Below are positions 1-64,000 of a DNA stretch of 64,000 nucleotides, one piece after another. A program made the translations under genes and the position numbers. This stretch comes from Hymenochaete sp. R1 (Eukaryota > Basidiomycota > Agaricomycetes > Hymenochaetales > Hymenochaetaceae), in contig JAFREE010000114.1 in assembly GCA_019400425.1 (NCBI GenBank), positions 1 through 64,000 of the forward strand, read 5' to 3'. The notes under the pieces were generated by a model. That model worked only from the letters and a program-made list of their open reading frames with translations, was not told the origin of the DNA and did not search any database. Within the stretch, counting starts at the first letter, position 1. Each line of letters opens with the position of its first letter.

Positions 1-585
1 GAGCAATCATCGCCGGAGAACTTGGATCCAATCGTTTGGCCACGAGCTGCGAGTGCCGCCGAGGTCTTTTGGAGCGGTGGGAAGTCAAATGGAGAGGTGT
101 TGAATGTCACGGCGGCCCTGCCGAGGCTTCATGGCGGTATGAAATGGTGCAGAGGGGTGTGCGGGCGATCCCTCGCCAACTGGAATGGTGTGCTCTGCGG
201 CCCAATGCATGTAACTTCGATTCATGAGAAATTCAGCTGAATGTGTATTGGTACGACGTGTTCGCATACGCGCATGTTATTAGTCGGTGCTTGATGTTGA
301 AGAGAGAGTTCGATTAGGAACCAAAGTTCGGACTGGACAGACTCGTAGACTCAGCGTGGAAAAGAGTACCGGGGGCGGTGAGGCCCAACGTTTTGCTGTT
401 ATGTAATATTATATTAATTAATTAATATTCTATTATTTATTCATTTACTTTCTTTAGTGAATGCAGGGACATCATCGGTCACGCTCGGCACAGGGTGTGG
501 CCGAGGGGGAGGGAGGCCCCCGGCGAGGGACGGAGCGTTCGGCTAAGAAAAAATGAAGCTGATCTCTCTGGGCAACCGTAGTCGA
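1..585. other. Intergenic, no gene supported
   Basis: Only short unrelated open frames are present, none with a recognisable motif or splice pattern. An AT-rich tract lies at about 402-445. The stretch ends at the target duplication of the MITE that follows. It probably also holds the former 3' end of the minus-strand gene that the MITE interrupts. Confidence 0.5.
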
Positions 586-593
586 GATCGCAC

Positions 594-1160
594 TAGGGCT
601 GTCCCCCGTAGCGTTAACGGGCTACGCGTAATTTCACGTAGCGGGTTGGGCGCACTACGTGCTACGGGACCCGTAGCTACGGGCAGCCCGTAGCATTTGA
701 GAGCTACTACGGGCTACGGGACCCGTAATACGCGTAGTACGCGTACTACGGGTCAGTGTCAGCAGGACCCCCGAATCTCCCTATATGAGACCTCCGCACG
801 GGGACCAACCGCTCGGTCCATTTGCGGGTGGTCCTAAGGGTGTCGGCGGGTGGTCCCAGAAGAGTAGCCTCCCTAAAATGTATTAAAAATTCGGAATAGT
901 CGAGCTTAGCCGAAGCCGCTTAACTGTTTTTGGAAATAAATCTTCACGGTCACATGACATTCTCGACTTCGCCTTGCAAATTTTGCAACCCGTAGTCCTA
1001 CGCGTAGTACGCGTATACGGGAATTATTTCTCACGTCACTACGTGCTACGTGACCCGTAATTACGGGCTCCAAAATTGTCTGCAACTCACTACGTGCTAC
1101 GTGATTACGGGCACTACGCGTAGTTACTACGCGTAGCAACGCTACGGATGACCAGCCCTA
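594..1160. mobile_element. hAT-like MITE, 567 bp, with 8-bp target duplication
   Basis: The element starts TAGGGCTG and ends CAGCCCTA. The sequence GATCGCAC stands immediately outside on both sides (586-593 and 1161-1168), an 8-bp target duplication as made by hAT-type transposases. The inside is almost wholly short palindromic words built on ACGCGTAGTAC, CTACGTGCTACG and ACCCGTA, so the strand could fold on itself. No transposase frame is present; the open frame at 906-1139 is a by-product of the repeats. It lies in the 3' end of the minus-strand gene that begins at 2226 and supplies that gene's present stop codon. Family assignment rests on duplication length and end sequence only. Confidence 0.85.
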
Positions 1161-2226
1161 GATCGCACGGAAAGTCCTTGGCACTGAAGCCACTAGAGTC
1201 CATCAAGACCCGCGATAAGGTCTCGACGACCTTACCCGTCAATTCGCACAAATCGCTGTAGCCATTTCTGATCTTACGAACCCGCTCTATAAATGAGCGT
1301 TCACGAGCATCAACATCTTTATGGTGGACCGGATTCATCTTCGGTCGAAGGCCGATGAGGCGATCTTTCAGCTCGTCCTCGTCTCCTCCGAGTAAGGTGG
1401 GCAAGAGGCTGAACACCGATTCGCTGTACTTCGCGATGAAAATTTGAGCCCAAACACTTAATTCCTCGGTCGCCCAGTCCAGCAGAATCTTCCTGGCTAG
1501 TTTGTGAGTATCGACGTAACTTCGATAGTTTATGCTCCGCTTGTGCTTGCTATTAGCGTCTTCCTGCACCAGGATAGATGTAAGGCAGATCAGATAGACG
1601 ATAGTCTTCCGCAAGTCGATCTCGCATTTAGCATCCTCGATGTGTTGGAGGGTGAGAAAGATGCGGTTACTCTCCTCTGACTTTGCATCGTCGTCGCAGT
1701 CCTTGATATTCCAAAGGCGACTTTCCAAAGCTGCACGACCCGACTGAAGGCGTTCCTGTAGCTGACGAGTAGCACCTTCCAGGCTTGCACTGATAGCATG
1801 GGCTGTAATGGGTTTACGTTTGTAAGAGTCGATGGTGGCGTTGATGTACTCTTCATCAAGAGCTGTCTCTCCGATTTTTGGGTACACAACGCCCGTCCGA
1901 CCTAGCTTCTTCTCTACAACTTCCCTGTACGAGATCAACCGACGCATAATTTTGCCCAGTGATGCTGCAAAAGCCGCATTCAAAAGTTGTTCGCCGTTAC
2001 TCTCGAAAGGTAATGTGGGTGCGATGATGATTCGGCTGTGACCGGCTCCGAAAGATGTAAAGTCTATCGTAACAGGATCCGGTGCGCTCTCGCTGAGTTT
2101 TACTCTCTTGGAATCAGATTCAGGACGCCCATCACTGGCAGCATTTATGTCGGAACTCCCACTGGCAATCTCAGGACCCGGTCCTGGCTGCTCGTTCTGT
2201 TTGCGTTTTCTGAGCTCTGGCATCAT
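1114..2226 (-). CDS. Hypothetical protein, paralogue of next gene, 3' end replaced by MITE
   Basis: A single-exon frame of 370 aa, starting at the ATG at 2226 (MMPELRKRKQ). The longer open frame upstream has no better start. The protein is Ser/Gly-rich with a basic SKRVKL patch near the N-terminus (possible nuclear signal), then a mostly helical region. It shares its layout and several blocks with the gene at 3001-4077, for example WATEELSVWA against WATKEVNHWA, so the two are a tandem duplicate pair. The last codons, after PCDL, and the TAG stop lie inside the MITE. Without the MITE the frame would run on through the DNA left of 586 for about 35 more codons. I do not recognise the family. 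Confidence 0.6.
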   Translation of the reverse strand: MMPELRKRKQNEQPGPGPEIASGSSDINAASDGRPESDSKRVKLSESAPDPVTIDFTSFGAGHSRIIIAPTLPFESNGEQLLNAAFAASLGKIMRRLISYREVVEKKLGRTGVVYPKIGETALDEEYINATIDSYKRKPITAHAISASLEGATRQLQERLQSGRAALESRLWNIKDCDDDAKSEESNRIFLTLQHIEDAKCEIDLRKTIVYLICLTSILVQEDANSKHKRSINYRSYVDTHKLARKILLDWATEELSVWAQIFIAKYSESVFSLLPTLLGGDEDELKDRLIGLRPKMNPVHHKDVDARERSFIERVRKIRNGYSDLCELTGKVVETLSRVLMDSSGFSAKDFPCDLGLVIRSVATRSNYA

Positions 2227-2286
2227 GTCGTGTTTGTGCACGAGATTGACAGGAGAGAAAATGAAGGGCTCAGATATGCGAGGCAA

Positions 2287-3000
2287 GGTGCGCTAAATCC
2301 TGATGGGCGAAGGGAGGGAAAGGAAAGGGCAGTCGACAAGACGGGGAGGAGCAATTTGAGCACTTTTTATCTGTTGCAGACTTGGGATTAATGGGGCATC
2401 TCTACTAGCAACAGTACTAGTGCGATGTATGCAAACATCAATTCCTCGGGTTCGATTTGGAGTCCTGGAGAGGATGGCATGTACATGCTTTTGCAGCCGC
2501 TACAGCAATAACTAGGAAGGCTCTTTTGCATGCTCGAGTGTTTTTTGGGCTTGAGATGGTTTTTCTCAAAAAAAAAATAAAAACCCATAAATGCTTTAAT
2601 CTCGACCTTCGATATTCTTAGAAAGTAGCGATGCTTTGAGTAGTAAGAGCTAAACAATCACGTCTTGCGAGCAGCGCATCGCGGCATCTGGAATACATAC
2701 TTACCTGCATTCACCATTTCGCCTCTAAGATGTTGCGTCGGAATGTTCCACTTCACAAGGTGTACGAATCGTACAATCGAGGACTTCTTGTGTACTAAGT
2801 CTGATTCGTCCATTGACACCAACTACTAGTTATTCAGGCTCCTTGATTCAAGTAAAATGTATTCCAAGGTTCGACGTCTGTCATCGATCGCGCATATGAA
2901 AAATAGTGGCAGACATCCCAGGAGCAGAATGCATGATCTCTATTCTTACTACTGTTGAAGTAAATTCTATAACAGCCAGTGCCATTTGATCCCTGTCGAC
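2287..3000. other. Intergenic, no gene seen
   Basis: Holds the presumed promoter of the first minus-strand gene and the 3' region of the second. The open frame at 2388-2657 has no recognisable features. Confidence 0.4.
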
Positions 3001-4077
3001 TTATGTGAATATATATCTTTGTTCGCCTCCCTCACTTGAAGGATCTACTTTCACGTGTAATGGTAAATGCAAGTTGAATCCATGTTTACGAAAGGCGTCG
3101 AGAAGCTTCGTAGTCGTTTGACACAAAGCACGGTAGCTCACCGTAATCTCCCGTGAGCGAGCAATAAATGCTTTAGAATCGCGCGCCTGGGAATCGACTC
3201 CACTACAGCTTAAGTCAGCTGAGAGTCGGGAGAGTCGGTCCAGCTCCCTTTCCAAACCGTCAGAATCGTGTCCCAATATAGCTTGAATGACTGGGAACCT
3301 GTCGCCAGAATACCTTGTTTGGAAGGCCCAGTGATTAACTTCCTTTGTAGCCCAGAACAAGAGAGCTTCTCTTACTTCTTCATGATACGGCTTGATAGAC
3401 TTTTTGATTTTGGAAGATAGAGTCGTGTCAGAAATCTGAGTCTCCTTGTCGAGTAAATGACCATTGCTCGCAAAGTAACAAAGCCGAGAGTTGCAAAGGA
3501 CCCGGCGCTCAGCATCATCCATGGAATGAAGGACATCCATTATACAAAGCCGTTCGAAGCGTCTGTCTTCGTCCTCAAGGCCTTCAATTGCATCCAAACG
3601 ACCCCGAAGCCCCTCACGAGCACTTTCGATAAACTGGGTAAATGCCTTCCGGTTGTTTCTGAGCTTTACATGAACAGTGTTAGCGTTGATATGCCTAGTC
3701 TCGTAGTATCCGCAAAGCTCTTGGTAGTATGCCTTGTCCTCGTCTCTCTCGAGCGAGTCTATGTTGACCCGGGGTTCCACATCGTCGTTCTGTCCCATCT
3801 TTTTTGCTACAATCCCTTTAAAGATCTTGTCGTGCAAGAGGACCACATCCCGCAACTGTTTGGTCGTGTCCTTGTAGAACAGTTCACTATCATTGTTGAG
3901 AGGTGTTTGAGCGCCAATAGCTCGAAGCCGCTCTGAGTCAGATCCTTTAAAACGTTTGGAAACGGAAGGTTCTTCTCCAGAGCCTGCGAGACCTGCACCG
4001 TCTTGGGAACTCTCGAGCGCTGGGTTGTGGTAGTCGCTGAGTGTGCGCTTCTTTGAGCCAGCAATACTATTGGACAT
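3001..4077 (-). CDS. Hypothetical protein, intact tandem paralogue
   Basis: An uninterrupted 358-aa frame from ATG at 4077 to TAA at 3001. The N-terminal 60 residues are Ser/Gly-rich and contain basic patches (SKKRTLSDY, SKRFKGSD) that could direct the protein to the nucleus. The rest is charged, apparently helical, with no membrane segment or signal peptide. Its central and C-terminal parts match the neighbouring gene at 1114-2226 in order and spacing. This copy keeps a C-terminal tail that the neighbour has lost to a MITE. Function unknown; I do not recognise a named domain. Confidence 0.65.
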   Translation of the reverse strand: MSNSIAGSKKRTLSDYHNPALESSQDGAGLAGSGEEPSVSKRFKGSDSERLRAIGAQTPLNNDSELFYKDTTKQLRDVVLLHDKIFKGIVAKKMGQNDDVEPRVNIDSLERDEDKAYYQELCGYYETRHINANTVHVKLRNNRKAFTQFIESAREGLRGRLDAIEGLEDEDRRFERLCIMDVLHSMDDAERRVLCNSRLCYFASNGHLLDKETQISDTTLSSKIKKSIKPYHEEVREALLFWATKEVNHWAFQTRYSGDRFPVIQAILGHDSDGLERELDRLSRLSADLSCSGVDSQARDSKAFIARSREITVSYRALCQTTTKLLDAFRKHGFNLHLPLHVKVDPSSEGGEQRYIFT

Positions 4078-4367
4078 GGAGCGCGACTGCGTAGAGTGTC
4101 AGACTGGATGAGGAAGCACAGGGGAAAATAGTCAACGGGCGAATTTTCCTGGGGCCTGGTGAAAACAGAAGTGGGCAAATGAGAAGCGCAAATGGGGCAG
4201 GGGGGCAGGAAGCTTCAAATATACCATTACCAGAGCAATGTTGTCTACTCTGGCTGGCGCGACCGGTAGTGCTGACAAATGCAAATGATATGATGAGCGC
4301 AAATGAGCTTACGCTCGACAGTAATTGATTATAGTCTGTTCGGATTAGCCACTCTGCGATTCTCTCA

Positions 4368-4454
4368 GGACCAATAGCTCAGTGGTAGAGCAGGAGATTG
4401 CAGTAATAATCTACAACTATCTCAAGGTCAGGTGTTCGATCCACCTTTGGTCCT
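4368..4454 (+). tRNA. tRNA-Cys (GCA) with a 15-base intron
   Basis: A full cloverleaf can be drawn. The acceptor arms GGACCAA and TTGGTCC pair. The D arm is GCTC..GAGC, the T arm AGGTG-TTCGATC-CACCT, and the anticodon stem GGAGA pairs with TCTC apart from one end mismatch. The loop reads TTGCAG, giving anticodon GCA at 4400-4402. A 15-base intron (4404-4418) follows position 37, the usual eukaryotic site. The discriminator base at 4454 is U, the identity base for cysteine. A T-run follows at once as a Pol III terminator. CCA is not encoded. Confidence 0.92.
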
Positions 4455-4582
4455 TTTATTTTGCATCCGAACAATACCGACACTTCTGCCCCCGCACTTG
4501 AACCAAAGGCCACATGCAATTTACAAACCATTGCTACAGAAAGACTTGAACTAGCATATCATATGTGTACTGTCTAACAATA

Positions 4583-6806
4583 TCATAACTTAGCAAACAT
4601 TAGCCCTACTACTACGTATATTATAGTAGCTGGGGGTGTAAGAATACAGTATGCCCAAAAGATAGTTCGGCTGATGAGCCGCTCAAAGGCATCACCTGAA
4701 GCTGCTTGCGTGATCTGCCGATACGGTGAGCTTCGCAGGAATCATTATCAGATTTGAGACAGACTAACTTGTGCAAGCGTCAAGGCTGGTGGTGACGAGA
4801 TGAGCAATATATTTGAAACTACGAAAACGGGGCTTCGCAGATTCGGGTCAGTACTTCGAATGCATGTCAAAAGCTCTGACGCTTACTCGTCAAAGACCTT
4901 TGGGAAGTCATATCGTGCACCGATAGCCATGAGCGGTAAAAGGAGAAGCGGAGTCAATATCATACGAGAGATCACCGCAATCGCTACTGTTTTTGTTTCT
5001 CCAGGTCTCGGCTGCTTCTTGTTCGCCTTTGTTTTCAGCTTTGATTCCCACCGATCAAGCCTGCTCAAGCGTAGCATGCTTCGAACACTACCGGAAAATG
5101 ATAACGACCTCCTGCTCCTGGTACCTTCGCCTTCGCCTTCTTCGCGCCTTGCGCTCTCAATTTGACGATCATCCAATTGCTCCGCTTCGATCCCCGGTGG
5201 CGGAGCAGGAGTGAAGAAATATGCGCCAAGAACGATGAGGGTCAACGGGATCGAGCAGTTACCTGCTGCAGTCAAGGCGCCCTTGAACGGTTGCACGTGT
5301 GCATCCAAAGTGTGTTGCACCGCTGGAATAAGTGCTACTATCAGCGAAAGGGCTGCGGCCCATAACGGTGCCGTCATGAATTGATTGATCGCTCGAGCAA
5401 CCCTTTTCACGACGCGCCATGCATGTCGGAGCCCTTTTGCGCATTTTTTCTTGCACCGACGGAGAAGACTGTGGTGATGGTGATAATGTGCAGTGAACCG
5501 CAACGGTTCATCGGCATCAGAGTCCGAGTCATCTGGAGCGCTGCCTTCGTAGTTCACATCCAAAGTAAGAGAAGAATTATTCGATTCGACTCGTAGTTGC
5601 GAATTAGATTGGATTGGGGTGTTTGGAAAACTGAAAAAGACCTGCGGTTTAGGTCGATCTTGTCGGTCTTCATTGGGAGGGATGTGCAATGTACGATCTT
5701 CGGTATCGTCTTGTCGCCCATTTGCATATGTATTTCCGCGAGTGTATTCGTCAAATGTCAGAGAAGGTGTGCTGTCGTTAGGTGGGAGTGGGGATTGATG
5801 GGAATGGTCTTCTATGTTGATGAGAAGAGGCTGCTCCTCGGGGCGGTCCTGATAAGATTCGAATGTTTGATTTGTTTCTGCTTCTAGTCCCTCGGGGTCT
5901 GCTTGAGAAAGGAGGTGAACACCATAGCTCCAACGGAGTACCATACCCAGCGTGCTGTATAAAACGAGATAGGAGAGAGCTCGTCCAAGCATCGCACTTT
6001 TGTTGTCATCCTCATCCCACATTAAATTCGGCACGGTGACCACGAGACTTTGCATTAGCGCTATCGGGAGAGAATTCGAGTTCATGAACATAGCAGCAGC
6101 TATGGCAAAATTTCTTGGAAAGAAAAGTGTATAAGAATTCGAATCGAGGGGAAAGACGTGACGAACCTCTGTGACCTCTTCAAACGGAATATCACGCCCA
6201 GAACGTAAGCCACCGCCATCGAGACGATTGTGACTATAACAAAAAAAATTGGTATGATCCACAGTTCTCTGAGCTTCTCTAAAAATAATCATCAGATTTA
6301 CTCCTTGTGAAACTTTTTTTTAAGAAAAAGGCGCTTAAAATGTGAAACCACATCCAACTTGATATCTTGGCTCACAACAAACCACGTGCCAAGATCAGTC
6401 AAGATAATGCAAAACTTCGCTCTGCTTCGAAGGAGCAAAGTGGCGAAAAAATCTTCTAGAGCTTCGACAATGATACGGATAGATACAGCCACTCACCAGG
6501 TGACAGTGAAAATGCTACCTTGGAGAAAAGTAATGCGGGCGTAAACAAAGAGACATTAAGCCGGTTTATTTGCTAAGATAGTCCAATCAGACTAAAACAG
6601 TTCAATACAAAATCGATTGTCAGCGCACCTTCTGTGTCCGTTTATCCAAGACCTCTTTCCGTGCAAGAATGTACCCGGATAAGCATAGGAGAAACACTTC
6701 AAGAATGGCCTATCGCGAGCAAACGTGTTAGAGACGAGTTAAACATCTAGCGTCAGACCAATTGCACCTCGAAAACTGTCCGCAAAAGAATGGCTATGGG
6801 AGCCAT
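4583..6806 (-). CDS. PIN-like membrane transporter (ECM3/auxin efflux carrier family), copy 1
   Basis: Seven exons: 6768-6806, 6629-6709, 6497-6572, 6167-6278, 4887-6113, 4769-4832, 4583-4714, giving 576 aa. The layout is that of fungal Mem_trans proteins: about five hydrophobic segments in the first 200 residues, including the block MFMNSNSLPIALMQ, then a long Ser/Asp-rich hydrophilic loop with a His run (HYHHHH), then about five C-terminal membrane segments, including CSIPLTLIVLGAYFF and TIFWAYCIL. Yeast relatives sit in the ER or other inner membranes; the substrate is not settled. A tandem partner follows at 7487-9383 with matching phases. Exons 2 and 3 here (81 and 76 bases) equal the single 157-base exon of that copy. 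Confidence 0.85.
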
Positions 6807-7486
6807 GGACGTCCCAAACTCAAGATGGTGGTCCGCCGATGGTGGTGGTGAGAGTGAAAGGGAGAAGTGTCGCCAAGATTCAAGGAACGGCTCAGCGAAT
6901 TGAACGCGATCGGTGACGCACGTTTTCACGTGACAAATTTCTGACCAAGATCCAAATTATCTCATCTGATAAATATTAATCTTATAGATAAGCTTGATCA
7001 GGGTTTAATTAAATTTCAATTGAATTCAATGCAGGTTCTTCTGGTTATATGATCTGCAGTATTATTCTTGATGAGTCGAAGTGACTGTATAGTCAGATGT
7101 CATTGAGAACCCGCGAAATGGAACGGCTACAATGACTAAGGAAGGAGATAGAAGAGGATAGTGTGATAACAAGGCTACACCGACAGAGACGGCACACTTC
7201 CGGGGATGAGAAATATGTCCATAGTGTATGTTACGAGGAAATTGCGCTTGTAAGGGGAGGGAAAGGACAATAAAAGAAACAATAAACCCGAAAGTGACAA
7301 CCAACTTGGCAGGAAAGAGTCTATTTATCTATGAAAGGGAGAAAAGTTGAGGGGCCAGTCTATGTAAAGGGGCGGAGGTGACTCAGAGAGCAGGAGAGCG
7401 TTGTGCGTTGTAAACAAGACAGAAGCAATATACGCGGGAAAGGTGAAAGAACTAAGACTGAAAGTATGTATGAGAGTCGAGGCAGA
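6807..7486. other. Intergenic between tandem transporters
   Basis: Promoter region of copy 1 and 3' untranslated region of copy 2. Around 6950-7030 it is AT-rich. No coding frame supported. Confidence 0.4.
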
Positions 7487-9383
7487 CTACATTTTAGCAA
7501 GGATGAGGGCAATGACCACGTAGATGATAGTCGTTGGTGTTAACACGACAACATACGACCAGAAAATGGTGCTGCTGAGCTGTTTTTCAAAGAGGTCGCT
7601 GGCACCGGTCTTGGTCGACATTTGGGCAAGAGTCAAAGCGACCGGGGCAGCAGTCAGCAAGACATTCCCGACAATGAATATGGGGCTATAGGGCATAATT
7701 TAGAAAGCTACACTTTTTTAGATAATCGAGACTTACTCGGTGAAAACGTTTGAGACGTCAAAGTGAATGAATGCCAACATGATGGGTATCACGATTAATG
7801 GACAGAGGATCATACGTGCGGCTACTGCAACAGCGACGAGGCGCTTCTGACCTCGCCTCTTGACTTTCGGCGGTTCCTCTACAGCGCCGGTCTGAGACGC
7901 AGAAGCCGAGCCCCTTCCGAAGACCTTTAGTAACTTTTCCCTAAGCGTTAACGTCGGTGCATCTTTCAGAGGAGGCGTATAGAAGTATGCTCCCAGGACG
8001 ACGAGGGTAAGAGGGATGGAGCAGTCACCAGCACTTTCAAGTGCATTACGGAGCGGTGGCATTTTGTTCTGGAAGGCATTTTGTACAGGGGGTATGACGG
8101 CGATAATGAAAGAGAAAAGAGCAGACCAGAGCGGCATGGTCATAAATTCGAAAAAACCGAGCCAAAACTTCTTGAGCAAACGGCCGAAGCGACGGATGGA
8201 AGAGGTAGGTGCCTCGGATTCCTGCTCAACAGGGCTCTCAGCTTTGGTTGTGGGCGGGTCTGCAAATGAGCTATTGCGACCGTGGGCGGCAAGGGAAAGG
8301 GAAGAGAAAGCCAAAGGCGCAAGCGTGGCGGAGGAAGTTTTCGTGGAGAGGCAAGGACGAGGCTCGGAGGCATCTAGTCTTGACTGTTGCCTCGATAATG
8401 CCCCCTCTGAGCGAGTGTCGTCTTCCTCCGGCATGAAGAATTTGGGTGACCGATCGTTCTGGGTCCGAGTCATTGGACCATTTGCAGGCTGGTCCATGAT
8501 GGTTGCGTCCGAAGGGCTACGACTGTGTTGGAGTGGGTGAACTAATGCGGGCATCGCCTCCGAAATAACCGGAGCAGCTTCAATGTCCTTCGCCTTCTTC
8601 TCCGTATTGATCTGCTGCTCCTCAGCAAGCTCCTCGGAGCCTTCGTCAGCTTTCTCCAGAACCTTGACACCGAAGCTCCAGCGAGCGATGTTCCCAAGTG
8701 TACTATACACGACCAGATAGATAAGTGCACGCCCTTGCATGTCAGCTACAGTGTCACTGTCCGTCCACTTGAGGTCTGGGACGGAGCCGATGAGAGATTG
8801 GATAAGAGCGATGGGCATTGACTGCGAGTTCATGAACATCGCACAAGCCATGGCGAAATTACTAAGTGAGGTGGACTTGAGATTTAGAACACGACAAGCA
8901 TACAAAATTTTGAAAGCGACAAACCGTTGAGTAGGTTTTAACCGACATGTCAACCCTAGACCATAAGCACTAGCAGCAGACACGCTTGTGACTATAATGA
9001 ACATCACAGGTGTTATCCATAGTTGCTTGAGTTGACCTGCACAAAAAAACTGGGTTAGCCCGCGTCTGTGGTAGCAAAGAAGAAACGACTGCTACTCACT
9101 TCCAGTTAACGAGAAGGCGACCTTCGTGAAAATAAGAGCCGGTGTAAAGAGCGTGGTGTTTAGGCGATTGATCTGTTTCCGAGTTTGTTTGTTGAGAATA
9201 CCCATGCGAGCGAGCATGAAACCCGCAGCGCACAGGATAAAGACCTCGAGAACAGCCTGCACAGGTAGGTCGATACGGCGAAGAGTTCGAAGAAAATTAA
9301 CCGAGGTCTAGAAACATCGACGAAGATGAGAAGGAACGCACCAAAAGCACAGTCCCGACCAGCAGGAGAACGTTGAAAGCCAT
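7487..9383 (-). CDS. PIN-like membrane transporter (ECM3/auxin efflux carrier family), copy 2
   Basis: Five exons: 9342-9383, 9100-9256, 8925-9036, 7737-8861, 7487-7685, giving 544 aa. N-terminal membrane half with MFMNSQSMPIALIQ, then a hydrophilic Ser/Glu-rich middle that differs greatly from copy 1, then a C-terminal membrane half with CSIPLTLVVLGAYFY and TIFWSYVVVLTP. Exon phases match copy 1. Two introns present in copy 1 are absent here: the one between exons 2 and 3, and the last one. The start is the ATG of a 14-codon first exon (MAFNVLLLVG), placed like the 13-codon first exon of copy 1. Expected to be an integral inner-membrane carrier; substrate unknown. Confidence 0.85.
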
Positions 9384-12300
9384 AGCAGTAAGGAGTGTGA
9401 GGATGAGAGTACAAAGGGGAGAAATGTGTTTCGGTTTCCTCGGTCTCCCAGACTAAAAGGTGGCTCTTTCGCGTACTGCGTTGAACTGCGGATGCTCTTT
9501 CCGTTGGCGCGCTAGTGTTTCGGGGGACTGTGCAGCCTGCGTCTCTTCTTGTCTCCTCGCTTGCAAATTTTTATATCCGACAACAAAGAAGTTTTATACC
9601 CCTTCGTGTCATTATGTCGGGATAACTGTCAACACATAAATACTTGGCAAAGAATTGACGAGATAAAGAGGGAGACTATTGATTCTCGTACAAAACGTCC
9701 ATGTGGTGCTGTAATTGGGGTTTTCGTAGCTGAATCTTGGCCATACTCACGCAAGATTTTTGGATGCGAGTTAGGAACACCAGGAATAGCCATTGTTTTG
9801 GAGGTTATCGGTGGCGTCGGCAATTACTTGCGTGCCAAGAAGTGTCGCTTAGTGTAAAAACTCCACTTGAGGTAACTCGCCTAAGGTGGCGATCTCCCGA
9901 ACTGGAAAAGTACTGTAACTCGCTCACGATCCGGACAAAGGAATGTCGGTGAATCAGCTTACCTCGGAAGCTAATATGGGGTTGCATCCTTCAAAGAAGA
10001 CATTAAAACAAACCTAACAGTAAAAAAAAAAAAAGTACGCCAGCTTCGCTTTTTCCATCCTCCGTAGTGACGCGTATTCATCCACCAATCAAAGAAATAC
10101 AATGAAATAGGAACACGGATGACATGAAACGAATCGAAGCACAAGTATCTGATAATATGAGAAAAAAGAAGATCTTGGCAGCGATATGCAACGCAATCTC
10201 ACCTATCCGAAATGGATATACCGGTGGCCAGGTAGCTTCGAAACGCCAAAAACCAACGTTTTTGGCGGCGCAATCATCGCTACTGGTAACCCGTCGGAGA
10301 ACCCGCCTTCGCAGACTCCGCTCAAACTTCGCGCATGCGATCAAGACAGAGACCCTACTGGCCCTATCGCTGACAGTTCTTCACATGCGCAGCTGCGGAT
10401 TTATCAGACGGTGGAGGTTCATGGTTGGAGGCGTTTCTTGGTGCGTGGCGCGCGCTCGGGCTTCTCATCACTTCGTTGTACTCGTTCCAGAGGCTAGGGA
10501 GTACCATACCCACCTCAGTGGTAACAAAATGCTGGGTAAAAAGTTTGGAGACATTTGGGAGTGTTTTAGCCTAACCTATGTGTGAGCATTGTGTAGGATA
10601 AAACTTACTCCTTTGAAACGATGATGAGTCGAAGCCGGGCTTGTTCATGAGACGACCGTAACAACGCAGTCGTATGTCCCGTAACATCCACCTTTCAACC
10701 CTTACAGTGAGTAATCATGTTGGCGGAGGCCGATCGCTGATTCGTTCTCGTTACGAGAGAATTTCTTGGCTAACCGGATACACGCGGAACGCTTCGGTTG
10801 CATGCATTCGACTGGCTGAGTGCGCAAGGAGTCTAGGAGTCTGCAAGGTGATTTGTTCAGTCGCCAAGTTGCATCATGATTGCGCTGATACCAAGTCAGC
10901 TTAGCATAGCGCGAGCCTCATGTTTCAGTGATGACGATGTTAAGCTGCGCCGACGTGCCGTACTAAGCCTCAGCCTCATCTACTCTTCTCATCTGCAGCC
11001 AGAAGTACCTAGCATGACGCTCCCCGGCGTTCCTGTCGTGCTGCTTCGACAAAGATGCTTTGACCCCGATACAAACTCCAAGCACTCGGCACAAGGAGCG
11101 TAGCCCCAATCTTCGAACTTCCCGCAGAGTCGTGGGTCTGTCCATTGCCGCTCCAATCCTCTGTGCGATTGTATTCAAAGTCGCAGACTGGCACGGCTGA
11201 GCTCGTTCATCTCGGCCTGTAAAAAAGCACAAGGTGCTTGGCATGCAGTTATATGCATCCCACTTTTCGCAAGCTGCTCGGTGCGAAGCTCGAAGTGGGT
11301 ATGCTATGGAAGGATGCGCAGAGCGATACTACCTCCGTGAACGAAGAAGCTTTAAGGCTGGCTCCAGGGTGGCCCGCGGAGTGGGTAGCACGCCACCGCC
11401 GCCGCCTCGTTCAACCGCCCTGACTGTCGACGGGGTACTTGCGTATAGTGATGAATGATTTACCATCCCGCTTCCCAGGTAATCATGAACCCAAGCACAG
11501 TGCTTTACTCCTCGGGATTCTTTGAGCTCGAAGAGAGGGTGGGAGGTAGGAGAATGCTTTCTTCTGACCTTCTATCTGAGAAAACTGGCTTGGACTGATA
11601 ACACAGGGTTGCGAAGTATTGCAGGTTGCTCTATCACTACTTTGCACGACGATTCGAGCCTTGGCAGAGACATGAGAATAAGGGGCTTTGATACGGTGTG
11701 TCGTTCTTTGGCCTTTTTTTTTTTGGAAATTCCTTCAATGACAAGGTCAATTCAAGTTGTCGGAGAGGAATGAAGTTTGTATGCGCAAGACCCACTACGA
11801 GTCAGATCCCTAGCTTGCAAAGTTGTTAGAATGCCCTCCTAAATGAAGAGCGATCGAAGAAGAGGGTTTTGCAAGATCGGACATCAAGATGGTATGCTTA
11901 TCTACAAGCTCCAAATCGTCCTACTCATCTTCTATGATCCGTACGTCATTTCTTTGCCCTCAGGCGCTGGATACAGCATTCACTAATATCAATTAAAGGT
12001 TTGTGAAAGTAGAACAGCAGAGATGACTCACTACATGGCGCCCGTTTCGTTCGCTTATTTCCTATGTCCGAGGGCACACAAAAAAGAGGGTTCACAAGAG
12101 TTCTTGATCCTCTTCTTGCGAAAAAGCCTGCGAAGATTTACTCCAACATATTTCCACGGCATTTCCAGCGAAATCTTGGCAAGAAGGTCGAGCGTGCCCA
12201 GTGTGCCCACAAATCCATAAAGTCGATGGAAACCCGTGGCCGGATGAGATTTTCCCGTTGCGCAGTAAGAGATGACTACACGCTGTGCGAGGGGAAGACA

Positions 12301-13247
12301 GTGCACCCGGGAAGGACACTGCACTATATTTGAGGCAAAGGAGAGATACTTTCAGAGCACCCAGTAATGTTTGACGGATTTCTGAGGCATAGCGGTCGAT
12401 TAATTTTCGCAGACTCGATTTAGTGTTTCATACAACCTCGTTGTGGCTGCTGTTATCCAGTCTATCTAATATTTCATCTTACTCGTATACATCTATCTTA
12501 AAAAGGGTGCTCAACTATATATGTTTCCGCTCCTTATCCTCTGCCTATCGACATCGACCTCCCTCTGTCCTCGTCGTTAGCTGTCATCTCTCGGTGAGGA
12601 CTTAAATCAACTGTCAACAAACAGGGCGTATCATCATGAACGTTCGTAACTCGAGCCTTTAATAATGCTTTGCGCAAAACTCACCCTTGGCTTGATATCA
12701 CCCGTAATGCTTGATTTCCATACTTCCGGGACACAGTACGCGAACGATGTCGTTATCTAACCCTAAAGGAGACCTTCGCAGAACTAGATCAAGGCCGACA
12801 TGGCCGTTGAGAAGAGCGCATGCATGAAGGAAGCCTCGTTACCTGAGCGTTTCCTTTCGCCGTCGTCCACGCCAAGCCCACCTGCCACTTTCCCACGTTC
12901 GTCATCAGCTTCTCCGGAATTCGGATCGGGTTCATGAAGCAGATTTCATTTCCTCTCATCGTTGGTATTTTGAGTTATTAAATAAAGTACGGGAAGTACT
13001 AGTATGGCATAAGAAATTTATCAAGACCAGCGGGACTTTATAAAGCGATGGCACATGCTGCCTCCATGCTGCCTCAGAAATTATTTTTCATGATTTCATC
13101 AACCTCTGTCCCGCTCGTACTCGAGCAAAGAACCAGGTGAAAACTTGGTATTAGAAATGGAATAAGGATGGAATGAAATGCGACAAAAATACACGTAGGT
13201 AGTAATACAGGAAACTCGAGAAGTAGAAACGCAGTACACCGAGCAAT
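9384..13247. other. 3.9-kb gene-poor stretch
   Basis: Several frames of 60-150 codons exist on both strands, but none has a recognisable domain, a convincing splice pattern or sustained coding bias. A run of A lies at 10022-10034. I found no inverted repeat with a target duplication and no tRNA. It could hold a non-coding transcript or decayed sequence; nothing specific can be supported. Confidence 0.4.
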
Positions 13248-13842
<595 letters not shown>

Positions 13843-14179
13843 TGATGATTGGTTGGTGTGTTGAAATTACGGGAGACGTTGATGTCGAAGGCGCGAATGG
13901 GAGAGAAGGAGCGAGACATGGCCGCGCGCGTTGAGCTTTTAAGTGAAATGGCCATGATGCATGTGGCTGTGTCGCTTGACGCGTGACACAACCACTAAAT
14001 GAGACGCGTCTTGTGACAGAACATTCCCAACCTGCTTTCCTATAAAACCCCTTCCTTCTTTCTTCTCCCTTCTTTCCCTTCCTTTATCGCTGTCCACTAC
14101 ATCCACACTCGCTCGCATTGCCGCCAACCAGCCTCAACGACTTAACCAATCGACCTCAGCTTCAACCAATCAATTCCCA
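13843..14179. promoter_or_regulatory. Shared divergent promoter of H2A and H2B
   Basis: 337 bases separate the two start codons. A TATA box, TATAAAA, stands at 14041-14047 on the H2B side, about 140 bases before its ATG and followed by a long pyrimidine-rich leader. The H2A side has a weaker TTAAAAG on its own strand near 13935. Joint S-phase control is expected from family knowledge; no specific factor site was identified. Confidence 0.6.
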
Positions 14180-14813
14180 ATGGCCCCAAAACCCGCTTCC
14201 ACTGCTCAGAAGGCTCCTGCCTCTGCCAAGCAACCCGCCTCCTCAGCCGCTGACAAAGGCTCTAAGAGCGCGAAGAAGACTGCTGTGGGTGCTGACGGCG
14301 AGAAGAAGGGTGGAAAGAAACGCAAGATCCGCAAGGAGACTTATGGAACGTACATTTACAAAGGTGCGTCTTTCAAATTGACTTTGCTTAGCATGACGTG
14401 AATAAAGTGAACTGACGAACGTGAATTTTGCTTGACTCTGGTTTCTTTAGTCCTCAAGCAGGTGCACCCTGACACTGGTATTTCCAACAAGGCGATGGCC
14501 ATCCTTAATTCCTTCGTCAACGATATCTTCGAACGCATTGCCTCTGAGGCCTCCAGTGTGTCTTCATCCGACCACTACCCTCGCTTTAATGCTGACTCGA
14601 CAATCTTTACAGAACTCGCTTCGTACTCTAAGAAGTCGACCATCTCATCTCGGGAAATTCAGACCTCCGTACGCCTCATTCTGCCTGGTGAGCTAGCCAA
14701 GCACGCCATCTCCGAAGGGACGAAATCTGTCACCAAAGTACGTGTCGTTTCGTTATTTTGAAATCTTTAAACTGACTTGATTTTATCAGTACTCGAGTGC
14801 AAACCCGAAGTAA
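14180..14813 (+). CDS. Histone H2B
   Basis: Four exons: 14180-14363, 14451-14555, 14613-14737, 14790-14813, giving 145 aa. The N-tail is [15 protein letters not shown], Ala/Lys-rich. The fold includes [29 protein letters not shown] and [15 protein letters not shown], and the tail is KYSSANPK. The second intron (14556-14612) is 57 bases long, divisible by three and without a stop, so an unspliced reading inserts 19 residues into a conserved helix. Removing it restores EASKLASY, which fits all H2B. The lysine ubiquitinated in fungi (in the VTKYSS context) is present. Shares its promoter with H2A. Confidence 0.97.
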
Positions 14814-15120
14814 ATATCTTTATTTTGCGCCGGCTGTATTTGTACCTTACTTGTATCCCTATGCCTAATCTCTATCTCTGGTTATCAGTGACTTTTCGCA
14901 CCCTCTCGTCGTTTAAGTGAAATTGAGATTTGCAAGAAAGTTCCTAAGATGCTTATTGCTACAAGAGGTTGGTGAAAACAATGAAACGGTATGTGAGAAA
15001 AAAGGAGATAGCGTGAAATTCCTATCACTCATGCCGAAAATTGGAAAAGGATTATGGAAAAAGAAATGGAAGCAAAGAGGATCATGCAAAGCGTGAGTCG
15101 TGTAACATTCTACATCGCGA

Positions 15121-18100
15121 TCATACACTCGCAGCAGGAGCGTCCAAAAAACCTGTAGCCCGCCTCAGCATCGTCATCGTCCGCATCGTCCCGCCCGTAA
15201 GCCGTCTCAACGGTGTCCTCAACGTCCGCGGTACCCTCCTCTTATCAACTGCCGTACTCGTCGTAAACCTCGACCTCGCACTCCTCACTGAGAGCGCATC
15301 CGCATCTCCCGTTGGCACCCCTTCACTCATCGACAACCCACTCCCTTCCGCCGTACCCAACTCTGTCCCGCCTCCACCCGACGTGCTCACGGACATTGGC
15401 ACAGTCTCCATCCGAATCGTCGGGATTGAGTCCCCGTCTTTCTTTTCTAATTTTAGTCGAACGGACTGCAGTGCCCGTTTGAATTTGTTAATGCCACTGA
15501 CAATTGTGCCGACGAAGCCTGTGATCGCGTTGGAAGGGTAGGAGGAGCGGTAGCCGCCTTCGAGGCCGGCCCAGAGGGTGAAAATCAGGAAAACGGCGAC
15601 AAAGCTCCATGCAACGGCGTAGATTATGTGAGTGAGTTTAGGATTGATGGAGCCGTCGACAGTAAAGCAGACAACAGCAACTGCAACAAAGAACGTGGCC
15701 ATACTGGAGGTAGTGCGTGTAGTAAGTTGCGATGTCATGACTGGAAGCATGGTGCGAGTTGGGCTTACCCAGCGAGAAGAAGGGCGTAAGGAACACTGAA
15801 AAGAATCGAGAGCATTTCGCAGTTGACCTGTTGACTCGTTTGGTTCTGTAAAAATGTAACCTGTGTACAATAGAAGTTGTAATCGTTTGAGTGAATCGAG
15901 AACAGGCGTGAATTGGGCATAGAATGTTTCTTACCGCCTGTCCAGCATCTTCCTGATCATATATACGCATGTATCGGACGATCATAAGACCGACCATGAT
16001 ACTGCCTAAGCTGAGAGCAATTGAGACCTCGCTTACAACAGAACCGTAGGACATCCAAAGCGGCGGGCCTACGGGTGGGGGATTGTTGTCGGACAGCACA
16101 CTCGGGATCGTGAGATACGCCACGTTTGCATTGAGAAGAACTGTAGACTGTGTAACTGAGTTCAACATTTTCGTGCTAAAGCCTCTCCCGATCAGAGGCA
16201 ACGAAGATGACCCACGTAAAGAATATATTCCCCAAGATCTCGTTCCATTTTATTCGCAAAGACTTTCCACGAACGTTGCTTGACGAGTCGGTCCACGTAT
16301 ATCCTGTTGAGACCCGCAAGATGCGTCTCAGGCGCATAGAAGAGGATCGGAGAGATAATTTTAATGAGCCAGGAACGTTTCGGCGGGTTCCCGCGCACTG
16401 ATTGATCGAGAGACAGGCGGACACCGTTGAAGCCCCAAAAGTTCATAAAACGCTCGTTAACTGATGTCTAGTTTTAGCTTTTCTTAACCGACAGAAGTAT
16501 AAGATAATCATACCAGTGATAGACATCATTCGCGCTGAGAAAAAGGTGAATTAAGTGCGACAGAAAGTGAGAATTTCACGACGTACAAGCAGCTTGCACA
16601 ATATATGAACGTGCAGCTCCTTGTGGGTCTAACGCTATGCAAGGAGTAAGTATTGAACATACACTTACTGAATATATATATTCTCTTACATTTCATAGTA
16701 CTGAAAGAACCAATCAGGTTGTTCAACTGATCTTGGTCGTACCATGAAGTTGAAGTCAACGATGATGTCAAATCTTCAAATACTCGAGCGATAAGACTTT
16801 GATCTATGGTGTAGTCGGGTGCATACCGTACCGACTTGCAATTGTACCAGAATTCCGATGCATTCATCGACCATACCGTCTATTAGAGGCCGATGGCAAG
16901 AGAAGTGTTCCAGATGCTGCCAAAACTCGAATCTGATGTTATGCCCTATCCATATTATCAGAATCCCAGCACGTTCCCCCGCAATAGAAATGTGGACTGA
17001 CTGAAATGCTCCCTGATCTCCACACCAAAGTGTGAAGGTAAAACTTCCTCGTCCAACACACAATCATCTACCCAGAAGATCATACGAGAGTCCAAGTCGA
17101 CCATGTAATATTTCCACGCATCCTCCTCAAGTTCTAGCGCTATTTCAATATGCATAGGCAACTTTCTCTGATCACTGCTTGACTTTGCTCGAAAGTCGTT
17201 GATGTGCACTTCAAGGGCTTGGATGAAAGACTCGACCTCAGCACGCGTTTTTTCATCGAAGAGGTTTTCCTCGGTTACGAAACAAAATTCCCTGGAGCCA
17301 TTACAGAAGTAGGGTTGTCCTTCTGCCTGGATGTAGTGCATCCAATTGGGCAAGACTTCGTCTCTGTTGAACGAGCGAGATGAGCTCTCCATTAGAAACT
17401 GAAAGCGACTGGCACTTACTCATTTAATTCCAGCGTGCTTAGGGGAGAAAATGTCCAAGGCCCCGGGTTGTTCTGTCTGCGCAAGAGTAGGGTGTGTCAA
17501 TCAATTAGAAGGCTGGTCGAAGTAAACCAACATACATTTCAATCCCGCGTTCGTAGCGCGTCGACATGGAAGGTGAGAATGTTTTAATGGGCTTGTTCAC
17601 TATATGAGCCGGTTCAGCGGTCTGCGATACTGTCTGAGCAACTTCCTTTGTTGTTTGCGCTGTGAACGGCTGTTCCGCCGAAGTGGGTGAGTTTCCGGAG
17701 CTCTCGCGAATCGGAGACATTGGCGCTGGTTCCTGCGTAAAGACTGCTTGGCCCGTTGGACTAAGTATGGACGTTGCAAACGCCTCGTCAATCATCGCCG
17801 AGGGTGAGCTGGGTAAAGAAAGCCCAGAGTCCGCTCTAGTTGCAGAAAAGGTTGTGCGTTGTCGACCGGGAGGCAATGGTTTTGGCTGAGGTACGGAAGA
17901 GTTTGCAAAGCGCACTGGTGGAGAGCTAGAAAATGCTATGTCGTCGGAGGGAATGTCCTTGATTGTCGCGGCTCGTCCTTCGTCATAAAAGGCCTTGGGT
18001 TTTGACGTCGGGTCAGGAGCGCTGAAATTGATGCTTGACTGTAATACAGAGAATATGCGGAGAATCAAACGAAGTGACACTTGGCTCCATCGTCGACAGA

Positions 18101-18146
18101 GTTTTACTAGAACTCGAAAGAGTGCAGAGAGGTTTTGTTGGACCAT
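15121..18146 (-). CDS. WW-like domain protein with C-terminal membrane region
   Basis: Eleven exons in frame, 819 aa: 17536-18146, 17420-17476, 17002-17384, 16832-16945, 16690-16782, 16587-16634, 16514-16534, 16216-16460, 15935-16147, 15769-15860, 15121-15703. The first 215 residues are Ser/Pro-rich and disordered. A WW-like module follows near residue 235 (LPNWMHYIQAEGQPYF), with the second Trp not conserved. A helical region comes next, then about four membrane segments: STVLLNANVAYLTIPSV, VSIALSLGSIMVGLMIV, LLLAGMATFFVAVAVVCF, VAWSFVAVFLIFTLWAGL. The tail is Ser/Arg-rich. This architecture is common in mushrooms; the function is unknown. The intron between exons 2 and 3 would be only 35 bases, so that join and the exact start are less certain. 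Divergent from coatomer alpha. Confidence 0.75.
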
Positions 18147-18780
18147 TAAGGGGGAGGGGCAATGGCGCCAGCACCGCCGAGGCTACTAGCTGAGTATAAG
18201 TAAGAGCAGAGGCAGGAGCAGTCCTCAATGAGAGGGTGAGGATGGAAGTCCTGGCATAACGGAAGGGCGATGCAGTAATTCAAGAGACCGTTTGGCCACG
18301 AGGCGCCCAAATCCCTTCCTAAAGCAGCCGTCGAAGCCAAAGCCTGAGAAGTGAGCGAGCTATGATTGACCTGCAAGTCGATCACCCACGCCCTATCTAG
18401 ACAGTGAGCTGAAGATGCAAGGTAAGGGATCATGGAAGTAAGAAATCAAGAGACAAGTCTCCAGGCTGTGGAACGTGTTTCGTCGATCCAAGACCTTCAA
18501 GAAATACGCAAAAATATTAAATAAAAGAAACAAAATGAGTTTCTTGTGACAGATTCGTTACAGATGCATGACTAGTCACGCGTCTTGAGAGCACTTCGGC
18601 CACGTCGTGAACAACCGTTCCACGCATTCTCTCATCTTTCGCCGACTACGCCGCCCGGCTTCCTCGACCACTTGCACTCACAAGGAAGGCTGCGGAAGAC
18701 GTGAATTACATTCTGATAATAATATTGTGCACAAAAAATAACAGACTTCTATCGAGGACTCCGGAGGGCACGCTGCAGTC
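18147..18780. promoter_or_regulatory. Divergent intergenic region, WW-like gene / coatomer alpha
   Basis: About 630 bases between two start codons pointing apart, so both promoters must lie here. No clear TATA box. A further upstream exon of the minus-strand gene cannot be excluded. Confidence 0.4.
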
Positions 18781-21700
18781 ATGTCGGTGATGCTCACCAA
18801 GTTTGAATCCAAAAGTAACAGGGTCAAGGGTGCATACACATGCTTTCTTTACTGGGCATACAAATAACTGAACTTGGTATTTGCAGGCCTGGCTTTCCAT
18901 CCAACCCGTCCGTTACTAGCGGCTTCGCTGCATAATGGAAGCGTTCAGCTGTGGAATTACCGCATGGGTGTACTGGTCGATCGTTTTGAGGAACACGACG
19001 GTACGATGTTTCGGCACGTTCATTCATACGGATTCTGAAGCAAGCTTGTATTAGGACCTGTGCGAGGCGTGCATTTTCACCCTTCACGCCCGCTATTAGC
19101 AACTGGTGGTGATGATTATAAAGTCAAAGTATGGGGTAAGTGTTCACGTTCCTTTTAATCAAAACGCGTCTGAGCTGGTGCCAGATATTCGACCTCAAAC
19201 CCGGCGTTGTCTTTTCACTCTTCACGGACACCTCGATTACGTCCGAACGGTCATGTTTCACCATGAGATGCCGTGGATCGTGAGTGAAATTGCGTGTTGT
19301 TGAGTTACACCCAAGCTAATGGGTATTTAAGCTATCATGTTCTGACGACCAAACTATACGAATATGGAACAGCACGTCTCGTAATTGCGTTGCAATCCTG
19401 ACAGGCCATTCACATTACATTATGTCCGCTCTTTTCCACCCTAAAGAAGATCTTGTGGTGTCATCATCCATGGATCAGACTATACGAGTATGGGATATTT
19501 CTGGACTCCGCAAGAGTACACCGAGTGCTGCCCCCGGAGGGTTCGAGACCTTTGACACATTTTCGACCGTGAAATATGTATTGGAAGGACATGATCGTGG
19601 AGTAAATTGGGCAGCGTTTCACCCGACCCTCCCTTTAATCGTCTCTGCCGCCGATGATCGCCAGATCAAGCTTTGGAGAATGAGTGACTCAAAAGCTTGG
19701 GAAGTTGACACCTGTCGCGGCCACTTCAACAACGTCTCAAGCGCGCTTTTCCACCCGCGTCATGAGCTCATCATCTCCTGCGGCGAAGACAAAACAATCA
19801 GAGTTTGGGACATGGCGAAGCGTTCGCCTGTTCAGACATTCCGGCGCGAACACGACCGTTTCTGGGTTCTTGCAGCTCATCCTGAGCTTAATCTCTTCGC
19901 GGCTGGCCATGATAATGGTCTCATTGTTTTCAAGCTGGAACGTGAACGTCCAGCGTATGCACTTCACGGAGATAATCTGTACTACGTTCGGGACAAATAC
20001 GTCCGTCAATACGACTTGAACACTGGTGCAGATGTGGGCGTCCTCAGTGTGCGCAAGTTCGGAAGCCCATACATCCCGCCCAGAACTTTGAGCTTTAATC
20101 CTGCTGAGCGTGCCGTGGTGCTCACCATCTCGTCGGATAACGGGATGTTTGAACTCTCGCATTTGGCTAAGGATGGGGCGAATGAGGTGAGAGACTCGGC
20201 GACGGACGGAAAGAGAGGAACTGGCTTCAGTGCCATCTTCGTTGCACGAAATAGGTTTGCAGTTCTCAACAAGACAACTCAGGTACTTCATAGTCGAAAC
20301 GGTCTCATGAAGAAAATTAGCTAACGTCCATGTTTCATTCATCTTAGCTTATTGAGATACGGGACCTCTCCAACTCAATTGTAAAAACTGTCAAGCCACC
20401 TGTGCAGACGAACGAAATCTTTTATGGTGGAACTGCGAGCCTTATTCTTAGCTCAGCTAGCGTGGCCATTCTCTACGATATTCAACAAGGCAAAAAGATT
20501 GCAGAAATTGCGTCGCCGTCAGTGAAGTACGTTGTTTGGAGCAATGACGGTGCTTTGGTTGCTCTCTTGACTAAACACAGTAAGCTCGTTCAATACCGAC
20601 ATTCTTGATGCTTTGCTCAATCTCATTCTTATCGTTGGTCAGCTATCACCATTGCAAACAAGAACTTTAGTCAGAGTACCTTGATTCACGAAACAATTCG
20701 AATCAAGTCGGGTGCTTGGGATGATTCAGGTGTTCTCATTTATTCGACGCTGAATCACATCAAGTACTGCTTGCCCCAAGGGTGATTGGCATATTTTTTC
20801 GTACTTGATAGCCTACTTAAAATCGATTTAGTGACACTGGCGTCATTCGCACTCTCGATAACCCTGTCTACTTGACTCGTGTAAAGGGACGAACGGTGCA
20901 TTGCCTGGATCGTTCGGCTCGCCCGCGTACGATCACTATCGACCCAACGGAATATCGCTTCAAGCTTGCTCTGTTACGCAACAACCATGAAGAGATGTTG
21001 CATATAATTAAGACTTCCAACCTCATTGGCCAAAGTATTATTGCTTATCTTCAACAAAAAGGTTTCCCTGAGGTGGGTCTTGAATCTTCATTATTTTGTT
21101 ATGCTGGGTCGACTGACGACTGTTGTCTAGATCGCATTGCACTTTGTGGATGACAAGAAAACACGCTTCGATCTATCAATCGAATGCGGGAACTTGGACG
21201 TTGCACTGGAGATGGCTACCGCTATCGAAAGGCACGAGTGCTGGGAGAGGCTGGCTCAGCAGGCCTTGAAGCAAGGGAACCACAAAGTGAGCTCACGTTC
21301 CCTCGAAGCTCATGTTGACTTCTGTCTGACTTCATACTAGATAGTCGAGAAAGCGTACCAGAAAACGAAGAATTTCGACAGGCTTTCTTTCCTCTACTTA
21401 GCGACTGGAAGTACCGAGAAGCTTTCAAAAATGTACAAAATCGCACAATCGCGGGGAGACCCTATGTCACGGTTTCATAATGCATTATATGCAGGTGATG
21501 TCGAAAATCGTATTTCTGTTCTACGAGATGTTGGAATGTGTACGTGCTTCCTTCTAACCCTTTAATGGCTAGCATCCTCATTGTGTTCTCGTAGACCCGT
21601 TGGCATACCTGACGGCAAAGACGAATGGCTTGGCCGATCTTGCGGATGAAATTCTGGAAGAAGCGGGTCTGAATGAAGCTGACATGGATGATGTTCCTGA

Positions 21701-23125
21701 CTTTGGCACCTCCACGCTGAAACCTCCGCCTGTCATTACTCCGATCACCGATTTCACTTGGCCTTCTCTGCTGAAGGGCGAAAGCTTTTTCGACAAAGCT
21801 CTCGCTAATGGCCATCTCGAAGCAGATAGCGACGTCCCTTACGCCAACGGAATCGGCGGGGCAGCATCTTCCGCTGCTTTGGATGACTGGGCCCGGGACG
21901 AGGAGATTGTCGATGAGGTCGAAGAAGGTGGATGGGACCTGGATGCTGATGGAGGTGAAACACAGGAAGATGAGAAAGTAATTGATGAAGCACCCGATGA
22001 AGAGCTTGACAGTGGCGCGGGCGCCAGCCCGGGTGTGGAAGAGACGAAGTTGTGGGTGAGAAATTCGCCATTCCCCGCTGACCATGTGGCTGCCGGTTCA
22101 TTCGAAACTGCTATGCAGGTAAGCGCCAGACCATCAACTCCCCGTTGAATGTGATGAATAATGGACTCTATAAAGCTCCTCGGGCGTCAACATGGCATCG
22201 TCAACTTTGAGCCGCTCAAACCTTTCTTCCTCTCCGTATACCGATCGGCACATGCATACTTCTCGCCCAATGCCTCACTACCGCCCCTTGCTCTCCATCT
22301 ACGGCGGAACATCGGCGAATCGTCTGCTAGTCGAGTATTGCCTATAGCTGTCAAGTCCTTGCAGTCGATGAAGCCGGAATTAGCAGATGGTTACCGCGCC
22401 GTGTCCGGCAACAAACTGGCTGATGCGCAGGTCATTTTCAAGTCCGTCCTTCAAGGTCTTTTGTTCGTCCCTCTCACATCCGAAAATGACGCTACGGAAG
22501 TAAGTATTCCAGATCATTCACTATGATGTTCTTCCATTTATTGTTGAGTAGTGGCGTACTATTGTGACATCTACTCGGGAATATCTATTGGGTGTCTCCA
22601 TTGAACTTGAGCGGCGCAGGTTAGCGGAGGCAGAACCGAATAATCCAAAGCGCAATCTGGAGCTTGCCGCATACTTCACAAATTGCAAGCTTCAACCTCA
22701 GCACTTGCAACTTGCGCTACGGAGTGCCATTGGCGTGTTTGCAAAGGCAAACAATCACGCGACATCTGCCAAGCTGGCAAGGAGACTATTAGAGCTAAAC
22801 CCTGACCCGAAGATCGTCGCGCAGGTAAGTGATCCACGTTATCTCTTTTTGACTATCTGATGCTCAGAACTGCAATTGATAGGCCCGACAACGGATTGCC
22901 GCTGGGGATCGGAATCCCCGTAACGCAATCGAAATCGATTATGACGAGTTCACCGAGTTCGATGTTTGTGCAGCGAGTTTCACACCCATCTACAAGGGCT
23001 CTCCGTCCGTATCGTGTCCCTACACGGGTGCCTCGTATCTACCAGAATACCAAGGCAAGCTGGATCCGCTCTTAGAGTTGACGGAAATTGGAGCGGCGAC
23101 CAGTGGAATTCCTGCGCCTAGGTAA
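18781..23125 (+). CDS. COPA: Coatomer subunit alpha (alpha-COP)
   Basis: Fourteen exons beginning 18781-18829, 18887-19000, 19055-19135, 19185-19279, 19332-20282, 20348-20579, and ending 22883-23125, giving 1,206 aa, the usual length for alpha-COP. The first 300 residues are WD40 repeats ([47 protein letters not shown]) forming the N-terminal propeller that binds dilysine cargo tails. A second WD-type region follows, then an alpha-solenoid ([20 protein letters not shown]), an acidic linker and the C-terminal domain ending [20 protein letters not shown]. It is part of the COPI coat that returns vesicles from Golgi to ER. Orthologue of yeast RET1/COP1. No lesion seen. Confidence 0.97.
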
Positions 23126-23462
23126 GATGCTTGTAGGGAATATGTACATGTGCGCGCGTGTGTGAGCGGCTTGTTGGTGTTTGTGGTTCTTTTTGGAAGT
23201 CATAAGTAGAGGATATGCTTGTGGACGGTGTTGTAAAAATGGACCAATTTAATCGGCTGTTTCTTCCTTCTTTTCTTGAGTTAGCGGTCGACGCGTTTAT
23301 TCTGGAAATCCATCCGCAAGTAGTATATATCGTTCCGGCCGAATGTATGCGTACCGGCCCTCAAGCAATTCACGCTCACGTGGGCCGCGTTCTCACCATA
23401 AAGGGGCGCGTCATATTCTCTTTACTCTTCTAACTTCTTTAGCCATCATTCATCTAGACACA
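23126..23462. other. Intergenic, no gene seen
   Basis: 3' region of coatomer alpha and the presumed promoter of the next small gene. An open frame at 23215-23433 has no features that suggest a gene. Confidence 0.4.
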
Positions 23463-24220
23463 ATGCAATCATCACCTTTAACATCACCAAGCCGTACTCA
23501 AAATAATCCTCCTCCTCCTGAACAATGCAGGTACTCGTCGCCTATTCGTGCCACCCAGGTCATCACTGCGCCCATTCATTGCGCAGCAGAAGGCGGGAGC
23601 TCTAATTTTCAATCGACGTTGAGTGGCGTTGGGGTGGACGCAAGTTTCCATCAGCCTTTCCCTCGGTTCGATCACAAGGAAGCGTTAGAAGACCCATATC
23701 ACGGGGAGATGAATCGGGACCTTGTGTTCAAGGAAGGTCTGTCAACTCTATATTTCCTCCTGTCCCAAAGGTCTTTTGCTCACCACGTGCGTTCCGCCCC
23801 TCCTCGCTTCTTGAAACGCGGCTGTGTGTAAAACACATACGTAGAATTGAACCAAAAGATCCTCGACCTGATTATCGAGTTCCATGCCTGGGCATCAAGC
23901 CGCGCCGAGTCCGAGTCATCTGTGACGGGGAACACGCTCATGGAAGAGGCGACGGCCATCATGGGGCTCGAACAGGAACAAGGCAGGTGGCGATTCTTTC
24001 CGTCGTTTAGTATTGGTATGCGGAAATTGCTGCCTTTTCGTCCCCTCCTCTTCCTTCGGTCACATTTCATTTCCTCTGGTCTCTGGTATAGGTTCTTGTT
24101 TTTGGGTGAAGCTGATTATATGCGCTTGGCTCCTTGATAGAGGCCAGTCGACTGCGCCTGGTGGAGTTCATTACTCGAATCAAAGCTGCTTTGGCGACTC
24201 TTATGGATCTCTCACTCTAA
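23463..24220 (+). CDS. Hypothetical protein, 174 aa
   Basis: Three exons, 23463-23736, 23845-24015 and 24141-24220, with phases that close exactly. The N-terminal half is Ser/Pro/Asn-rich (MQSSPLTSPSRTQNNPPPP) and probably disordered. The C-terminal half is helical: LNQKILDLIIEFHAWASS, then RLRLVEFITRIKAALATL ending at a TAA. No signal peptide or membrane segment. I do not recognise the family. The model rests on splice sites and on sensible sequence across the joins. Confidence 0.55.
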
Positions 24221-25013
24221 ATCGAACTTCGCCAACTGACTGCCGTCTCTCGCTTTTTCTGTCCTCGTTGCTACAATATGTTCTCGTGCTTTCGACACAT
24301 CCAAAGCATTTTAGACGTGTCTTAGAAAGAAATGTATGTATAATTGTCTTGAAGGAGGAGAGTATATATTATAAGCTATCACTGAATTGTGCCTATTGGG
24401 TTCGAGGGTATATACTACAGGAAATAAATGTGGCCATATGCGTACTACTACTCAGCTTCGGCTTCAAAATTCAAGATGCTTACTCCGTCGTATTTCTTTC
24501 TCTTTCCATTAATTGCCTCCCTTTTCATCAATATCTGCATCATTTTCATCACCAATATTCTTACCGATTCTCGGAATCATGAAAAGTCAATACCATAGTG
24601 TGAACGAAATTCTTTGATAATATGCTTGTCTGAAAACGTCGGCATGGTACTGTACATCGCGTCTTGCAGAAAGCTACTGATACGGTATGGTAAAGCCATC
24701 ACACAAAGATAACTAATATGAACCGAATGTGTTACAATTATGGGGAAAAAATAGAAGGCTGAAAAAAAGATCATAAAACAAGATGCGATGATGATAATAA
24801 TGATGGTAAACATGAAAATAAATGAAGGAAGATCCACGATTGCCAGCGTTCGTGATGTATCTGTTCGAAGAATTTACCTTCGCACAACCACGACTTGAAA
24901 GCGGTTGTCTTAAAAGATGATACAACCGTTACCAGTCTTGCTATGCTGAGTCTGCTTGGTGGGTCTTCCCCGCGGAATGAATGTTCCTCTATGTGATCAC
25001 CAAAGACAAAGAG
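24221..25013. other. Intergenic, no gene seen
   Basis: Convergent 3' ends of the flanking genes. The 24480-24840 part is AT-rich and pyrimidine-skewed. No coding frame or RNA gene supported. Confidence 0.4.
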
Positions 25014-25570
25014 TTAGACGCCGGGATATGGACCAACGGGAGCATCGAGTACATACACAGAATGGACGGCACTAGAAAATGTCCCCCTTCGCTTCGGCTT
25101 GTCCTTTCCTTTCGCACTTCTGAACGCAAGCTCGGTCGGCTTTAATGATAACACAGAGAGGTATGGTGAATACGCACTGGGTCTGCGAGGCATCTGCATT
25201 CCCGTTTTCTTGCACATCGGCGTCTCTTTTGCCAGGAGCGTCGACCAATTTGACCGCGGGCGAAGTTGTGGCGGCAGCCGGAGCAGCGGCAGGTTCCTTC
25301 AAGATCCTAGGCTGAGTCTGCTCCTCAGACTTTCTTTGGTCTTGGGCACCGGTGGTTTCGCCGGCTTTAGCAGTCTGGTCCTGATTTTCATTGATTCTGT
25401 TTGCAATAAAGGGTCGCACTTTGGTTAGCTTAGCTCCGCGGGCGAGGAGAGAGATTTTCTCACTGGTTCTCGGGTATTTGCGTCGATGATGACAACGGCT
25501 GAGGTTGTGATGGCTCGGAAAGATTGCTCGCCGCCGGAACTGGTGATATTCCATCCTTCACCGAGCTCAT
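25014..25570 (-). CDS. Hypothetical low-complexity protein, 151 aa
   Basis: Three exons, 25464-25570, 25174-25396 and 25014-25139. The start is MSSVKDGISPVPAASNL. The middle is Gln/Glu/Ala-rich (EPAAAPAAATTSPAVK), and the end is basic, then a short hydrophobic tail VHSVYVLDAPVGPYPGV. Mostly disordered; no domain recognised. The second donor site (TGC followed by GTATTC) is not strong, so the last exon is the least certain part. Confidence 0.45.
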
Positions 25571-26441
25571 TATGTGAGTGGAATACGACTTAAAGGATCG
25601 GTCGGGTAAGGTGTAGCAGGCGAAGGTGAAAGAGAGAACAAGAGAGGCGATGGACGAAGGCAGCCGTTTACCGGACTCGAGTGGTCTTTTTTGTATGGGA
25701 CGATTTGAATAAAGATCAAGCTTCTGCCTCCGAAACGAACATCAGCTCCCGTTGATTGCGCACCTGAGCACCGCATTGTTAGATCAGATTCACCGCCCCG
25801 CTACGGATATCATCAATCAGACTGAATGACATTGTAATTGGTGAACCATTAATATTGGTTGAATGCTCCTCTGATGGACCTGTGCGATTCCGTGGGGCTT
25901 TGTAAGTCCACGAAGACGCTCGAAAAACGTGGACGAGGCAGGACAAGCGTCTTAACTGAGGCGAGGAAATGTTAATGAAACAAGTGTTCGTCTTCGACTG
26001 GCCATGCTCAACACAGGTTGATCTCGCGAAGGACTTGAAAAGGAAGCCTCGATTCCGTCCTCGTGCTGCACACATTGCGTCCTCTTTTGTATGCAAGCGC
26101 CTGCCAATGCTCGTTGTATTCGCTCAAGAATGGCAAAAAAGAGTCGAAGTCGGTGGTGGTGATCCGCCGACGGGACGGGGAAAGCACGATCTTACGGCTC
26201 CATCAGTTGATCTGCACCCTTGGGTCATCCGAAACGACGCTGAGCTCGGCCCAGCGACAGCCAGACCTCTTGACTATTAACCACAGCCTATACATGTGCA
26301 TGTCTATGCTATGCTACTAGGACACAGCTCGTGATACTAAAAGGCGGAAGGTGGTTGCTTTGCATTTGAATCCGCAACCTCTCGCTATCGTCCTCTTCTC
26401 CCTCCCGAGCCCGTGCCAACTTCTACGCTCACTGTGGCACC
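25571..26441. other. Intergenic, no gene seen
   Basis: Lies between two gene starts that point apart, so it should hold both promoters. No convincing TATA or coding frame was found. Confidence 0.4.
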
Positions 26442-28112
26442 ATGTCGCCCATTCCACTCCAGCCCCCAGACTCTGGCAAGCGCAAAGCCTTGTCGATTGC
26501 CGTTCGCTATGACGAGCTGGCGGAAAAATTTCCCCATGAGGATCCCCCGTTGCGACTCGAGGGCACGCACCATGATCCTCTGGTATTGAGGCAGCTCTTG
26601 ATAGGTGAGCTACCATGTGCTCTATCTGAAGGCAATCGTTCTGACCATTTAACAATCTTTGTGCCAAAGACAGGTACCATTACCAGGAGAAAGATATCAC
26701 TATTCTCATGGACGGGGAGGGGTACGAGAACCCCACGAGGGTGAACATGGTTCGATTCTATTTAGCTACTGTTCATCCGCTTCCAGAGGATGCGAACTGA
26801 CAGTGTCTAATAAGATCAAGGCAATGCATGACTTAGTTGACGACGCACAGCCTGGAGATCATCTTGTCTTTCATTGTTAGTGTGCATGGCAAAGTTTCTT
26901 CGCTTCCTCACTCAAAAAGCCTAGTTTCTGGGCATGGTTCTCAGGTGAAAGATATAAGTGGTGATGAAGCTGACGGGATGGACGAAGGTCCGTGTAAAGT
27001 TTCTTTACAACCTTTTTTTTTTGACAAATCTCACGTACATTCGTTTGATAGTAATATGGCCCATGGATATATTATATGATCCCGATCCTGAAAAAGTCGA
27101 AGGTTTAATCCTAGATGATGTTGGTCTCATTTATTTTTTATGTCATGGGTTAGTGGGTGATGCTGATACACGTGTCAGGAATTGAATGAGATTCTCGTGC
27201 AGGGTCTTCCCGATGATGTCCATATGACGGTGCGTTTCACCATTTTGATATCAGGTATGGTATCGATATAACTTCTCGTCCGTTCAGGTTCTCTTTGATT
27301 GTTGTCACTCTGGAACGGGTTTAGGTGAGTATATGGTCATATGCTTCTGTGATGAACTTGGATTCTTATGATATTCTGTCCCAAGACCTGCCCCATACAT
27401 TTCCAACCGTCCAATTTGATTCCATTTGCTCTTCGCCGATATCCCGAGTGGCGTCTCCGATTCCTCTTTCCGCTATCGAGGAATCCCCATTTTTCCTTAG
27501 CGAGCAGCATTCTTCGCACTACTGCCCTTTTCCTCCTGCTCTTTCGTCAGGGGACGTGTTTGCAGCTGATGGACTCTCAGTCAGGGGGAAGCATTGGAAC
27601 GTTCCAGGACCTTCAGGCGACGCTGACACGATCTTGTGTCGGAAAGCGTCCTTGCCTTTGACGAACGTACGGCCCAAGAAAGAGCACACGATGCGGAGGA
27701 GCAACACGCTGAGTGGGAAATCCGGTAGTCTCAGTGCGTTTCTTAAAATACATATTCTTAGTTTCATTGAACGTACTGCTAAATTTGAGTCGGATTCCGA
27801 TCTTTTCGTTGGTTGTTGACTGCGGAAAGATTTGCCACACTCTGCCCGCGGAGTGGTGATATCGCGGCCTGGTGAAGAAGACAATGTCCGAAGCTTCTCC
27901 GATGAGCGTCCTCCGAGGAGGACTCGTAGGAGAAACGGATTGACTTCCAGCGAGTTTGGTGATGACGGAAAAGTTTCCGCGCATGTGGTACGGTCAGCTA
28001 CTGCCTAGAGATGAAATGGCACTTACCTGTACTCTGAGTGAAGACATCTTGGTCAGCATGCTTGGACAGTCAGCTTGGTATCGAATGTCCTAAGGGTGGG
28101 ATCTTGACTATG
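26442..28112 (+). CDS. Metacaspase (caspase-fold cysteine protease), 3' end not resolved
   Basis: Exons traced: 26442-26604, 26670-26750, 26815-26875, 26925-26987, 27052-27119, 27179-27229, 27288-27324, 27386-27724, 27830-27987, 28044-28112. The N-terminal KALSIAVRYDEL starts the caspase fold. The catalytic His is in HFSGHGSQVKD and the catalytic Cys in VLFDCCHSGTGLDLP. A long Ser-rich loop follows, then the conserved TSWSACLDSQLG strand and GGILTM. Type I-like metacaspases cleave after Arg/Lys and act in stress responses and protein quality control; no N-terminal prodomain is visible. After 28112 no single continuation is convincing, and the C-terminal strands may lie in 28170-28300. The large loop after the Cys is unlike the short linker of yeast Mca1. 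Confidence 0.75.
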
Positions 28113-28339
28113 GTAAGTTTTCATGTTGTGTTTGCGCATCCGTATGAGCTATGTGGAGATACAATAGCGTACCGACGCCAGAGCGCCGAAGCAGGCGGGA
28201 ACTGGTTTCAAGGGCTATTTCTCCTGGTAATTCTTTGTCGCGAGTTTCAAAGATCCACTCAGGTCGCGTGTGGCCCTTGTGGTAGTGCTCCACGCACTCG
28301 TCCGAATGCTTCGCTTCGAATACGCTTGATGATCATCAT

Positions 28340-28800
28340 TGACGCTGAACTTTCCTGACTAGAAATTTGATAAGCTGCTGAGTAAGCAACATCTGGTTCT
28401 GTTCATCCTCCACTCTAAGTGTGAGCCATGCTTTCCAGGGGAAAACGTCTTCAGGACGAATAGAGAAATGCTCGAAGACCTCACGTATGTCTTTTCATAA
28501 TCCGTACCACGGCACCTCTCTAATACAGGCCCCCTTATAGCAAGGAACTTCACGAAGTCACAAAGAAGGCGAGGGCCCACTTCATACAGAAGGGCTGGGA
28601 ACCTCCCCAATCGAAGCCTTGTGTCAGTATTTTCCTCTCTTTTCTCTGACCATGATACAATCCACTGTTCTAAATCATATGCCTCTTTACATAGATGGGA
28701 AGCCTGCGCCGCCTGGTGAGTCTATATCCCATCGCGATTCTCATTACGTCTTTTCTATTTCTGACGCACTGTCAACGCTTAGGAGGACGTTTTAGATAGA
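28340..28800 (+). CDS. Unassigned exon cluster, possibly the 3' end of the metacaspase gene
   Basis: Two blocks read like spliced protein: one containing CEPCFPGENVFRTNREML, ending at a GTATGT donor, and one containing SKELHEVTKKARAHFIQKGW. They may be followed by a short exon with GKPAPPG and a final GGRFR before a TAG. I could not join them to the metacaspase in frame with confidence, and I do not recognise the sequence. Confidence 0.3.
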
Positions 28801-29609
28801 GCTTTTACCTTTTGATTTCCTATCTTTCGATTTATTTTACCATTTTCGCACCATAACTTATTGACCAGAAGTTCATATACCTTTCGAACATAATTATCCT
28901 TAATGGAATAATTGCTCTTTTTGCTTCGTTTGATGACACGCCTTATTTTATGTGGAAGTGATGGATTAAAATGTCGTAAACGTTCAATTTCTTTTCACGT
29001 TATCTGCGCCAGCGCATTGTCTCGATGTCAGTCGCGGATGATTTTCCAACTTGCTCCCTTTTGGTCATTGAGAGCCCATCAATCTGCGATTTTCTCCACG
29101 TCTTCCCTCTTCGTTTCTAAGACGGGGTAAAATGCGCCCACGAATGAAGGCACCACCGTGTGAAAGGCAAGTAAATCCATGTTTTTGTTGTTCACGAGTC
29201 TAAACGCATGCATTTATCTTGACAGTGTATAACTCGCATGCTGACAGAACAGAAATTGATGGTTCTCACAAAATTACGTCGTTCTTGATTTATATGGCTT
29301 TGGGACTAAGACCAGCCAGTACTCAGATGTTCGACTGGACAGTGCATATATTTTCGATACATTGCCTCATGAGGATTCTACCAGCAGTTCCGTATCCCGA
29401 CGAACCGGGGATCCCTGTGAAAAATTGGGACTCTGTACTTGCAGAACGTTCATGCGACTGGTAGGGGCTTCGGTGGCGTTGTACATCCAGTCTTAAAGAT
29501 AGGCTTCCTGGGTACAGGTTGTGCCTGTGGGGAAAGTGGATATATGATATCACTGAAAAAAAAACTGATGGTCGCCAGTGCCCGCACCGACTCTCTCCTG
29601 ATCTCCGCG
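28801..29609. other. Intergenic, no gene seen
   Basis: AT-rich for the first 300 bases. Open frames of 70-80 codons occur without any recognisable feature. The end holds the promoter of the dehydrogenase gene. Confidence 0.35.
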
Positions 29610-30560
29610 ATGGTGAATGAAACGATTTGGTTTATAACCGGGTATTTTCATCAATTCCGAGCAACAACAGAGCACTTCTGACATATTTCTTATTTTGCAA
29701 AGCGCATCAAGGGGCCTGGGATTAGAGTTCGTCCGTCAACTGACGGAGGATCCTACGAATATCGTGCTTGCGTCTTGCAGACACCCTGAGACTGCGACGG
29801 CCCTGACTTCTCTCACCGACGCTCTCCATGAGGGCAGGTTGCATATGATACAGTTGGACGTGACGAACGAATCCTCTGTCAGAAAAGCCGTAGCGGAGTC
29901 GGAGGATTTGTTGGGAGACAAAGGTATCGATTACTTGTGTAACAATGCGGCAGTCGTGAGTGCGAATAATACAAGAATAGGAATGAAGCTTACTAATAAT
30001 TATTCCAACGGTTAGAACATAACTGGAGATGACCTTGCCTCCGACTTTGACCCTCAGAAGTTCCTGACGACGATACACAGTAATGTCATTGGGCCTGCGA
30101 TGGTCTCCAACGCCTTCCGCCCGCTCCTCAGAAAGGGAAATAGGAAGGTGATGATAAACATGTCGAGCGGACTTGGGGGCTTTGGACGGGGCTACAAGGA
30201 GATCTATAGCACGTATGCAATCTCTAAGTCGGCCTTGAACATGCTTGTGAGCGCCAGGCTTTACGTTCTCATCGGAACGAGGGGGGCTAACATGATACCA
30301 GACGTACAAGCAAGCGAATGAAGATCCTAGTATCATTGCATTTGCGATGTGTCCTGGATGGTGCAAAACAGGTTCGCCTTTATCAAGTTGTGGTATCTTC
30401 CCACTGATCCATAATATTTCAATCTTCAGACATGGGAGGCGAGGGTGCCTTGATTGATCCTGACTACAGCGTGTCACGTATGATACCGTTCTTCAAGGCA
30501 GCAACGAAGGAGCATTCTGGTCAATTCTTCACTCACGAAGGTGAAGCCTCGCCCTGGTGA
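29610..30560 (+). CDS. Short-chain dehydrogenase/reductase (SDR)
   Basis: Five exons, 29610-29641, 29703-29955, 30016-30246, 30302-30371, 30430-30560, giving 238 aa. The cofactor loop TGASRGLG is made only when the first intron is removed. NNAAV follows the fourth strand, the catalytic Ser lies in INMSSGLGG, and the catalytic pair is in YAISK. PGWCKTDMGG follows, then a C-terminal PW. The N-terminal glycine pattern suits NADP(H). The closest type I know is the C-factor/sniffer-like class of fungal and bacterial SDRs; the substrate cannot be told. Complete, with no lesions. Confidence 0.9.
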
Positions 30561-30860
30561 TTTCTATGAAAACGAAAGAGAAAGACGTGCTCGAGAATCG
30601 GCGTAGGGTTGCTCGTTTCGATAACTATTATGCAAGCCAAAATATTTAATGTGGATTCTTTTTTGCTTGTTACTTGTATAAAGAAACAGTCGTTCATTCA
30701 TATCCAAAAGCGGAGTCGTGGTAAATCGTTACATGTTTATGTTTATAATCAATCGATCCTAACCCTCAATACAAAGAACAAATACTTCGAGATTTATGCC
30801 TCCACAGGGTATCAAAACAAAACGAAAAGCGAAGATAAATAAACAAAGCCCCGATTACAC

Positions 30861-31895
30861 TCATTTCGATTTGTGCAGAATGAGTTCGAAGTCAAACGGA
30901 TTCCTTTCGCTAACCCTCCTGATTCCCCCAACCCAGTATTTATCACCGAGAATATCCACCCTTCGTACCCCGTTCTTCCTATCAGACTCGGCCCTGCGTG
31001 TTCTCCGCGTATACATACGGCTCGCGGTGATGAACTGTTCCTCGGACACCTTCGCCCATTCCGCCTGCGTCACTTGCTTCTGCAGACTCTTATAGACGCC
31101 ATACAGGACGTCGCCGACCAGAATAACGCGACCGGGTGCGATACGGATCAGCCACGGGTCCTCAAACTTGCCGAATTCCTCGCAGAAGATGTTCATCTCT
31201 TTGACGGGAGGTGAAGACGCGACTTGTTGCAGATAGCCTTCGTTGATTGTGACCAACTTGCGGGATGAGCTATTGGGCGTAAGAGGGCTGTAAGTCGGCA
31301 GCGTCAGGTCCATGAAGAGATGGCCCTCGTCATTCAGGATGGGATGAACGTTTACGCGAGGGGCGTAGTCGGAGTTCATGTACTTCATTCCCGCTATTGA
31401 CCGCGCGAAAAATTTCAAAGATGGTGCATTATCAGCAACGTGTCCGCCGCGTTGGAAGAGAGACGAACACTCACATTGGGGAAAGTAATAAGGGTCGAAT
31501 TGAGAGTAGTATCGAGGATCGTGATGATTTGGGTATGGACCGAGCATCGCTCCCGCACTTCGCGGGGAAGGCGGACTGAGGGACATAGCGCCCATTCGTG
31601 GGCTACACCTGGGACTCGGCGGAAGTGGGTGGAATGCGGCAGTCATAAGAGAAGGACTTGGTGGGAGGGGGATGTAGGATGGTAGCATGGGTACGCCAAC
31701 GTAGCCCGAGGGCGGGTGGTAGTAATTGTAGTATGCGTCAAGGTACATCGAGGAGCTGCTTGGCGAAGGAATGGGCGATGGCGAATGAGGCGAAGGTGAA
31801 CGTGAAGCTCTTAGGTTGGGCAGGACAGGCCGAAGGTGGTATTCGTCGTCTTCTTCGTAGGTTGGGTAACCAGCGCGGTTGACGGTAAGAGGCAT
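30861..31895 (-). CDS. DUF6699-like protein, copy 1
   Basis: Two exons, 31475-31895 and 30861-31393, giving 317 aa. The 81-base intron between them has no stop and would otherwise read through. The N-terminal 150 residues are Pro/Ser/Tyr-rich and disordered. The C-terminal 165 residues carry the domain found in many mushroom proteins: a VNVHPIL strand, a WLIRIAPGRVILVGDVLYGV helix and RRVDILGDKYWVGGI near the end. The same pattern recurs in the genes at 54416 and 60206. Function unknown; soluble. Confidence 0.7.
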   Translation of the reverse strand: MPLTVNRAGYPTYEEDDEYHLRPVLPNLRASRSPSPHSPSPIPSPSSSSMYLDAYYNYYHPPSGYVGVPMLPSYIPLPPSPSLMTAAFHPLPPSPRCSPRMGAMSLSPPSPRSAGAMLGPYPNHHDPRYYSQFDPYYFPQCECSSLFQRGGHVADNAPSLKFFARSIAGMKYMNSDYAPRVNVHPILNDEGHLFMDLTLPTYSPLTPNSSSRKLVTINEGYLQQVASSPPVKEMNIFCEEFGKFEDPWLIRIAPGRVILVGDVLYGVYKSLQKQVTQAEWAKVSEEQFITASRMYTRRTRRAESDRKNGVRRVDILGDKYWVGGIRRVSERNPFDFELILHKSK

Positions 31896-34180
31896 TATGC
31901 TGGTGCAAATTTATAGCTTTGGGTAAGAAGGAAGTGTTGTAGCCGCAGTCAAGCGTCTGTCAGATAAACGCTTTTGAGTTCGATGGCAGTTTGAACGAGA
32001 AAACTGGAGGGTAGATGCAAATGAGGAGAGTTCCGGGTCTGGTCTAAAAAAAGTTCCACGACACACCAAGGACAGGTGTTTATATGCATTCCAGAAGATT
32101 TCGTAGTAGGTCCTTACGTCCTGATTCTTCAACATCAGTCGTCTTACCGACGATTCATCCAGGCCGATTCCGAGGCAGTGCGTGCTGCGAGGCGAGAGAT
32201 GCAACGACCCGGTAATTTGCGATCTAAGGCTCCGATTCCCGTGGACAGAGTCGTAGAGATCTTTTTCTGGTGACCTTGCGTAGCAATGGCTGAGAAACCT
32301 GGGAAAGCCAAAGAGCAGGATCCGATGCACTGAATAGATGATTTCAAAGGAACACACAGCCCTTTGAGGGTCGATTGCGTAGCAGTTCCGCACTGTTTTT
32401 CACTTTGATTCCGATGGTGACGGGCGCTGAGGAAAGTGTTCAGAAACACACAGCACCGCAGCGATAGCCGAGCATCTCATTGCGTAATTGACGCTCCGCC
32501 AAATGCCGGCCCGCGGTCCAAGGATGCAAAAAAAAAAATAATGCTCGCCACACAGCATCTCTTTCTTGCTTTCGACACTCCTTGGCTACTATGACGTTGA
32601 TTGCTCTTCGGCTACTAGAAAGTGCTGTCAGTCATAATATAGGTATCATCCTACTGTTCTTGTTAAGCTATGCAACACGTAGCTCCAAGGGCCACGGTAT
32701 TCCGGGTCTGAAGGAGGACAAACACCCTCAGAAAAACTTAGATCCTTCTGATTATCATTTGAGTACGATGGATTATCATTTGAAAGTTTGCAAGAGCTGC
32801 ATTAGTATTACTTTGAAATTCTCGCCGTCGCGCACCTGATAGTAATCTAGACGCTTGTCTTCCTCGTCATCCCCCATTAGCGCCTAATCACGCAGCTCAC
32901 GGAAAATCGCGAAGGCCGACGAGCGAGAGATCAGTTTTAACGAAAGCGATCACTGGCACTTAGGCACCTGAAGTCTTTAGAACCAGATATCGAACTAGAT
33001 GAGTTACTGCAGCACGAGAGCTCAAAGGGTGTATTAGGCGGTTAGAAGGGCTTTACGGTACCTCGGCCTCGCAATTCAAAGTTCGGGATTACCCTTACAT
33101 GAGTAGTGGCACTAGCAGTGAGCAGCTCCGAGTCCAGTATCAATCAACAGAGATGTCTATCTGTCGGGATTTAGTCAGTAGATCTTTTTCGCGGCCTTAC
33201 GGCGTGCGATGGTATCATCCTCCTCATGACCCTTCCCTAGCTCAAGCAGCTGATAATAAGTGAGGACGAAGAAGGGGGAGTCTACTGACTCTACTCATGC
33301 CCGCAGCAGCTAGATTACCGGAAGAATAAATAAAATTATATATCCCAAAAGTATTTCATTCTTTGGTCTATTTCGTCATTTTTTATGCTGCATAATAGGC
33401 GAATAATGTCGCATTAAGAGCATTGCTTCGAGAACAAAAATCGTGAAGACAAGCAACTCAAAGAAGAGGATGGAGGACACGGGAGAGAGAGAGGACGGCG
33501 TAATGCTTGGCCTTGTTTGGATCTGATTATCCTCGGTTACTCCCGGGCCTTTCGGAGCTGCCCGAACGCCCTTTGACCACGACCGACTACTGGGTACTGG
33601 GTTGCGTGGGCGCGCGTCGTTCCCGCCGTCTTTGAGATGAACCACAACTAATCTATCTATCCATTATCCATTACCACCAGCACAATGCTCACGTCGAATA
33701 AGTTCGAATGTATAGGCTCCGAAATAGCTGGAATATGTATCAACATCAAGGGTCTGTTATATCTCCTTTAAAGAACGTGCAAGAGAGAGTCATCAAGTCG
33801 ATAATCTTCGTTATCTGGTCTGGTGCGTAATATCCAATATTAGGTAGCCATCCTACCAACTGATGATGTGTTGTACTTCAGAAGCAATGCCATCACATAC
33901 GCAGGATTGTCGGGTGTAAGGCTTTCTGACGCTGGCCTTTATTACTGGATGTTGTGTGCATCGGTTGCGATATCTGCATCATCGACTTGCGACTACATGG
34001 ATAATCAATGAAACCCCTTATAGTGTCTCTGTCTGCGCGGCCAGCGTAATTGGATCATCATGTGTCTTATCAATTCCCGTTCTTTCGTTTCTCGTTCGGT
34101 CAAGCGCATCTTGAAATCTCACGAAGTGTACGACGGAGCGCTCACTTAGCAACACTTGGTTTGAAGCGGGAGGACGTTAT
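31896..34180. other. 2.3-kb gene-poor stretch up to the element
   Basis: Contains several frames of 60-160 codons without recognisable domains. A TATA-like TTTATATG lies near 32080. The last bases, GTTAT at 34176-34180, are the left target duplication of the large element. No gene appears to be interrupted by it. Confidence 0.4.
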
Positions 34181-34389
34181 CTATTGCGGATGAATAGTAC
34201 ATTTATTAGATTCAAGCGCAAAGAGGGAGTGCAGAGAGCGAGCGAGTGAAATCCAAGCCCAAGAGCGCAAATCCAAGCCCGCGCATGACTAAAACAAATG
34301 ACGAGCGCGCAAATCCAAGCGCGGCTGCACAACTCCAAGCTAAAATAAGTAAGCGCTTGCGCTTACTCAGCCGTTTCAATGCCCAAGGA
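34181..34389 (+). repeat. Left terminal inverted repeat, 209 bp
   Basis: Identical to the reverse complement of 53575-53783. It contains four near-copies of a word built on AAATCCAAGC (about 34249-34258, 34269-34278, 34311-34320, 34331-34340, the last with AACTCCAAGC), two of them after AGCGC. It also has a near-palindrome AAGTAAGCGCTTGCGCTTAC at about 34347-34366. Repeated words near transposon ends are usually transposase-binding sites; that role is inferred. Divergence starts after GCCCAAGGA. Confidence 0.9.
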
Positions 34390-35415
34390 AGGGAGTTTAA
34401 GTTCAAACATGATTATATCTGGGTTACACTGCATCGAATGGCTACGTGAGCGTGCCTGACATAATTATGTAATGTGACTTTGTGTGACACCAGTAAAATA
34501 AATTACTATTTTCTTATATATTATCAGTATTCTTTGACATTACATAAAAAAAATAGCCTTGGAAGGCCGACAGCCGCAGGCCGACGGCTTAGCAACTAGG
34601 CCACTATTAGGGTATGCATGCATACATGCGCGTATCGAACGGGAGAACCCTCAAGTGTTCCTTCTCTTCGCATGGGGGAACCAAGTAGTTCTCCCTCAGA
34701 TGAAAAAGAGGAGGGACCCAGGGAAGGTGATAGGCAGTTTTGGATGTGTCGGTGTCAGGTGCTGCACACCGACCACCCTCATTGAGCGCCGTCTTCATCT
34801 CAAAACCGAAATTCGTGTCATAGGCAATCTTATAATCATGGACTCTCCACATTCAGGTTCTCCCGGAATGACAAGGTGCTCATCAAGCCCCCAATGCACC
34901 ACCCATCCCCGCAAGCTGAATTCTGGAGAGCTCACCGTCTCTTAGACGCTCGAACTTCACGAAGTCGAACGCATGGTCTTCAACCATCTGGAGACCTCCA
35001 GCGATTCTCCTCACAATTCACTGCACCCTATGCGCTGATGTCTACATATTTGACGAGCCATCAAGCTACCTTGACGCCCGACGATGGCTGAATGCGGCCA
35101 AAGCTATCCGCTCGCTGTCACACTCAAGTCGTACATCATGGCTGTCGAGTACTAAGTTCAACGTCCTTGTATGCACCACCCCCCCACCCCCCCTCTCGAA
35201 TGCACTTTTTATCGTTCCTTCAAATCCTTTCGTGTAATTTAGTTTCAATCAAAGGTGGTTAGACCTATAGAAGTTTTCGAAGTTACGTTGGTCAGATGGA
35301 AAGGGCTGGGGCGCTTAAATATCAAGAAGGGGCGCATGATAGCAAAATCCCCGCATTCTCGTCCGCGCGATCGTTTCGCAAAGAGCTGTGGCGCATCTTC
35401 CACTTCGACTCCCAC

Positions 35416-35457
<42 letters not shown>

Positions 35458-35773
35458 GCGGCGACGACGACGACGACGAAGGACCTCTGTCCCCAGATTG
35501 TACATAGTGTCTTTCTATCCAGTTATCCCCTTGGGTTAAATCATAGCATTTGGTGACGAAGGTGAACAATCATGAGGTACGTCAATTCCTGCGTTACATC
35601 CTCATTCAAATTGGGTGTTCGTACACTGAATTATACATGTCCCCAGGAACTCTGAAGAAGCTCGCGTCAGCGGTTTCTCGCGCAATTTCCAGCGTGCAGT
35701 CGTTCACATCTGCACGGAAGCTATGCGCAAAAAGCCTCGAGAAGCAATAGACTTCGTAATAAGCAACTCCCAA
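34390..35773. other. Element interior before first gene, no gene supported
   Basis: Subterminal AT-rich DNA, then a region around 34560-34720 with short tRNA-like words in an order that rules out a Pol III promoter, then the GAC repeat. It should contain the promoter of the Crinkler-like gene. Confidence 0.4.
35416..35480. repeat. GAC/CGA trinucleotide repeat
   Basis: About 65 bases of nearly pure GAC units, broken by two GGC variants. Open frames across it on both strands (poly-Arg, poly-Asp, poly-Ser) are products of the repeat. Confidence 0.9.
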
Positions 35774-38700
35774 ATGACCACGACAGGCCATTCCAACGAC
35801 AAAGCCGGTCTCAAAGCGTTCCGAGAATGCCTTAGAGAACAATGCGAGAATATGGACGTTCAGGCTCTTTTTGAAAAGGGAATCAACGAGGTTCGTTCCT
35901 GAAAGCAGGATACCGTTATTCGTCATACTGATCTTCCTAAATCTTTGACGTACTACATCCAGGCAAATGACGCGGCGGAGGATCCGAGTCACCATTCTGG
36001 GTATGCTGACTCGGCGCAGGGGAGCAGCAAGAGCGGCTTGAATCTCGAGGACTCGCCTCTTGAAAGCACACAGGACGTAGAAATGGTGATCGAATCTGAA
36101 TATAGCGCCATTCCGATTGACACCACATTCGAGGTCGACAAGAAATTCCTGAAACCCTGCTGGACTGTAGTTCGCAATCATTGTCAAGCATTGCTTGACA
36201 AGGACGGTCGAATCATCGATTTGCCCCTCCTCGAATGCTTTCGAGATACAATCTTCAAGGTCTTTAAAGAAGTGCAGAATGTTTGTGGGTATCCGTGCAT
36301 GTGGGAGCACACTATGGGGTACTTGCGGACATTCGATGAGTCCGAATCAAGGAAGCTTGTTATTCAAGCATACAACGCCGGCTCCGTCGAAAAGATACTT
36401 CAAATTGGTGAGGGTGATTTATATCTATGGGATCCATTAACTGACGTTTTCATAGCGGAGTTCCTACCGAAGTACTTCAGCAAGAAAGAGGACATAGTAT
36501 ACAACACGCTAGGCAAGTCTTTTGTTTTATATCTGCGAGTTCTGCTAACAAAGTGATTTGCAGAAAGCAAGTGGAGCATCTCCCATTTATGAGTTGAATG
36601 CATTTATTAACATTGAGATAAGATGTCAAGGATGGATGGAAAGCGGATTATCGCGGTAACTATCATCGAAACGCTGTTCGACGACTTAACCGCTTTCGAA
36701 AAATTACAACGGAGAACAAGAGGACGCAGGAGAAGACAGAGCCCGTTCCAGTCATAACCACCGACACCGACACCGACACCGACGCCGACCGGTTCCCGGA
36801 GGATAAGTCTACCCACATCGCGGACGTCATTCCTCATTACACAAATCACGTCGCTGTGCTTCAGAGCTCGGGCTATGGCAAGTCAAGACTTGTTCACGAG
36901 ATGGGCAAAATCGTATTTTGCATACCCATTAATTTGAGATCGGACGAAGAAACAAAGAGAGGTACGCAAAGTTGTTTTCGCTACAGATTCATTAATTGAT
37001 GCCTCGCAGGGTCTGCGTATCCTCTACCTGATCCTGCGCTCCGTCGACTTTTACTTGGCAGACTAGACATAGGCGGCGGGACACTTATATTCGGCGACGA
37101 GCAATTGAAGGCTCACTACCTTCGTGTTCTACAATGTTTATTCGACGTAGTGAGGAAGGAGTTAATCAAGCTGAAAGAAAATAAAGACGAGTCGGATCTC
37201 CCTAGCAAGAGCGAGAGCGCGTTCGCTGAGAAATGGTCGAGATACTTGGAATCAGCGAGTCCACTCCCGCAATATGCCTCGAAACGAGACGAAATATACA
37301 GTCAAGTGCCAGATCTAGTGAGTGATCATGTTTCTTATATCACGCATGCAAGCAGATTCATTTTGTTTCCTATTCTGCCCTTTCCCCTCGCTCAGTACAA
37401 GGTGTGTAAACGCAATACATGCGAGTTCTTGGAAGTATATTTAACAAAGTCGCCGCTGCAGACACTAGAGGCCATCCCAGAGAAACAGCAGGTAGTGGAA
37501 ACGTACAAAAGCCTGCGGGATCTGCTGTTGGAACTTGGAACGATGGGCGAAATGGAAGACGTGACGTCTTGGCAGATCTTGGTCCCTTTTGACGAAGTCC
37601 ACAGCCTTTTCGAGAAGAATACAGAGAAATCGAAAGAGGGCTCGATCATTGATGTTGGAAAAGGCTCAAACGATGGCACAGCTGATGTCAAACTTCCGTC
37701 GCAGAAGGGGAAGCTCGACTATCTCATAGAAGCCCTTAACGACCTTCGGAACTGCCCAGTCTGTTTCATGCTGCTATCGACGCAGTCTGATATGACACAG
37801 CTGGCTCCCAGTATGGACGCCGCACGCTCGACCCGTTATGCTGGTGCGGGAATTGACTTACATGCACCCATCACCGAGCTACCGTTTGACTGCATCGGAC
37901 CGCTCAATATGTCACGCATGGATTTGGATATGTTGTCGGACCCGGTAGTAATGTCATTGCGAGGGAGGCCATTGTATGTACCGTTGCTTCCTACCCGTTC
38001 TTTGCATGTTCATTGACGCTATGTTGCAGATGGGCTGGTTCCCTGACGCAATATGTGACGATACTGTTGAAGTACTTGAATCGCCTTGACAAGAGCATAA
38101 CCAGAGCTCATGCTCTGGGACTCACTACCGATAAGGACGTAGTTTTGCGACGTAACGAGTGCGTGGCATTGATCCGCCTCGCAAGAAAGAAATTGCTTTT
38201 TGTTGATGATGCCGGTCTGGACAAACCCTGGAAGGAACTCAACAAGATACAGCTTCTGGCCGTGATCGACTGTAGGACGATACTTTCGCAAGACGTCGGT
38301 CGTATCGCTGCAAATCGCTTCGACCAACAACTCGTATCATCTCATATGCGCACCGTGCATTCCGTTGTTCAAGACCGCTCAAGTATGCGCTCGCAGTATG
38401 CTTCGGAGCCTATCCTGGTGGAAGCTGCGGCCACCCAGATGCAAGTATGGCGTGATCAAAGGCTTGATCCCACCGATCCTACTTTCGCCATTGCAGAGAC
38501 TGTGGTCAATGATCTCGTCTCTTACGGCGAAATTGGAGAAGTCGTCGCGCGCCTCCTATTGATTAACGCCCGAGACGCTACAGCCATTTCTGAACACAAT
38601 AAGTCAACAGGCCCCGGAAGTGTAAAGGGTGTCAATTTCAGCAAACACGTCCCGCTTAACGCTTTTTTGAAGGAACTTTTTGCGAACGACGTCGCAGCAA

Positions 38701-39950
38701 CGATTTTAGGCGTACAGCTAAGCAACGAGCGAGGGCACTGTAGCGGGCCTTCCCTTGAAGAAGTGTTCGAGTACTCTGTTATCAATTTCACGCATTTCGC
38801 CAGATGGGGAACTCATTCGAATATGGACGTCACTGCTTCGTTTTCGTGCTTCGTTCGACAAGCGGCGATGATATGCAGAGTGGGATTTTACTACGTTGAC
38901 TTCGCGATACCCGTGCTTATAGACAGCCGTAAACCATTATCGCCCGATAATATGACCGTGGTCTTCATCCAGGTGAAACGCCGCACCGGCTCTCCGGGAA
39001 CTCCCAACTCTACAGCAATCTTTCCGTCGAAGTTCCCATGTGGCAGAGATGTTTCCAGGCCGCCCAAGTACAACAAGTCGAAGAAGACCGATAATGACAA
39101 CGAGGGGACGAAGACCGGAGACATGAAGGAGAACAGTGTAAAGAGGAAGAGGAAACGCACCCAGCCCAGGACCAGCGAAGGGTCGAGGGCTATGCCAAAG
39201 AGAAGCGGGACGTATAACTACTTCACGAAGAGGTGCTCTTTCATCGCACTAACTATGGAACTTGGTGTCACGCTCAATGTCGATGCTACTACCGATGACC
39301 TTGTCTTAGCAAGAGCCCGGAGAGCACCCAAAATCCCTCGAACGAGTCTATCCCCTCGATCTAGTCTCTCCCCTCGATCTACCGCTTCCCCTCAAGCACA
39401 CGATCCGATGGAAGAAGGAAACCTAGCGGATAACGAGAAATACGAGGTCGCTGATGCAGCCATCGATGTGGACGAGCTATTCACAGAGAACGTTCGCGGA
39501 GCAGGACCAGCTTGTGATGAAGATAGTTCTACGAGAGTAGAGCTGTGCACAACGGATGATGAAGCCAGCGATAGTATCTCTTCTACAGATAAAGACGCCA
39601 AAGAGGACCAATCAGGCTCAGATTGCTTTGAATTCGACATACACGTTTACGGGTGTGGGATGCAGACGTATAACGTCATCAGGAACCGGTTCGACGAGGC
39701 CACGCTCGACCGTATCCTTATGCTTGATGAGGTATATTCGAGTCATCCAGACCAAACGCCGGAAGTCCTTCAAACAGTCGCCGAACAGCTTCCCTTTTTT
39801 GAGGCACCGATACTCCACAAGATGCACGAAAACTTAGGCTACACTAAAAAGGTAAAGGAGAACGGAAAGGTGAAGAAAGTCCGATACAGGGTACCGGAGC
39901 TTCCTCGCCTCCAGCTTGCAGACAAAAAACATGTCACCTTCAAGGATTAG
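35774..39950 (+). CDS. Crinkler-like P-loop NTPase with C-terminal nuclease-like domain
   Basis: Seven exons close in frame to 1,276 aa: 35774-35890, 35963-36407, 36456-36512, 36568-36655, 36723-36961, 37010-37973, 38030-39950. An N-terminal helical region of about 235 residues (SGASPIYELNAF) leads to a Walker A loop QSSGYGKSRLV near residue 285, then a Walker B strand LVPFDEVHSLF and a sensor-like FMLLSTQSDMT. In the last exon VDFAIPVLI followed by VVFIQVK resembles a restriction-enzyme-fold D...(D/E/Q)xK site. The tail is acidic and Ser-rich. This NTPase plus nuclease pairing is that of fungal Crinkler-type (CRN/CR) proteins, which have been linked to transposons. Its job here (cargo, host interaction or part of mobility) is open. 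One intron begins GC, not GT. Confidence 0.72.
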
Positions 39951-41446
39951 GAACAGCTGGAGAGAAGTAGGAGGGGGGGAGGAGGGGAGACCACGCCACT
40001 CTTACTTTTTTTTCTTTGTCGTGAAGCCAGGCTACTTTTTCTGTTGAGTGTATTCAAACTCAGTCTCTTTCTTTTCGTTCGCTTTCGTTTTGACGGAATT
40101 TTTCCCTCGGCAGTTCTGTTTCTTTTGGTGCTTCTTCTGCTCGAGAACTGCAATCTCCTAAGTTATGGGCTGCTTATGGAAGTTCGCTTACAAATATTTT
40201 TAATCGTTTAAGTTCTATTTCATTCCCCTTTTCGTTCACGAACATAAATACATCAGTTCGAGATCACGTCCGTCGGCTTTTACACCCAAATATACATGTT
40301 GTCACATTCAGTTCCTACGTGTTTGCAGACGGCGATATGCGCGGGGGCAACTGCAACGTTGATGGGAGGAAGGAAAGCTGAAAATTGCGTGCCAGTTCTT
40401 AAGCTTGCTTGAGTCGGCATAAACCTTGGTGAATCTCCTGCGGACCCAGTTGCCCACATAGACGGGGACGCCACGTCCTCGAAGCGATTAAACATTATAG
40501 ATCTCAAGTAGATAATATGACGATACGTCCGACTCATTGTGAGACTCACCTGTAACTATGTATTAGTGATTGCCTCCACCTCATGCTCATTGAAAATGGT
40601 TCGCCAGAAAGATCTGAATCCATCAATACCGTCGGCTGAGTCTGAAATCACCGTGGTTGCCTTGGTCGGATCCCAAGGTAGCAGAGTACTTTGTAACAGA
40701 GATCTCGAGGCTCCCTGATCCATGTATCATTTGCGCGTCCGAGGTCGATTTTGAAGAGGGTCAACTCCTCAATAAAGTGCTACACCAAAAAATACTATAG
40801 AACAAGATCCTTAAATTGTCATAGGTCTGGATGCGATAGTGGAACTCACTACTCGAATTGGAACATCCTAGGGCCAATCACCTATGAAATCTGCGTGTCA
40901 CATGCGCTTATACGTCGTCTAGAATAATGTTACCAGACAAACCCAAAAAGGACGCTATCATGCAGCACGTCTGCTGCGTCCTCACTCTCGTCAATCTGTG
41001 CATACCCAATACTGTTTCGTCCTCTTTTTGTCGACAGCAACCGCACCGTCACTGTAGCTCTTCTCTAATTTCTTCTTTCTTGCGTCATTTTTTGTGTCTG
41101 TCTTCTTTTCTGTACATACATACATTTCCAAAAAAGTATCAGTCCGGCCAAAAGCAAAAATCAACGGCGGGTTACACTCACCATACATAGCGTCTAGCCC
41201 TCCGCTCATCACACCCCCTCGGCGAATGCCAAACCGTCCACTCCTTGCCGACAAAACGCGTCGAAGTAAGTTAGTATTCAATAAATAAATCCCTTTTACT
41301 ACCTTTCTGATGATTGTTAGTAAACTTGCTCTGCTTGAACAGTACGATTCGGTGGGCTTGTATCGGACAAGGCGCCCTTTGCCAATTTTCTTTCTCCGTG
41401 CGCGTCCTGTCTCTCCAACAACATTTCATCGGCTTCGTCAACACCA
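39951..41446. other. Element interior, mostly non-coding with a minus-strand relic
   Basis: Between the Crinkler-like gene and the 151-aa ORF. Pyrimidine-rich around 40000-40140 and 41010-41110. Apart from the decayed minus-strand pieces listed separately, nothing coding is supported. Confidence 0.4.
40280..40790 (-). pseudogene. Decayed minus-strand gene fragment, family unknown
   Basis: Two blocks look like protein but lie in different frames: LFKIDLGRANDTWIREPRD...CYLG, then, after a one-base shift near 40665, DPTKATTVISDSADGIDGF and SFWRTIFNEHEVEAI. A further open block, 40280-40549, contains FNRFEDVASPSMWATGSAGD. No start codon and no single frame joins them. It is the only gene-like sequence on the minus strand inside the element. 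Confidence 0.3.
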
Positions 41447-41960
41447 ATGAGCGCCAGGTGGTATTATAACTTCGGGAGCAACAATCGGTCGGGCTCCATG
41501 GAGGTATTGCATTCGGAACGCGGCGCATCCGTCGAGTCTTTGGCTCGCGCCGATGACGACCGTGCGTCCGACACCTTTGCGGAGAATCTCGACGTCGGCG
41601 AAGTCCGAGATCCCGTCCCTCCATACGAACTGCGGAACCCTGATCCCGCTCCGGTGTTCGAGGAAGTCGAGCGCAGATGTGGAAACGGCGAGGGGGAGTC
41701 GCGTCCGATCGACGTAAGATTTTTTGCGCATCACTACCTTTGAATGAGACTCATTGGCCTCTGACGCAAAGACTCCGCCCCTCGCGCACGGGCCTCACCC
41801 TGGGGGGTCTGTGACCCAATCTGCGCCGATACGCGTTCACGATGGCGCACCCGCAGAGCGCGACGGCACACACGCTGCCGCACCTGTCCCACAAGCAGCG
41901 CCCGGACGCAGGATCCACCGCATCTTACACAGACTCGCAAATGCTGTCCGACGCATTTGA
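41447..41960 (+). CDS. Small hypothetical protein of the element, 151 aa
   Basis: Two exons, 41447-41713 and 41772-41960, joined in phase. Starts MSARWYYNFGSNNRSGS. The first exon is acidic (ADDDRASDTFAENLDVGE); the second is Ala/Pro/Arg-rich and ends IHRILHRLANAVRRI. No domain recognised. It lies 1.3 kb before the integrase gene and reads the same way. Alternative frames in the second exon are also open, so the C-terminus is less certain. Confidence 0.4.
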
Positions 41961-43264
41961 ATCTGCGACCGAAAAGTGCGCGGCAACTCTTTCCACTACA
42001 CTCGTCGTTCCCTGACCAGAGGTTGTCCGCTAGTAAAGGGCTGTGCGAAACGGACGGATCCAAAATCGATACCCACGTTTCTTAATAATATGTCTTCTAA
42101 ATCTCAAATCAAATTTGTTGTAGTACAGAGAAACACCTTCCGAATGTTGAGTATGTGATGACTGCACTCTTATACCCTATAACATGTTTTCAGTCCCGGT
42201 TCGCACAGAAAAGAGTTCGACGTACAACTCATATCCGTAACGAAAACCATGTGCACCCCATAACGACCTACGCCCGATCTGACTTAAAAAAACGCATATT
42301 AAAGCCCATATCAGTCACCAATGACGCTACTTAAGATAGCCCAAAGTGGATTTTCGAGATTGCCCTGTTTGATTCGTACACGGCTTTGCTGACACTGGGC
42401 GAGGAAAGTGGACGGACGAGGGAAAGCGGACTAGCCAGAGACCGCCGAGGTTCGTCGTCTAGAGTCACGAAACGGTTCTCCAGATCATATTCTCTAGAAA
42501 TTTCCGCGGTGCTTGAGTCGTCCCCTAGACCCGGTCCTTCAACATGGCCCGACGCTGTTTGCACATCTGTCGAGGGGAGAGGGGGGGGGGGACGGCAGTC
42601 TGTCTGTTGGACTGGACTAGAGGTGAGTATTGGGCGAGTGCCACGGAATGGGAACGTATCATTGTCATTGTGACTACGCTGGCGGAAGACAAAAATAGAT
42701 TGGGATGCACGAAACTCGCTGGTGTGATCCGAAAAGGACCGTCGAAAGCGACCGTAAGAGCACCTCCACGGTCTGGGTCGTCGCCTGAGCATCCAGTACC
42801 GAAGTATTCCCATCGTTGAATGGGAGGGCTTTCTATCTGCATCTATCGAGTTTGATGCTGACACGATCCTTTTCCCGAGGGATCGTGCCTCCCCCCCCTC
42901 CCCCCCATGGAGCTTCCGCCCAAGTGTTATCGTGAGCTTCGATGTTCCAAGTGTAGGAATGGCTAAGTGAGTACCTTGGCAGACATCGTGACATGTATGC
43001 ATCGAAGACGTACCACAAGATAGTAGAAAAGTGTCTCAACTGACTGTTCTTACTCTCGGTTTCCTGCCTTCCACCTCTCTACGAAGTGCCTTGTAATGGC
43101 TTGGTACTCTTGCACATTCGATTGAAGACAATGTGCACGGAGTGTGTGGAAGGAGTCTATGACCGGACTGGCATAAGGGTGACACGGCGTTACTACAGTC
43201 GTCGGATAAGCGGGGTCGGACGGTTTGCGCGCGTGCGCCCCATCCGACTACCTTCCCTTCTCCG
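41961..43264. other. Element interior before the integrase, no gene supported
   Basis: Contains G-runs near 42587 and C-runs near 42892 and 42900. The open frame at 42331-43002 on the minus strand has no recognisable domain. The integrase promoter should lie at the end of this stretch. Confidence 0.4.
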
Positions 43265-45012
43265 ATGGATGTCGGTGTGGATTATGCACTGCTCGCTCAT
43301 GTCGAAGCCTACGAGTCCCTTCATGAGGAGGTTGCAGGAGTACTCAGGGACGGAGTGCAGTCGAAAGAGAGACTGCAGACCCTGGGTTTCAAGCTCGACA
43401 GGTTTTTGGCGGAGTCATCCGAGGTACGTTTTTTTTAATGTCTGAAGACGGCGACAACTATCTAACGATCGTTTTAGTACATTCGTCATCTTATCCCGGA
43501 GCACTGGGAAGATCTCAAGCTGAATATCATCCGCATGCAACATGACGTGCGCCAGCAATATCAGGATTTGGTCGACAGAGGTCCCATGCAACGACCGCAG
43601 CTGGTTTTCGACGTGCAGACTGGTGCTCCAGGGCGTCCACCCAAGCACATCGACGAGACATTTCTGGCCACCGTCAGCCAGTTTCTGGGAAAGAAGCGAA
43701 TTGCCGCTTTTCTTGGAGTCGATCCCAGGGTTGTGCGCAACGAGCAGAAGAGACTGGGCATACATTGTTTCGGGGAGAGAGCAGGAAACGTTCAAGAGGA
43801 GGGCTACGTCGATTTCCTCGTCGCGGAGGCCTTAGCAAGGTACCCTGCGTTTGGTTCGCGCATGTTGAAAACCGCTATCCAGATGGATACGACACTGAAC
43901 GTTTCGCGAAAGCGAATCCTTGACTCAATGGAGAGACAAGGATTCGTGAAGCAGACATTCGGAGCCCGCAGTATACCTCGGAGGCCGTACAGTGTCCCCG
44001 GTCCGAACTCGCTATGGCACCACGACGGACAACATGGTACGCCATTTACCCGCTTTACTGGGTAACAGTTCGCTGATACCGTACTTAAGGACTCATTAAA
44101 TGGGGGATCGTTATCCACGGTTTCGTCGATGGATTCTCGCGATACGTTGTAGGCCTTCGAGCCGCCAACAACAACAAAGCCGACACTGTACTCGACCTAT
44201 TTCTGGATTCATGCGCCGAATATGGCGTTCCAGAAAGACTTCGAGGTGACCATGGAACGGAAAACATTAAGTTGGCAGCTTGGATGGACAAATTTCGTTC
44301 GATGGAAGCGTTTGCTTACATCTGGGGCAGGTACGATGCACAGGGTCTATGGCGCCAGGGTAACTTTCTGATCTTTGGCAGATCGGTTCATAACACACGC
44401 ATCGAATTGTTGTGGAAATTCGTGACCCTCCACGTTGGTCATTTTTGGAAGATTGCTTTCAAGGAACTCGAAAAGCGTCACGGCCTCAATGCTAACAATC
44501 TAGCCCATCGCTGGTTAATCCATTTCCTCTTCCTCAACACCATTAATTCAGACTTGTCCCATTGGGCCGCAATTTGGAACAACCATGTCATGGAACTTCA
44601 AGGCCAACAGAATGCAAAGCCCATTGAAATGTATACAATGGAAACGTTTTCTAACGGTGCGCGTGGAGACCCGCTGCCTTCTGATCGCCGTCCCATTCCT
44701 GTGTTGACGCCCGTTCTCGATCTACCTCCCGATGAGGTCCTTATGTTCGGGGTTGACTGGCCGACAGTGCCCGACAATCAACTTCGGGACGCTGAGGAAG
44801 TCCTGACCTCCTGGGTCGGGATACGAGGTCCACCTGAGCGCCTCAACCATGTCCCACTCTTTGGTCCCGCGTCCGACCTCACGGAGGCAGAAGTGGGAGA
44901 TCTCCGCAGACGATGTGCCCAATGGGCAGGGTGTAGAGACATGGCGTCCATCACGAGTGCATGGCGAGAGGCTCTTTTCTCAGCCAGGGCCAGACACCCG
45001 CTTTCATTCTAG
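43265..45012 (+). CDS. DDE integrase/transposase (rve fold) with IS3-like helix-turn-helix
   Basis: Four exons, 43265-43423, 43478-44036, 44090-44330, 44382-45012, giving 529 aa. A helix-turn-helix candidate RIAAFLGVDPRVVRNEQKRL is followed by a second one (RYPAFGSRMLKTAI...SRKRILDSMERQGF) that matches the HTH_21 pattern of IS3 OrfB proteins. The rve core has Asp236 (WHHDGQ), Asp293 (LRGDHGTEN) and Glu328 (TRIELLW), 34 residues between the last two. The active-site Asp2 and Glu blocks are joined only by splicing. The C-terminal 170 residues are helical and of unknown role. It is the likely enzyme that cuts and joins the 209-bp ends. Integrase-core proteins of this type are widespread in mushrooms; a link to IS3EU-type elements is my inference. 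All key residues are intact. Confidence 0.88.
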
Positions 45013-45511
45013 AGACTTCCTTGGAAGTCCTACCGTACGCAGTCACCCCCCCCCCCCCCCACGTCATTCATGTTTTGTGGTATTCGTTAAGCCGTTCCAT
45101 ATCGCGCCCACCCTTTTTTTGCATTCACGCTTACCCATTCCTCCCTCGCAACTCGAGAAGCTCAGGCGATGTCGTAGCAAGCGGCAGATGAAACACCCAC
45201 GTTTTTTTCACGAATATGCAGGAAGCCATGGCATGTATTCATGGTTGCCGTTTCGACCGAAGCGACATGCCGCCCATTCATACAACAGCCATGGACGGGC
45301 TTTGCACGGAGCTGGTTTTGCACGGAGCTGGTAACCGGAACGTCGAGGCACAGACATGAGTTTTCACAATTCGATATGGGTCTGGTATTTATACCGCAGG
45401 GTACCCTCTGCTAACCAGCCCATACCGTTCAATATTTTCTAATTCGTGCGACAGCTGTCGCCTTCTCGCTCTTTTTTTCTATCCCTTTCTTTCTCTTTTC
45501 CCATCGCCACC
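45013..45511. promoter_or_regulatory. Spacer between integrase and 958-aa gene, with TATA-like box
   Basis: A run of C sits at about 45047-45060. TATTTATA near 45386 lies about 125 bases before the next ATG and is followed by pyrimidine-rich DNA, as in the histone leader, so it may be a promoter. A 15-base word TTTGCACGGAGCTGG is repeated twice near 45300-45331. Confidence 0.4.
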
Positions 45512-48500
45512 ATGGCGCAAAACACCAGCAATACCCCGCTCTACAGGCAGTACGCTGCCGCCACTTCTCCGCAATCGGTTCAGAATGCCACGCCCTACTC
45601 ATACGGCCCCCCCGTTGGTGTGCCCCCAAACCCCCTACGCCGTCAAGGAGCGTTTTCGCAGCCTCAACCGGCGCCAACGACTGTCGCCCAAACGCAAACT
45701 CCTGCAGCACCTCAGGAACCTCCTGCCCCAGTGCAAGGGTCACGCACCCAGCCCTTTCGCTTGGTACGAGGGCGTGCACTTACCGCGCAAGAAATGGATC
45801 TGGACACGAGTCCAACCTATGCACGTCGAGGCGAGAGCATCCGACGGACACAAGCACACCCCCAGACACAGCGAACCTCAGCAGCTGCAGCTGGAGAAGG
45901 AATGGACGAGCAAGTGGAGAGCGCGATAGGTCCCGATTCTCTTCTTAACATCAGGCTGTGTACCCTGCCGCCAGAGAACGTAAGATTTAGTCTTTGTTAC
46001 ACGGATGTGCTTTCTCCAGCTGACAGGGTATCCATTTTTTGGGGGGTGGGGGATGGTCGTTCAGGGAGGAAAACACATTGACCCAGTGGGCAATGGCATC
46101 GCCGACGCCATCAGCATATGGTGTAACGCGTTCAACCTTATGGTCGACACGAAGGTCGATCCCAATGAGCCGATCGAAACTCTCTTCAAAATCGCCAAGG
46201 ATCATTTTGAAGGACCTCCATGGTACTTCAAAGTCGTGCCTCATCACGCAGCTGACAGCATCGAAAACCCGTCCGAGGATCTGCTCGTCGACATGGGTGT
46301 CGGAAAAACTCCGAGAAAAGGAGGTTTCGGTAGGAGACTTCTTACCGCCGAATGGGAGCACGCAAAACGGCCCATTAAGGAGGTGATCAAGCAGTGGAAA
46401 ATTCGGAAGGGTGACGTTTTCGTGGACGCCGTCGGAACTACGCGTTTCAGACTTTTTTTGGGTAAGCATCGTTCTTCACTTACAGTTCCTGTCGACAACA
46501 CTCTTTGGCTGCATCCTTACGTTTTTTTAGTCGTGAAGCACAGTCCGTTCTCGTGCATCTACGACGGGAAAGAGCATTCGTGTATAGCCGGGATTTTTTT
46601 TCGACAGTATGACATCGACGGCACAACAGCTCGTCGAGGTGTCAACGTAGGCCAATCAAGGCGCCGAGTCACACCCACTAGAAGCACTGAAGGGACAAGG
46701 GGTTCCGGAATCTCGCCCTTTTGGGACTGCTCGGTAGTGGATTGCAAGCACCTCACTCAGCTTGAGTTAGACGAGCGCAGAAATGCACGCCTTCCCAATT
46801 TCACCAATATCCTAACGCGTACAGAGTCTTTGACTCTCGACAACCCGGCAGATGTGCAATTCATCGGTTTCGACGAAACTGATGACGGGAATGTCCCAAC
46901 CGTCCCCGCCTCTCCGGTCCACAGCCCCGTCGCCAACAATGCAGCAGAGGAGTTGGATGTAGTCGCCGAGCTCCTGTCTCCTTCCGTAAGTGTCTTACTG
47001 CAGTGTTTATTTTTTTTTTGTGCTGACTTTTGCTCCTTGCTTCGTTACAGACTCCCGCCACACTTCGCCCTCTTATTATAGATGATGAAGAACCAGCAGA
47101 CCTGGAGTACAATCTGCGCGCCTCGTTCGACAGGCGGCACTGGCTCTTCAGAGTGAAGGAACGCATGTCTGGGATGTTGATCGGTGACCGCCCCGTTTTC
47201 AAGGTCCTCGATGCCGACAACCTTGCACTGGCCATGCAAGCCGTCACAAAGTTCGTTGATCAGGCTGTTCGTACGCGAAACTGCTGCACCGTGGCTGACC
47301 CCAACAGTCTTTTTACGTAGTGAGTCCCACAATGTTTTGTGTGACTTTATGTTCTCGTTTTAATGAGGGGATTTGTAGTGGAGCCGGAGCTGGAGATGGG
47401 CCCAGAATCGAAATTATCGATGCTCTGCTCCGTGCCGTGTTTGTGAACCCTTCTGAGCAAGTCGATGGGTTTGTCGGATATGCTCCTACGGTACCTGCGC
47501 TTTTACAAGATTCCATTCCGTCTTCGCAGAAGAAGAAAATTGCCAAGCAAGGCATTATTTTCGGCCTGGCTTTGATGTACGGTGTTTGGCCCTGCCGATT
47601 CAACCCTCTCGTCCTCCTTATTCTGTATAAGAAAGGTGACCTTCACGAAGTACCGGAAAGCATGATAAAGGCCATCCACCCACCCCTGCACAAAGCCATT
47701 CGCACTTTGTATCACGCCTTCCCTTACATCAGTTCCGGCACAGAACCCCCAGAGACTGAGAGAGATCGTCTGGTGGAGTTTCGAGAAGCTAAAGCCTTAT
47801 ATGCTGAGGTAGTTGGATCACAAGTAAGTCGATGTTTCGCACCTGCTATTTAAAGGGTGCTGCCGCTGAGTCTGGTTTAGCTCCCGCTTATCGAAGATCT
47901 GGGCTACCTAGAGAGTGTAGTGAGTGCAATGGCAGTCAAATACATTCTCGGAGCGGCCGACATCACTTCGGTGGAGATGGTCGAGTTTATTTGGGGTGTC
48001 TCGTTACCCTGCCACACGGGTCGGTCTTTCCTCGCAGTAAGCCTTTTCTTGTTTTAGCTTCCAGATTCAGCAAAGACTCATTGGCTTCAGGAAGTAGAGG
48101 CTTCGTATCCTGGCGGTCTACCGTGCTTCTTGATGAGGGCTTCAATGCCTGTCCCGGTCTCACAAGCTATTGCCGTCACTTATTGTGAGGGCTGTGCCGA
48201 ATTGCTTTTCCAAAGAGGCCTGCTGGACTTCGGCATTTCACGGGAGGAACTGACTCTCGAGACTATAGTTTCCAACTTTGTGAGTTCCCGTGAGGGACTG
48301 ACCAAGGACGAGATTTTGGATGGTCGCCTCCAGGGTCTCTTTGGAGAGGCTATCGCCGAACTTGGTCCTGTGGATGCAGGGTTCCGTGGTCGGCTTCTAT
48401 GCAAGATGGCTACAAGTGCGCTTGCTGCGACTCTGGATAGGAGCAACATCTTCGTAAGCACATAGATTATTATGGTTCTTTGGAATCTCAATTGATTCTG

Positions 48501-48787
48501 TGTTTCAGATCACCCTGGACTTCTGGACCTCAATCGCAAAAAAGAATGAACTGAGAGTGGGTTCGTCTATCGACGTTTTCATGCATCCCTTCTACACCAA
48601 CTCCTGTCAAACTCGTACTTCAATTCCAATCGACTTTCCCCTGGATCTCTCATTGGGACGGGTTCTCGACTTACGTACAAGTCCGACCGCAGACACGGTG
48701 AAGACTGCAGACACATTCTACATCCACATGGACTACTGGTTTCTTCACGGCTTATTGGCAAACTACGGCTCCTTTAACCTTTTATAA
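45512..48787 (+). CDS. 958-aa protein of the element, function unknown
   Basis: Eight exons close in frame: 45512-45979, 46020-46461, 46531-46985, 47051-47319, 47379-47823, 47881-48036, 48091-48453, 48509-48787. The N-terminal 150 residues are Gln/Pro/Ala-rich and disordered (MAQNTSNTPLYRQYAAAT). The middle has FKVLDADNLALAMQAV, then GAGAGDGPRIEIIDALL and IIFGLALMYGVWPCRF. These faintly recall the N-lobe of HECT ubiquitin ligases (G..aGG..rE, then G...A...g), but no catalytic TC site is found at the C-terminus (SFNLL), so I do not assign it. The first intron is only 40 bases. It follows the integrase on the same strand and may be a second conserved protein of this transposon type. Confidence 0.6.
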
Positions 48788-48842
48788 AGTGGCCAAAGGT
48801 GTTTCCCCTCCTACTTTATTCATTTAATCACAGATTCTAGTA

Positions 48843-50383
48843 TTGATAGCTTATCCGTCTGCTTGTTGCGGAATTACCAATCATTCTAATACATGTCGTT
48901 CATTGTTATTGTTGTTATTATGGACTCTAGATGGCACGAGGATGAGGCAGGTCGTCGGAGTTGCCTTTCGATCGTACGTTCTTCTGTCGGTACAGAACAT
49001 CCACGAAACACTCCGACTCGTTGTAATAGCCGCTCTCGTTTCGCACCGTAATCTCGAGCCATACGGCTTGCCAGAACTTGAACGCGAACAGTTGCAGTCG
49101 CGGTTGTAGACAGGGTTGGGTTCAACATTCGCGATAGTGGTCCCTCACGATCTGACGAAATATACAGACTTTCAGAGCCGGCTCGGTGGTGCCAAAGGCC
49201 TTTCGGTCGCATATCCAGTCGACCTATACGCGGCTCTTTGCACCAAACACAAGCCTGGATGCACCTGTTATGAGCTCAAGCTTGCGTTTCGCGGCTCGAT
49301 GCTAAAGTATGAAGGCGGTCCCCGAGACATCGAAGTAAATAGAATTCCGCATGACCCAACTCCGACGCGAATCAATCATGGATTCATCATCCTGCTCCCA
49401 ACTTTAGACAGGAAATTCAGCAAGTCATGCATTCTGTCTATCGAATGCGAACGGCGTACACGGCCTACTTACTTGAATTAAAGCCTCTTCAGACTTTTCT
49501 GGGACGACACCTTGAGGATATCAAGTCCCTCGCTACTGACCATGGACGCGCTCTCTTCTATTTCGAGTGTATGTTAAGTAACGGAGACCGCGGTCCGTTT
49601 GGGTACTTCAAAGATGGTAAGTCATAGCTTTGCTTCTTTCGGACCATTTTGACACTTTAGAATAGCATATGAGAGGTTGGAAGCGGGGCATGGCAGCGAC
49701 GAACCGTATCTCCAAAGCTTGGTTCGTCGGTACCAAGCTTTGCAATACTCGTCGTTGAAGAAGAAACTTAATATCCCATCGATGTGAGTGCCCCCACTTT
49801 GAGAATGAAGTTTTCGCCTGATTTCAACCTCAGGATTCTTGTTATGTTTTCGGTATTGTCGATGAGATAGGCGCCTTGCGTGACAAAGAAGTGCATATCG
49901 CCCTTCTGTGTAGAAAAGGAATCATGGAGGGCGACGTACTCGTTTCGCGGTAAGCTTCATCAAGCACGAAGTGCTTTAAAAGTTATTAACGCCTGGACAC
50001 TAAGTCTTGGTAAATTTGTCAGAAATATATGCTTCCTGTCATCAGGCGAAACTCGTTCCGGGAAGTCTCAATGTGGTGTTCGCTAACCACATAGCAGATG
50101 TTCGCATTTGGTCGGCTGCTGATAATCCGCACCTGTCCTTCTTAACCAACTGCATCGGTGAGTGTTGTTGTCCGTGAGGCGCAAATACTTGTTAAAGCTT
50201 ACTTGCTGCTAGTGTTCTCTCGCAAATGCGCGATATCGATACCAAAGTGAAGGGAGGCGGCGAGACTCCCATATCTGAAAATATCAACATCATTCTTTGT
50301 TCGTTTTTCGCAACAGGGACCTCGATAGAGATAAATGTTTTGTTTGTTGGGATGATCCGATCATTCCCCCGTGTCAATACGTG
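48843..50383 (+). pseudogene. RNA-dependent RNA polymerase (QDE-1/RDR type) relic
   Basis: Conserved blocks of a eukaryotic silencing RdRP occur in the right order: EPYLQSLVRRYQAL...LKKKLNI, YVFGIVDEIGALRDKEVHI, GDVLVSR, then DVRIWSAADNPHLSFLTNCI. After it comes VFSRK in one frame and KVKGGGE in another. The catalytic motif (normally GGDLDGD) is not present; the sequence after GGG does not encode it. Frames do not join near 49783-49834, at 49950-50070 or near 50225, and a TAG at 49107-49109 cuts the upstream open frame. The upstream block 49116-49616 may be part of the same gene or of another. In fungi such enzymes make double-stranded RNA for quelling. It is clearly non-functional as a polymerase here. 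Confidence 0.6.
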
Positions 50384-51734
50384 AAAGAAGTGCCAATGTT
50401 CGCAGATGACTCATCTATTTCGACCTCGATTTCAGTGATATAGAGGATCAAACCAAAACGGCTTAATTCGATCCCAGACTCAAGCATTGTCAATGCGTGT
50501 ACAGCTTATTTGCGGGAAACTAACTAAAGCGTTCAAGGGGCATGCTCTGCAAACCATGCTTAATATCTCGTTCCACCCATCAACATCCGGAAGAACCAAA
50601 CCATTTCCTACGTCCGTGTAGGTCCATTTCCTTTTTAGAATCCCTAGCGCATACCGCGTTAAGTGGAAAGTATTTAAAAAAGGTGGGGGGAAGGGGGGAG
50701 GGAGGCGGAAGAGATACTGACATGCGACGAATCTCACGATCGGTTTAGGCGCCGGCTCTGCGAAGAGTTTCTCAACTTTCTCGCTACACCTCTTTCTCCA
50801 GAAGTCCCGCTCTCTTCATCGGGGCGTTTATGGCGCTTTGGTACTCGTCGAATGTAGCGAACAAGAGAGAGACCCAGCGCGAAGAGGCTGCGGCCGAGGT
50901 AAAGGGAGAGAGGGATCCGGGCGTCGCACGGGACGAGATTGAATAATGCGACGGCAGCAAGCCCGCCAAGGATGAAATCGTGGTACGTAGATACGTTGTC
51001 TGGTAAGGATGGCATCGTACGCGCCTCCTACGAATGATTGGTTGTGTGACTTGAAGACCGAACATCCAGTACAATGGCACGAAGACTCCGGGTGCGCTCA
51101 GAGCGGTATGTGCCCTGGCCGAGAGATCGTACGCGCCTCCTACGAATGATTGGTTGTGTGACTTGAAGACCGAACATCCAGTACAATGGCACGAAGACTC
51201 CGGGTGCGCTCAGAGCGGTATGTGCCCTGGCCGAGAGATTGTGGGAGCTGATTGTAGAGAGGAGTGAAGGCGTGCTTCGTGCTGATAGGAGTCGTTCACG
51301 AGACCTAGAGGAAGCATCCCTCACTTCCGTCGTGCGCATATGTATTCAATGAAACGGATCTTGTCATGGGCATAATCAAAGATTGTTTCGGCGTATTCCG
51401 ACAAATTGTCAACTTCAGAAATCTCATGTAAAAACTCGTAATCTTACCATGCTAAAGTTCCGGCCAGATTCAAGGGTATACAGATGAAGTTGAACTAAGA
51501 CCCGAATGCGCCCTCAATGCATTCGATAAGAGTGATCGACAGAGTGATGCATGAGATGTCGCTGTTCCGTTCCCGACCTTCACCTCTTTTGTTTTCGCAC
51601 CCATCTTGAGCGCATGTGCTCCAGCATCGCCCAATCTTTTCAAGTTATCAACAGAGCTCTGCGCTCCAGTGCCGCAATCTCTATGCTTGTCCAGTTCATT
51701 GTCGGTCATCAAGCTCATCTTCTTCTCTCGTCGT
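50384..51734. other. Element interior between RdRP and HSP90 relics
   Basis: Contains the 112-bp tandem duplication. A minus-strand open frame at 50734-51015 reads like a small membrane protein (FILGGLAAVALFNLV) and may be a fragment of another captured gene. The duplication repeats part of the DNA just upstream of it. No intact gene. Confidence 0.35.
51015..51238. repeat. Tandem duplication, 2 x 112 bp
   Basis: 51015-51126 is repeated at 51127-51238 with no difference that I could see, starting TCGTACGCGCC. The perfect match means that it is recent or newly copied. It lies inside the large element. Confidence 0.92.
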
Positions 51735-53276
51735 CCTCGATTACATCACCTTTCCCATCGGCCGCGGTGCCGAAGTGTATTTGTTCAAGAAGGAGGACCA
51801 GCTTGAGTACCTTGACGTGAATCGAATCAAGGACATCGCCAAGAAGCACTCCGAGTTCATCTCATGCCCGATCCAGCTCACCGTGGCGAAGGCGGTTGAG
51901 AAAGTTAGTACCTCGTTTGACTCTATTCTAACAGACTTCTGACTATTTCGACATTGATACGAAGTTGAGGACGACGAAGAGGAATATCAAGAAGATAAGG
52001 ACGAGTCAAAGATCGAGGAAGCCGAGAAGAAGGAGGAAGAGAAGAAGATCAAGGAGAAGATGATTGAGAATGAGGAACTCAACAAGACGAAACCCATCTG
52101 GACCTGCAACCCGAACGACATCATTGCGGAGGAGTACAGTGCCTTCTACAAAACCCTCTCGAATGACTGGGAAGATCATCTTGCCGTCAAACACTTGTCC
52201 ATCGAGGGTCAGCTTGAGCTCAAGGCCATCCTCTACGTCCCGAAGCGGTAAGTTCTCTCCTTTTTGTTGAGAACTGCGGTTGTTCATTTCAATTTAGCGC
52301 TCCCTTCGATCTCTTCGAATCCAAGAAGAAGCGGAACAACATCAAGCCTTATGTCCGCTGCGTCTTCATCATGGACGCCTGTGAGGACCTCATCCCCGAG
52401 TATCTTAACTTCATCAAGGGTATCGTCGACTCCGAAGACTTGCCTCTCAATCTTTCGCGCGAGACCCTCTAGCAGAACAAGATCCTCAAGGTCATTCGCA
52501 AGAACATTGTCAAGAAATGCATGGACGTCTTCTCTGAGATCGCAGAGGATAAGGACAACTTCAACAAGTTCTACGAGGCGTTCGGGAAGAACATCAAGCT
52601 CGGTATCCACGAGGACGCCCAGAACCGCAGCAAGCTCGCTGAATTCTTGCGCTTCTACTCGACCAAGGCCCTCGACGAGCAGACCTCCTTGAAGGGTGAG
52701 TACCGTATTGATCTTTTCAATTCGCTTGCTGACAATGACTTTCAGACTACATCACGCGCATGCCGGAGGTCCAGAAGTCGATCTACTACCTCACCGGCGA
52801 ATCCCTCACCGCCGTCAAAGACTCGCCGTTCCTTGAGGCCCTCAAGAAGAAAAGTTTCGAGGTCCTTCTCGCCGACCCCATCGACGAATACGCCGTCACC
52901 CAGCTCAAGGAGTTCGACGGCAAGAAGCTCATCTGCGTCTCGAAAGAGGGTCTCGAGCTCGAGGAGACCGACGAGGAGAAGAAGGTGGGCGAGGAGGCCT
53001 CGCCGTTCGAGGAGCTCAGCAAGGTCGTGAAGGTCGTTCCCCCAACGCACATGATTGACTCTCCCTGCGTGCTTGTCCCAAGCCAGTTTGGGTGGTCCGC
53101 AAACATGGACTGCATCACGAAAGCGCAAGGCGCTGCGCGACACGTTGACGTCGTCGTACATGACATCAACGAAGACCCTTGAGCCGAACCCGATGAACTC
53201 GATGAACTCGATGAAGAAGGTGCCGAACAAGGTGGAGAAGAAAATAAATAGTTATGTACATAACTTTGATTTATAA
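51735..53276 (+). pseudogene. HSP90 fragment, captured and broken
   Basis: Matches cytosolic HSP90 from the end of the N-terminal domain (GRGAEVYLFKKEDQLEYL) through the charged linker, the middle domain ([33 protein letters not shown]) and into the C-terminal domain ([14 protein letters not shown]). The ATPase domain and the MEEVD tail are missing. Lesions: the reading frame does not join across the first intron (acceptor near 51963); CAG has become TAG at 52470-52472 within ETL-QNKILK; part of the C-terminal domain is deleted before HMIDSPC; a one-base shift after KAQ near 53128 moves the remaining [11 protein letters not shown] to another frame. Introns are retained, so it was taken as DNA, not through a processed mRNA. 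Confidence 0.9.
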
Positions 53277-53574
53277 TTTATCATTGTATCATCCAAGCAA
53301 GTGCAAGCTTATCTGAGAGGCCGTATTGTTTTGTTTGACCGGCTCGGGACCGGTCCAAATTGAGCTCGTCTCTTCTATGCAGTTGTGTAGGTGCAACTGC
53401 CATATATGGAAGTAAAAGACCGTGACTCACGCTCGCTAATAAAAAAAAGAGATGTCTGCACTAGCAGCAGTCTCCTGCCTTATATGGCAACTCTTCCACC
53501 ATAAGCTAATCAACATTAGTCAATGTTTTGGTTTTGGCTTTGAGCTAGACTTAACAAAAGCCGAAAACTACCCC
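53277..53574. other. Element interior before the right inverted repeat
   Basis: Short AT-rich stretch after the HSP90 relic. No gene. Confidence 0.4.
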
Positions 53575-53783
53575 TCCTTGGGCATTGAAACGGCTGAGTA
53601 AGCGCAAGCGCTTACTTATTTTAGCTTGGAGTTGTGCAGCCGCGCTTGGATTTGCGCGCTCGTCATTTGTTTTAGTCATGCGCGGGCTTGGATTTGCGCT
53701 CTTGGGCTTGGATTTCACTCGCTCGCTCTCTGCACTCCCTCTTTGCGCTTGAATCTAATAAATGTACTATTCATCCGCAATAG
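53575..53783 (-). repeat. Right terminal inverted repeat, 209 bp
   Basis: Reverse complement of 34181-34389, identical as read, with the same internal words in mirror order. It ends CCGCAATAG and is followed at once by TTAT (53784-53787), matching the TTAT before the left repeat. Confidence 0.9.
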
Positions 53784-54415
53784 TTATCAGGGCTATTAAA
53801 GCAATCAAGGGGGACACGGGCGGACTCGACCTGTCAGGACCCTCTTTTCGACGTGAGTTCTCATGTCTTAATTCGATGCCGCTCATATTCTGATGCTGAT
53901 GTCCCACGCAGTGATGTCCCGTGGGGTCTGTATTCAATTGTCGTGATGATGCTAGTCGGCAGTCAGATGCTGGCAGTTTTTGGAAACCGCCTCAATAGCG
54001 TTCGACTGCATGCCCTAACTGGCGTGCAATGCGTGTTTTCAACGAGGCTGCTGCGTCATACAGGCAAACCAGCGTACTTAAGAGCCCATAAGAACCTCTC
54101 TTCTCTCAGTTCCCTCTTAATGTTCACTCATCCGGGGTATCATCAAAGTCGCTCGCACCCTCCACAAGTGCACAGTCTGGTAAGTATTACATTCCATTAT
54201 TGTTTTGTTGTCGTTATGTTTAAGAATACATCCTAACGTTAATTTGTTACAGAATAAGTCAAAACGGCCTGAATGTGAAGAAAGCGATAACTGCGGGTAT
54301 GGTCTAGGAAGGCATTAAGCGCGGACGATGGCGCGAGAAGTTGAGTACACAATCATTATCATCGAGAAGGTCGAAACGAACGGAGGGAAAGGAAAAGGGT
54401 CCTGTGATGGCAAGA
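53784..54415. other. Host DNA right of the element, no gene supported
   Basis: Begins with the right target duplication. The open frame at 53853-54236 has no recognisable feature. Confidence 0.4.
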
Positions 54416-55384
54416 TCACGAATGGGAGACTCTGAAGATGACGGACCAAGCGTCGCCAGTGTTGGTCATGGGCCGGAAGGCAGCAAACTCCGTCAAATCT
54501 CCAAGGGCATCAATGCGAAGAATCCCCGTCCTCTGGATGGCGGTGACAAGACCCTGGTCCCCTGTCTTTTGGGCGGCATCAAGTCGGCGGTGGATGGACT
54601 TCTGGACGGTTCGCTGCACTTCCGTGGGCAGCTTCTTGTAATCGCTTTCGGACATCCTCATGTGGAGGTAGGAATGGATGGCCTCAAGCACTTCACCAAC
54701 GGTAATGGGCGTGGCGTACGTGCCAGTGCGGCGTCTCAGTTGGATTGGATTCCAAAGTGGCGGAACCTGGGGAACATGGATGTCCAAGCCCGCTACAGCG
54801 GGAGTGGTCGCTGGGGTAGCCAAGTCAACGGGGTGAAGAAAGCTGAGCTCGCGACCCTTGCCCTTTCGAGATGGACGCGAGAAAGCAGCTTCCGAAGTTG
54901 GGGATGAGACGTCCCAGACAAGTGGTGTGGCGTTGGAACGGGTATCAAAGAGGATGGGATGAGAGAGGACGATTGGTTTGGTGTCTTGCTCATAACCATC
55001 GAGAGAGGGGAGCGTGCGTGGAAGGAAACCGGACGTAGAGGGAGGCGTGCTCGGCCCCGACGAGTCGCTGTCCGGTAATGAGCTCTCCGACCAAGTGGGT
55101 GAAGCTTCCTCTGGCTCAATGAGCTTGATTGAGCTCAAGTATGGCGATTCGGCGAAGTGAACTTGTTTCCTCTGGATAGCCATGTCTGTGTGAGGTGACT
55201 GTATGCGGTTTGATAAGGAGGGTTTCTTCAGAATAGACCGCAGCGGCGGCGAAGTCGTAGCAGTAGTGTGTGTGGCGTTGGGGGAGTAGAGGTATGAAGA
55301 AGCCAACGTGCGGATATGCCGACGATAATATAGAGGTGAGAGTGCTGTTGCTCGGGCCTTTAGGCACTGTTGACAACAATACAT
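54416..55384 (-). CDS. DUF6699-like protein, copy 2
   Basis: Single exon, 322 aa from the ATG at 55384 (MYCCQQCLKARATAL); an open frame continues upstream but without a better start. A Ser/Pro-rich N-terminal half contains ILKKPSLSNR and RKQVHFAES, the K-K..VxF motif often seen ahead of this domain. The domain has LSHPILFDTRS, PLVWDVSSP, ITVGEVLEAIHSYLHMRMS and a final GILRIDALGDLTEFAAF. Copies 1 (30861) and 3 (60206) share it. Function unknown. Confidence 0.75.
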   Translation of the reverse strand: MYCCQQCLKARATALSPLYYRRHIRTLASSYLYSPNATHTTATTSPPLRSILKKPSLSNRIQSPHTDMAIQRKQVHFAESPYLSSIKLIEPEEASPTWSESSLPDSDSSGPSTPPSTSGFLPRTLPSLDGYEQDTKPIVLSHPILFDTRSNATPLVWDVSSPTSEAAFSRPSRKGKGRELSFLHPVDLATPATTPAVAGLDIHVPQVPPLWNPIQLRRRTGTYATPITVGEVLEAIHSYLHMRMSESDYKKLPTEVQRTVQKSIHRRLDAAQKTGDQGLVTAIQRTGILRIDALGDLTEFAAFRPMTNTGDAWSVIFRVSHS

Positions 55385-57772
55385 GGTCGTCGAGATGAGT
55401 TGCTTTATAGACTTAGCGGTCGCTGTGCGCAGCCTCACGCGGTAGATGAGAAACTGGATCAAGGTCCCGATTCTGCTCGGTTGCGTCGCCATACCACGAC
55501 CCTGAGATTCGGCAAAGCAACGATTTGCTGTGTGGGCGCTTCCGCCCACGTCTTTGCTTGTCTCCATCCGCAAGAAGTGAGATCGAAGCTCGATTTTGCG
55601 CAGCATCAGGCATCATGATTCTGACACGGGAAGAACAGCGGTGAATCCTCCGACGACCTCAACCTGTATTTTCGGGCCCAGCGGAATCATCGCCTCATGT
55701 GAGTGAATTGGATCCTATTACAGACGCGTCGTTAACGTCTCGAAATAGACGACTCGATACAGACAAGAACGTCACTGGATGAAGGTCTTGTTGAAACCTG
55801 CTTCTGTTCCTTTTGTTTTGCCAGGCTACGCGACAACCGATATGTCGGTTGACGAGTAGTATTTTTCTGTTTGATTATCCTTGTCATAAGGTTCAACAGT
55901 GACGTGTGAGAGCGGGCGCTTACGCTGTACTGCCTACTATTCAGTAAGCACAAGCTACAGTCAAATCCCCAGAGCATATGATTATTGATTCAGCACCCCA
56001 AGAAACTACATGTGCCTTGGAGAAAACGTCCGTGAGTCAACGCGGTGCAATCTGACTCAGTCTGATGTCTGATTCTGACCCCAGTTTTACGTTTTAGGCA
56101 AGTTCAGGTCGGTTCAAAAGGAACAGCATCGCTCGATTTAGGCTGATTATGACCCGCCGCTGCACAAATCCGTCATGTGGTGGTCCTGGGCAATTACATT
56201 TGGCTTCACGCACGCAGGGAAGCGGGGGGTGACTCAATGGTTGTTCTTGCGCCTTCCACGGACGCATTTGACCGTCTACGCGGTTCTCGGGCGTAGCTCC
56301 CCAGCAAGCAAGATACGATGCGGCTGCGGAAAACTCTTTCTGACAAAGTGGGGTCCAGATGTTGCGATTTACTCATCTGTAGCGAGATGCAACGTCAATG
56401 GGCGCTGTGTTTGCTACAGATCGTTGTCAGGATCCCGTAGCTTAAGATGAGCCACGCCAGCCACAGACTTTCTTGTCAATGACCCGTGATAATCCGCAGT
56501 ATATTGGCGTTGAAGCTGCACGCGGGGATACGCTGATGGAGATTTGCATCTCTTGTGTGATGGTAAATTAGCGTTGCTTATACACGTCATCACGTCTTTT
56601 CTCGAAGAGAGCGATGCGCAAGCCTCAAACAAAGCGTGTTTCCCTTGCACTTCTTTTTGGGTTGGTAACGCTGATAAAGTACATTGCGATCACAGGCTTA
56701 CGATACGTATCAATATCTTCCACCTTCACCACGAACGCGATCTCTGCTCAATAATCCTACTTAAGGTGCTTCCTAGGTTGATCGAAGCCCGGTTTGGCTC
56801 GATTTGTAAGTGCCAGTCCGGTCAACAACCCAGCCAAACGACACTTAGCGAACCATCAATGTCCACCGTATCTCTCCTTTCCGCGCGATCCACGAGCCCT
56901 AAGGACAATCTTTGATCCCGCACAGCGCCAAACGCCAAACCAACGTGAAATGATGGACGTTGCGTGCTTGACCCACACAGCTTTCTAATTTTTCTACTTT
57001 AAGGGTTGTTTCTTCAGTCTTCTAACAATCATCTTCGCGATCAATCAAATCCGAGTCGGTGTATTCGATCAAGCAACTGCCATGGAATCACTCTCATTGG
57101 TTTTAAATACTCGTGGCCTTCATAATCAGGCATCTGAGCAGAGATGGTTATAGTCTTTGGTAGATGATACCGATGTGGCACGTCAAAGAGTCTCGAAGGG
57201 TCTACCACTATTCAACGAAAAACAAGGAAGATTGTTCGCTTTAGTTTCAAAGAAACCTAAAACCTATTTCGGCTTTTGTTTCTTTGAAATCATCTGCAAA
57301 AGGGAGTCTTCTCAACGAGATGCTTTCGGACAGGTATTGCACTGTCAACCTATGATTGACGTCTGATTTTCATCATTAATGATTGACAGATCGTTGTTTG
57401 GAGCATAAGGCTTGAGCACTTCGGCTACAATATACACTATCGATCAGATATAGATGTTGTGAATCGAATCCGAATCCATTTGCAAGCCTTAACAAGAGCC
57501 GGGCCCTTCCTTCGAGATGGTGTATGTGACGGACGGAGCGCATCTGAACAGTCGGAGCTGGCAACGATCGAGGCAAACGCTCTCCACGATCACGATGTCA
57601 CCCATCAACTTCTAGTATGGGCAACGAACGAGTACTGAAGAATAACACAACTTGAGATAGCAATCGTCGATACGATAGATATGATACAAACACAATACAT
57701 GTCGTGGAGACGGCGAGGCAGGATACCGAAGAGTCCGTCAGCCCGCCAGTCAATCTGTCTTCCAGAAGCACT
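55385..57772. other. 2.4-kb gene-poor stretch
   Basis: Open frames of 60-120 codons on both strands carry no recognisable domain. I saw no inverted repeats with a target duplication and no RNA gene. Confidence 0.4.
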
Positions 57773-59353
57773 CTATTCTATGCGGTACAGCCGTACTGAC
57801 CCTTGAACCAGTACAGCGAGCATACCACTCCAAGGTTCCGTCGAAGTGACAATAGCATCCAATCTACCCTGATCAACCCACGGATGGTCTTCTATCCTAA
57901 AGGACTTCGCGGGTTGCATCCCCGGATGAAGGAACAAAAAGCATCGAAGTTGATCCCTCACACAATCCATACGCCCACTGTTTGTCATACAATCCGGGTC
58001 CCATGGGAGTGAATTGGCCGGTGCATGGGCCGCATCTTTAAGCCAGAACTCCAACACGTCGGAGTTCTCCGGCGATGGACGCAGCTGAACGCGGAAGCTT
58101 GTGAGATATTTAGAGTTATCAGAGGAACGGCAATACGCCGTAACAAACATTTCAGAAGGGGCGTTAGGTTTCCACGTGGGTATGTAGAGGTGAATGTTGA
58201 GAACTCTAAATCCTCGGCGCCAGAGTTCTAAGGGGATGGATGGATGATCCAGAGGTAGAATGGGGAAACAGTCAGTTCTGTAAGCGATGTGAGGCCAATT
58301 TCGGAAGTCTCCTTCGGAAGACCATTGACCTTGGATATTTGTGAGTGGTAGAGAGAAGACGGATAACTTTTTCTGGGCCATGAAGACGCCTACTGCGTGT
58401 TTGCCATCGACAGAAAGAGTGAGGGAGCGAACCCTTCGGTTGATGATTGCACCCTGCCGGTCTGTTTGATCAGCGGTCAAAAAAGACTCCATTGAGCAGT
58501 ACTCACGGTGACATCAACAATATCAACAATCACGGCTGATCTTGAATGCCAATTCATCAGTACAATGTGATTGAATTGTCCTAAGCGTCCTAGTACGACA
58601 TTCCCTCTTATTTTCAGATTGAAGTCAAGAGATTGAGGGACTTCCCATTGCATAACAAGTTCTCCGCTCTCTTGCTGTATATTGATTCGAAAAAGACGAA
58701 TGAAGCTGTTATGGTAGTTTAGCAATCCGTAGCTTGTTGTTTAGAAAAACACTCACGTCTGCGGTACCGTTGGCGATGAATATTCCCCAGCAACCGACAA
58801 CATAAGCACATCATTGTCTCTGACGACTTCAAAATCAAACGAAAGACACTGAAGTTGATCTTCACACTCCGCAGACCACAGACATTCTTTCCTTCCAATT
58901 GACCAGAGCTGAAGTCTACCGTTATTGGCTACAAGAATGTACTGTCCACCTGGCAAAACCCTCGCGGTAACTGGATAATCGCCTTGCTCCGGATCCAACT
59001 GCAATTCATCTTTTAAGTTCAGTTTCAACGAATGCCGTTTCTTCCAGTTGAGTGATCGTTTTACTGCCTCGACAACTTTGCTCTTGAGGTCTTGGTCGGG
59101 CAACTCGTCTAATACGATGTGAGGTGGAAGGTCAGGAGCACAGTCGACGTCGAGGCTTTGAAGATTATTCAGCCAGACCTGCTTGGATTGACATGGGGAT
59201 CTTAGACTTTTACACGTCTATCCGGAAATATTAGCGAGCCATCGCTGAGAAAAAAACCATATGACGTACCGCACCAACATGCACCACATCTTGAACTGAG
59301 CAGAACGACAGCACCTTACAGATAAGCTCCTGAGGCAGAGAAAGGAGCGACAT
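57773..59353 (-). CDS. F-box protein with beta-propeller-like C-terminal region
   Basis: Four exons, 59270-59353, 58757-59217, 58507-58705, 57773-58453, giving 474 aa. The F-box is the first 50 residues: MSLLSLPQELICKVLSF, CSVQDVVHVGA, then TCKSLRSPCQSKQVW across the first intron. It should bind Skp1 in an SCF ubiquitin ligase. The rest is strand-rich with WD-like turns (GGQYILVANNGRLQLWSI, ECLWSAECEDQLQCLSF, LTLSVDGKHAVGVF), a likely substrate-binding propeller. This pattern is common in mushroom F-box expansions; the target is unknown. The start is set by the F-box; longer upstream frames are not needed. Confidence 0.8.
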
Positions 59354-60205
59354 TTCCAGCTCTTTACAGATACTGGCTTCTGATGGGCTGGGACGGTAAA
59401 AGAGCGAAAGAAGAAAGGACAAGGAAGCTCGTCGTCTTGGTGCAATCTTAACGACTGACTTGTGCTTCATGAGTTGCAAAGGGAGCAAGTTTGCTATTCC
59501 GGGCAGCAAGGGAACAGATGAGCACCCTAAGCAAGAGTATTCGGCGACATCTCCCCGCTGTCGAGAGCATAGGTAAATAGGTCGATCGAATGAGGAACCG
59601 GGTGAAAGGAGTCAAAGAACGATGTCTGGTGGCAAGTGTTTAACCTGCACGGCGCTCGGTTGACCCTCACTTGCTCCCTCTTTGCGCAAAGGTGACCGTC
59701 CCGCCCCCCCCCCCCCCCCCCCAAAAAAAAAAAAAAAAGAAGCCATCATAAGTGGTCGTATTATGTCTGATGGGTAACTTTCTGGAGCGCTGGACAGAGT
59801 TGTGGTGGCAAAAGTCGAACCTCCAGGTAGTCTAGGTAGTCTCTCTCTCTTGATGTTGTAAGCATCACGTGATATCATTAACGCCGGGCGCTTAAACCTT
59901 AAAAAGCAACCAGTCAAGAAACTCTCCTTTAACTTAACTTTAAGCACACCAAGATTACTGTGAGTCCACGTGGAGTCGCAAGTATCGTCTGAGCTGCCTT
60001 ATATATACCATGCCATACGCCTATTCATATATCCAAAGCAGAAATAACACAGGGAAAATACAAGATCGTCCAAGCATCGTACAAAGTAATTCTATTCGTA
60101 AAATATTCAAAACAAAACCTCCAGTAACTCATAAAATCCACATCCTAAAAATCTCAAAAATTGCAAGAAAATGGAGCGAAAGCAAGAAGAAAGCAAGCAA
60201 GGAAT
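59354..60205. other. Intergenic with homopolymer tract
   Basis: Promoter side of the F-box gene. Contains C19 followed directly by A16 at 59704-59738. TATATATA lies near 59999. No gene supported. Confidence 0.45.
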
Positions 60206-61465
60206 TTATCGAGGAAGGTAAGCTTGCGGGACGAATCCCATGTTTATCGTGAGCGTATCGGAGTATTCCTGGCCGTAGTCCGGCCATGAACCCCAGTAGA
60301 GAGTCGTCTCGAGCAAATCAACGCGTTTAACGCCATCGGAAGCAACATAATCATACAATCCTGTAGAGCACCAACACCGTAGCCAATAAGCGTAAACGAT
60401 CTGTTCCTTTCGACCGGGATGGACCGAACACGCCCGTTCAAAGTCGTCATGTGAGACCCGTATATGCAGGTACTTCCATACGGCCTCAAAAACGTCTCGA
60501 ACGGTCACCGTGCTGTCTTTGTTGATGCGTACAGGTCCCCAGGCGTTGCGCATGTATGGGAGATTGATGAGGAGGTTGTTTGTGTTGGGCCATGTCGCTG
60601 GCTGGTCAAAGTTTTCGGTGCCTGCGAGGTCTACGATGTCACCACGGGCCGTCATACGTCGAATATCGGATGGAGGTTGTACCGAGGCATCCCAAAGAAT
60701 GTGAGGCATTGTCGAGTCTCGAGGGTTCGCCGCGAGGAACGGGGAGAGAAGAACTCTTTGGTTCGAATAGTAGGCAGGGTGAGGCGGGACCCATCTTGAA
60801 GGCGACCAACCCGGGTCGTTTCCTGGTAGGGGATGACCTCCCGTAATGTCATCTGGGTGTAAAGATCTGGGAACAGCATTTACAGGCGCTCGCCACCGCT
60901 GACTGGGAGAACCAGTAGCCCAGAAATCGTGCCCGGGTGCCTGGGAATCGGGCAAGGGATGAGGTGTCCAAGGATGTGGCGTCCAATGCAATGTTCCACC
61001 GTTCACGTTGTTCCATCCGATGTAATCTGGTACGCGGTCGATGATACTCCTTGCAGGGCTAGAGGAAGGGCCTCGGTCGCGAAGGATGTCCAGTCTTGAC
61101 ATACGTATTGGATTGTACTGAGGTTGAGGCGGAAGAAGTGGCTCTAACGGTTCGTCCTTTCCCTCAAACTCAGGAACAGGGACAGCCCGGGGAGCGGGAA
61201 CGGGGGGTGCAAAGTAGTTGTGCGGCCTCCATCCTGGAAAGGGAGCCCGTGGTAATTGCCAATGTGGGAACGATTGGATCCATCGCTGGAAGGCGTGATG
61301 CTGTGCATTTGCATACATGTTCATTATAGGTATGACTGGCGCCGTATTCATTGGCTCCTCCGTGTTATCAAAGCGCACTTTGCGTGCTCTTGGAATTGGT
61401 AAAGGACGAATGTAAGTCGCCCCAGTTGTAGGATCGGTAGCATCGACTCCATGTCGAAAAGTCAT
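60206..61465 (-). CDS. DUF6699-like protein, copy 3
   Basis: Single exon, 419 aa, ATG at 61465. The N-terminal RKVRFDNTEEP is the same basic-VxF motif as in copy 2. A long Pro/Trp/His-rich region follows, then the domain: HILWDASVQPPSDIRRM, INKDSTVTVRDVFEAVWKYL, RVSHDDFERA and a final VKRVDLLETTLYWGSW. It is longer than copies 1 and 2 because of the Pro-rich middle. Function unknown; no signal peptide or membrane segment. Confidence 0.75.
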   Translation of the reverse strand: MTFRHGVDATDPTTGATYIRPLPIPRARKVRFDNTEEPMNTAPVIPIMNMYANAQHHAFQRWIQSFPHWQLPRAPFPGWRPHNYFAPPVPAPRAVPVPEFEGKDEPLEPLLPPQPQYNPIRMSRLDILRDRGPSSSPARSIIDRVPDYIGWNNVNGGTLHWTPHPWTPHPLPDSQAPGHDFWATGSPSQRWRAPVNAVPRSLHPDDITGGHPLPGNDPGWSPSRWVPPHPAYYSNQRVLLSPFLAANPRDSTMPHILWDASVQPPSDIRRMTARGDIVDLAGTENFDQPATWPNTNNLLINLPYMRNAWGPVRINKDSTVTVRDVFEAVWKYLHIRVSHDDFERACSVHPGRKEQIVYAYWLRCWCSTGLYDYVASDGVKRVDLLETTLYWGSWPDYGQEYSDTLTINMGFVPQAYLPR

Positions 61466-63267
61466 CGCGTTTCTTCCAGATCCGATGAGACAGACAGACT
61501 TGGGAGTTGAAGGTGGATGTACGCACTCTATATATTTGCTTCAAGTGCAAGAGCGTGGGGCACGGGTTGCACAGATGGATATTAGGATGATGTTTAAGTA
61601 TAGGTGATCGATCGATTAACAGAACCGGTGTTGACTGAAGATTTGCACGGGTCCTGCGATGTACTGAGTTATGGGGTTCAAAAGGAAAGGCGAAGAAAGA
61701 GCCCAAAGGCTCGAGCTTATGACTATTGCCGAGGGAAAGGAAAGGGGAGAAGTGTGTCTGGTTTTCCGTCATGAGAGGGATTACCGTTTGAAGGAACGAG
61801 ACGGCCCACTTATGCACTTTCGATGCTTAGTTGACCAGCACCGAGATCCAGGCCATTCTGATACAAGAGATCTTCGACGAACCGATCAGGATAACGAAAG
61901 AAGAAGGTAGCAACAGCTGTACCGAGCAACCAGACGTCAGACAATGGGAGTAAGAAGAGAAGGCCAGTGCGCTTCTGTGCGTCAGACACTTGAGTATTAA
62001 ATACGGGCGCTTAATCAACTCAAAAGCGCCCACAGTTCTGGTAGTATCATTACTGTATCGACAATAAAAGGAAGGTGCTTGCGTGTGTGAGTCCACATGA
62101 ATGTCCTGGATCTCCTTATCGGTACCGCCACGAATCACAAAAAGGAGAGAGGGTCTTAGAAGAGTTAGCATTGGCCGAAACCCCCGGAGGCTCCTACGTC
62201 TACGAGGCTACTCATGATCTTGTTTGGCCGTTATAGAAAAGTGGTGAGGAGATGGCACTCTTTTATGTGGCGAGGTTGGCGGAGGAAATCGATGGAAGGT
62301 GAGATGAAGGTGCAGAAGAACTTCGACGGCCTCGAACGGAAGCGCATATGCTGCTGACATAAGATAATCACGTGCCTAGAGTTTACCTAAAGCGGCCTCT
62401 GCTTTCAAGAGCTTTCAAGGCTCTTTGACCCTGCACTCCTTCGCCTTCGCTCTCTTCAACTTCAATCCATCTTTTTGATGAATTCAGGCAGCGCTTCAAG
62501 TGACAGAAATTTAAGAAAAGAAGAGCATGCCCCAAGTGATGCTCCGACGGTGAGCAAGCAGACTAATATATATTACGAAGTCTTCGCTAAAACTTACCAT
62601 GGTCGTCGACGGCCATTCCAGGAAAGCAATATCAAGTCTATTGTCTTCTCGCTCCTCCGATTCAGGGCAGCGATTCCTGTGAAGCCTAGAATTTGAATTG
62701 GGCAGTCAAAGTTGCACGACATCTCGTAAACAACACCTTAGAGCTAGCGCTGTTGTAACACTGCCGTCGCCGCAGAACGTGCCCGGAAGCACTTTTTATA
62801 CAGACCGGCCATGCTTGAGTAGGAAGTGCCCAGTTTGTCCCAGTTTTCCCGTTTTGGTAAGGCCTATTATCTGAATGCATACATCACCTCTGTCTAATTT
62901 CAACTTCAAACTTGCTCACTCTGAACTCGTCAAGGGGGGGATTCTTAACAAAAAGGGTCTGTCTGGAGCGTTGCCATGGGACATCAGCATCCACTTTCTC
63001 CCCGCGCTCGTGTATCCTGCACTTGGCCAGGAGGTTGGTGAAGGTGTATTGGTGTTCCTTTCAGGTATCCTCATTTGGTGTGGACAACTGCACATCCTAG
63101 TGCTTCTCCTCTCGCACAGCTTCTCCAACGCCGTTGCCGCACGCACTAAATCCATGTGATCGGATCGTCGAGTATTTAAAGCCCGGGGCGTCTGTGAACT
63201 AGAAAGTGTATCACCAACAATCTCTTCCGTGCACCCCCCAAATCTACCTCCGTCCAGTTCAGTATCA
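61466..63267. other. 1.8-kb stretch without a supported gene
   Basis: A short frame at 62475-62560 (MMNSGSASSDRNLRKEE) ends at a possible donor and could be the first exon of a small gene, but no following exon was found. The hydrophobic frame at 62875-63159 is unsupported. Confidence 0.35.
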
Positions 63268-63891
63268 ATGGAGCCAGACACCTCGCTGGATCGCACTGCC
63301 CGCTGGGTGCAACAGCACTCGCAACGGAACATTCGTCAATACTATGCTGAGCGAAGCGCGCTCGCTAACGCCCATCCTCACCTAAAGGCACACCACCCCG
63401 AGGGGACTTCTTCACAACAATCTTCGCGAACTGATCTTGGCGGGCAGGATCGAGGAATAGGCTCGGGCGGACGAGCGTTTGCGAAGTCGCCCGCAGTGTA
63501 TGCATCCGCGAACGCAGGACCTGCTGGCGCTATGCCACGACACCACGAATCAACGTGTTACGTTGGGGAACCCCTGTCCCCTCCCTTCTCTCAACACCGG
63601 CGTTCTAGCTCAAATGCACAGTCGCGTTCGACTCCCACGTCGCATGACCATCGCTCACCTCCGCGCTTGAACGTTCCTTCTACACTCTATCGGCACCCCG
63701 ACCTTCCCGCCTTCGTACAAGGTCCGCCAGGTTCGGGGTACCCTATGATCATGGCTTCTGCCCCCGGAGCCAAACCCCAGTCACCCATACGCGCAGCTGT
63801 CCAGGGCCCCCCGAGCCCACCAACGGACATTCCTGGCTCTTTGAACCCGAAGGTTCGTCTCCCAGACAGTTGCAAATTAGAGCGCGTATGA
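63268..63891 (+). CDS. Hypothetical Ser/Pro-rich protein near window edge
   Basis: Open frame of 207 aa from ATG at 63268 (MEPDTSLDRTARWVQQH). After about 50 charged residues it is Ser/Pro/Gly/His-rich and disordered (SPPTDIPGSLNPKVRLP). It either stops at the TGA at 63889-63891 or is spliced at the GTATGA at 63886 into an exon beyond the window. No domain recognised. Confidence 0.45.
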   Translation: MEPDTSLDRTARWVQQHSQRNIRQYYAERSALANAHPHLKAHHPEGTSSQQSSRTDLGGQDRGIGSGGRAFAKSPAVYASANAGPAGAMPRHHESTCYVGEPLSPPFSQHRRSSSNAQSRSTPTSHDHRSPPRLNVPSTLYRHPDLPAFVQGPPGSGYPMIMASAPGAKPQSPIRAAVQGPPSPPTDIPGSLNPKVRLPDSCKLERV

Positions 63892-64000
63892 AATATGCTT
63901 TTAGAAGTCACGGCCGGTCGTACACAAACGGCGTCCATCCCTGACGGGCGCAACTTTCGAACCGCCGGGGTACCCAGACTATCCTCAACAACGTCGGTCT

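Follow-up and report, generated by a model that had tools for sequence, protein, structure and literature searches.

The window, a 64,000-nt stretch of contig C18 of Hymenochaete sp. R1, very probably carries a complete IS3EU/GingerRoot-type DNA transposon, likely autonomous, which measures 19,601 bp and recently inserted at a GTTATC site. We assign it to this superfamily because it combines a DDE integrase matching PF24764 with TA..TA termini and a 6-bp target duplication, which together make up the published signature. Judged from the sequence, our best reading is that it would be an unusually large, cargo-bearing form of an already described superfamily, with variable cargo. Its parts are as follows (window coordinates; comparisons are with other contigs of the same genome).

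34176..34181, no strand: left target-site duplication, GTTATC (flank comparison)
34182..34389, plus strand: left terminal inverted repeat (TIR), 208 bp, starting TATTGC (self-alignment, genome search)
35630..39950, plus strand: Crinkler-like gene, pieces at about 35630-36556, 36622-36961, 37010-37973 and 38030-39950 (upstream of 37010 the limits were set by eye, and the 5′ end is uncertain)
40322..42921, no strand: segment without recognised gene (comparison with C114 and C277)
43265..45012, plus strand: integrase/transposase, exons 43265-43423, 43478-44036, 44090-44330 and 44382-45012 (predicted gene model, profile search)
45512..48787, plus strand: partner protein, 966 aa, seven modelled exons (predicted gene model)
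49151..50457, plus strand: broken RNA-dependent RNA polymerase (RdRP) gene fragment (PF05183; 87.7% to C326)
50708..51319, no strand: segment similar by tblastx to C120:23178-22679 (70% at the nucleotide level over 240 bp; genome search)
51735..53235, plus strand: broken HSP90 gene fragment, intron-like stretches kept (PF00183; 88% to C168:167848-169385)
53575..53782, minus strand: right TIR, 208 bp, same as left (self-alignment, genome search)
53783..53788, no strand: right target-site duplication, GTTATC (flank comparison)

The element spans 34182-53782, reads TATTGC...GCAATA and is bounded by inverted repeats that, counted from TATTGC, are perfect over 208 bp, far beyond chance; the inverted arms as a whole (34178-34393 and 53571-53786) measure 216 nt and are 99% complementary. 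An earlier note on this DNA had described identical 209-bp repeats flanked by a duplication of 4-5 bp (TTAT or GTTAT). While the perfect repeats are real, they are 208 bp long, and both ends of the element lie one base further in. The extra base is a chance C/G complement within the duplication; in the copy on C114, TATTGC is preceded by G, not C. The duplication itself is 6 bp long, GTTATC at 34176-34181 and 53783-53788, and a query made of the joined flanks gave matches at 1-103 and 98-204, i.e., overlapping by exactly 6 bases. It is seen at one insertion only, that of the window element. The joined-flank search found no related empty site elsewhere in the genome, nor did the flanks have any further match there. 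The TIR itself occurs three times in the 27.8-Mb genome (three candidates, three scored), each time attached to an element; solitary repeats, which the earlier note had named as evidence against a single mobile unit, were absent among these occurrences. Within the left TIR, the motif T(T/C)CAAGC is present five times, an array of candidate integrase-binding sites. Perfect 208-bp inverted repeats can also be produced by misassembly, but to regard the segment as an assembly artefact, or as a segmental inverted duplication that resembles a transposon, is scarcely credible in view of a 6-bp duplication exactly at the ends, unique flanks, and an independent copy with the same terminal sequence and gene order.

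This second large copy, at C114:23532-36720, shows 94.1% identity to the window over 13,015 aligned bases and preserves the order of the parts. Its left end is the same terminal TATTGC at a different insertion site, which by eye reads as a Copia-type reverse transcriptase; at the right it runs past the contig edge, and the window copy is the one complete copy in the assembly. The same order and left end at another site bear out the earlier proposal that the segment moved as one unit. In addition, C277 holds an internal fragment that includes the region of the Crinkler-like gene. The copies differ in the segment without recognised gene, where 40322-42368 is also present in C277 and 40779-42921 is missing from C114, while 157 bp present in both C114 and C277 are absent from the window at 40322. 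Viral contigs gave no match to the element. As for age, TpG stands in C114 at 381 of 1688 window CpG cytosines (22.6%), against 20 of 976 (2%) in the reverse direction, and the window copy is therefore young or spared. The recent movement claimed in the earlier note thus holds as recent or well preserved, with identical TIRs and small CpG loss.

The modelled integrase is intact (529 aa), as had been supposed, with D236, D293 and E328 in place and 34 residues between the last two. It matches PF24764 (rva_4) at an E value of 2.1e-57 and rve at 6.1e-9; the NCBIfam models for IS481 and IS3 reach 7.6e-10 and 1.1e-7, neither of which passes the curated cut-off of its model, and PHROGs yields only weak transposase matches. 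We compared the nonsynonymous changes outside CpG transitions between the window and C114 copies with 2000 neutral simulations. The integrase is under purifying selection between the copies, with 27 of 55 changes nonsynonymous versus 39.8 expected and none of the simulations as low. The 966-aa partner is likewise under purifying selection between these copies (46 of 86 changes versus 61.1 expected; 1 of 2000 simulations as low, a fraction of 0.0005). It has no Pfam match. One of its exons has a weak homologue adjoining an integrase on C137 (22% identity, E 4.7e-7), and its part at 47299-47853 matches the window contig and C114 only, with E values of up to 1. Structure prediction of one partner ORF gave a mean pLDDT of 33.9. 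A HECT-like stretch at 47379-47823, suspected by eye, was dropped, with Pfam and PDB matches at chance level. The integrase would bind the T(T/C)CAAGC repeats, bring the two ends together and insert them into the target by joining at positions staggered by 6 bp, and the partner may be a further factor that the element supplies.

The published signature of IS3EU, as given in the parts of the sources consulted, comprises TA..TA termini and usually 6-bp duplications (PMC10045372, PMC12730594; Kojima). The same excerpts describe fungal members that carry additional genes, among them TET/JBP dioxygenases in those of rusts and Tuber (PMC10045372, PMC12730594), and an alpha-kinase gene in all TET+ IS3EU families (PMC12730594). 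The window element shares with this superfamily an rve-type DDE transposase related to IS3/IS481, the TA..TA ends and the 6-bp duplication; unlike its described members, it is 19.6 kb long and has 208-bp TIRs, a Crinkler-like cargo, a 966-aa partner lacking a Pfam match, and fragments of host RdRP and HSP90 genes. The earlier note knew of no described fungal element of such composition. This has to be qualified for the integrase and the ends, which fit a described eukaryotic superfamily, but the combination with a Crinkler-like cargo was not met in the literature: among the matches listed (titles and abstract openings), none described a basidiomycete transposon joining a Crinkler to an integrase, or a fungal cargo-bearing IS3EU, and the word Crinkler has 0 occurrences in the main text of PMC12730594. 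In the same genome, two integrase relatives adjoin TET/JBP-like genes. At the C120 and C137 relatives, we found neither a pair of ends with TA termini and a matching 6-bp duplication nor the end sequence of the window element; a TATTGC pair on C137 (2187/17283) lacks a matching duplication.

Polintons (Mavericks) are also large, with long TIRs and an rve integrase, and carry genes for DNA polymerase B, a packaging ATPase, a protease and capsid proteins. Size, TIR length and the duplication of the window element would fit, 6 bp being the duplication given for Polintons in the portion of PMC10045372 consulted. Such an identity is nevertheless very improbable: among the 29 ORFs scanned, of 193 listed for the element, none had a match over the cut-off to a family of DNA polymerases, capsid proteins, proteases or packaging ATPases, or any other supporting Pfam match; the integrase favours rva_4 over rve by far, and the ends are TA..TA.

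By motif only, the gene at 35630..39950 appears to be Crinkler-like, an assignment made from Walker-A-like QSSGYGKSR and D...QVK stretches seen by eye and from general features of the family. Its modelled part, 37012-39947, is stop-free in the window. Pfam returned no Crinkler match over cut-off in the element ORFs scanned and no header domain, ubiquitin-like or other, in the 5′ ORFs scanned of a gene whose 5′ end is uncertain. The P-loop gave a sub-threshold DUF87/HerA match (E 0.15), PADLOC matches were weak (E 0.00036 to 0.021), and the predicted structure is a poor model (mean pLDDT 35.7). In the modelled part, 25 of 40 changes are nonsynonymous versus 27.5 expected (fraction 0.24), i.e., no selection was detected between the window and C114 with 40 informative changes. 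The Crinkler NTPase/nuclease of the earlier note thus survives as motifs, but finds no backing from Pfam or from selection between copies.

These data bear on a reading to which we give somewhat less than an even chance, namely, that in this same transposon the integrase and its partner form the whole working core, and both the Crinkler-like gene and the segment on the right came aboard by accident, as passengers of no use to it at any time. The undetected selection favours it, as do the relatives of the Crinkler-like gene on six other contigs of the same genome without an integrase match, and the right part of the element, which contains broken host-gene pieces and differs between the window and C114. 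On the other hand, the Crinkler-like gene is stop-free in its modelled 3′ part and has been part of the element for a certain time, since it occupies the same place in both large copies and its region recurs in C277. Within the large cargo-bearing IS3EU/GingerRoot-type transposon that we favour, it may be a passenger or an accessory.

The RdRP and HSP90 pieces announced in the earlier note are present, and both are broken. The HSP90 piece was captured as DNA, because its intron-like stretches are retained; together, the two would represent captured, non-functional DNA. Between them, the segment at 50708..51319 contains a 112-bp tandem duplication (51014-51237). Pack-type DNA transposons similarly capture host-gene fragments between TIRs, and the window element resembles them in its broken fragments with intron-like stretches, but differs in encoding its own integrase.

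Starships move by a tyrosine recombinase captain. The window element is likewise large, fungal and cargo-bearing, but its mobility gene is a DDE integrase, its TIRs are long and its insertion duplicated 6 bp, and Pfam gave no tyrosine recombinase match in the 29 of 193 ORFs scanned; we therefore rejected a Starship identity. According to the part of PMC13066641 consulted, these large cargo-bearing fungal elements also occur in the basidiomycete Tremella. With regard to Crinkler/CR proteins, whose origins were reportedly studied by Zhang et al. in 2016, the window gene appears by eye to share the layout of an NTPase with a restriction-enzyme-like nuclease; it differs in sitting inside a eukaryotic DDE transposon, in that no header domain was found in the 5′ ORFs scanned, and in showing no sign of secretion or of acting as an effector. 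In prokaryotes, NTPase and REase pairs have been linked with transposable elements (review PMC5289972, in the part consulted).

RdRP and HSP90 genes are linked to RNA silencing. A speculative and rather unlikely extension would be that IS3EU-type elements in this fungus combine a two-gene mobility core (integrase and 966-aa partner) and a module that counters host control and can be swapped, TET/JBP-like beside the two relatives and Crinkler-like in the window element, and that the captured RdRP and HSP90 fragments feed small RNAs directed against host silencing. More directly, our results suggest that elements of the IS3EU type can grow to some 20 kb, with a Crinkler-like gene and host-gene pieces on board, and that large cargo-bearing fungal elements therefore need not be tyrosine-recombinase Starships. 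Crinkler-type proteins have been proposed to be linked with transposons, and the window element is a single concrete example of this; as the CpG-intact copy, set against the CpG-decayed one, it may also provide a handle on the silencing of large elements.

Inverted arms at 34178-34393 and 53571-53786 (216 nt, 99% complementarity) delimit a putative transposon of the IS3EU/GingerRoot type, which spans 34182-53782 (19,601 bp) and whose terminal inverted repeat (TIR), counted from TATTGC, is perfect over 208 bp. The inverted repeats of the earlier note are real and perfect, but their ends had been set one base too far out. The base preceding TATTGC is C in the window and G in a second copy on contig C114 of the same genome, which places it outside the element; the apparent 209-bp repeat arises because the left duplication ends in C and the right one starts with G, a chance complement. 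The duplication itself, GTTATC at both ends, measures 6 bp rather than the 4 to 5 bp previously suggested. A search of the genome with the joined flanks returned two matches overlapping by exactly 6 bases and no further matching site.

Features of the element and its surroundings (gene models are our own predictions, from one genome)
30861-31910, minus strand, DUF6699 (PF20415) gene left of the element
35630..39950, plus strand, Crinkler-like gene in the left third of the element
integrase, 4 modelled exons, 529 residues, with D236, D293 and E328
45512..48787, plus strand, partner protein downstream of the integrase, 7 modelled exons, 966 residues
49151-50457, RdRP fragment, 87.7% identical to contig C326
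51014-51237, perfect 112-bp tandem duplication in the right part of the element
51735-53235, HSP90 fragment, 88% identical to contig C168
54416-55612 and 60206-61540, minus strand, DUF6699 genes right of the element

Searching the organism's own genome (27.8 Mb, 336 contigs), we found the TIR three times (3 candidates, 3 scored): twice in the window and once at C114:23532, where it is 92% identical. All three are attached to an element, and the solitary TIRs that the earlier note had raised as a counterargument were not among them. The second copy (C114:23532-36720) has the same order as the window element, with 94.1% identity over 13,015 aligned bases. It starts within what by eye is an apparent Copia-type reverse transcriptase, and its right end lies beyond the contig, which stops at 36961. 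Window segment 40779-42921 is missing from C114 and was probably lost there, since 40322-42368 is included in C277:149305-155626, a further, partial copy (about 83-85%). At window 40322, 157 bp present in both C114 and C277 are absent from the window copy. An interspersed repeat of ~310 bp is inserted twice in the C277 partial element (149393-149715 and 152737-153056) and also occurs at C114:5866-6169 and 20989-21292.

The proposed DDE integrase was borne out by a Pfam match to rva_4 (PF24764, E 2.1e-57), accompanied by rve (E 6.1e-9) and a weak HTH_21 match (E 0.0065); NCBIfam matches to IS481 (E 7.6e-10) and IS3 (E 1.1e-7) each fell below cut-off. Integrase matches occur on four contigs, namely C18 (the window's own), C114, C137 and C120. 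For the spliced partner protein, Pfam returned nothing even with the limit set at E 10; its single-exon ORFs gave only chance-level matches. The partner is also present in C114; one of its exons has a weak but significant match in C137, 22% identical with E 4.7e-7, next to the integrase there, another part matches in C18 and C114 only, and C120 yielded no match in the own-genome search.

According to PMC10045372, IS3EU elements have TA..TA ends, usually with 6-bp duplications, and are grouped with GingerRoot; the TATTGC end fits this pattern. It differs from the TAYGG..CCRTA ends which PMC12730594 gives for TET-bearing IS3EU elements of rusts, along with 6-bp duplications and TIRs >30 bp. In agreement with those published elements, genes matching Tet_JBP (PF12851) lie divergently beside the rva_4 integrases of C120 (L020:2046-2480, E 4.2e-7) and C137 (L016:3621-4085, E 1.7e-4), each match being below the curated cut-off. 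Among the two of four candidates listed from a genome-wide Tet_JBP scan, C265 was above cut-off and C120 below, with C137 not included. We infer TET cargo in these relatives from adjacency, because their element ends were looked for and not found.

In the comparison of the two copies, 537 transition sites read C/G in the window and T/A in C114, against 109 in the opposite direction. Similarly, 381/1688 CpG cytosines of the window read T in C114, compared with 20/976 the other way, and CpG observed/expected is 1.08 for the window element, 0.70 for the C114 element and 0.30 for the C114 left flank. By these measures, the C114 copy looks methylated and decaying, and the window copy lacks that look. 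Stop codons in C114 number seven in the integrase, four in the Crinkler-like part and one in the partner. Simulations preserving mutation classes, with the window taken as starting state, indicated depletion of nonsynonymous non-CpG changes in the integrase (27/55 vs 39.8 expected; 0/2000 simulations as low) and the partner (46/86 vs 61.1; 1/2000). The Crinkler-like gene, tested over 37012-39947 with six gapped codons excluded from the codon count, showed no such depletion (25/40 vs 27.5, fraction 0.24), at low power. CpG transitions alone gave no clear departure from neutrality in any of these three genes (fractions 0.13, 0.46 and 0.60).

As for the Crinkler-like cargo, Walker-A-like and D...QVK stretches are visible by eye, but Pfam gives the gene no name and no profile backs the label. 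Relatives of this gene lie on C160, C277, C51, C31, C48 and C65, none of which had a listed integrase match in the own-genome searches, as well as on C114. The gene could act as an addiction-type toxin or as a helper nuclease, or simply be carried along as a passenger.

The RdRP and HSP90 pieces named in the earlier note are both present, the former with a PF05183 match for 49110-49481 (E 1.2e-7); C326 and C168 are their best matches and candidate donors. The HSP90 piece, which has a stop within its middle block, has intron-like stretches in common with C168 (alignment read by eye) and was thus captured as DNA; its position falls outside the visible part of the C114 copy. The C114 RdRP piece has about the same left edge as the window's and an extra C326-matching stretch beyond what the window retains, so the RdRP capture predates the split of the copies. 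Other RdRP gene pieces lie at L042 (C326), L043 (C199) and C120:24851-25900; C326 is 94% identical to C120 (1055 bp) and to C199 (1441 bp), so the RdRP gene has been partly duplicated.

The integrase would most likely recognize the TIRs, which carry the candidate site T(T/C)CAAGC five times, and join the element ends to target cuts staggered by 6 bp. The partner probably serves the element as a second factor, given that it is under selection and that a homologous exon adjoins one more distant integrase. For the captured fragments, a role as small-RNA decoys is possible, because they have 21-mers in common with their best-matching genes (365/1481 for HSP90 vs C168; 112/1287 for RdRP vs C326 and 0 vs C199).
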